From a bacterium (GTDB lineage Bacteria; SZUA-79; Acidulodesulfobacterales; Acidulodesulfobacteraceae): 41,389 nt of DNA. Of this stretch, positions 1 through 41,389 are shown piece by piece. The stretch spans positions 1-41,389 of the forward strand of contig JAKAPT010000006.1 in NCBI GenBank assembly GCA_021806885.1, read 5' to 3'. Numbering within the stretch: the stretch's first letter is position 1; the number at the start of each line of letters is the position of its first letter. The notes beneath the pieces were generated by a model. That model was not told the origin of the DNA, made no database searches, and worked only from the letters and a program-made list of their open reading frames with translations. Made by a program: the position numbers and the translations under genes.

Positions 1-19
1 TAACGGGGAGGAAAGCAAG

Positions 20-1444
20 GTGGGCTTCCTTAAAAGTTTTTTGGGGGTTTCTTTCAGGATTAAGCTGGTCGGGCTTTTTATTTTCTTTACATTCCTTTGC
101 GGGATTGCCATTTTATACTTTGTTTTCTCGATTTACTTGAATGAGGCGATGCACGAAGAGATGCTCTTAAGCCAGTTTATCGCAAAAGAGCTGGCGGTCG
201 ATTCGAAAGGCTTTATGTTAAAAAAACATCCCCGGCAGCTCGATGCCCTTTTAGCGGGCGAACTTGCGGACAATGACAGGATACTTTACGCTTTCGCGGA
301 AAATAAAAAAGGTAAAATTTTTGCCTCCGCATTTAAAAAAGGTTTTTATTTGAATATTTTAAATTCCGGCAGATCGTTAAATATCTACGGCAGTAAAAGT
401 AATAACCATGACCTTTTATCGACGGTAAAGGTTACAAGCCCAGTTTACGGGGAGATTTACGATACCTCCGCGCCTATCCGCGGCGGCAAACTTGGAATAA
501 TGAGGGTCGGTCTATCGTTAAAATATGCGGGATACCGTTTTTTCCAAAAGTCCATTATATTTATATCGGTACTTATAATGCTTTTTATTATGCTGCTTTC
601 TATCTCCATCACGTTGATGCTTACCAATCCCCTAAAAAAAATTAATGAGGCTGTTCAGAGGATTAAAAAAGGCGATTATGATATTCATCTTAACGCCTCG
701 AGTATTTCGGAAAACGACGAAATAGGAAAGCTTTCTAAAGCTTTTAACGAGATGGCTCTTGGTTTAAAAGAGGCGGAAGACGAAAGGGATAAAAATGAAG
801 ATTTGAGGAAAAATTTCGTAAACAGAATTATTAATGCGCAGGAAGACGAAAGGAAAAATATATCCCACGGATTGCACGACAGGCTCGGCCAATTTCTTTT
901 CGCGGTGAAACTTAAACTTAGAATGCTTGAAGACCTTCACGATTTGAACGAAATAAAACCCAGGATTTTACAGATTAGGAAGGATTTAGACAACGGGGTA
1001 GAATTAATACACAAAATAGTTAAAGATTTAAGACCCCCGTTACTTGACGATAGAGGAATTGTTGACGCTATTATTGCTTATATTAACGATATGGCCAAAA
1101 ATAATGAAAACGTTAAAATAAATTTTTATCCTATTAATCTGGAAAATAATAGATTTAATAAAGAAATAGAGATTAATATCTACAGGATAATTCAAGAAGC
1201 GGTATTAAATAGTTTACGCCACGCGTATCCCAATAACATTACAATAATTATTGAAAAATACAAAGATAATATAAGGGGAGTTATCGTCGATGACGGGATC
1301 GGCTTTGAATGCAATAAAAATAATGACGGCCAGTTTGGAATAACCGGAATGATGGAAAGAGCAAAGTTGTTAGGTGGAGAATTGACGATCGAATCAGAAA
1401 AAGGGATCGGGACTGTCGTTAAATTTCGGATACCTACCGATTAA
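20..1444 (+). CDS. NarL-family sensor histidine kinase (periplasmic sensor, HAMP, HisKA_3, HATPase)
   Basis: GTG start after GGAGG; two TM segments, HAMP-like NPLKKINEAVQRIKKGDYD, H-box QEDERKNISHGLHDRLGQ, ATPase motifs DDGIGF and GIGTVVKF. Confidence 0.93.
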   Translation: MGFLKSFLGVSFRIKLVGLFIFFTFLCGIAILYFVFSIYLNEAMHEEMLLSQFIAKELAVDSKGFMLKKHPRQLDALLAGELADNDRILYAFAENKKGKIFASAFKKGFYLNILNSGRSLNIYGSKSNNHDLLSTVKVTSPVYGEIYDTSAPIRGGKLGIMRVGLSLKYAGYRFFQKSIIFISVLIMLFIMLLSISITLMLTNPLKKINEAVQRIKKGDYDIHLNASSISENDEIGKLSKAFNEMALGLKEAEDERDKNEDLRKNFVNRIINAQEDERKNISHGLHDRLGQFLFAVKLKLRMLEDLHDLNEIKPRILQIRKDLDNGVELIHKIVKDLRPPLLDDRGIVDAIIAYINDMAKNNENVKINFYPINLENNRFNKEIEINIYRIIQEAVLNSLRHAYPNNITIIIEKYKDNIRGVIVDDGIGFECNKNNDGQFGITGMMERAKLLGGELTIESEKGIGTVVKFRIPTD

Positions 1445-1474
1445 TAAATAATTCCGTTAAAAAAGGAGTGGAGC

Positions 1475-2128
1475 ATGACAAAGGTAGTTTTGGTCGATGA
1501 CCATAATATATTAATTTCAACCCTTAAAATGTTTTTAGATGCGCAGGATGATATTAATGTTGTAGGAACCGCTTCAGATGCGACGTTGGCGTTAGAACTT
1601 ATAAAAACAAAGCTGCCCGACGTTGTTTTGCTCGATATATCACTGCCTAAAATGAACGGCCTTGACCTCATTCCGAAAATAAAAAAAATCTCTCCGAATT
1701 CCAAGATATTAATGCTGACTATGCTCGAGGATAAAAAATATATGCAGGCCTCAATAGATTCAGGTGCTTCAGGCTTTCTGATAAAAAGAGCGCTGGATTA
1801 CGATTTAATTTATGCAATCCGGACTGTGGCAAGGGGTGAGATTTATATCCACCCCACCATGCTGGAAGACTTTATAAATATCGACGGTCACAGTGGATAT
1901 ACCCCGAACAAGGAAGAAATATTGTGGAATAGTTTGAGCAACAGGGAAAAAGAGGTCATGCTTGGCGTCGCCCAGGGTTTTACCAATAAAGAAATCGCTG
2001 AAAAACATTTTTTAAGCGAAAAAACTATTGCCACATACCGTTCTAGAGCTATGGAAAAACTTGGTTTTGAAAATAAATCTGAACTGATAGAGCTTATTTT
2101 TTTTAAACTTAAATTATTAAAAAAATAA
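1475..2128 (+). CDS. NarL/LuxR-family response regulator
   Basis: Receiver VDDH, LLDISLP, FLIKRA; C-terminal HTH LSNREKEVMLGVAQGFTNKEIAEKHFLSEKTIATYRSRAMEKLG. Confidence 0.95.
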   Translation: MTKVVLVDDHNILISTLKMFLDAQDDINVVGTASDATLALELIKTKLPDVVLLDISLPKMNGLDLIPKIKKISPNSKILMLTMLEDKKYMQASIDSGASGFLIKRALDYDLIYAIRTVARGEIYIHPTMLEDFINIDGHSGYTPNKEEILWNSLSNREKEVMLGVAQGFTNKEIAEKHFLSEKTIATYRSRAMEKLGFENKSELIELIFFKLKLLKK

Positions 2129-2154
2129 TTAAATTTTTAAAATTTATGTAAGTT

Positions 2155-2206
2155 TATTCCCTACTTATTTTTCCTTATTTATCCTACAAAAATCAGCATT
2201 TATCCT
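2155..2206 (+). promoter_or_regulatory. Candidate shared regulator-binding region upstream of cytochrome c gene
   Basis: TATTCCC..., TTTATCCT direct repeats at 2178 and 2199 (21 bp apart), TACAAAAATCAG; same layout at 13156-13207. Confidence 0.5.
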
Positions 2207-2307
2207 CTTTAATCCCCTTTTAACAAGTATTAAATTTAAAGTAATAAAGCGGCCCGATCAGAAGCAAAATTGTAAACTAATTCTAAAATTTGAGGCGAGG
2301 CAAAAAA

Positions 2308-2670
2308 ATGAAAAATACGTCAATTGTTTTTACAGCAATAATTATAGGCATTTACATTTCTTTATTGAACATGGCCCCGGTTTATGCCCTTACCGGAAAA
2401 TTGCTGTTCAGCAAGGAAGGGTGCATTATGTGTCATTCCATTAACGGCAATGGGGGGTCTTTAGGCCCAAACCTTTCGACGATAGGTAAAAAAAGAAGCC
2501 TGACATTTATTAAAAGAATGATTAAAAATCCATCTTTAAATTTTTTTACGCCTAATTCATGGGCCATAATTAATGGCAAAATCTATCGTTCCATCATGCC
2601 GGCGGGAAAGGGGAGGATAAGTAAGAACGACATTAACGCGCTTTCGGAATATCTTAAATCGCTAAAATAG
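2308..2670 (+). CDS. Small periplasmic monoheme cytochrome c
   Basis: ATG at 2308 preferred over the TTG at 2290 (GAGGCGAGG upstream); signal peptide; CIMCH motif; MPAG methionine region. Confidence 0.88.
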   Translation: MKNTSIVFTAIIIGIYISLLNMAPVYALTGKLLFSKEGCIMCHSINGNGGSLGPNLSTIGKKRSLTFIKRMIKNPSLNFFTPNSWAIINGKIYRSIMPAGKGRISKNDINALSEYLKSLK

Positions 2671-2743
2671 TTTTAGCTAAATTAAAAGGTTAACCTTAAT
2701 GCAGGTAAAATGGGGAAACGCATAATAGGTAAAAATTATTGTC

Positions 2744-4507
2744 ATGAAGACTATCAATAAAAAAAATATTCCATTATTTTCAGTATTTTCTTTGTTTATT
2801 TTATTATTGTTTTATCTATTGCTTTCCGTCATTGAAGTCAACGCGGGCGTTATACCTAAATTTAAAAATAGTGAATACAAAGAGCGATTCCATGGGCGTG
2901 AACTTTATAGAAAATACGGTTGCGCGGTTTGCCATGGGAAGCTCAGGTTTGGAAACTCCGCGCAGCCGCTATTACCTGAATTTATAGGCCGCTATTCCAT
3001 CTCCAAACTTAAATCCATTATATCCAATGGGTTGTCCCCGGTTCCTATGCCCTCTTTTAAGAATTTATCCAAAAAAGATTTATCAGACCTTGTAAGTTAC
3101 CTGGAAGAGCCTTCAAAAACTGTGCTCTGGACGAGGGCCGATATAATTAAAAGCCGCATAAAATTTCCGGGAATTAAAAACCCGGATATCAAACCTGTAA
3201 ACGTTAAAAATTTAATGGCCGCCGTAATAGGAGGAAGCGGAAAAATCTGGGTCCTGAAAGGGACTAAGATATTAAATAAATTCAATTTCGGCGATATCCA
3301 CGGCGGGTTAAAATATTCTCCTTCCGGAAGATATCTCTATCTTCCCTCCACCACCGGGTATATAGGCAAGTATGACTTTTATACCATGAAGCTGTCCTAT
3401 AAAGTCAGAGCCTGCCGTTATTTAAGAAATATATCCCTTTCAAAAGGGGGAAGGGATGTTATAGCCGCCTGTTGGCTTCCTGAGTCCATCGTAGTATTAA
3501 ACGCAAAAAATTTAAAGCTCGTAAAAAAGATATCCTTAAAACATAGGGTAAGCGTGATTTATGGATTATTCAGGAATAATATGGCGGTATTTTCGTTCAT
3601 GCATAAGCCGGTCATGGGCATATTGGATACCGGCGCATGGAATATCTCGTATTATAAAATCCCCGTTCCCTTTCAGGATTTTTTCGTGGACCCCTTAGAC
3701 GAATATGCCGTCGGAGGTTCATTTAAAGGGGGAAATATTTTTGCATTTAGCCTTAAGAAAAAAGAAATCGTTTATTCCGGTTCATCCTACGGAATTCCGC
3801 ACCCTGCTGGCGCGGCGTTCTGGTTTTATAGGGGTAAATTTTATTTTGCCCTTTCAAACCTCATTAAGCCTTTCATTTCCGTATGGCGGATGTACGACTG
3901 GAAGTTCATAAAGAACATATATACCGGCGGCCCGGGTTTCTTCGTAAAGACCAATCCTTACAGCAGTTACCTCTGGGCCGACAATAGTTCTGATGCGGTA
4001 GTTCTTATAAACAAGAATAATTTCCGCACTAAAAAAATAGTGATAAAAAAGAGGGGACTCATAATACATACACAGTTTTCCGGAAACGAAAGACTTGCAT
4101 ATATAAGCGATTACGGCAGACATGGCGAACTCGCGGTCATGAACGCGGCCACGCTAAAAATAATTAAAACAATACCGGCAAACGGCATAATAGGAAAATA
4201 CAATTACGTTAATTACCAGAGGATGAACGATGCCGCCCTTCTCGGAGAAGAGGTTTACTTTACCTATTGCTGGGGGTGCCACAATCCGACCCTTCAAGCC
4301 ATAGGACCTTCTTTTTCCTATATAGCCAGGCATATTAATAAGGCAGAGATAGAGGAACAGACAGCCCACCCCGGAAGAACCTCGAGATTATTGGGCTATA
4401 AGGCTAACGCCATGCCCGTTTTCGATTTGACTAAGCAGGAAATTAATGCGCTTATCGCCTTTATAAAGGATTCCGGAAACAGGAATTTCTGGAGGAACGG
4501 AAACTGA
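2744..4507 (+). CDS. Cytochrome d1-like beta-propeller protein (NirS/NirN-like) with N- and C-terminal c-type heme motifs
   Basis: Signal peptide; CAVCH near N-terminus; d1-like IHGGLKYSPSGRYLYL, PHPAGAAF, GPGFFVKTNPYSSYLWAD, GKYNYVNYQ; CWGCH near C-terminus. Confidence 0.8.
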   Translation: MKTINKKNIPLFSVFSLFILLLFYLLLSVIEVNAGVIPKFKNSEYKERFHGRELYRKYGCAVCHGKLRFGNSAQPLLPEFIGRYSISKLKSIISNGLSPVPMPSFKNLSKKDLSDLVSYLEEPSKTVLWTRADIIKSRIKFPGIKNPDIKPVNVKNLMAAVIGGSGKIWVLKGTKILNKFNFGDIHGGLKYSPSGRYLYLPSTTGYIGKYDFYTMKLSYKVRACRYLRNISLSKGGRDVIAACWLPESIVVLNAKNLKLVKKISLKHRVSVIYGLFRNNMAVFSFMHKPVMGILDTGAWNISYYKIPVPFQDFFVDPLDEYAVGGSFKGGNIFAFSLKKKEIVYSGSSYGIPHPAGAAFWFYRGKFYFALSNLIKPFISVWRMYDWKFIKNIYTGGPGFFVKTNPYSSYLWADNSSDAVVLINKNNFRTKKIVIKKRGLIIHTQFSGNERLAYISDYGRHGELAVMNAATLKIIKTIPANGIIGKYNYVNYQRMNDAALLGEEVYFTYCWGCHNPTLQAIGPSFSYIARHINKAEIEEQTAHPGRTSRLLGYKANAMPVFDLTKQEINALIAFIKDSGNRNFWRNGN

Positions 4508-5640
4508 TGTTAAGAATATCCAATTACATTAAACAATCGTTAAAAGATTTAAATTTAAATAACATTAATTTAAATAACCCGGGTGACAAATCGGCAGGAA
4601 AAAAGGAAGAGGGAAGGCTTTTATTATGGAATATAACCGGCGACTGCAATCTTTCCTGCGAACATTGCTATTCCTCCTCGGGGGCCGGTAGAAAGTATGA
4701 AAAGATAGCGCCGGGGGTTGTTCTTTCAACCATTGATTCTTTAAAGAAAGCAAAAATAAAATCGGTGATTATTTCAGGCGGAGAGCCGCTCATGTCGCCT
4801 TATATCTTCGAAATAGCAAGAATCCTCAAGGACGCAGGCTTTTCCGTGCATCTTTCCACTAACGGGACAATGATAAAAGAAAGCAATATAGAGAAAATAA
4901 AGCTTTTTTTCAACTACGTGGGCGTGAGCATAGACGGAAAGGAAGATACGCATGACGGTTTTAGAAAAATGAAGGGAGCGTTCAGGGCGTCGTTGAAAGG
5001 CATCAGGACGCTTTTAAATAACGGCGTAAACGCCGGTATAAGGTTTTCTTTAACCGAACGCAATTACCGGGATGTCGATTTTATATTCGATATGGCAAAA
5101 AACGAGGGTTTAAGGAAGGTCTACATTTCGCATTTAGTATACTCGGGACGCGGAAAAAACAGCTGGGATTTAAATAAATCCCTCCATAAGGAAATTTCTC
5201 TGTATATTATCGAAAAGGCTTTTGATTTTGTCAGTAAAAATATACCTGTTGAGATTGTAACCGGCAATAACGAGCCGGACGCGATTTTGCTTTTGGGAAT
5301 ATTTAAGAGATTATACCCGGAATTTTACGAAAATATATACGACAGGGTGTTACGTTGGGGCGGGAATCAATCCGGCAAAAAAATAATCAATATAGATTAC
5401 GCCGGAAACGTTAAGCCGGACCCCTTTTTTAATTATAACGCCGGGAATATTAAAAACAGGGACTTTCTCTATATTATAAACGAAGATAAATTGTTTTTAA
5501 AATTAAACGAAAAACCCAGGAAACTAAAAGGAAGATGCGAAAAATGCAGTTATTTAAATATTTGCAACGGCGGTTCCAGGGCAAGGGCTTTCGCGGTTTA
5601 CGGGGATTATTTTCAGGAAGACCCCGCCTGCTTTATGTAA
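4507..5640 (+). CDS. Radical SAM/SPASM protein, NirJ-like (heme d1 biosynthesis; AhbC-like alternative)
   Basis: NITGDCNLSCEHCYSSSG radical SAM motif; C-terminal CEKCSYLNICNGGSRARAFAVYGDYFQEDPACFM; start overlaps previous stop (TGATG). Confidence 0.85.
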   Translation: MLRISNYIKQSLKDLNLNNINLNNPGDKSAGKKEEGRLLLWNITGDCNLSCEHCYSSSGAGRKYEKIAPGVVLSTIDSLKKAKIKSVIISGGEPLMSPYIFEIARILKDAGFSVHLSTNGTMIKESNIEKIKLFFNYVGVSIDGKEDTHDGFRKMKGAFRASLKGIRTLLNNGVNAGIRFSLTERNYRDVDFIFDMAKNEGLRKVYISHLVYSGRGKNSWDLNKSLHKEISLYIIEKAFDFVSKNIPVEIVTGNNEPDAILLLGIFKRLYPEFYENIYDRVLRWGGNQSGKKIINIDYAGNVKPDPFFNYNAGNIKNRDFLYIINEDKLFLKLNEKPRKLKGRCEKCSYLNICNGGSRARAFAVYGDYFQEDPACFM

Positions 5641-6737
5641 CCTGTTCCGTTTTTATTTTTCTTATGTTGCCGTGGAAGTATGCGCTTGCCGGAAGGTACT
5701 ATGTCGTCGAAAGAGCGGCCGGCTCTCTCGGGATTATAACAAACAATAAATTGACGGGGGAGATAAAAAACCTGGGAAACGGAACGCACATAATAATTTA
5801 TTTCGGAAAGCATTACGGCTACGCCCTGAGCAGAAACGGTTATTTATCGAAAATAGACCCGGGAACCGGCAGAGTTATTTTGCAAAAAAGGGTTTCAAAG
5901 GATACCGTGGATTTTTGCCTGTCGGGAAAATATATCGCCGTGGCCAGTTATGTGCCGGAAGACGTTATAGTGCTGAATAAAAATCTGAAAGTTTTAAAAA
6001 CTATCAAAACTGGAGACAAAAATATCGGAATAGAGTTTTATAAAAATTACCTGATATTCGAACTAATGAATAAGGATAGGATATTAGCGTTGAATACCGC
6101 CGACAATTTTAAAATCGTAAAAACAGTAAATAATATCGGCAAAATGCCGATAGACGCGCTAATTTACAAAGGGTTTTATCTTTCGTCGTTTCTTTTGGGT
6201 CAAAAATTTGGCATGTTAAACTTAAATAATTTTACTTACAGGATAATAAGATATGGGAAAAAAGGGAAATTTACGCATCAGATACCCCATTATGGAATAT
6301 ACTCTGTCGATAACGATAAGGCATATATCCCCGCAGTAGGCGAAAAGAAACTGGAAGTAGTCGATTTAAAAACCGGCAACTTAACAGGTTCAGTGAATTT
6401 GCCCGGATTTCCCATATTTATAATATTTTCTCCGGACAGAAAAATTATAGCGATAAATTACAGTGGAGGCGCGCATGATTACTTGACCCTTATAAATGCC
6501 GGAAATTTACATGTCGTGAAGAATTTAAAGGCCGGAAGAAGGGTGATGTTTATGTCCTTTTCAAGAGGAAGCGGCCATATTTATGTTTCGGATTACTACG
6601 GAAACTCGGTGAATGTTTTTAATACAAGAAACGGCAAAGAAGTTTTCAAGATTCCTGTTCAGAGTCCTTCGGGAATATTCAGGGTGCCTAATAAATTATA
6701 TGAACAACAAAAAAAATTAGGGGGGAAAATTAAATGA
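5535..6737 (+). CDS. NirF-like d1-family propeller protein
   Basis: ERAAGSLGII, SRNGYLSKIDPGTGR, YIAVASYVPEDVIVLNKNL pattern as in NirF; signal peptide; start overlaps NirJ-like gene and exact start is uncertain. Confidence 0.75.
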   Translation: MRKMQLFKYLQRRFQGKGFRGLRGLFSGRPRLLYVTCSVFIFLMLPWKYALAGRYYVVERAAGSLGIITNNKLTGEIKNLGNGTHIIIYFGKHYGYALSRNGYLSKIDPGTGRVILQKRVSKDTVDFCLSGKYIAVASYVPEDVIVLNKNLKVLKTIKTGDKNIGIEFYKNYLIFELMNKDRILALNTADNFKIVKTVNNIGKMPIDALIYKGFYLSSFLLGQKFGMLNLNNFTYRIIRYGKKGKFTHQIPHYGIYSVDNDKAYIPAVGEKKLEVVDLKTGNLTGSVNLPGFPIFIIFSPDRKIIAINYSGGAHDYLTLINAGNLHVVKNLKAGRRVMFMSFSRGSGHIYVSDYYGNSVNVFNTRNGKEVFKIPVQSPSGIFRVPNKLYEQQKKLGGKIK

Positions 6738-7996
6738 AGAGAAAAAAAGGGGTGGACGAAGCGAATCGGAGCATATGCGGCCCCGCGCTTATAAAGCCAG
6801 AGGATTTACGCGGGGCGGAACGGGATGCCGGTGAAGCTCAGCGAAGCAGCGCGGAATCCGGCGCAACCCATGAAGACCCTGCGGGACAGGAAAAAACCGG
6901 GAACGAGAAAAACTCCGGCAGAAGAAAGTTTCTTAAGATGCTCGGTCTGGGAGGATTAGCGGCTTCAACTTTCGGGATATTCAGCTTATCGAAATCGAAA
7001 GAAATTTTAGCAGCCCCGTTAAAAAAAATCAAAGATAATGGGACAGGAATAAATTCTCCCGAAAAAGGTACGGGCATTACTACCGGTCCGTTAAAAAACC
7101 ACAGGTGGATGAACTGGATGAATCCGTCGCAGTACATAAAGGACGGATGGGACCAGTGGCAAAACACCATACAAAACCCTATGCGCGCGCGAGTTTTCCA
7201 CGATAAATTTTACAGGATAAAAAAGATAAGACCCAGGATACATCATTTTGTTTTTGTAATAGATGTTAACAAATGCGTTGGATGTCAGACTTGCGTGGTA
7301 AGTTGTAAAAACGAAAACGCGGTACCCCTCGGGGTTTTCAGAAGAGTAGTTGATGTTGTGGAGACAGGGGAGATGGTTCCGGATGAAAGAGGTATAGTCG
7401 CAACGGAAGAAGGAAATTACACTCCTAACGTAAAAAGATTTTTTCTTCCAAGAACATGCAACCATTGCGACCATCCCCCATGCGTAGAGGTTTGTCCCGT
7501 TAAGGCAACGTATAAATTAGAAACGGGACAAGTCGAAATAGATTACGACTTATGCATCGGATGCCTTACCTGCGTTCAGGCTTGTCCTTACAATATGAGG
7601 TTTGCAAATCCAATCCAGCATACGGCAGACAAGTGCAATATGTGCGCGGGAAGAGCAGCGGTTTCCCATGAAAAATCTTATACGCCTCTTTTGCCAACAT
7701 GTGTTACTTCTTGTGTCGGAAGGGCTATGAAATTCGGAGATACAAACGATCCCAACAGCGAGGTTTCAAAATTGATAGCAAATAACAATGTTTCAAGGCT
7801 GAACGTCGAGTTCGGCACCGATCCGCAGGTTTACTATATTGGCTTAGACGAGAATATCGTAAACTCGGCCAATCCCGATAAGGCGAAGATGGTTTACACT
7901 TATACAATGGGTTTAATGGCTTCTTCTTATGAAAAACTTGGCGGAAAACCTGTGCTTTCATATTTAGAAGAAAGAGAATACCCTTATGCAGGTTAA
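6734..7996 (+). CDS. 4Fe-4S ferredoxin subunit of a molybdoenzyme (TtrB/PsrB/DmsB-like) with internal Tat-like motif
   Basis: CVGCQTCVVSCKNEN, CNHCDHPPCVEVCP, CIGCLTCVQACP, CNMCAGR...CVTSC; RRKFLKMLG Tat-like motif after a ~65-residue hydrophilic N-terminus; ATGA overlap with preceding gene. Confidence 0.92.
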   Translation: MKRKKGVDEANRSICGPALIKPEDLRGAERDAGEAQRSSAESGATHEDPAGQEKTGNEKNSGRRKFLKMLGLGGLAASTFGIFSLSKSKEILAAPLKKIKDNGTGINSPEKGTGITTGPLKNHRWMNWMNPSQYIKDGWDQWQNTIQNPMRARVFHDKFYRIKKIRPRIHHFVFVIDVNKCVGCQTCVVSCKNENAVPLGVFRRVVDVVETGEMVPDERGIVATEEGNYTPNVKRFFLPRTCNHCDHPPCVEVCPVKATYKLETGQVEIDYDLCIGCLTCVQACPYNMRFANPIQHTADKCNMCAGRAAVSHEKSYTPLLPTCVTSCVGRAMKFGDTNDPNSEVSKLIANNNVSRLNVEFGTDPQVYYIGLDENIVNSANPDKAKMVYTYTMGLMASSYEKLGGKPVLSYLEEREYPYAG

Positions 7997-8029
7997 TTTT
8001 AACTATTTTTAAACAAAGGAGTGCATAAC

Positions 8030-9298
8030 ATGTTTCATTATGTGAACCCTCTTGCAATTAACGGTTCTTACGGAACCCTCGAAAACGTTTACTGGGGGCT
8101 TCCGATAGTAACTTATCCTTTTCTTTCCGGGCTGTTAGCCGGGTCTTTCGTGGTCGGGGCATTGTATCATCTTTTCCATGTAGAAAAGCTTAAGCCCGTT
8201 TCGCAGCTTTCTTTAATAGCGAGCTTTGCGATGCTTTTGCTTGCCGCCATGGCGCCCTTAGCGGACGCGCTTCAACCCTCCAGGGCGATATGGGAGCTGT
8301 ATTTTAGAGACCATTTTCCCTACTCCCCTCTGGGGATGTTTATTATTATCTGGACACTTTTTGTCATAGCCTTTCTTTTCGAGCTATATTATCTTTTCAG
8401 GGAACACAATATTAAAAGAGCGCGAGAGGATAAAGGAATAAGGGGTAAGGTATCCGCAATTCTTACGCTTGGAAGCAGGGACATGTCCTCAAAAAGTATT
8501 TCAAGGGACCATAAAGCCCTCTGGATAATATCCATTATCGGGATTATTCTCTCTATCCTGTTTCACGGTTATGTCGGATTTTTATTTGGTGCCATCAAGG
8601 CAAGGGCGCTATGGTCGGATCCAGTCATACCTCCTATGTTTATCGCATCGGCGGTTGTATCTGGTATTGCTTTCGTTGGATTATTGTACGGCATCGGCTT
8701 TTCTTTATTTTCCGATAAAAATAAAATCGAACCTGACACCCTGGATGTCCTCAACAAGTCCTTAGTTTTTGCGATATTTGCCGACCTCTTTTTCGATTTA
8801 ATAGAGTGGCTTTATTCGGTTAGAGGATATAGTTCTAAATCTGTGTACGATAATTGGCACGAAGTATTTTCCTTTTCGGGTCGCGGCCCGTTATGGTTCA
8901 ATTATCATGTTTTACAGATAGGACTCGGGCTTATAATCCCGGCGTTTTTATTTCTTGTTTTTAAGAAAATCAGAAGGTCGTTAGTCTGGACGTTAATTAT
9001 AGATTTTATCGTTACGGTAGGCGTGTTCGAAATGAGGTTCGATACCGTGATAGGCGGTCAGCTTCCGGCAAAGATAGGTCAAGGAGTGGTTAATTTGCAT
9101 ATCCCCTTCCTGCTTTTTGACGGATATTTAACGAATATAGGGCTCTTTGGAATGGGCATTATGCTTATATTCATTTTTGGGTATTTTTTGGGTTGGGAGC
9201 ATGACCCGGAAGAATTGAGCTTACCCCCTAAGCCCGCGTACAGGTTTGAATGGGATGGAACGGAATACCGGGAGGAAAAAGATAAGGACGCAAAATAA
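8030..9298 (+). CDS. NrfD/PsrC-type membrane anchor subunit
   Basis: Multiple TM helices, YWGLPIVTYPFLSGLLAGSFVVGALYHLF; AAAGGAG upstream of ATG 8030 (ORF track start is GTG 8021). Confidence 0.9.
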   Translation: MFHYVNPLAINGSYGTLENVYWGLPIVTYPFLSGLLAGSFVVGALYHLFHVEKLKPVSQLSLIASFAMLLLAAMAPLADALQPSRAIWELYFRDHFPYSPLGMFIIIWTLFVIAFLFELYYLFREHNIKRAREDKGIRGKVSAILTLGSRDMSSKSISRDHKALWIISIIGIILSILFHGYVGFLFGAIKARALWSDPVIPPMFIASAVVSGIAFVGLLYGIGFSLFSDKNKIEPDTLDVLNKSLVFAIFADLFFDLIEWLYSVRGYSSKSVYDNWHEVFSFSGRGPLWFNYHVLQIGLGLIIPAFLFLVFKKIRRSLVWTLIIDFIVTVGVFEMRFDTVIGGQLPAKIGQGVVNLHIPFLLFDGYLTNIGLFGMGIMLIFIFGYFLGWEHDPEELSLPPKPAYRFEWDGTEYREEKDKDAK

Positions 9299-9327
9299 GA
9301 GAGATTAAAATTAAGGAGGTTCTATCA

Positions 9328-12300
9328 ATGTCAAAGAATAAAATGAATAGAAGGGATTTTCTTAAATGGGGATCGTTCGGGGCTATGGCGGTTGCCACAG
9401 GAGCCGGTCTGACGCAGTGGGCGGGCGGAGTGTTTCATTACGTCGGAAAATATACATTTCCACGCCGGCCTGAAACATGGCCGGGTGAGATCGCGAAATA
9501 CTCCACATGCGAGCAATGCCAGGGCAATTGCGGAATAATGGCAAGGGTTTTTAACGGAACCTTGCTTAATATTTGGGGTAATCCTTACGATATACAAACC
9601 ACGGAACCAAATATAAAATATTCCTCTCCCGCAGTAGGGTCCATAATCTATACAGGGACGTATTATTCTCCGGATAAGCCTTTCGTTGACGGCGCACACT
9701 CCGTATGCTCAAAAGGCTCAGCGGGTACCCAGACCGCTTACGACCCCTACAGGATTTACATGCCCTTAAAAAGGGTCGGCGAAAGGGGCTCCAGGAAGTT
9801 TAAGGTAATTTCGTACGAACAGCTTATAAACGAGGTGGTAAACGGAGGATACCTTTTTAAAGATGTTCCCGGCGAAGAAAAACGTTTCGTCGAGGGGTTC
9901 AGGCATCTCTGGAACGGGGGCAGGAACCGCTTCATTCCCGCAGATTCAAAACATCCCGATTTTGGCCCTAAAACTAATCAGTACGTAAGTTACTGGGGCA
10001 GGGCCGATGATGGCCGGGCAAATTTCATAACTCGATTCGGAAATGCCCTCGGCTCGGTAAACGCCATACCGGATGTTTCCATATCCGAACCTTCGTATCG
10101 CGCTTCTACTTTCATGACCTATCCCGGAACAAATATGCTGAAGCCGGATTTGCCGAATTGCGAGCATCTCATGGTATTCGGAGCAAATTACTTAGAGTCC
10201 AATTTACCTATGCAGACCCTGGCGAGGAGAACGGTAAGCGCCACATCGAAGGGCAAGTTGAAGGTAACGGTGATAGACGTGAGGGGGGGTAATATGCTCG
10301 CGCATTCGGATAAATATATACCGGTTAAACCCGGTGGGTACGGGGCTCTGGCAATGGGCATGCTCAGGTGGATAATAGAAAATAAGCGCTATGATGAGAA
10401 CTTTCTCACAAACCTTAACCATAAGGCGGCAAACGCAAACGGCGAACCTAATTTTTCAAACGCTTCCTATCTTATAGTCAGTGACGAAAACAATCCAAAT
10501 TTTGCGGGATTTTTGAAAAGTGGAAATTCATTTTACGCAATCGACAAGTTTTCCGGGAAGCCGGTTCTAACGGCGGCGGCAGAAAAAGGCGATTTGTGGC
10601 CTACAGGATTTTTATCCCTGACCCCCGTTAACGTAAACGGCGTCAACTGCGTGACAAGCATGCAAATGTTATGGAGCGAACTCGTCAAGCATACCCTGGA
10701 TGAATACTCGAAGGAAGCAGGGTTGACCCCCGGGGCTATGCCGATACAGGAACTGGCGGGAGAATTTACTTCACATGGGAAAAAGTCTGTCGCCGATTAT
10801 TACAGGGGTCCGGTGAAGGATACTAACGGATATTACTACGGCAGGGCAATTCAGCTTTTAAATGTTATGGTAGGGAACGTAAACTGGCAGGGAGGGTATA
10901 TAAACGGCGGCGGGAGCGCTAATATTATGGGCGGATACGGCTACCCTTACGATTTGAAAAAATGGCCCGGATTTGTTCAGGCAAAAGGCGTAAAAATTTC
11001 AAGAGAAGGTTCGTTCTATGAAGACACCATGGAATATAAAGAAAAATTAACAAGAGGCGTTTCTCCATATCCCGCGAGGAGGCCATGGTTCCCCTTCAGC
11101 TCCGGCATGGCGCAGGAAATTTGGGGAGGAACGTATTTCCAGTACCCGTATCCGGTAAAGATACTTTTCCAGCATATGGCAAATCCCGCGTGGTCCATGC
11201 CCGGAATGGGGGGCGTAGACGATGAGTCCAAGCCCTGGATGCAGATGATAAAAGACACGACAAAAGTTCCTTTGTTTATCGCGTCCGATACCATGGTTTC
11301 GGAAAGCTCCGCATATGCCGATTACATAGTGCCGGATACGACATATTTGGAAGGATGGGGTTTTTCCGGCAACTTGTCGATGTATCCGACGGCAAGAACC
11401 TCGGTAAGGCAGCCTGTTATAGAACCCATGACGGAAAATACGCCCGACGGAAGGCCTATATGCATGGAAAATTTCCTGATAGACGTCGCAAAAAAACTTG
11501 GGCTTCCGGGGTTTGGCGAAAACGCATTTCTGGAAGGAGGCAGTTTAAACCAAAGGGAGGATTATTATTTAAAAATGGCGGCGAATATAGCTTATGATTC
11601 TAAGACTTTTCTTAAGAAAAAAGGAACCGGTTTCAGGCATTTAGGCCCGGTGCCGGATGGCAATTCCTTCGAGATCGGAACCGTTAAGGATTATATGAAA
11701 AAACACGGCAAGGCCATTAAGCCTGCGGAATGGAAAAAAACGGCTTATGTCGTTTCAAGAGGCGGCAGGTTCGAGGATTACGATGTAGGATATCTTCCTT
11801 GGGGAAAACCGAAATGGGTGACGCATCTCTGGTCGCCGGATACGCCGGTTCAGTTATATAACGAACAGGTGGCTACAACCCATGACGCAATAACCGGCGA
11901 GAGATTTAACGGAACCACGGTATTACTGCCCCATAGGAATATGAAGGGCGAGATTTTAGATGTAAAGTATCCCATGGCGGAATACCCATTAATGGTTTCC
12001 GCCCACAAACAATCCATCCACTCAATGTCAAATACTATGAGAAACCCATGGCTACAGGAACTTTTGCCCGGCGCTTTCTGGGAGATCGGCGCGATAGATG
12101 CCAGGAAATTAGGATTATACGACGGAGATACCATAAGGGTGGTATCGCCTACGTATCCGAAAGGGATTACCCACAGGGTAAGAATCATGCCTTCGGTAAG
12201 GCCGGGTGTAATCACTGCGGCTAACTCCTTCGGAAGATGGCTTTACGGTTCGGGTGAGTGGTATATAAACGGAAAGAAATATACCGGAGATCCAGCAAGA

Positions 12301-12441
12301 AATCAGGGGGTTCATCCTGCCGCCTTATTCCTGCTTGATAATTCTATAGCCGCTAAAGACGGCTGGACCACCGTGTTAACCGACCCTGTTGGCGGTTCCA
12401 TGGCACATTACTATGCGCCTGTTAGAATAGAAAGAGTTTAA
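9328..12441 (+). CDS. Molybdopterin oxidoreductase catalytic subunit (DMSO reductase superfamily, Tat-exported)
   Basis: RRDFLKWGSFGAM Tat motif; C61-x2-C64-x3-C68-x58-C127 FeS motif; HLMVFGANYLESN; C-terminal molydop-binding region. Confidence 0.95.
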   Translation: MSKNKMNRRDFLKWGSFGAMAVATGAGLTQWAGGVFHYVGKYTFPRRPETWPGEIAKYSTCEQCQGNCGIMARVFNGTLLNIWGNPYDIQTTEPNIKYSSPAVGSIIYTGTYYSPDKPFVDGAHSVCSKGSAGTQTAYDPYRIYMPLKRVGERGSRKFKVISYEQLINEVVNGGYLFKDVPGEEKRFVEGFRHLWNGGRNRFIPADSKHPDFGPKTNQYVSYWGRADDGRANFITRFGNALGSVNAIPDVSISEPSYRASTFMTYPGTNMLKPDLPNCEHLMVFGANYLESNLPMQTLARRTVSATSKGKLKVTVIDVRGGNMLAHSDKYIPVKPGGYGALAMGMLRWIIENKRYDENFLTNLNHKAANANGEPNFSNASYLIVSDENNPNFAGFLKSGNSFYAIDKFSGKPVLTAAAEKGDLWPTGFLSLTPVNVNGVNCVTSMQMLWSELVKHTLDEYSKEAGLTPGAMPIQELAGEFTSHGKKSVADYYRGPVKDTNGYYYGRAIQLLNVMVGNVNWQGGYINGGGSANIMGGYGYPYDLKKWPGFVQAKGVKISREGSFYEDTMEYKEKLTRGVSPYPARRPWFPFSSGMAQEIWGGTYFQYPYPVKILFQHMANPAWSMPGMGGVDDESKPWMQMIKDTTKVPLFIASDTMVSESSAYADYIVPDTTYLEGWGFSGNLSMYPTARTSVRQPVIEPMTENTPDGRPICMENFLIDVAKKLGLPGFGENAFLEGGSLNQREDYYLKMAANIAYDSKTFLKKKGTGFRHLGPVPDGNSFEIGTVKDYMKKHGKAIKPAEWKKTAYVVSRGGRFEDYDVGYLPWGKPKWVTHLWSPDTPVQLYNEQVATTHDAITGERFNGTTVLLPHRNMKGEILDVKYPMAEYPLMVSAHKQSIHSMSNTMRNPWLQELLPGAFWEIGAIDARKLGLYDGDTIRVVSPTYPKGITHRVRIMPSVRPGVITAANSFGRWLYGSGEWYINGKKYTGDPARNQGVHPAALFLLDNSIAAKDGWTTVLTDPVGGSMAHYYAPVRIERV

Positions 12442-12464
12442 AGAATCTTTGAGGTTTATAGATA

Positions 12465-13136
12465 ATGATAACAGTATGTATAATTGACGGCTATTCAATG
12501 TTATTAACCGCATTAGAGGCCCTGCTTGACGGCCAGGATGATATAAAGGTATTAGGAACCGCAACGGATGAGCAGTCCGCAGGTAGTCTCATAAAATTAA
12601 AAAAGCCGGAAATTATATTACTTGATATATCTTTATCCGACGACGACAGTTTCGATTTAATCCATCAGTTTAAGAAGATTTCCCCCGGCTCAAAAGTATT
12701 AATATTGGCGACGCGTGAAAATGTCGAATATCTTCGCACATGTTTTAATCTTGGCGCGTCCGGCTTCTTAGTAAAAAAAGCTATGAATTTCGATTTGATA
12801 TATGCAATCAGGACCGTAGCAAGAGGAGAAATCTATATATACCCTTCGCTGATAAAAAAATTTTTAGCCGATGATAAAAAATCCGTTATTGATTCAAATA
12901 TTCAAAGTAATAATTCAAGAGAAAAATTTTTATGGGAAAGCTTAAGTTTAATGGAAAAAGAAGTAATGATTGAAATTGCAAATGGTTTTACAAATAAAGA
13001 GGTTGCCGAAAGGCACTTATTGGAGGAGAAAATCATTGCGGCGCATCGTGTAATCGCAATGAAAAAATTGGATTTAAAAAAGAAATCCGACATTACAGAA
13101 CTGATTTTATCGAAACTTAAAATAACCGGAAAATAG
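12465..13136 (+). CDS. Divergent NarL/LuxR-family response regulator, paralog of 1475-2128
   Basis: Collinear with first regulator (DLIYAIRTVARGEIYI, GFTNKE); acidic pair reduced to IDGY and HTH substitutions. Confidence 0.88.
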   Translation: MITVCIIDGYSMLLTALEALLDGQDDIKVLGTATDEQSAGSLIKLKKPEIILLDISLSDDDSFDLIHQFKKISPGSKVLILATRENVEYLRTCFNLGASGFLVKKAMNFDLIYAIRTVARGEIYIYPSLIKKFLADDKKSVIDSNIQSNNSREKFLWESLSLMEKEVMIEIANGFTNKEVAERHLLEEKIIAAHRVIAMKKLDLKKKSDITELILSKLKITGK

Positions 13137-13155
13137 GCATATTAAGGCTTATAGG

Positions 13156-13207
13156 TATTCCCCCTACATTTTTACAAACTTATCTTACAAAAATCAGGTT
13201 TTATCCT
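13156..13207 (+). promoter_or_regulatory. Candidate shared regulator-binding region (second copy)
   Basis: TATTCCC, CTTATCTT/TTTATCCT repeats 21 bp apart, TACAAAAATCAG; TATAAT at 13232-13237 downstream. Confidence 0.5.
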
Positions 13208-13381
13208 GCATAAATTATAAATAATTAAAATTATAATTACTAATAAAGACATTCATAAATCTGTTACCCATTCTTCTTTTGGTTCCTCCTTTTGTTGAAG
13301 GAGGGGTAATTTGAAGATTTAAAATTAATAAAGATTGTTAAAACTTAAATTAATTGTTTGTTTTATTGGGAGGAATGAGAA

Positions 13382-14041
13382 ATGAATAAATTTATTTTTC
13401 TTGTTTCGCTTTTCTTTCTTGTTGCGATTTTAGGCCTGAACAATTTAGCGTTTGCCACAGGCTCCGGCGCTAAACTTTTCAAAGATTATTATTGCATCGA
13501 CTGCCACACTCTGGGACATCAAGGAGGAACGGTCGGTCCAAACCTTTCTAATATAGGGAAAACGAAGAGTCTTACGTGGATCGAGTCCCAGATATCTAAT
13601 CCGAGTAGTCATTTTACAAGAGGGTCGAACACAAAAATCAACGGAAAGATTTACCTGGTTAGAATGCCCGGCTTCAATAATATTCCGGATTCGGTTGCCG
13701 ATAAACTGGCTGAGTATATCAAGACTTTTCCGTCCGTATTGTCAAATTTAAGCTATAAAAGGCCGCCGGAGGGCATGAGACTTTTCGAAAAGGATAACTG
13801 CGTCGCGTGCCACAGGATAAACGGTATTGGAGGAAAAGTAGGCCCAAATCTTTCGCATATCGGAAAGACAAAAAGCCTGTCCTGGATAGAAACGCAGGTG
13901 GTAGATCCGAAGGTTCACTTTAGATATGGTCTTGGCGTAATTATCGACGCTCATACTTATCTTGTTATGATGCCCAGTTTTAAAGATATTCCTGACTCGC
14001 AACTTAATGTAATAGGCAGGTATCTTGAATCGTTAAAATAA
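13382..14041 (+). CDS. Di-heme cytochrome c with two tandem paralogous domains
   Basis: Signal peptide; CIDCH and CVACH; both domains share GPNLS.IGKTKSL.WIE.Q. Confidence 0.92.
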   Translation: MNKFIFLVSLFFLVAILGLNNLAFATGSGAKLFKDYYCIDCHTLGHQGGTVGPNLSNIGKTKSLTWIESQISNPSSHFTRGSNTKINGKIYLVRMPGFNNIPDSVADKLAEYIKTFPSVLSNLSYKRPPEGMRLFEKDNCVACHRINGIGGKVGPNLSHIGKTKSLSWIETQVVDPKVHFRYGLGVIIDAHTYLVMMPSFKDIPDSQLNVIGRYLESLK

Positions 14042-14105
14042 TTTTCCGACCAAGCATATTTACGCTTAAGCATTAGTCTTAATTCAAAAAGGAGGTAATT
14101 AAATT

Positions 14106-14420
14106 ATGCAGTGCAAGAAATTATTGACCATTGCGGGTATCGCGGCTTCCCTTATGCTTTTAACCGCTCCTATGGCCTTTGCGGCTTCCGGCTCGAGCCT
14201 GTTCGCAAAAGAAGGCTGCATGGGCTGTCACACCATCAACGGAGCAGGCGGTTCCATGGGTCCCGACCTTTCCCATGTCGGCAGCAAGAAAAGCGAATCG
14301 TGGCTTAAGAAGCAGATAACCGACCCTAATTCTCATTTCCCCGGAGGCTCTATGCCCTCTTCCCAAATGTCCGGCGCACACCTTAAAGCTCTTTCAAGCT
14401 ACCTGGAATCCTTAAAGTAA
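14106..14420 (+). CDS. Monoheme cytochrome c
   Basis: AGGAGG upstream; signal peptide; CMGCHTINGAGGSMGPDLSHVG; GSMPSSQM. Confidence 0.93.
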   Translation: MQCKKLLTIAGIAASLMLLTAPMAFAASGSSLFAKEGCMGCHTINGAGGSMGPDLSHVGSKKSESWLKKQITDPNSHFPGGSMPSSQMSGAHLKALSSYLESLK

Positions 14421-14426
14421 TTGCCA

Positions 14427-14468
14427 AACAATACCGCGGCTGATACTTCCGTATCCCGCGGTATTGTT
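14427..14468 (+). terminator. Strong hairpin after cytochrome c gene (terminator-like or 3' stabilising stem)
   Basis: AACAATACCGCGG / CCGCGGTATTGTT perfect 13-bp stem, CT bulge, GATAC-TTCC-GTATC inner stem; no long T tract. Confidence 0.75.
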
Positions 14469-14763
14469 GCATTGTAAACCCTGCTTTATCCTTCAATATT
14501 CTTAATCCAAAAAACACGGTTTTAAGCGTAACCCATTATCTTTACAGCTTATTATCTTTTGACCCCGGGAATTTATTTATTATATTTTATGTGGGGTTTA
14601 TGGGGCATCTGCAAAAATTATAAAAATTATTGACTTTTAGAATTTATAATGATAAAAAAGTTTATTTAGTAAAAAAAATAAAGATTTCGGGAGCTTTCCA
14701 GCCGGGAAAATCCTAAAAGTTATTCTCACAAAACATATTTGAAATAAAGAAGGGGGGAACAAA

Positions 14764-15285
14764 ATGGCAAAGAGTTCAGAAGAGTCGCCGTCAAGGCGCA
14801 CTTTTATGATGGTTGTTATCGGTTTGCTTACCGCCATAGTGGGGGTCGGTCTTGCTATTCCCATTGTGGGAGAAATTTTAACTCCGCTCTTTAAAAAGAG
14901 GGACATTGTATGGGCGAAGCTTGGAAAGGTTAGCGATCTTGAAAACATGCAACCCTTAACGCCCACGTTTATTCCTGTATATTTTAAAGTAAAGCAGGGC
15001 TGGAGCGTGAACACGCTTCCCAGACAGGTTATCGTGGTTAAAGACGTCGCGGGGAAACTGTATTTCTTTTCAAATCAGTGCACGCATCTTGGATGCCCCC
15101 TGCACTGGATAGCCGAAAGGCAAAAATTTATGTGCCCATGCCACGGCGGCATGTTTAACGCCATGGGGAAGGTTGTTGGAGGGCCTCCTCCAAGGCCTTT
15201 ATTTGTTTGGGTTCATAAGGTCGAAAACGGCACCGTTTTCATTCAGAATAAGTTTTTAGATAATCCGAAAGAAAGGGGGATCTGA
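14764..15285 (+). CDS. Rieske 2Fe-2S protein of a bc-type complex
   Basis: N-terminal TM; CTHLGC and CPCHGG motifs. Confidence 0.95.
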   Translation: MAKSSEESPSRRTFMMVVIGLLTAIVGVGLAIPIVGEILTPLFKKRDIVWAKLGKVSDLENMQPLTPTFIPVYFKVKQGWSVNTLPRQVIVVKDVAGKLYFFSNQCTHLGCPLHWIAERQKFMCPCHGGMFNAMGKVVGGPPPRPLFVWVHKVENGTVFIQNKFLDNPKERGI

Positions 15286-16391
15286 TGTTTAAAAAAGTTC
15301 AGAAATGGTTTGACGAAAGAATAGAGCTGACTGAAACTATAAACGAATTTAACGGCGAGCGCATCCCGAGAAGCGGGGGATGGGCCTATACCTTTGGAAG
15401 CCTTCTCGCCTTTCTGTTTACGGTTCAGGTCGCTACCGGCATATTTTTATTATTTTATTACGTACCTTATTTTCCAGTCGCAAGGGATGCGACCTATTTC
15501 ATTAAGCATAACGTCCTGTTCGGAAGCCTTCTCCTCGGCATTCACCTCTGGGGTGCTTTCACGATGGTATTTATTCTTGTTGTTCATATGGCGAGGGTTT
15601 ATTTTTCGGGGGCATATAAAAAGCCCAGGGAGCTCCAATGGGTTATTGGGATGGCGTTGTTCTCCTTTGTGATTGTCCTTGGCTTAACCGGTTATATGCT
15701 CATTGGGAATGAAAACTCATGGTGGACGATAAACGTTCTTTCAAACGTCGCCGCCCACACGCCTTTCTTAGGCGGCTTTATAAGAATCCTAGCAAGGGGC
15801 GGCACCGAAACATCCACCCTTGCCATGCAGCACATCTTTGCCGTTCATGTTTGGCTTTTACCCATAGCCGTTATCCTCCTCATACCCACCCATCTTTTCC
15901 TTATCAGAAAAACCGGACATCAGGGTATGGCGATGGAATATAACAAAAGCAAGCTCCCGGACGATAACATAGACAAGTGGAAACATCCGGACGCGACCGT
16001 CCCGTTTTTTCCCGACCAGTTTTACAAGGACATGATAGTCGCTATAGTGGTATTTGTTGTCGTTTATCTACTTGCGATTTTCTTTGTCCCCGAAGTAGGT
16101 CCGGTTTATAACCCGCTCGCGCTTCATTTCGCCCCGGAGGCGGACTGGTATTTCCTTGCGAACGAGGAACTTCTTAAGTTCTTCCCGGGTCATGGGCTGA
16201 TTATTTTTGCCACGTTCCTCGTTCCCATAATCGGGTTTGTTATATTATTCGCGCTTCCGTTCATCGACAGGGGACATGAAAGAAGTCCTTTTAAAAGGCC
16301 TGCCGCGACAATTCTGGGGATTTTTTTCCTGCTTTTAATTGTTTATTTAACATTAATGGGCGGAGAACCTAAGGCGCCTGCCACCATTTAA
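15285..16391 (+). CDS. Cytochrome b (bc1/b6f type)
   Basis: TFGSLLAFLFTVQVATGIFLLFYYVP, paired TM histidines (GIHLWGAFTMVFILVVHMARV; HIFAVHVWLLP). Confidence 0.95.
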   Translation: MFKKVQKWFDERIELTETINEFNGERIPRSGGWAYTFGSLLAFLFTVQVATGIFLLFYYVPYFPVARDATYFIKHNVLFGSLLLGIHLWGAFTMVFILVVHMARVYFSGAYKKPRELQWVIGMALFSFVIVLGLTGYMLIGNENSWWTINVLSNVAAHTPFLGGFIRILARGGTETSTLAMQHIFAVHVWLLPIAVILLIPTHLFLIRKTGHQGMAMEYNKSKLPDDNIDKWKHPDATVPFFPDQFYKDMIVAIVVFVVVYLLAIFFVPEVGPVYNPLALHFAPEADWYFLANEELLKFFPGHGLIIFATFLVPIIGFVILFALPFIDRGHERSPFKRPAATILGIFFLLLIVYLTLMGGEPKAPATI

Positions 16392-16414
16392 ATTTAAGAT
16401 GAGGAGTCATTGAA

Positions 16415-17956
16415 ATGAATTTAGGAACTATCGATATTATAAATCTTGTTTTAAACCGCCTGGCGCTGGGGTTTATGGCAGTGGGCTTTATATCCCATTA
16501 TATCGGGATATTTAAGAAAGAGGATAGATACTACAGGCTCGCCGGTCCATTGATTTTATTATCCCTTATAATAGGAACCATCCAGACGTCATTGTATTTT
16601 TATTTCGTAAGCCTTTTAAAGAACGGCATTCCCAATTTCTGGATACTGATAAACCATCTCCAGCCCGGCATAATAACGATGGGGCTGGACTCCATGCTGA
16701 TGTTTCTCGTGCTTGGCGGGATATACTACATGGGATTTAAAGGCGAGCCGTCCGCGGGCCGCCAGGGATGGAACATATTTTTTGGTGTTATGGCGTTTCT
16801 TTTCGGATTTTTATCCGACATATTCTATTCCATTACCGAAAGTTACACCATTGGTCCTGCCCCGGAAACGGCCATAAGGACCCCTATGGTTTTAATGCTT
16901 ATAATCGAAAAAAATGTGGAAATAATTGCTCTCGCGGGAGCCGTCATCGCGATATGGGCAGGTATAAGATACATATTTTCAAGCAAACCCGAGTCAAAGA
17001 CGTTTTTTGACTGGATGGGCTCTTTCGGGGCTATCGTAACGATGACGTTTCTTGCCATGTATCCCGTTATTTACTTCGGCTGGCTCAAACACTTCAGGGC
17101 TACCTCGAGCATCGGGTTCAACGCGATAATGCTTGGCAAATACCAGTGGATAATGTTCTGGTTTATGGGAACGGTAGGCGGATCCCTTATTTTTTTCTTC
17201 ATTTATATGCTATGGAAACTCATAAATGGAAGGGACAGGACAAGGCCGTCGGTTTCGGTAGGATTAATAATATTCTTCATTATAGTGGCGGCTGTTTCCC
17301 TCGTTTTTGGAATGCTTCCCGCGACAGCCGGGATCCTTGGAAATATGCAGCCGGTAAAATATCTTGCCCTTTCGGGCTTATTCTTAACGGGTTTCCTCGT
17401 CCTCGGTTATTACTTAAAAGACCTCACCCCGAATTTTAAATTCGGGACTATTTCAAAACTCCCCCAGATATTCTTAATACTCGCAGGTCTCGGCATAGTC
17501 ATCAATGTCCCGTTAATGGGATATATGAAGAACGCCGCGAGGGGTACGGACATGATAATATACCAGACGATGAAACTCGACGGCTCAAAATACGTTCCGC
17601 CGGTCGTGTTCCCATGGCCTGTTACAAAGGGTTACAGCCAGCTCAGCGACAAATGCGTGATATGCCATACCCTGAACAGGGTCGAAAGATACGGCTATAC
17701 CGGACTAACCTCCGGAGATTGGGAAAAAGTCGTTAATTTAATGAAAGTGACTAATGGATGTCCTATAACCGCCGCGGATGCAGAGATTATAGTTGATTAC
17801 CTCAACAGGACGAACATTATTGCCTACAATGAAAATCTCGAGAAACAGAAGAAGGCATGGACCCCGCCGGCTTCGCTTCCATATGGGGCTTCCTCGTCCG
17901 CATCAGGTACTTCGACCGCGGCAAATACGGGGGGAGGGGCTACCCTGAAGAAATAA
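16415..17956 (+). CDS. Polytopic membrane protein with fused C-terminal c-type cytochrome domain
   Basis: Many TM helices; KCVICHTLNRVERYGYTGLTSGDWEKVV near C-terminus; follows Rieske and cytochrome b. Confidence 0.85.
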   Translation: MNLGTIDIINLVLNRLALGFMAVGFISHYIGIFKKEDRYYRLAGPLILLSLIIGTIQTSLYFYFVSLLKNGIPNFWILINHLQPGIITMGLDSMLMFLVLGGIYYMGFKGEPSAGRQGWNIFFGVMAFLFGFLSDIFYSITESYTIGPAPETAIRTPMVLMLIIEKNVEIIALAGAVIAIWAGIRYIFSSKPESKTFFDWMGSFGAIVTMTFLAMYPVIYFGWLKHFRATSSIGFNAIMLGKYQWIMFWFMGTVGGSLIFFFIYMLWKLINGRDRTRPSVSVGLIIFFIIVAAVSLVFGMLPATAGILGNMQPVKYLALSGLFLTGFLVLGYYLKDLTPNFKFGTISKLPQIFLILAGLGIVINVPLMGYMKNAARGTDMIIYQTMKLDGSKYVPPVVFPWPVTKGYSQLSDKCVICHTLNRVERYGYTGLTSGDWEKVVNLMKVTNGCPITAADAEIIVDYLNRTNIIAYNENLEKQKKAWTPPASLPYGASSSASGTSTAANTGGGATLKK

Positions 17957-17985
17957 AAAGTAAAATAGTTACGATAAATAAAAAT

Positions 17986-18040
17986 AAAGGCGCTTACCCG
18001 TTTTATGCGGTATAATAAATACAGGGGTAAGCGCCTTTTT
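17986..18040 (+). terminator. Intrinsic terminator
   Basis: AAAGGCGCTTACCC / GGGTAAGCGCCTTT perfect 14-bp stem followed by T-rich run. Confidence 0.85.
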
Positions 18041-18047
18041 CTTTCCT

Positions 18048-18263
18048 ATGGATAAAGAATTCATAAAACAGGTCGTCCGGATGAGTTCGCTTGGGCTCAA
18101 TCTGATTATATCGGTTCTTATAGGCCTTTTTATAGGAATAGAATTAGACAAATATCTTGGATTAGGATACCTGTTTCTAATAATTTTTTTAATCCTGGGT
18201 TTTTTCGCGGGCATTTATGAGATTTACAGGGCCGTTAAAAAAGAGCTGAATACCAGGCTTTAA
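18048..18263 (+). CDS. AtpI/AtpQ-like small membrane protein of F0F1 ATP synthase locus
   Basis: Two TM helices, GLFIGIELDKYLG, GFFAGIYEIYRAVKK; position before atpB/atpE. Confidence 0.8.
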   Translation: MDKEFIKQVVRMSSLGLNLIISVLIGLFIGIELDKYLGLGYLFLIIFLILGFFAGIYEIYRAVKKELNTRL

Positions 18264-18372
18264 CGCAAAATATTTTTAGGTACTTGCTCATTGCCGCTTT
18301 TTTTTATAAAATGCAGGTTAACCGATTAAGAATAAACTTTACATTCGCGTAAACGGTTAACGGCAATGCCGG

Positions 18373-19074
18373 TTGCCGCGTGTCTTAGGCGGAACATTAA
18401 CCCTTGTGGATGGATATATGCTGGAAGCTCCTATCCTCTATCATATACCGGGAATTCCGATATACTGGACAATGACCCTCATTGTCATGGGCTTTTTACT
18501 GTTTGCAGCGTTTATTATCGGAAGGACTTTAAGGGTGGTCCCGGGTCCCGTCCAGGGTTTTTTCGAACTAATAATTGTAATGTCGGAATATTTTCTGACC
18601 GAAATAATCGGGGAGGAAGGTGTGAAATTCCTCCCGTTAATTGCCTCTTTCGCGGTTTTTGTGTTATTCGCGAATCTTTTCGGAAGCATTCCGGGGTTTA
18701 CCTCTCCCACCGCCACAATAGATACTACCGCCGCCCTCGCGCTCATCGTCTTTTTCCTTTCCCACGCGGTAGGAATTAAAAAACACGGAGTAAGGTATAT
18801 AAAAAAATTTATCGGGCCCTTAATCTTTATTGCCCCCATAATGATTATCATCGAAATTATGTCCGCGTTATCAAGGCCCTTTTCTCATGCCCTTCGTCTT
18901 TTCGCGAATATGTTTGCCGAAGAATTCATGGTCACGGTTCTTTTGTTTTTGCTTCCGTGGGTTATCCCCGCGATAATGATGTACATGCAGGTTTTTACGG
19001 ACCTGATGCAGGCTTTCGTTTTTTATCTTCTCGCGATAATATACCTCGCGCTTTCATTAGAGGAGGAACACTAA
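18373..19074 (+). CDS. atpB: ATP synthase F0 subunit a (start could be ATG 18418)
   Basis: SRPFSHALRLFANMFAEE conserved Arg region. Confidence 0.93.
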   Translation: MPRVLGGTLTLVDGYMLEAPILYHIPGIPIYWTMTLIVMGFLLFAAFIIGRTLRVVPGPVQGFFELIIVMSEYFLTEIIGEEGVKFLPLIASFAVFVLFANLFGSIPGFTSPTATIDTTAALALIVFFLSHAVGIKKHGVRYIKKFIGPLIFIAPIMIIIEIMSALSRPFSHALRLFANMFAEEFMVTVLLFLLPWVIPAIMMYMQVFTDLMQAFVFYLLAIIYLALSLEEEH

Positions 19075-19101
19075 AAATAACCGGTAAATGTCGGAGGTTG
19101 A

Positions 19102-19482
19102 ATGCCAAAGATTTTTATTTCCGTTCTATCTTTTTTTTCTTTTTTTTTCTGCGCCGTTACTGCCTTTGCGGCTAAACCCCCCGTTGCCGCGGCTCATGCC
19201 GCGGGAGCCGCCGGTTCGGCCATGTTTTCCAAAAGCCTGTTTTTTGGGCTTTCCGCCCTGGGAGGCGGGCTTGCCATAGGATTGGGCGTTATAGGGGCAG
19301 GGGTTGGAATGGGCAGCGCGGTCAGGGGCGCGCTCGAGGCAATGGGAAGAAATCCCGGTATGGAAAAAAAATTAATAGTCTGGATGATTACGGGTATGGC
19401 TATAATGGAATCTCTCGCGCTCTATGCCCTGCTTATAACATTTATTCTCTTTTACGCGAATCCGTTCAAGGGCTATTTTTAA
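19102..19482 (+). CDS. atpE: ATP synthase F0 subunit c with N-terminal signal-like extension
   Basis: GLGVIGAGVGMGSAVRGALEAMGRNPG and AIMESLALYALL. Confidence 0.94.
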   Translation: MPKIFISVLSFFSFFFCAVTAFAAKPPVAAAHAAGAAGSAMFSKSLFFGLSALGGGLAIGLGVIGAGVGMGSAVRGALEAMGRNPGMEKKLIVWMITGMAIMESLALYALLITFILFYANPFKGYF

Positions 19483-19543
19483 AATAAATTAAAACCTCAC
19501 TTCCCTAAGGACGTCGCGGCATAAAAATAAAAACGGAGCGCAG

Positions 19544-21949
19544 TTAAAGCCTTACGTCGTATGCCTTGAATATCCTTATCTTTGCCGCGTCTATAAAAAA
19601 CAGGTATACGGCGGATAACCCGAAAAGAAGGGCTATGACCGCAGGGGAAATTCTTGCCATTAAAATTCCGAATACCGCCATTAGAGAAACGACGGCAAGA
19701 TCTCCTATGGTTGCAAGGAGCATGTATTTAGACGGCGGCGTTTTATAAAAGCGCCCTCCCGTCCTCACTAAATATAACACTCCCTGTCCGGTAAAGACCA
19801 TTATAAGAAAAACTATGGTTCTTATCTGTCCTATGGGGTATCTGATTAATTCCAAGTAAAACAGAGCTCCGAACGAAAAAAGGAGCTCGAATGCGCCCAT
19901 AGGTACCGACCCCATAATCATATTTTTTACGTTCCATCTGTTGGGTTTCTTGGAATATTTAACGTTATCGGTCGAGATGGACATGGTTACGAAATCGTTG
20001 GTGAATATCAGTAAAATGACGAGTTTGGGGGTTATGATAAAACTTCCCGTGAATATCACGCCGAGGATAGTAAAGAAAGAAATCTCTACGGTTTTAGCTA
20101 TTTTATTAAGTATCCACGTAGCCATTCTCTGGAAGATTTCCCTGCTGGTTTTAACGGCGGATACGATATCCAGAAGGCCGGGATTAGTGAGAACTATGCT
20201 TGCCGCTGCCTTAGCGACGTCCGTGGAGCCGGAAACGGCTATGCCGACTTCCGCCTGTTTAAGCGCAGGGGAATCGTTGACCCCGTCGCCGGTCATTCCT
20301 ACTACATAGCCGTTATCTTGAAGCGCTTTTGCTATATGATACTTGTCTTCGGGGTAAATGCCGGCAAATACGTCGTAATTAGCTAATTCCCTGCCTTCGT
20401 TTTTGTCATTGCTCATAGTTAAAAGGGTGTTACGGTCGCATACTCGTTCCCCGATGTTAAGCCTTTTTGCTATGATAACCGCGGTCGAAGGCGTATCGCC
20501 TGTAAGCATGATTACGCGTACGCCGATTTCTTTAAGTTCGTCTATCAACAGCCTGGAGTCTTTTCTTTCAGGGTCTATAAATCCAAGAAAGCCAATAAAA
20601 TCCACCATGCCGCTTTTTTCGCGCGCAACGGCGAGAACCCTTCTGCCCTTTAATTCAAGGTCTTTTTCTATATTTTCATATTTAAAATCGGCAGGCGCTT
20701 GTCCGCCGTTCATGCATATTCCCCAGATTATTTTGGGTTGACCCTTGTATATTTTTAAGGTCTCTCCGCCCGTATTATAAATGGCTTGCGTCCTTTTTCT
20801 GCCGGGATCGAATGGAACGAAAGAATTTAATATCCCTTCCGGTTTTACGTTCATTGATTTTGCGGCCTTAAAAATTGCGCTGTCTAATGCGTCCGCCTCG
20901 AGCTCCTCGCTCGCCATAACCGCGTATTTTAAAAGTTCTTCTTTCGCGTAATCCTCTACGGGGACTATATCTTCCAGCGCAAGGTTGTTTTCCGTGAGAG
21001 TCCCTGTTTTATCGGAACATAATACCGTCATGGCGGCGGATTCTTCTATAGCCGAAAGCCTCGCAGTAAGCACGCCTTTTTTTGCCAGTTCTATAGCGCC
21101 CAAAGCGGTGGAGAGGGTGTATGTAGCAGGCAAGGCTACCGGAACCGCCGCAATCAATATAACCAGAATAAAAGTAATCGAGTCTATTATAGGAAAGAGA
21201 GCCTCCGCCGAAGAATAAATTATAAAAAAAGCGGCCAGGACAAGGTCAATTATTATGAGATATTTAACGATGGAAAAGATTAGTTTGGAAAGATTGCTTT
21301 TGGTTTTGACTATGTTTACAAGTTCGGCAGTTTTTCCAAAATAGCTGTTTTCCCCGGTAGCGGCAACCGTTCCCGTGGCCTCGCCCTTTTTTACTACTGA
21401 GCCGGAATATGCGGTTTTGCCTGTTCCAGCCTCTACGGGGAGCGATTCTCCCGTAAGCGCGGATTGGTCGAGCTGGACGTGGCCGCCTATAAGATTAACG
21501 TCTGCGGGAACGAAGTCTCCTATCTTGAGGTGGATTACGTCGCCTGGAACCAGCATGGCTGCGTCTAATAATACCCATGAGCCGTCTCTTAACGCACTCG
21601 CCTTGACGGCGAGCTTTCGCTTTAAAAGTTCCAGGGCGCTCTGAGCCTTTCTTTCCTGAAAAAAAGCAACAACATTGTTGAATAACAGCAGTCCGAATAT
21701 AATGGCCGATTCCAAAAACTTACCCGGGTTTTTTTGGTATACGCCTGCTGTTATTTCAAGTATTACCGCTGTTTCCAGCATCCATGGTATGGGTCCCCAG
21801 AACGAGGAAAGAAATTTAAGCGCGGGATTTATTTTCTTTTCCTTTATAGTGTTGTAACCGTATTGCTTTAGCAGTTCCGAGGCTTTTTCGGAGGTTAACC
21901 CCGTTATTGCCCCAGATTCCGATGTTTTATTGTCCTCTGTCGAGTCCAT
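19544..21949 (-). CDS. Plasma-membrane-type P-type H+-ATPase (P3A-like)
   Basis: CSDKTGTLTENNL, QSALTGESLPV, MTGDGVNDSPALKQAEVGIAV; N-terminal NPALKFLSSFWGPIPWMLE. Confidence 0.93.
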   Translation of the reverse strand: MDSTEDNKTSESGAITGLTSEKASELLKQYGYNTIKEKKINPALKFLSSFWGPIPWMLETAVILEITAGVYQKNPGKFLESAIIFGLLLFNNVVAFFQERKAQSALELLKRKLAVKASALRDGSWVLLDAAMLVPGDVIHLKIGDFVPADVNLIGGHVQLDQSALTGESLPVEAGTGKTAYSGSVVKKGEATGTVAATGENSYFGKTAELVNIVKTKSNLSKLIFSIVKYLIIIDLVLAAFFIIYSSAEALFPIIDSITFILVILIAAVPVALPATYTLSTALGAIELAKKGVLTARLSAIEESAAMTVLCSDKTGTLTENNLALEDIVPVEDYAKEELLKYAVMASEELEADALDSAIFKAAKSMNVKPEGILNSFVPFDPGRKRTQAIYNTGGETLKIYKGQPKIIWGICMNGGQAPADFKYENIEKDLELKGRRVLAVAREKSGMVDFIGFLGFIDPERKDSRLLIDELKEIGVRVIMLTGDTPSTAVIIAKRLNIGERVCDRNTLLTMSNDKNEGRELANYDVFAGIYPEDKYHIAKALQDNGYVVGMTGDGVNDSPALKQAEVGIAVSGSTDVAKAAASIVLTNPGLLDIVSAVKTSREIFQRMATWILNKIAKTVEISFFTILGVIFTGSFIITPKLVILLIFTNDFVTMSISTDNVKYSKKPNRWNVKNMIMGSVPMGAFELLFSFGALFYLELIRYPIGQIRTIVFLIMVFTGQGVLYLVRTGGRFYKTPPSKYMLLATIGDLAVVSLMAVFGILMARISPAVIALLFGLSAVYLFFIDAAKIRIFKAYDVRL

Positions 21950-22221
21950 TTACGCACAATCCTCCAAAATTAAATAAATGGTTCCGATATTTTTAATATT
22001 ACCATTATTAGCCGGCATTTCCAAAAAAGATTGGACTCGGTGAAAACTTGGCTCGGCGACGCTGTAGATGGCCGGGCAGGGCTGCATATTTATTTTTTGA
22101 TACGGGCGCTCAGCTTGGTCAAGCCAATCGGTGAACCGGAATCGAGGCTCTTTGCGCAGTATTTATAAACTTAGACCTCACAATGATTATCGGGATGAGT
22201 TAATTTACCGCGGTTTAAAGG

Positions 22222-22297
<76 letters not shown>

Positions 22298-22351
22298 ATT
22301 AAATTTTGATTATATTAGCACAAAAATTATTATAATTCAAATAATTTTCCG

Positions 22352-23443
22352 TTAGATTTCTTCCGCTTCCGCAGCCAGGATTCTTTCACCGGAAATTTCA
22401 ATCAGAGACCTTGCTTTTATCATTTTCAGCACGCCGAAAGTGCAAAGGTCTTTGCAAAGATTGCAGCCGGTGCAGAGGAACGGCTCCAGGTATATCCCCC
22501 TGTTTTTATATTTTAAGGCTTTGGTCGGGCAGAGCTCCCAGCAATTCTGGCAAAAAACACAGTCCTTGTTAATTTTTGGCAATCTTATGTTGAAAATAGG
22601 CAAAAGCCCCGGATTATTTTTTATAGATAAAAAAATATTTTTTTGCTCACGCAATAAAAGCCGGTTAATTTTTGGTTCGCCGTTATTTGAAGGAGTTAAG
22701 AATTGGGAATAAATCTCGTAAAAAGGAAGGTTTTCCGGAGACAAATCACCTGCTATTTCCTTTGCCCTGGATTTAATCCCTTTTAAAGAATTCTTAAAAA
22801 ACTCCCTCCGGCGTAATAATTCTTCTTCGGGTTTTTTCCCGTCATCCAGGGCACCATTATTTTCCACGGAGGAACCTTTTTCCTCCGTTTCCATCCGGGG
22901 GGCCGTGAAATCAAATTGTTCAAAAGGAATCTCCTCGAAAAAATAAGAATCCCCGAAGAATTTGAAAATATCTTTTATCCTTTTTATCTTTTTAGCGTAA
23001 AAATATTCAAATTTACAGTCACCGCAATCGCCTTTTATAAGGGTAATTTTTTTTCCGTTATGAAAGCGGGAAATAATATCCCGGTCATTAATTTCGTAAA
23101 GGCAGGTAATTTTTTCATCGTCTTTAATTTCTCCCTCGCCTGCAATATCGTTCACCCTTGAACAGAAATAATACCTTCCCGTAGCCGGCTTTTCTTTTTT
23201 GTTTTTCTTAAAATCAAAAACATAGTTGGGGCACATATACACGCAGGCGCCGCAATTATCGCAGGAATCAAGTATTACGATAGAGTCGTCCGAGATATTT
23301 ATCGCCTGCTTCGGGCATTTGTTTATGCACTCATAGCAGCCTGCCATAGGGCTTTTCAGCCTTACGCAGAAATCCTTTGCTATGGTTATGCCCCGTTCCT
23401 CGCCGCCGTTTAAAAACCTTTCTAAAAGCCATAATAAATTCAT
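22352..23443 (-). CDS. Polyferredoxin-like 4Fe-4S protein
   Basis: CYECINKCP, CDNCGACVYMCP, CVFCQNCWELCP, CTGCNLCKDLC. Confidence 0.88.
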   Translation of the reverse strand: MNLLWLLERFLNGGEERGITIAKDFCVRLKSPMAGCYECINKCPKQAINISDDSIVILDSCDNCGACVYMCPNYVFDFKKNKKEKPATGRYYFCSRVNDIAGEGEIKDDEKITCLYEINDRDIISRFHNGKKITLIKGDCGDCKFEYFYAKKIKRIKDIFKFFGDSYFFEEIPFEQFDFTAPRMETEEKGSSVENNGALDDGKKPEEELLRRREFFKNSLKGIKSRAKEIAGDLSPENLPFYEIYSQFLTPSNNGEPKINRLLLREQKNIFLSIKNNPGLLPIFNIRLPKINKDCVFCQNCWELCPTKALKYKNRGIYLEPFLCTGCNLCKDLCTFGVLKMIKARSLIEISGERILAAEAEEI

Positions 23444-23571
23444 TAGTATAATTATAACCGATTTCCTGGAAGTGTAAAAGAGTGCTGAGACGACCCCAAT
23501 AATCTAACTTTTAACACTAGCTGGTCATTATGATTGCCTGTGAGGCAAGATTATAATAAAATAAATATATT

Positions 23572-24516
23572 ATGATTTCCAATATAAAGGCTGTTCTTGC
23601 CCCTATGGCGGGTATAACCGGCTATCCCTTAAGGAAAATAATGATTAAATACGGCGCGCCGTTTTGTTATACGGAAATGATAAGCGCCCAGGGACTCTTA
23701 TACGGCGATAAGGGGACAAAGGAACTGGTTTATTCGGGCGGACTAATGGAGGAAACAGGACTTCAGCTATTCGGCAGCGATCCCGTTTCCCTTTCGGAAG
23801 CCGCCAAAAAAGCCCATGGATTAGGTTTCGAAGCAATTGATATAAACATGGGATGCCCGGTAAAAAAGGTTGTTAAAACAGGCGCGGGCAGCGCCATTCT
23901 TAAAGATATGGAAGTTCTTGCCAGCATAATAAGAAATGTAAGGAATGCCGTCAAAAATACTTTTCTTACGGTCAAGATGAGGAGCGGTTTCGAGGAAAGG
24001 GATCTTACCTTCCTCAAGGCGGCCAAAATCGCGGAAACAGAAGGGATTAACGCCATATTTTTTCATCCAAGAACCCGCTCCCTGATGTTCGGTGGCAACG
24101 CCGATCATTCGCTCACTAAGAAGCTAAAACAATATGTCAGTATTCCAGTTTACGCGAGCGGAGACATGTTTACGGCGGCGGACAGCCGCAGGGTGCTCGA
24201 AGAAACGGGAGCGGACGGCGTGCTGTTCGCCAGGGGGGCGATAGGAAACCCTTTAATTTTCAGGGAATTCTTCTTTCCGGAGGACCCGGAAAGCTCTTCT
24301 TTTTTCCGGAAGGCATCCGTACTTCTTGAGCTTATGGAAGAAATGGGCGCGTTTTACGGAAAAGAAAGGGGGGCAATGTTGATCAAGCCCCACCTGTATA
24401 ATTTTCTCAAGGGATTTAAAGGATCAAAAGAGTTAAGATGCAAATTAAATTCCGCGAGTAATGAAAAGGATATCGGGAAAATTCTTGAGGAAGCGCTTGC
24501 CTTAAAAAACCCTTGA
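23572..24516 (+). CDS. tRNA-dihydrouridine synthase (DusB-like)
   Basis: APMAGITGYPLR, DINMGCPVKKVVKTGAGSAIL, TVKMRSGF, FARGAIGNP. Confidence 0.94.
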   Translation: MISNIKAVLAPMAGITGYPLRKIMIKYGAPFCYTEMISAQGLLYGDKGTKELVYSGGLMEETGLQLFGSDPVSLSEAAKKAHGLGFEAIDINMGCPVKKVVKTGAGSAILKDMEVLASIIRNVRNAVKNTFLTVKMRSGFEERDLTFLKAAKIAETEGINAIFFHPRTRSLMFGGNADHSLTKKLKQYVSIPVYASGDMFTAADSRRVLEETGADGVLFARGAIGNPLIFREFFFPEDPESSSFFRKASVLLELMEEMGAFYGKERGAMLIKPHLYNFLKGFKGSKELRCKLNSASNEKDIGKILEEALALKNP

Positions 24517-24541
24517 CAAAAAAGCGAAGTTATTAGACAAT
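24513..24541 (+). promoter_or_regulatory. Candidate sigma70 promoter for rplM-rpsI
   Basis: TTGACA 24513-24518, 17-bp spacer, GACAAT 24536-24541; -35 overlaps dus stop codon. Confidence 0.55.
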
Positions 24542-24578
24542 ATACTTTTATTTTTATGGAGGTCAAGGGGGGTTTTAA

Positions 24579-24986
24579 ATGTCTGATAATAAATGGGTTT
24601 TAATAGACGCTAACGGCGTTAGCCTCGGAAGGGTCGCAAGTCTTGCCGCTCATAAGCTTATGGGGAAGGACAAGCCTGACTGGACGCCTTACGGGGACAA
24701 CGGGGATTTTGTCATAATCGTAAACAGCCAGAAGGCAAGGCTTACCGGCAGGAAGGGATTAAATAAATTATATCATTTTCACAGCGGCTATCCGGGCGGG
24801 CTTACGACATACAGCTATAAAGAAATGATTAAAAAAGACCCGGCATACCCGCTTCTTACGGCCGTAAAAGGAATGCTTCCCAAAAACAGGCTGTCAAGCA
24901 AACTCCTTACCAAAATAAAAATATACCCGGACGAAAAACACCCTCACGACGCTCAAAAGCCGGTCAAGATTGAAGTAAAGGGATAA
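24579..24986 (+). CDS. rplM: 50S ribosomal protein L13
   Basis: WVLIDANGVSLGRVASLAAHKLMGKDK; paired with rpsI. Confidence 0.96.
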   Translation: MSDNKWVLIDANGVSLGRVASLAAHKLMGKDKPDWTPYGDNGDFVIIVNSQKARLTGRKGLNKLYHFHSGYPGGLTTYSYKEMIKKDPAYPLLTAVKGMLPKNRLSSKLLTKIKIYPDEKHPHDAQKPVKIEVKG

Positions 24987-25019
24987 CGGCGGGCCATAAA
25001 TAAAAATAAAGGATTAATC

Positions 25020-25415
25020 ATGGTAAAAAAAACAACCACTCATTCGACAGGCAAAAGGAAATCGGGTACCGCAAGGGTATTTTTCAAAGAAGGAACTGGC
25101 AAGATTACCGTCAACGGGATGGAATTCGAAAAATATTTTCCGCTCGAAAGCCACAGGGTTACCGCTACAAAACCACTTGCTTTTTATCCGATCGAAAATA
25201 AACACAACCTCTATGTAAATGTTTCCGGCGGCGGTCTTAGCGGCCAGGCCGGGGCAATAAAACTCGCTCTTGCCAGGGCTATTCTGTTAATTAACCCTGA
25301 ACTTAAGGAAACCCTTGCGAAGGCGTCGCTTCTTACAAGGGACTCAAGGGTTAAAGAAAGAAAGAAATACGGGCAGAAGGCCGCAAGGGCAAGATTCCAG
25401 TTTTCCAAACGATAA
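25020..25415 (+). CDS. rpsI: 30S ribosomal protein S9
   Basis: STGKRKSGTARVFFKEGTGKITVNG; C-terminal KKYGQKAARARFQFSKR. Confidence 0.97.
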   Translation: MVKKTTTHSTGKRKSGTARVFFKEGTGKITVNGMEFEKYFPLESHRVTATKPLAFYPIENKHNLYVNVSGGGLSGQAGAIKLALARAILLINPELKETLAKASLLTRDSRVKERKKYGQKAARARFQFSKR

Positions 25416-25437
25416 TCCGTTTAAGCGTACCGAAATT

Positions 25438-26511
25438 ATGGTAAAGGTTTCCGTTGTAGGCGCTTCCGGTTACAGTGGAATTTATTTACTTTACGCTCTA
25501 TCACTAAGAAGCGACCTCTCCATATCGTTTATAACGTCCCGGAGTTCCGAAGGCCTTAGGCTGAAGGACGTATTCCCATCTTTTACAAAAACCTCCAGTC
25601 ACTTATCAGGTTTGAACTTCACCAGGTATGACGAGAAAGAAATAGCAAAAAACTCGGATGCGGTATTTTTTTGCCTTCCACACGGGGAAAGCTCCTCTCT
25701 CGTTAAAGGACTCTTAAAACATAATAAAAACATTAAGATAATCGACATCGGGGCGGATTTCCGGTTTAAAAACATTAAGATTTACGAGGAATTTTACGGC
25801 AAGCACTCCTCGCCCGACTTAAACGACAGCTTTGTTTACGGGCTTGCGGACGTTTTTCCTGAGAAAATAAAAAACGCCCAATTTATCTCAAATCCCGGCT
25901 GTTATCCCACGGGGGCGCTAATCCCCCTTCTTCCGCTTTTTCATAAAAACGCGGTGGACGAGTACAGCCCGGTCATTATAGATTCCCTTTCAGGAATTTC
26001 CGGGGCAGGCCGGGGATTAAAGACTGAAAACCTGTATTGCGAGATGGAAGGCTCCGCTAAGGCTTATAATATCTGGTCTCACAGGCACCTGCCCGAAATA
26101 AGGGAGAAGATAGAGTTCTTCTTTTCTGACGGCATAGGCCCCAGGGTTCTGTTCACCCCGCACGTGATTCCCTCCGTAAGGGGGATTCTTACCACTGTTT
26201 ACTTGAAGCTCGCGAATGGCATATCGGAAGAAACCGTAAGCGGAATATATGAAAGCTTTTACGGCAAAAGTCCTTTTGTGTCGGTTCTTGATGACCCCTC
26301 CAAAGTGGACGTTAAAAATACGGCCTTTTCAAATAACTGTCATATCGCGTTCGAGAAGGGAAAATCCGATGAGGAAGAAAGATTTTTAAAGATAGTGTCC
26401 GCGATAGACAACCTCGGAAAGGGCGCTTCCCTGCAGGCATTGCAGAATTTTAATCTTATGTTCGGGCTCGCGCAGGACTCGGGCATACCCCCTTTTTCTC
26501 CTTATCCGTAA
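25438..26511 (+). CDS. argC: N-acetyl-gamma-glutamyl-phosphate reductase
   Basis: MVKVSVVGASGYSG start; FISNPGCYPTGALIPLLPL; SGISGAGRG; ORF-track start 25315 lies inside rpsI and is rejected. Confidence 0.95.
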   Translation: MVKVSVVGASGYSGIYLLYALSLRSDLSISFITSRSSEGLRLKDVFPSFTKTSSHLSGLNFTRYDEKEIAKNSDAVFFCLPHGESSSLVKGLLKHNKNIKIIDIGADFRFKNIKIYEEFYGKHSSPDLNDSFVYGLADVFPEKIKNAQFISNPGCYPTGALIPLLPLFHKNAVDEYSPVIIDSLSGISGAGRGLKTENLYCEMEGSAKAYNIWSHRHLPEIREKIEFFFSDGIGPRVLFTPHVIPSVRGILTTVYLKLANGISEETVSGIYESFYGKSPFVSVLDDPSKVDVKNTAFSNNCHIAFEKGKSDEEERFLKIVSAIDNLGKGASLQALQNFNLMFGLAQDSGIPPFSPYP

Positions 26512-26522
26512 GCTTCCCGTCC

Positions 26523-28160
26523 TTACCTGAAGGCGGCATAATACCATTTTCTTATGTTATAACCTATTCCCGCGGGCGCCGGCACCACGCCTTTTATCCC
26601 GCTTTTTACGACCGGCATGGAATAAGGGATGTATAAGAAGGTATATGGTTCCTGTTCGGCAAGTATCTTTTGAATCTTGAAGTAATAAATTCTTTGTTTT
26701 TTCAGTTCAAAAGTTGAGCGTGCCTCCTTGAAGAGCCTGTCTATTTCATTGTTTCTGAACGAGGTGAAATTAAGCCCTTTAGGCACTATATCCCTGCTTG
26801 AAAATATTGCGGCGTTGTCGTATGGTTCCGGGGTTATCGTGAACCCGAGCAGTACAGCGTCGAACCTTTTTTTCATTATGAATTCAGATATAAGGGACGT
26901 CCATTCCATAACCCTTATATTCACCTTTATGCCGATTTTTTTCAGGTTCTGTTGAATTATCTCAGATGCCTCCAGCCGCTCCGCGTTTCCCTGGGGTGTC
27001 AGGATTGTAAATTCGAACCGCACGCCGTTTTTCGTAAGGTGGCCGCCCGCCCCGATGTGCCAGCCCTTACCGTTCAGGAGCACGAGCGCCTTCTTTGGGT
27101 TATAATCGAATTTCCTGACATTTTTATCGTAAAAATATGTTCCCGGCATAAATGGGCCGTAGCAGGGTATCCCAAGCCCCAGGAGGGCCCCTTTTATTAT
27201 TTCTTTTTTATTTATTGCATAGCTTAAGGCCTGCCTTACCCTTACGCTTTTAAAAAGCGGGTTCAACAGGTTATATCCCAGGAACGTAAAGCCAAGAGAC
27301 GGGTGTATGTATTTCCGGAAATTCCTGTTAAAAATTTTATCCGTCGTTTCATACCTGTACTGGAGGGGGGTTAAGCCCATGTAACCTATTCCGTTTGATT
27401 TAAGCATTAGAAACATCGAGGACGAGTCCGGAACGATTTTGTAAATCAGCCATTTTATGTGGGGCGGACCCATGAAATACGACCTGTTTGCCTTTAATAT
27501 TATTTCATAGCCGTGAACCCATTTATAAAACGTATATGGTCCGGTGCCGATCGGATGGCTCCTGATTTTTGTCGTGATAAGATTTTTTCCCTTAAGCAGA
27601 AACTCCGGAAGGATGCTTAATCCCCAGGAGGAGAGTGCGGGCGCGTAGGTTTTTTTATAAGTTACCTGGAAAATATATTTTCCGATGGTTTTTGCCTTTA
27701 GCACCTTAAGATAAGGCGACGCGTAGGCCGTCGGGGTTTTGGGGTTCACCATAAGCCTGTATGTAAACAGAACATCCTTGGCCGTAAATTTATGACGCCC
27801 GTTTTGCCAGTAGACATTATGCCTTAAATAGAACGTTATTGTTCTCCCGTCCTTGCTTATTTTCCAGGATCTGGCGAGGTCAGGAACTATTTTAAGGTTT
27901 CTGTTATAACGCACAAGCCCGTCATATATCTGGGAGGTTACCTCAGCGGTGGGTTCGTCCTCGGCCAGATTTCCTATAAGGTTGGTCGCGTCGGCGCCAA
28001 GCCCGATAAAAAGCGAATTTTTTCTGATACCGGAGGGATTGCCCCGGTTTTTCCCCGGCCTGCTGATTCCTTTAAGGCTGAAAATAAGCGCTATTACGCC
28101 AAAGAAAACGACCGCAAAGATCGGGAGGAAAAGGTATTTATTTTTTTTAGGCAAAAACAT
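26523..28160 (-). CDS. Peptide/oligopeptide ABC transporter substrate-binding protein (SBP_bac_5)
   Basis: N-terminal TM; QIYDGLVRYNRNLKIVPDLARSWKISKDGRTITFYLRHNVYWQNG. Confidence 0.9.
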   Translation of the reverse strand: MFLPKKNKYLFLPIFAVVFFGVIALIFSLKGISRPGKNRGNPSGIRKNSLFIGLGADATNLIGNLAEDEPTAEVTSQIYDGLVRYNRNLKIVPDLARSWKISKDGRTITFYLRHNVYWQNGRHKFTAKDVLFTYRLMVNPKTPTAYASPYLKVLKAKTIGKYIFQVTYKKTYAPALSSWGLSILPEFLLKGKNLITTKIRSHPIGTGPYTFYKWVHGYEIILKANRSYFMGPPHIKWLIYKIVPDSSSMFLMLKSNGIGYMGLTPLQYRYETTDKIFNRNFRKYIHPSLGFTFLGYNLLNPLFKSVRVRQALSYAINKKEIIKGALLGLGIPCYGPFMPGTYFYDKNVRKFDYNPKKALVLLNGKGWHIGAGGHLTKNGVRFEFTILTPQGNAERLEASEIIQQNLKKIGIKVNIRVMEWTSLISEFIMKKRFDAVLLGFTITPEPYDNAAIFSSRDIVPKGLNFTSFRNNEIDRLFKEARSTFELKKQRIYYFKIQKILAEQEPYTFLYIPYSMPVVKSGIKGVVPAPAGIGYNIRKWYYAAFR

Positions 28161-28217
28161 TAAGGTTATATTATCTCAGAGCGGCAGGATTTTTCAACGC
28201 AAAAATGTTAATTGGGG

Positions 28218-29534
28218 CTATTTATATTCTACAAGCACTTCCACCCCGGATTTGATTGAGAAGTATTCCTTTATTGCCCCCCTTAAGCGTTTAATGTCCG
28301 GTGTGCCGATTATTTTTCTTTTATTGTTTAAAAAGAAAATAAAGGTAGGTATGTTTTCCCCCTCTTTTTGAACTCCGTATGTTATAAATTTAAAAAGCCT
28401 GCCCCATTTTTCGTCGTTTTTATAATCCGCGATGAATTTGTTTATTTCCTTTGTCTTTACCTTGATAAATTTTGAATTGTATAATTCTACGGATTTATCG
28501 AGTAGCTTATAGAGATTCTTATTTGTTTTAGACGATATGAATATCCTCGGATAATCGCCGAACTCCTTAAGCCCCCATTTTATTTCCTTTTCAAGCCTTT
28601 TAGCCTCGGCGGCCTCCGGCCTTTTGTCCCACTTTGTAAAGGCGATAATAAAGGGCTTTTTTTCTATCATGACCATCTTTATAAGGGATAAATCTTCGTG
28701 GGTTATTCCCTGGGATATATCTATGAAAATTATAATCACGTCCCCCTTTTTTATCTGGTTAAGGCTCTGGCGCTGAAATCCTTCGGAACTTTCGTCAAGC
28801 CTTGATTTTTTCCTTATTCCTGCCGTATCGGTAAGAGTTATACCGTACCCCCTGTATTTTATGTATGTGTCGATCGAGTCCCTGGTTGTTCCGGGCTTGT
28901 CGCTCACAAAAATAAGGTCTTCCTTGAGGATTGTGTTTACGTAAGTGGATTTTCCGCTGTTGGATTTTCCTACTATGGAAATATTAATGTTTTTTTCTTC
29001 TTTAAAGTCCGCGCGGGAAGGAGAGGGAAAGAACTCGTTTGAAACAATATCTAAAAGCTCATTAATTCCGGTCCCGTTTTCGGCGCTCACGGCAATTTGC
29101 TTTTTAATGCCCAGGCGCGAGAAAACAGCGTACGCGTCATTTTCATTTTTTAATGAATCAACCTTGTTTATTATGAGCATTACGGAGGGATTTATTTTTA
29201 AAAACTTAAGGTATATTTCCCGGTCTTCTGGAATAAGGCCCGCTTTATAATCGACTACCAGAAGTATTAGCCTTGCTTTTTTGGCGTAAGCAAACACCTT
29301 CTCCCTTATCTTTTTTTCAAGTCCGCCATTTGGGGAAATATTAAATCCTCCGCTGTCGGAAACAAGGAACCATTTGCTGTTATGATTTATTTTTTTTATG
29401 TTCAAATCAAGGGTGGTGCCCGCATTTCTCGAAGAAACGGCATGGCTTCCGCCAAGTATTTTGTTGAAAATAGTGGATTTTCCGACATTCGGCCTGCCGA
29501 CCAGAAGAACAAGGGAGTCTTTTTCTTTTATCAT
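28218..29534 (-). CDS. der: Ribosome-associated GTPase Der (EngA)
   Basis: Two GTPase domains: GRPNVGKST and GKSNSGKST; DTAGIRKKSRLDE; KH-like C-terminus. Confidence 0.96.
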   Translation of the reverse strand: MIKEKDSLVLLVGRPNVGKSTIFNKILGGSHAVSSRNAGTTLDLNIKKINHNSKWFLVSDSGGFNISPNGGLEKKIREKVFAYAKKARLILLVVDYKAGLIPEDREIYLKFLKINPSVMLIINKVDSLKNENDAYAVFSRLGIKKQIAVSAENGTGINELLDIVSNEFFPSPSRADFKEEKNINISIVGKSNSGKSTYVNTILKEDLIFVSDKPGTTRDSIDTYIKYRGYGITLTDTAGIRKKSRLDESSEGFQRQSLNQIKKGDVIIIFIDISQGITHEDLSLIKMVMIEKKPFIIAFTKWDKRPEAAEAKRLEKEIKWGLKEFGDYPRIFISSKTNKNLYKLLDKSVELYNSKFIKVKTKEINKFIADYKNDEKWGRLFKFITYGVQKEGENIPTFIFFLNNKRKIIGTPDIKRLRGAIKEYFSIKSGVEVLVEYK

Positions 29535-30202
29535 GGTTTTAATTCTTCGAGCGCGTTTTTTGCCGCGAGCTGTTCGGCTATCTTTTTCGAAGGCCCGTCG
29601 CCGTAACCAAGAATTTTATTTTCGACCTTCACGCAGACGGTAAAGGTGGAACGGTGGTCAGGGCCTTCTTTTTTAACGGTCTGGTATTTCGGAACTATGT
29701 TATATTCCTTCTGAATTAACTCCTGGAGTTTAGATTTGAAATCGTTTTGCATGAATTTTCCGGCCCCAAGGGATGATACGAGTCCCGAAATATTCAAATG
29801 GATAAGAAGTATTTCCCGTGTTTTTTCATATGATGAATCCAAAAAAATCGCGCCAATAAGGGCTTCGTAAACATTTCCTATTATCCTCTTATTTTTTCCA
29901 TCAATCCCCTCGGTCAGGATGAATTCCGTTATGTCTAAGGTGAGGGCGATCTTATAAAGGCTTCCAAGATTAACCATGTTGGCCCTTGCCTTTGAAAGTT
30001 CCCCCTCGGTGGATTTTTCAAAAAGAAGATAGAGGTATTCGGAAACAATCGCTCCCGCTATGGCATCCCCAAGGAATTCGAGCCGTTCATAATTATGTTC
30101 AGGATCGCGGGACTTATGGGTAAACACGAGTTTTACAAAATTCTTGTCGTTGAAGGAATATCCTATTCGTTCTTCTATTTTTTTTATATCGGCATCATTC
30201 AT
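29531..30202 (-). CDS. rnc: Ribonuclease III
   Basis: ERLEFLGDAIAGAIVSEYLY; dsRBD C-terminus. Confidence 0.96.
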   Translation of the reverse strand: MNDADIKKIEERIGYSFNDKNFVKLVFTHKSRDPEHNYERLEFLGDAIAGAIVSEYLYLLFEKSTEGELSKARANMVNLGSLYKIALTLDITEFILTEGIDGKNKRIIGNVYEALIGAIFLDSSYEKTREILLIHLNISGLVSSLGAGKFMQNDFKSKLQELIQKEYNIVPKYQTVKKEGPDHRSTFTVCVKVENKILGYGDGPSKKIAEQLAAKNALEELKP

Positions 30203-30216
30203 AATGAACCTGTTAA

Positions 30217-31632
30217 TTATATATAGGCGGTAAATTTGACCACGTTCTTCTCTCCGGCGGATATTACGGCGCCCATGAAGGCTTTTCCCGGAGGTATTAA
30301 AGGGCCGTCCCCGCCAATTTCGGCCCTTATATAATTGGAACTTAAGGCCGTCATGGAAGGAAGGCTTAAAAATTCCAGAGGTTTGTTGAGGAATTTTTCG
30401 GTAAACCCCTTCCTTTTTTTTGAAGAGATTTCCCTTATTTTTGCCGTCCTTTCCCTTATGACTTTTTCGTTTGTTTTCGGGAAGATAAGGCTCGAGGGAG
30501 TTCCTTTCCTGTCAGAATACGAAAACGCGTGAATGTATTGCAGTGGCAAACCGGATAAATTTTTAACGGTTTCTTCAAAATCTTCCCTGGTTTCCGTCGG
30601 GAACCCGCTTATTATGTCGGTTCCTATCCCGGCATCCTTGACCTTTGAGTGGAGCTTTTCTATAATCCTTGAATAATCCGCAAAAAGATACCGCCTGTTC
30701 ATAAGTTTTAATATCCTGTCAGACCCGCTCTGAAGGGGTATATGAAAGTGGTTTTGAATATTGCCGGCGCCTGAAAGTATATCTATCAGTTCATCATCAA
30801 AATGGACAGGATCGATTGAGCTTATCCTTATTTTTAAGGGAATGTCCAGCCGAGCCGCCATTTTTAACAATTTTTTAAACCACCTGTTCTTTTCGGGGAG
30901 GTAATTTCCGTTTTCTTGAAAATCCTGTCCGTAAGAGCCGATGTTTACGCCAGTGAGTATGGCCTCCCTGAAACCCCTGTCATTGAATCCCTTTAATGCC
31001 GTTATGACCTCTTCGGGTTCCATTGACCATACCTTTGGCCTGGCAAAGGGGATTACGCAGAAAGAGCACTTTATATTGCAACCCTCCTGGATTTTTAAGT
31101 AGGGCCTTGTCCTTTTTTGGTTCAAAAAAAGGCTCATGGAGGGACTTGAGGCAATCTCCATAAACCTGGCCTTTTTTTCGTTGTCGATAAGCTTAATATT
31201 AGGAAGGTCTTCGAAGGCGCCGCTTTCCAGCTGGACAGAGCAGCCTGTCAGCACGAGAAGGCTTTCAGGATATTTCCTTCTTATCTTCCTTATAATCCTG
31301 TTGGTTTCTATGTTTGCCTTTTCGGTTACCGCGCAGGTGTTAAGGAAAAATACATTAACGTCTTTGTCCGCCCCTCTTGAAGTCAGATCCGGTTCCACGA
31401 AATTAAGGCTCAAGCCCGGATTGGACAACCTGAATATTTCCTGAAATTGAAACGTCTCAAACTGGTTTAGCTTGCAGCCTGAGGATAAAAACGCGACATT
31501 GGCCTCGCCGTCCTTCGCGAAACCCGAAATGGACAGGCCTGATTGCTCCGCCGCGTCGTTAATATTTTCCGCCGTTATTTTATTTGTTTCCATGCCATTT
31601 TTATTATCCATTGATAAGGAAGTTCCTTCCAC
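30217..31632 (-). CDS. mtaB: tRNA t6A37 methylthiotransferase MtaB-like
   Basis: SSGCKLNQFET, NTCAVTEKA, GCNIKCSFCVIPFARP, DIISGFPTET. Confidence 0.9.
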   Translation of the reverse strand: MEGTSLSMDNKNGMETNKITAENINDAAEQSGLSISGFAKDGEANVAFLSSGCKLNQFETFQFQEIFRLSNPGLSLNFVEPDLTSRGADKDVNVFFLNTCAVTEKANIETNRIIRKIRRKYPESLLVLTGCSVQLESGAFEDLPNIKLIDNEKKARFMEIASSPSMSLFLNQKRTRPYLKIQEGCNIKCSFCVIPFARPKVWSMEPEEVITALKGFNDRGFREAILTGVNIGSYGQDFQENGNYLPEKNRWFKKLLKMAARLDIPLKIRISSIDPVHFDDELIDILSGAGNIQNHFHIPLQSGSDRILKLMNRRYLFADYSRIIEKLHSKVKDAGIGTDIISGFPTETREDFEETVKNLSGLPLQYIHAFSYSDRKGTPSSLIFPKTNEKVIRERTAKIREISSKKRKGFTEKFLNKPLEFLSLPSMTALSSNYIRAEIGGDGPLIPPGKAFMGAVISAGEKNVVKFTAYI

Positions 31633-31662
31633 GAGAAAACTGCTGCTCCATGTTTGCGGTTG

Positions 31663-32772
31663 TTATCCTATTATCCCTCCGCCGATAACCTTCTGTCCCG
31701 AATAAAGGACTGCCGATTGACCCGGCGCGATAAATTTAACCGGGTATTTGAATAAAACCTTTACGGATGATTTATCCGTTCCGGAAAACGAGACCCTGCA
31801 GGGATGCGCCGAAGAGGAGTACCTGATTTTCACGGTTAAATCCATCGAACCTATTTTTTCAGAAAGACAGGGCGTTATAAAATTGAAATCCCCGATTTTC
31901 ATTTCATAATTATAGCAGTTTTCAGCAGGACCCACAAAAATCTCGTTTTTTTCAGGGGAAATCCCGGTAACGTAGAGGGGGGTTTTTGAGGAAATTCCAA
32001 GGCCCTTTCTCTGGCCTACGGTATAATTTTGTATTCCGGCGTGTTCACCTATTGTCTCTCCCATGGAATTTTTTATTGCCCCTTTCTTTAAGCGTATTTT
32101 TTCCGGGACTGCCTTTCCTATGAATAAGGAGTAATCTCCTCCGGGGACAAAACATATGTCCATGCTGTCTTTCTTGAGCGATATTTCATTGAATCCAGAG
32201 TCCCTTGCGATTCCTCTTACCGATTCCTTCGAAAGGTTTCCGACCGGGAATATTATTTTTTTTAGCCTTTCCTGGTCAAGATTGTACAAGACATAGGACT
32301 GGTCTTTCGACAAATCGCGGGATTTAAGAAGGTAGCATCTTCCATTTGTATCCCTTGAAACCCTAGCATAATGGCCGGTAGCCATCATATCCGCCCCGAG
32401 CTCCTCCGCCCTCTTTAGAAGTATGCCGAATTTCAGGTAATTATTGCATCTTATGCAGGGATTAGGGGTTTTTCCCGAGATGTATTCTTCGATAAAGGGG
32501 TTTATAACCAGGGACCTGAATTCATCTTTGAGGTTTATCGAGAAATGGGGTATTCCCAATTTAACGGCAATTTTTTTAGCGTCAAGTAAATCCTCAACGC
32601 TGCAGCAGCTTTTTTCTCCGGAGCAGTAGGAGTCTCCGGCAGGGATAAGGTGCATCGAGATTCCTATTACCGAAAATCCCCGTTTTTTTAAAAGAAGGGC
32701 GCTTACCGAGCTGTCAACGCCGCCCGACATTGCTAGCGCTACCGTTATATTTTTTTTAGTCTTAAGAAGCAC
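31663..32772 (-). CDS. mnmA: tRNA 2-thiouridine synthase
   Basis: AMSGGVDSSVSALLL, TPNPCIRCNNYLKFG, TGHYAR, DQSYVLYNL, GQRKGLGI. Confidence 0.97.
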   Translation of the reverse strand: MLLKTKKNITVALAMSGGVDSSVSALLLKKRGFSVIGISMHLIPAGDSYCSGEKSCCSVEDLLDAKKIAVKLGIPHFSINLKDEFRSLVINPFIEEYISGKTPNPCIRCNNYLKFGILLKRAEELGADMMATGHYARVSRDTNGRCYLLKSRDLSKDQSYVLYNLDQERLKKIIFPVGNLSKESVRGIARDSGFNEISLKKDSMDICFVPGGDYSLFIGKAVPEKIRLKKGAIKNSMGETIGEHAGIQNYTVGQRKGLGISSKTPLYVTGISPEKNEIFVGPAENCYNYEMKIGDFNFITPCLSEKIGSMDLTVKIRYSSSAHPCRVSFSGTDKSSVKVLFKYPVKFIAPGQSAVLYSGQKVIGGGIIG

Positions 32773-32779
32773 TGTCCCT

Positions 32780-33946
32780 CTATCTTGTATTGGCCCTTAA
32801 TTTCTCGACGCTTTTCTTAATTTCCGAAACCGAGTATTTTATATCGTTCATTGTCGTGAACCTTCCAAGGCTGAACCTTATGGAGGATTCTATCCTGTTT
32901 CTGTCGTAACCGTGCGCGGACAAGACGCGTGAAAGCGATATGGTTCCCGCGTTGCACGCCGAGCCCGCCGACGCGGCTATTCCCGCAAGGTCGAGGTTGA
33001 ATAAAAGGGTCTCGGCCTTCACGCCGCCTATGGAAAGGTTCACCGTGTTTTTTAATCTTTCTTCGCTGTTTCCGTTGAATTTTATATCCTTTATTCCGGA
33101 AAGGCCGCCAATAAACGCGTTTCCGAGTTCCTCTATCCTTTCCATTTCTTCTTTCATTACGTTTTTAAAAATCTCGAGCGCCTTTGCCATGGAGGCAATA
33201 CCGGCAATGTTTTCCGTGCCCGCCCTTAATCCCCTTTCCTGGTGCCCCCCGTTTATAATGGGGTCTATTTTTATTCCCTTTTTAATATAAAGGCCGCCGC
33301 AACCCTTCAGGGCGTAAAACTTGTGCCCCGAGAAACCGCATAAATCCAGCGGAACTTCGCGCAGGCTGAAAGGGCTTTTGCCGATTAGCTGGACAAGGTC
33401 GCTGTGAAATATGATATCTTCCTTCCTCGCTTTGACGGCGTTCAATATTTGTTTCAGGGGAAAAATCGTACCCGTTTCATTATTTGCCCCCATCACGGAG
33501 ACAAGAATCGTATTGTCCTTGATGGCCGAGACGAGTCCCCCGATGTCAAGTTTTCCGGACCCGTCCACCCCGATATACGAGGTTTCCGCCCCCTCGTATT
33601 CAAGAAATTTAAATGTATTCAAGACGGCGGGATGCTCGACGGTAGAAGTAATTATATGCGGCTTTTTATTATTCTTAAGCCTTGCGTTAGCGTGGACGGC
33701 CCCCACGATTGCGAGGTTAATCGATTCGGAACCGCCGGAGGTAAAAATCAATTCATCTCCTGGCCCCGCTCGCAGGAATGATTTTATGAAATCCCTGGAG
33801 TCTTCTATGAGCACCCTTGAGCGCCTTCCTTCTTCGTACACGCTTGAAGGGTTTCCCGGAAAATCCCTCAGGATTTTTATTGCTTCTTCCAGAACGGCGG
33901 GATCCACGGGAGTGGTAGCGTTATAGTCTAAATAAATCCTTTTCAT
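32780..33946 (-). CDS. Cysteine desulfurase (NifS/IscS family)
   Basis: YLDYNATTPVDP, FSGHKFYALKGCGGLYI, GSACNAGTISLS. Confidence 0.95.
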   Translation of the reverse strand: MKRIYLDYNATTPVDPAVLEEAIKILRDFPGNPSSVYEEGRRSRVLIEDSRDFIKSFLRAGPGDELIFTSGGSESINLAIVGAVHANARLKNNKKPHIITSTVEHPAVLNTFKFLEYEGAETSYIGVDGSGKLDIGGLVSAIKDNTILVSVMGANNETGTIFPLKQILNAVKARKEDIIFHSDLVQLIGKSPFSLREVPLDLCGFSGHKFYALKGCGGLYIKKGIKIDPIINGGHQERGLRAGTENIAGIASMAKALEIFKNVMKEEMERIEELGNAFIGGLSGIKDIKFNGNSEERLKNTVNLSIGGVKAETLLFNLDLAGIAASAGSACNAGTISLSRVLSAHGYDRNRIESSIRFSLGRFTTMNDIKYSVSEIKKSVEKLRANTR

Positions 33947-33978
33947 CTTGAGATTTTATCGCCTTGTCTACAATGAAA

Positions 33979-34461
33979 TCAGCAGTTGCCTTTTTGAATA
34001 TTTCTCGGGGAAGTGTCTTTAAGACAGGTATTTTGTTTCTGGGAATATTCGTTAATTACGTCGGCCACGGTAATGGAATTAAGAAGCTGGGCAATCTTCG
34101 TTGAAATAGAATTCCACATATCGAACGCAAGGCATATGGATTTTCTCTCGCAGTTTTTGTTGCTCCTGGTTTTGCTGCCCATGCAGTCGACGATTTCTAT
34201 CGGCTCTACGGCCTTAATTATATCTCCTATCAATATCTCCGAGGGTTTCCGGTTTAACAGGTATCCGCCGTTCGGTCCCCTTACGCTTCTTACGATGGCC
34301 GATTTTTTCAGGGTAAAGAATATCTGTTCCAGGTAATGGATGGAAATAGATTCTCTATTCGCGATTTCCTTAAGGCTTACGGGCAAGCGATTATTTCCGG
34401 AATAATATGATAAATCGATTATTGCCCTTACGGCGTATTGTCCCTTCGAGGAAAGCCTCAT
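33979..34461 (-). CDS. Rrf2-family transcriptional regulator (IscR-like)
   Basis: [26 protein letters not shown]; three-Cys segment [18 protein letters not shown]. Confidence 0.93.
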
Positions 34462-35162
34462 TGCTTTTTAGTCTCCATGTCTTTTATTTTCTTCTCAAGC
34501 TCCTTTATCTTTTCCCTCAGCGACGAAATTTCCGAAAAAACGGGATCGAACAACCTGTTATGTTCAAGGTCTATATTATGGCGCACCTCGGTTTCATCCC
34601 GTTTGGCGGATTTCGCGGGGATTCCAACGACGGTGGAGTGCGGGGGAACGGTGGCGACCACGACGGAATTAGCCCCGACCTTCGAGTCGTGCCCAATTTC
34701 AAGGGGGCCCAGTATTTTCGCCCCTGTTCCAATCATTACCCTGTCTCCTATCGTGGGATGCCTTTTTTCTTTTTTCCAGCTCGTCCCGCCAAGGTTTACC
34801 CCATTATATATTGTAACATCATCGCCTATTTCCGCGGTTTCCCCTATCACCACCCCCATTCCGTGGTCAATAAAAAATCTTTTTCCTATTTTTGCCCCGG
34901 GGTGTATTTCAATGCCGGTTATGAACCTCGAAAACTGGGACACTATCCTTGCCGGAAGGCGAAGTTTGTGCCTCCATAAGAAATGAGCCGCCCTGTGAAA
35001 ATAAACCGCGTGAAGGCCGGGGTAGCACAAAAGCACCTCAAGCGCGCTCCTCGCGGCGGGATCCCTTTCGTAAACGGATTTGATATCTTCCTTTATTGTT
35101 CTGAACATAAAAACAGGAATTTTTCTCCTGATTAAATAAAAATCAGGCGTATTATCAGGCAA
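34458..35162 (-). CDS. cysE: Serine O-acetyltransferase (start may be [11 protein letters not shown] at 35108)
   Basis: Hexapeptide repeats, [33 protein letters not shown]. Confidence 0.95.
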
Positions 35163-35192
35163 TTATAACATAATGGCCCAAAAATATAAATC

Positions 35193-36428
35193 CTATTCGT
35201 ATCTCAGGGCCTCGACCGGATTCATCCGCGAGGCTTTATAGGCCGGATAAAACCCGAAAAAGATGCCGACGCAGATTGAAAAAATTATCGAGACGATTAC
35301 GGGAATGATTGTTACTACCGTTTTTAAAGGAGATAATATAGATATCAGGTAGGATATGCCGAAACCGATAAAAATACCGATTATTCCGCCGAACAGGCTT
35401 AGAACCGCGGCCTCGATTAAAAACTGTTGGAGTATGTCCCTCTTCCTTGCCCCAACGGCCATCCTTATTCCTATTTCCTTGGTTCTTTCGGTAACCGAAA
35501 CAAGCATGATGTTCATAATGCCTATGCCCCCGACAAGAAGGGAAATGGTCGCTATGCTGGCAAGCAGTATGGTAAAGGTGGAAGTGCTTTGGTTTGCCGC
35601 GCTTGCTATCTCGGTAAGGTTTCTTATGAAAAAATCGTCCGCCTGCCCTTTCCTGATATGGTGCCTTCTCCTTAAAAGCCTTGTTATTTCAGCCTGGGCC
35701 GTGACTGTTTCTTTAGCCGATTTTGCGGAAACAAGTATCGAGCGGACCCATGTAGTCCCCGCGATTTTAATCATCATAGTGGTAATAGGGATAATAACAA
35801 TGTCGTCCTGGTCCTGTCCGAAGGCGTTAAAGCCCTTCCGCGAAAGGACTCCGATAATTTTAAAGGGTATGTTGTGTATAAGAATAATATGCCCCAGGGG
35901 ATTTATGAGTCCGAACAGTTCCTTTGCGGATGTTTTTCCTATTACCGCCACATTGGACGCGTTAGAAATCTGCGAATGCGTAAAGAAAGCGCCTTCCCCC
36001 ACGGGCCAATCTCTTATTGACGGAAACGTGGAATTAGAGCCCATAATAGTGGTGAACCAGTTGTTGCCGCGCCAGATAACCTGTTCCCCGATTCCTATGT
36101 CCGCGGTTGTGGTTTTTACGGCTTTCTCCTTTCTTATCGCGTATGCGTCCGAGAGGGTTAGCGTAGGCGTGGAAGAAAAGCCAAGCTTTACGCCCCCGTG
36201 AGTTGAAGTTCCGGAAAGTATCACAAGCATGTTGGAGCCCATGGAATTAATAGTCTCCTGTATCGCGTTTGACGCCCCCTGTCCGATTGCCGTGGTCGCG
36301 ATAACCGCTGCCACTCCGATTATTATTCCCAGGGTCGTTAAAAATGACCTGGCCTTGTTTCTCGAAAAGGTTTTGAAAGCGGATTTAAGAGAGAATATTA
36401 CAGCGAGCCAGACCGAGCCGAGTTTCAT
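35193..36428 (-). CDS. MacB-type ABC transporter permease
   Basis: RSFLTTLGIIIGVAAVI, GGIGIMNIMLVSVTERTKEIGIRMAVGA. Confidence 0.95.
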   Translation of the reverse strand: MKLGSVWLAVIFSLKSAFKTFSRNKARSFLTTLGIIIGVAAVIATTAIGQGASNAIQETINSMGSNMLVILSGTSTHGGVKLGFSSTPTLTLSDAYAIRKEKAVKTTTADIGIGEQVIWRGNNWFTTIMGSNSTFPSIRDWPVGEGAFFTHSQISNASNVAVIGKTSAKELFGLINPLGHIILIHNIPFKIIGVLSRKGFNAFGQDQDDIVIIPITTMMIKIAGTTWVRSILVSAKSAKETVTAQAEITRLLRRRHHIRKGQADDFFIRNLTEIASAANQSTSTFTILLASIATISLLVGGIGIMNIMLVSVTERTKEIGIRMAVGARKRDILQQFLIEAAVLSLFGGIIGIFIGFGISYLISILSPLKTVVTIIPVIVSIIFSICVGIFFGFYPAYKASRMNPVEALRYE

Positions 36429-37096
36429 ACCAGTATACCGTCCTTAACGTTGATATGGGTTCTCGCGTAATCGGCGATGTCCGTCTCATGGGTAACGAGT
36501 ATTATCGTTGCGCCCTTTTCTTCATTTATCTTTTTAAAAAAAGACATTATTTCCCGGCTTCTCTCCGAATCAAGATTGCCAGTGGGCTCGTCCGCCATTA
36601 TAATGGGGGCGTCGTTTACGATAGCTCTGGCTATGGCGGTGCGCTGCTGTTCGCCACCCGAGATCTGGTTTGGAAACTTTTTCTCCTTTCCCTCGAGGCC
36701 GACGAGTTTAAGGGCGTCCTTCGCTTTTTCGAGGGATAAAACCGATGGAAATCCCGCGTAAACCAGGGGCAGCTCGGTATTTTCCAGCAGGGACATCCTC
36801 TGGATAAGGTTGAAGCTCTGAAATACGAACCCGATTTTTTTGTTTCTTATTTCCGCAAGTTCATTCTCCGTCAAATTGGAAACATCGAGGCCGTCAAGGA
36901 AATACCTTCCCGACGAGGGCCTGTCCAGGCACCCCAGGATATTCATGAGGGTTGATTTTCCGGAGCCGCTCGCGCCCATGATTGAAACAAAATCCCCGCT
37001 TTTTACCTCCATGCTGATTCCCTTGAGGGCCTCATAATCGACGCCGCCGGTTTTGTAAGTCATTCGGATATTTTCAAGCCTTATTAGTTCTGCCAT
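36425..37096 (-). CDS. MacB-type ABC transporter ATPase
   Basis: [15 protein letters not shown] Walker [15 protein letters not shown] signature, [12 protein letters not shown] Walker B. Confidence 0.96.
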
Positions 37097-37101
37097 GTCT
37101 T

Positions 37102-38298
37102 TTATAAGAAAAATCCGTGCCGGACGTTTGCGGTCGCGCCTTTTTGTCCTTCGGAAGTGCCGGTGACGACGCTTTCTCCTGCCTTTAATTCACTCGAGGA
37201 AATCTCGGTATAGCTGTCGTTGTTATCCCCAAGTTTGACTATTACGGGAACCGGTTTTGAATCCTTCAATATCCATATCACGCCCTCGCCGGCTTTAATC
37301 TCGTTACCAAGCGCGGATTTTAAAGCAGGGGCAATGTTTCCCGGCATAAATCTCAAAGCTGCGTTCGGAACGGCCAGGGGCACTTTTTTCTGAGAGATAT
37401 ATATCCTGGGCGTCGCAGTCATTCCGGGAAGGATGAGATGGTCCGGGTTGTCAAAAAAGATCGTCACGTTATAACTGACTACCCCGGAGACGATCGTGGG
37501 ATTAATCCTTACGTTATGCACAATTCCGCTGAAGGTCTTATCCGGATAGGCATAAACAGTGAAAGTCGCCTTGTTCCCCTTTTTTATACCGGCCAGGTCC
37601 GCCTCATTAGTGGTAGTGTCTATTTCCATCTTTGAGATATTTTCTCCGATGGTGAAAAGGGTGGGCGTCTGAAAGCTCGAGGCCACGTCCTGTCCGACCG
37701 CCACGTTGACGTTTATAACTACCCCGTCCACGGGCGAGTAAATATTAGTGTATGAGAGGTTGGCCCTGTCTATATTCAACTGGGCCTTATCTTTATCAAC
37801 GACGCTTTTCAGGTATTTTTCCTGCTGAAGGTCTTCCAGATACACGGTTTTTGCCTGCTGTTCCGTGGCATGGGCTATAAGGTTCTCCTTCCATAATTTT
37901 TTATCCCTTAAATATGTTAATTTGTCGAACGCGGTTTGAGAGGCCTGCTTTTTAACGTTTGCCTCATCGGATGCCAGGGTTGCGGTATCGCCGTTCACCT
38001 TGTCCATAAAAGGGGTCGGATCTATTTTCGCGATGAGCTGCCCCTTCTTAACGATGGAGTTATACCATACGTAAATTTTTGAGATTTCCCCCGAAACCTG
38101 GGAGCCTACGGCTACCGTGTTCACGGGGTTTGTCGTTCCGGTGGTGAGAACGGATTTCACGATAGTTTTAGGGCCGAGCTTATATATGCTGTAGGAAGGG
38201 GTTTTATTCGTTGAATTCTTGACCAGAATCCACGATAACGCCCCTAAAACCGCTATGGCGATTGCTATTATCGTGATAACCTTGTTTTTTTTCTTCAT
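37102..38298 (-). CDS. MacA-like periplasmic adaptor (HlyD/RND MFP family)
   Basis: N-terminal TM, VAVGSQVSGEISKIYVWYNSIVKKGQLIAKID, YSPVDGVVINVNVAVGQDV. Confidence 0.94.
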   Translation of the reverse strand: MKKKNKVITIIAIAIAVLGALSWILVKNSTNKTPSYSIYKLGPKTIVKSVLTTGTTNPVNTVAVGSQVSGEISKIYVWYNSIVKKGQLIAKIDPTPFMDKVNGDTATLASDEANVKKQASQTAFDKLTYLRDKKLWKENLIAHATEQQAKTVYLEDLQQEKYLKSVVDKDKAQLNIDRANLSYTNIYSPVDGVVINVNVAVGQDVASSFQTPTLFTIGENISKMEIDTTTNEADLAGIKKGNKATFTVYAYPDKTFSGIVHNVRINPTIVSGVVSYNVTIFFDNPDHLILPGMTATPRIYISQKKVPLAVPNAALRFMPGNIAPALKSALGNEIKAGEGVIWILKDSKPVPVIVKLGDNNDSYTEISSSELKAGESVVTGTSEGQKGATANVRHGFFL

Positions 38299-39797
38299 TT
38301 TTTCTCCTTGCCGAAATAATGTGAGTAAAGCAAGCCGATATCCGAATAGAGCTTGTCCTTGAGATAATAATAGGTATATTTGGAGTTAATGTAGCTCGTA
38401 AGGCTCGAGATATACTGGGAGTTCGCGGTAACAAGCTGAACCATGGATCCCACCCCCACCTTGTAGCTTTTCAGGGCAAGTTCATAGGCGAGTTTAGAGG
38501 CCTTTTCCGACTGCTTCAGGGCCGCTATCGTAAGGTACTGGCTTTTTATCCCGTAATAATCCTGGGAAATCGTATAGATAAGGTTTTGTTCAGTCAGCCT
38601 CCTGTTCCAGATGGAACTAAAAAGGAGGGCCTTTGACGACGCCACCTTGTTCGTCGTAAGAAACCCGTTGAATATGGGGACGCTTAAGGAAATACCCGCG
38701 GCGTAATTCCTGTTTAACGGGAATACCGAATTTACTCCCGTATATGAAAAACTTGCGCTAAGGGAAGGGTAATAGCCTGTTTTTGCCTCGTTCACGGACG
38801 CTTTTTCGGATTTTACCTCGTATATGCTCTGGAGCAGAAGCGGGCTGTTTTTTAATCCCTTTTTAATGAGGTCGCCAATGTTCTCGTTGAAGCCTCCGGC
38901 CATCAGGGTGTTTACGAATTGATATTTCCCGTTCAGTGGAAGCCCTATAGAATTTATCAGGGCGAGCCTTGAGATTTTTGAATTAAATTTTGAATTTATA
39001 TACTCGGCCCTGGCCGTTTCCATCGATGCTTTTGCCGTTTCGGCGTCCACGAGATTACCCGTGCCGACCCTGTAAAAGGCCTCGGCGGCTTTGTAGGCTA
39101 TTTCATTATTTTTCAGGTTTTCAAGGTCGGCCTTTTCTATCTCGGAATTTTCGAAATACTGGGCAAAATTTAATACCACGTTGTATAGGTCTGAATTTGT
39201 TTCCTGGGAATACGCATATTTCGAAACCTTCATTTGATTGAGGGACGCAAGGTAGGAATAATGCCTGCCCCCAAAAGAATATATGAGCCATGTCGCGTTT
39301 AAATCGGCCTGGTAGTCGTTTATCATATAATTGATTCCCCCGTTATTTTTAAACGTCGGGGGAATGCCCGCGCCTGCTGAGGAAACGCTCATCACCGTTT
39401 CCCTTGAATAAATGCCCCCGGCCGATATCTGGGGAAAGTAATTGTACAGGGTTTCGTTCTTATTGTAAACGGATGAAATATAGGAATATTTAGAAGATTG
39501 TATTCCCGGGTAGTTTTCCAGGGCAAGCCTGAGGGCGGTTTTTAAATCTATTACGGTTATATTTTTTGCCCCGGCAGGGATTTCTTCATTTTTTAAGGGC
39601 TTAAAAGTAAATTCCGATTTTTTATTTTTTATTGGTTTTTTTATTTTGGGTCCGGAGGTTTTTCCCTGCCCCGCGTAAGCGGTTACCCCGGGAGCTAAAA
39701 AGGATAGGGGAAAAAACATCAGGAAAGAAAAAAGAACGACGCGAACCGCTCTTCCGGAAATATCGATTTTAAGTTTCATATGGCTTTTAAACATCAT
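38295..39797 (-). CDS. TolC-like outer-membrane efflux protein
   Basis: Signal peptide; two helical repeats; LALENYPGIQSSKYSYISSVYNKNETLYNYFPQISAG. Confidence 0.93.
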   Translation of the reverse strand: MMFKSHMKLKIDISGRAVRVVLFSFLMFFPLSFLAPGVTAYAGQGKTSGPKIKKPIKNKKSEFTFKPLKNEEIPAGAKNITVIDLKTALRLALENYPGIQSSKYSYISSVYNKNETLYNYFPQISAGGIYSRETVMSVSSAGAGIPPTFKNNGGINYMINDYQADLNATWLIYSFGGRHYSYLASLNQMKVSKYAYSQETNSDLYNVVLNFAQYFENSEIEKADLENLKNNEIAYKAAEAFYRVGTGNLVDAETAKASMETARAEYINSKFNSKISRLALINSIGLPLNGKYQFVNTLMAGGFNENIGDLIKKGLKNSPLLLQSIYEVKSEKASVNEAKTGYYPSLSASFSYTGVNSVFPLNRNYAAGISLSVPIFNGFLTTNKVASSKALLFSSIWNRRLTEQNLIYTISQDYYGIKSQYLTIAALKQSEKASKLAYELALKSYKVGVGSMVQLVTANSQYISSLTSYINSKYTYYYLKDKLYSDIGLLYSHYFGKEKK

Positions 39798-39883
39798 TTA
39801 TATTATAATACACACCTGGCTTATATCAAGGTAAAGGCCTGTTAAACCCTCATAATTTAAAGTAAAAAAATAAACTTAATCCT

Positions 39884-39912
39884 ATTCTAATGACTTTAAA
39901 GTCATTTGTCAA
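39884..39912 (-). promoter_or_regulatory. Candidate sigma70 promoter of tolC-macAB with palindromic operator in the spacer
   Basis: Minus strand TTGACA (39912-39907), 17-bp spacer AATGACTTTAAAGTCAT, TAGAAT (39889-39884); 18-bp perfect palindrome AATGACTTTAAAGTCATT at 39889-39906. Confidence 0.7.
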
Positions 39913-39926
39913 TAAATATCATTACC

Positions 39927-41389
39927 ATGCCGATTTATTTTAATTTAATAAGCCTCGGATGTCCCAAAAACCAGGTAGATTCGGAGGTTATGTTCACAAA
40001 TCTTAAAAGAAGGGGTATAAGGTTTACCCCGGATATCGAGAAAAGCGACGCGTGCGTCATAAATACATGCGGGTTTGTGGAGGCGGCAAGAAAGGAGTCC
40101 ATCGAGACAATCATGGACGTGGTGCGGCAGAAAATGGAGGGAGGGCCCAGATATATCGCCGTTACGGGATGCCTTGTCAACAATAACCTTGCACGGCTTA
40201 AAAAGGAAATTCCGGAGGTAGATATATTTCTTCCGTCTTTTGATGAAGACAGGATTGCCGAAGAATTATTGAAAAAGGCGGGAAGACCGCACCGTGAAAA
40301 GGCATGCGTCAAGTCCGCGATTAAACCTTTTGAAAGGGAGCATTTTAACCTTAAATCAACCGCGTATCTTAAAATATCCGAAGGCTGCGACAGGACCTGT
40401 TCTTTCTGCGCAATTCCCGGAATAAGGGGAAAATACCTATCGAGGCGTATCGAAGAAATCATAAAAGAGGCGGGGTATCTCTCGGGCGCCGGGGTGAAGG
40501 AATTAATCCTGGTCTCTCAGGACACCTCGTATTACGGCACCGATTTGAATATGAAAAACGGGCTATACAGGCTCTTAAAGGAGCTTGTTAAAATAAAGGA
40601 TATTAAATGGATAAGGCTTATGTACCTTTATCCGTTAAAATCATTATTTAGTGATGACCTTCTCTCCCTCGTAAACAACGAAGAGAAAATACTGAAATAT
40701 CTTGACATTCCAATCCAGCATATTTCGGATAACGTTTTAAAGGCGATGAAACGGGGCTCAAGTAGAAAAAATATAATAAACCTGATCGAAAGGCTCAGGA
40801 ATAACATAAAGGATGTTTCGCTCAGGACTTCTCTTATAGCGGGTTTCCCGGGAGAGACGGAGGGGGATTTTAACGAGCTGCTTTCCTTCGTGAGGGATGC
40901 TGAATTCGACCATCTCGGGGTTTTTAAATATTCGGACGAAAAAGCCTCGCCTTCCCACAGGTTAGGGGGCAAGGTAAAATTTTCCGTGAAAAACGAGAGG
41001 TATAAGGAACTTATGCTGGCGCAGGCAGGCGTTCTCGGAAAAATTTTTTTAAAGCGTAAAGAAAAGAAATATAACGTTATCGTCGACAGGATTTCTGGGG
41101 GGTATATAACCGCGAGGGGATATTTCCAGGCCCCTGATGTCGATGGATATATATTTATTCCCGCCACTGATTTAAAAACTCGCCGCTCCCTTTTTCCCAC
41201 GGAAGCTTTTGTCCCCGTAAAGATTATAAAACAAAAGGGATATGACCTTATCGGCTCCCTGGATGGCACGTGGTATGAACATACTTACCACCCTGTCTCG
41301 ATTTTAACATATCTATTACCCCGTATAAATAATTTAAGCGGCCAAGCCACTCAACCCCGGTACCCAGCACCCTTAAAACATCTTCCATA
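39927..41389 (+). CDS. rimO: Ribosomal protein S12 methylthiotransferase RimO, 3' end open at window edge (absent from the ORF track)
   Basis: MPIYFNLISLGCPKNQVDSEVM; NTCGFVEAARKESI; ISEGCDRTCSFCAIPGIRGKYLSR; IAGFPGETEGDF; frame open to base 41389. Confidence 0.93.
   Translation, partial: MPIYFNLISLGCPKNQVDSEVMFTNLKRRGIRFTPDIEKSDACVINTCGFVEAARKESIETIMDVVRQKMEGGPRYIAVTGCLVNNNLARLKKEIPEVDIFLPSFDEDRIAEELLKKAGRPHREKACVKSAIKPFEREHFNLKSTAYLKISEGCDRTCSFCAIPGIRGKYLSRRIEEIIKEAGYLSGAGVKELILVSQDTSYYGTDLNMKNGLYRLLKELVKIKDIKWIRLMYLYPLKSLFSDDLLSLVNNEEKILKYLDIPIQHISDNVLKAMKRGSSRKNIINLIERLRNNIKDVSLRTSLIAGFPGETEGDFNELLSFVRDAEFDHLGVFKYSDEKASPSHRLGGKVKFSVKNERYKELMLAQAGVLGKIFLKRKEKKYNVIVDRISGGYITARGYFQAPDVDGYIFIPATDLKTRRSLFPTEAFVPVKIIKQKGYDLIGSLDGTWYEHTYHPVSILTYLLPRINNLSGQATQPRYPAPLKHLP

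Follow-up and report, generated by a model that had tools for sequence, protein, structure and literature searches.

A candidate Mo-free member of the TtrA clade in a bacterial genome with no detectable MoaA, MoaC, MoaE, MoeA or MobB

A review of MopB proteins marks three independent losses of Mo-bisPGD, in ActB, Nqo3/NuoG and FhcB (PMC10100899), and QrcB is a further MopB case without the cofactor (PMC13059093, PMC6303296). The losses in ActB, Nqo3 and FhcB are all old and lie in remodelled complexes. In the TtrA/SrdA/archaeal alternative arsenate reductase clade (TtrABC), the ligand is listed as Cys throughout (PMC10100899). The protein analysed here, the window TtrA, has this clade as its top NCBIfam family and shares its length class, Tat signal, FS0 motif, TtrB and NrfD-type partners and an identical gene order. 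It differs from the clade in having Ser for the Mo-ligand Cys (Cys in all others checked), in lacking His249 and Asp338, in a host genome without the Moco pathway and in a family score far under the equivalog cut-off (555 vs 1750 bits). In the QrcABCD complex of sulfate reducers, QrcB is likewise a Mo-free MopB subunit, which the window TtrA is by prediction, beside a four-cluster Fe-S subunit, an NrfD-type subunit and a cytochrome c. However, QrcB carries no redox cofactor whatsoever and belongs to a separate family, whereas the window TtrA keeps the FS0 cysteines and scores 47 bits with the QrcB model NF041783 (cut-off 440), placing it outside that family by sequence; QrcA is a hexahaem protein, whereas the cytochromes of the window operon are small and mono- or dihaem. 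An analogy can also be drawn with the ActB1 domain of alternative complex III, a Mo-free MopB domain with NrfD-type subunits in a quinol:cytochrome c complex, although ActB is fused to the Fe-S subunit, its B1 domain has no prosthetic group and its partner is the pentahaem ActA, none of which is found in the window. NuoG/Nqo3 of complex I is also a MopB subunit minus Moco and can retain an FS0-equivalent cluster (N7), but it is cytoplasmic, belongs to the NADH pathway, has unrelated partners and lost the cofactor anciently.

The window, by which we mean the whole 41,389-nt stretch of DNA analysed, comes from one MAG of 1.38 Mb in 82 contigs (completeness 99.56%, contamination 0.02%), the single genome available from its genus. 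The comparison set comprised 30 genomes from one family of a small phylum, the window genome included. TtrA-type relatives occur in about half of these 30 genomes and in a Nitrospirae MAG; a search for TtrA relatives in viral contigs found none. The records of the named relatives are MAGs, seemingly from acid-mine-drainage assemblies, and dsrA is present in the majority of the 30 genomes; an assignment to Ca. Acidulodesulfobacterales would be consistent with this (PMC6776010). The window operon (Table 1) begins with a kinase, a regulator, cytochromes c, an NirN-like c-d1 cytochrome and an NirJ-like radical SAM protein, and continues through the D1 propeller to TtrB, NrfD, TtrA, a regulator and a dihaem cytochrome; the full operon is conserved in eight relatives. 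TtrB retains all of its cluster cysteines (16/16), and NrfD is altered at one of 144 invariant columns (3/243 with the common orthologue set) and is not accelerated. Twin-arginine signals are kept by both TtrA and TtrB, and the genome encodes TatC. A loss of the haem d1 site in the c-d1 cytochrome (H346G) was considered and rejected: that His does not align with a conserved NirN His, and H186, H353 and H442 are kept.

Table 1. Position, strand and supporting evidence of the features discussed, in window coordinates.
Feature	Position	Strand	Evidence or remark
Sensor histidine kinase, 5′ end possibly cut by contig end	20..1444	+	Pfam HAMP, HisKA_3, HATPase_c
LuxR-type response regulator	1475..2128	+	Domain match and operon conservation
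Monohaem cytochrome c (CIMCH), true start probably ATG 2308	2290..2670	+	Sequence; homologues likewise placed in relatives
NirN/NirS-like c-d1 cytochrome with second, C-terminal haem c domain	2744..4507	+	PDB 6rtd 1.7e-50; Pfam Cytochrom_D1
NirJ-like radical SAM protein	4507..5640	+	TIGR04051 350 bits, cut-off 515
D1-type beta-propeller (NirF/NirN-like)	5535..6737	+	Pfam Cytochrom_D1 4e-19
TtrB-like four-cluster Fe-S subunit, Tat signal	6734..7996	+	NCBIfam TtrB 185 bits
NrfD/PsrC/TtrC-like quinone-interacting membrane subunit	8021..9298	+	Pfam NrfD 2.3e-36
TtrA-clade (MopB) large subunit	9328..12441	+	1037 aa; Tat signal (MNRRDFLK); predicted Mo-free
FS0 [4Fe-4S] loop C61-E-Q-C64-Q-G-N-C68	9508..9531	+	Alignment, 15 same-phylum proteins
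Fourth FS0 cysteine C127, with K129	9706..9714	+	Residue 129 is Arg in close relatives
Degenerate Mo-ligand loop NAIPDVSISEPSYRASTFMTY, residues 245-265	10060..10122	+	Alignment with relatives
S253 (codon TCC), replacing Mo-ligand Cys	10084..10086	+	Aligned to ArrA C193 and PsrA C173
Y338 for Asp of the PG(T/G)D motif (MopB family)	10339..10341	+	Broad and structure alignment
Second response regulator of conserved operon	12465..13136	+	Operon conservation
Dihaem cytochrome c (CIDCH, CVACH)	13382..14041	+	Sequence; downstream of TtrA in relatives too
Monohaem cytochrome c (CMGCH)	14106..14420	+	Sequence
P-type ATPase-to-Dus stretch; mobB here in relatives	21950..23571	.	Only tRNA-Phe and ferredoxin-like gene
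Solute-binding protein, adjoins moaC in relatives	26523..28160	-	73-76% to the L059, L062, L065 and L068 copies
57-bp junction, solute-binding gene/der; moaC-sdhABC-hp here in relatives	28161..28217	.	Within contig
Der GTPase, adjoins moaC-sdhABC block in relatives	28218..29534	-	54-60% identical

The match of the window TtrA to NCBIfam TtrA covers residues 58-1037 and is by far the best of any family, the second being PhsA (151 bits); the DmsA/YnfE model gives 118 bits, so the protein is not closest to the Ser-ligated DMSO reductase group. Its Pfam domains are Molybdopterin and Molydop_binding, and it is the sole PF00384 match in the window genome, where relatives have one to six. It is 60-83% identical to proteins of the same type and 31-37% identical to Klebsiella TtrA and others, and the tree places it among the operon orthologues (support 97/96), with a terminal branch of 0.19 vs 0.04-0.07 in its three nearest neighbours. 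The first-pass annotation had claimed that no Cys lies between C127 and C278, and this is borne out by the full list of cysteines in the 1037-aa ORF (61, 64, 68, 127, 278, 441 and 712). The FS0 [4Fe-4S] ligands are all present (C61, C64, C68 and C127), and the residues between the retained cysteines of the FS0 loop are altered (K62E, H65Q, S66G and D67N).

The segment SVNAIPDVSISEPSYR begins at residue 243, and the numbering of D249, S251 and S253 is correct. That this segment occupies the place of the Cys in ArrA and PsrA had been claimed from the sequence, and the alignment agrees: when the family profile was set against solved structures, Cys253 of the relatives aligned with C153 of ArrA chain 6cz7 and with C173 of PsrA 2vpw, which we take, from the published numbering, to be ArrA C193 and the PsrA Mo ligand, respectively. 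By alignment, S253 therefore stands where the Mo-ligand Cys would be. The loop of the relatives, HVSIC(E/D)L(S/T)HHV or HVAVCELTHHV in the same-phylum alignment, reads DVSISEPSYR in the window TtrA, the changes over the whole Mo-ligand loop being H249D, C253S, L255P, H257Y, H258R, V259A, R263M and F265Y. Cys occupies the ligand position in every homologue examined, the window TtrA being the exception, and the His and Cys of the loop are kept in distant homologues from Citrobacter, Halobellus and Azospirillum as well as in Klebsiella TtrA. The Asp of PG(T/G)D is invariant in nine broad homologues and is present also in ArrA, PsrA and Fdh; H249, C253 and D338 show no variation from Klebsiella TtrA to haloarchaea, the window TtrA alone having them altered. 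Two other candidate ligands are not favoured by their position: S251, which is Ser (Ala in two) in Cys-type relatives too, and D249, which stands where relatives have an invariant His, four residues before the ligand position, while the family ligand aligns to S253. The missing Cys alone proves nothing about Mo loss, because AioA, a MopB enzyme, holds Mo without an amino-acid ligand (PMC10100899).

Changes in the window TtrA are concentrated around the cofactor. It differs at 41 of the 517 columns that are invariant in 14 same-phylum relatives, and these unique changes affect 13 of 25 invariant positions in the FS0 and Mo loops (counted as FS0 loop 58-72, residue 129 and Mo-ligand loop 245-265) vs 28 of 492 elsewhere, which indicates that the altered loop is no sequencing error. 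No relative has more than two changes in these loops. For a common eight-orthologue set the figures are 13/31 in the loops vs 47/668 in the rest (Fisher p = 2e-7), the loop boundaries having been picked after viewing the alignment, so that p-values are illustrative. In the broad set, six of 121 invariant residues are altered, including H249, C253, D338 and N998. In NarG, the FS0 loop is described as touching Moco at both its pyranopterin and its guanine portion (PMC5123574); in the window TtrA, it is the residues between the cysteines of this loop that are altered. An AlphaFold2 model (window TtrA and 15 relatives) was discarded at pLDDT 37, and pocket membership is taken from the alignment.

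A genome-wide search of the window genome found none of MoaA, MoaC, MoaE, MoeA and MobB, and Mo-bisPGD, or its tungsten form, therefore cannot be made there by any known route. Among the other 29 genomes, MoaA, MoeA and MobB are each present in 28, MoaC in 27 and MoaE in 24, and the window genome is the only one of the 30 in which MoaA and MoeA are both missing. Over its right half, the window is colinear with the Moco region of the relatives, minus the moaC-sdhABC block, mobB and the moeA/mobA/FdhA cluster. In relatives from three genera, moaC and sdhABC follow the solute-binding protein gene and precede, in turn, a small gene, der, rnc, MtaB-like and mnmA, with iscS, iscR, cysE and macB coming next in the best-covered relative. 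In the window, der lies 57 bp past the solute-binding gene, and the downstream genes keep the relatives' order. mobB adjoins Dus or the ferredoxin-like gene in four of four relatives examined, and the window carries its Dus and ferredoxin-like genes at 22352-24516 without it. The moeA/mobA/FdhA cluster, which lies past the P-type ATPase in two relatives, is absent from the window, where atpBE, a Rieske/cytochrome b set and the TtrA operon are found past this gene. Since the moaC and mobB sites are both read through within one contig, incomplete binning is evidently excluded as the cause of the missing Moco genes at these key places. That sdhABC was lost together with moaC was rejected: sdhABC is present on contig C60, without moaC, beside dsr and other sulfur genes.

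Taking the pocket and the genome together, the window TtrA is probably a Mo-free descendant of a TtrA-type enzyme and a non-catalytic part of a TtrB-NrfD complex; we infer its cofactor content and activity from sequence. The first alternative is that of a dead enzyme, non-functional after Moco loss, with an ORF merely not yet broken. This is unlikely, and what speaks for it is the pace of change: the window TtrA is the fastest-changing orthologue (60 unique changes in 699 columns vs 10-27 in the others), and an apparent frameshift is found in sdhA of the same genome. Outside the loops, TtrA also changes faster than TtrB and NrfD (47/668 vs 12/459 with equal orthologue sets, p = 0.001, again illustrative), and this faster change could be early decay. 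Against decay, the frame of ttrA is intact, with all 1037 of 1037 codons open, the changes cluster in the pocket rather than being evenly spread, and the FS0 cysteines, TtrB and NrfD are still constrained. Pairwise dN/dS between the window ttrA and its relatives is also 0.05-0.08 (about 0.07), similar to that between relatives, at a dS that exceeds 1.5 and is saturated, so that selection after and before Mo loss is not separable. The ORF is under purifying selection, and the constraint on TtrA is relaxed yet still present.

The first-pass annotation had favoured an active molybdoenzyme with Ser or Asp as Mo ligand, which we now regard as very unlikely. In such an enzyme, Ser253 (or Asp249) would bind Mo and the chemistry would be DMSO-reductase-like or Nar-like. 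In its favour, the ligand position is exactly where S253 stands, other MopB families are known to use Ser or Asp as Mo ligand (PMC10100899), and the gene is intact. However, the five Moco genes are absent, moaC and mobB being gone from their syntenic sites in the window, and the loop looks like a worn Cys-type copy with an eroded pocket around S253, no recognisable Ser- or Asp-type motif having been swapped in; His249, Asp338 and FS0-loop residues are gone as well. The broader contention of that annotation, that the chemistry differs from that of a tetrathionate reductase, is supported for a normal enzyme of that type. An artefact, be it an error of sequencing, a chimeric contig or an incomplete MAG that happens to lack the Moco genes, is highly improbable: the genome is indeed a MAG in 82 contigs, but it is nearly complete and lacks five Moco genes at once, a single contig spans both the moaC and the mobB site, and the codon differences of TtrA are numerous, scattered in-frame substitutions that are incompatible with base-calling errors. 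The suspicion that orthologues might expose such an error in the loop does not apply, the change being a block of in-frame substitutions. Least credible is an AioA-like active Mo enzyme that has no protein ligand and imports its cofactor or a precursor from neighbouring cells, since, although AioA shows that an amino-acid ligand is not required, further pocket residues are also lost here, AioA lies in a different clade and we know of no Moco import system.

If the window TtrA is a Mo-free descendant, its lineage would have lost molybdenum, the Mo-ligand Cys and further pocket residues being replaced and the Moco genes disappearing, and the protein would have stopped reducing tetrathionate or a similar oxyanion. 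The polypeptide would then fold without Mo-bisPGD, take its FS0 cluster along through Tat export and act as a non-catalytic scaffold or relay, while electron exchange between quinone and the operon's c-type cytochromes might run through NrfD and TtrB, by analogy with QrcBCD and ActBC. There are precedents for parts of this scheme: a crystal form of NarG lacking Moco is known with FS0 and guanine nucleotide (PMC5123574), and Fe-S/NrfD-type modules are documented to work with partners that are not Mo proteins, as in QrcCD with cofactor-less QrcB and in ActBC (PMC6303296, PMC13059093, PMC5928083). Whether a TtrA-type molybdoenzyme has here been converted anew, independently and in comparatively recent times, to a working Mo-free quinone/cytochrome complex with FS0 retained is, in our judgement, evenly balanced.

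We found no description of a Mo-free TtrA in the open-access literature, and the window TtrA would represent a separate, fairly recent Mo loss inside the TtrA clade. Between the Cys-type and the putative Mo-free versions, which share an operon, about 17-20% of the residues differ, and the contig itself preserves the trace of the lost cofactor pathway; the transition from molybdoenzyme to electron-transfer scaffold would therefore become directly testable through comparison and loop swaps between sister proteins. Annotation by homology would label the window genome a reducer of tetrathionate (or a similar oxyanion), and surveys restricted to proteins with the expected ligand residue (as PMC10100899) would miss proteins of this kind.

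At the edges of the rearrangement affecting the Moco region (the gene neighbourhood of moaC, mobB and moeA in relatives), the left boundary is less certain than the right, because the P-type ATPase adjoining the region in the relative's stretch L061 and the ATPase of the window are only distant homologues (48%). A tRNA-Phe (GAA) is placed within the gap of the rearranged mobB neighbourhood.

Near moeA lies a MopB protein of 847–852 aa, with 89–95% identity between genera, that is nearly universal across the phylum and missing in the source genome, G000. Relatives also encode a molybdopterin protein of 1003–1010 aa whose reading frame contains a single TGA; it may be a selenocysteine formate dehydrogenase. 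The sdhABC genes of G000 have been relocated and now adjoin genes resembling sat, apr and dsr (contig C60); sdhA appears to be broken in two near residue 463 by a frameshift, either a sequencing error or the mark of a pseudogene.

Features in the window, in G000 and in other genomes of the phylum (L, genome stretch; G, genome; C, contig)
Feature	Location	Strand
NirN-like, NirJ-like and D1 genes	window 2290-6737	
P-type ATPase, window	window 19544-21949	
P-type ATPase, relative	L061:10848-13160	
tRNA-Phe (GAA)	window 22222-22297	minus
MopB protein, 847–852 aa	L060:8294-10837	
MopB protein, 847–852 aa	L061:1446-3989	
MopB protein, 847–852 aa	L066:7004-9562	
MopB protein, 847–852 aa	L069:1785-4328	
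1003–1010 aa protein, in-frame TGA	G008:C1:713392	
1003–1010 aa protein, in-frame TGA	G011:C11:48454	
1003–1010 aa protein, in-frame TGA	G018:C43:3398	
1003–1010 aa protein, in-frame TGA	G023:C50:1044	
sdhA, apparently split	L070:7706-9464 (G000:C60)	

In the window, the operon of TtrB-NrfD-TtrA also codes for a D1 propeller, a radical SAM protein resembling NirJ and a NirN-like c-d1 cytochrome that carries an additional haem c domain at its C-terminal end. Eight relatives share this arrangement, in which a haem d1-type system accompanies a tetrathionate-reductase-type complex. Some genomes have a second TtrA-type paralogue that keeps the Mo-ligand Cys (stretches L037, L043 and L044). Around L037 and L044, the two with sufficient flank, the c-d1/NirJ/D1 genes are missing, yet both paralogues cluster in the tree with copies from c-d1 operons, which suggests gene conversion or repeated loss.
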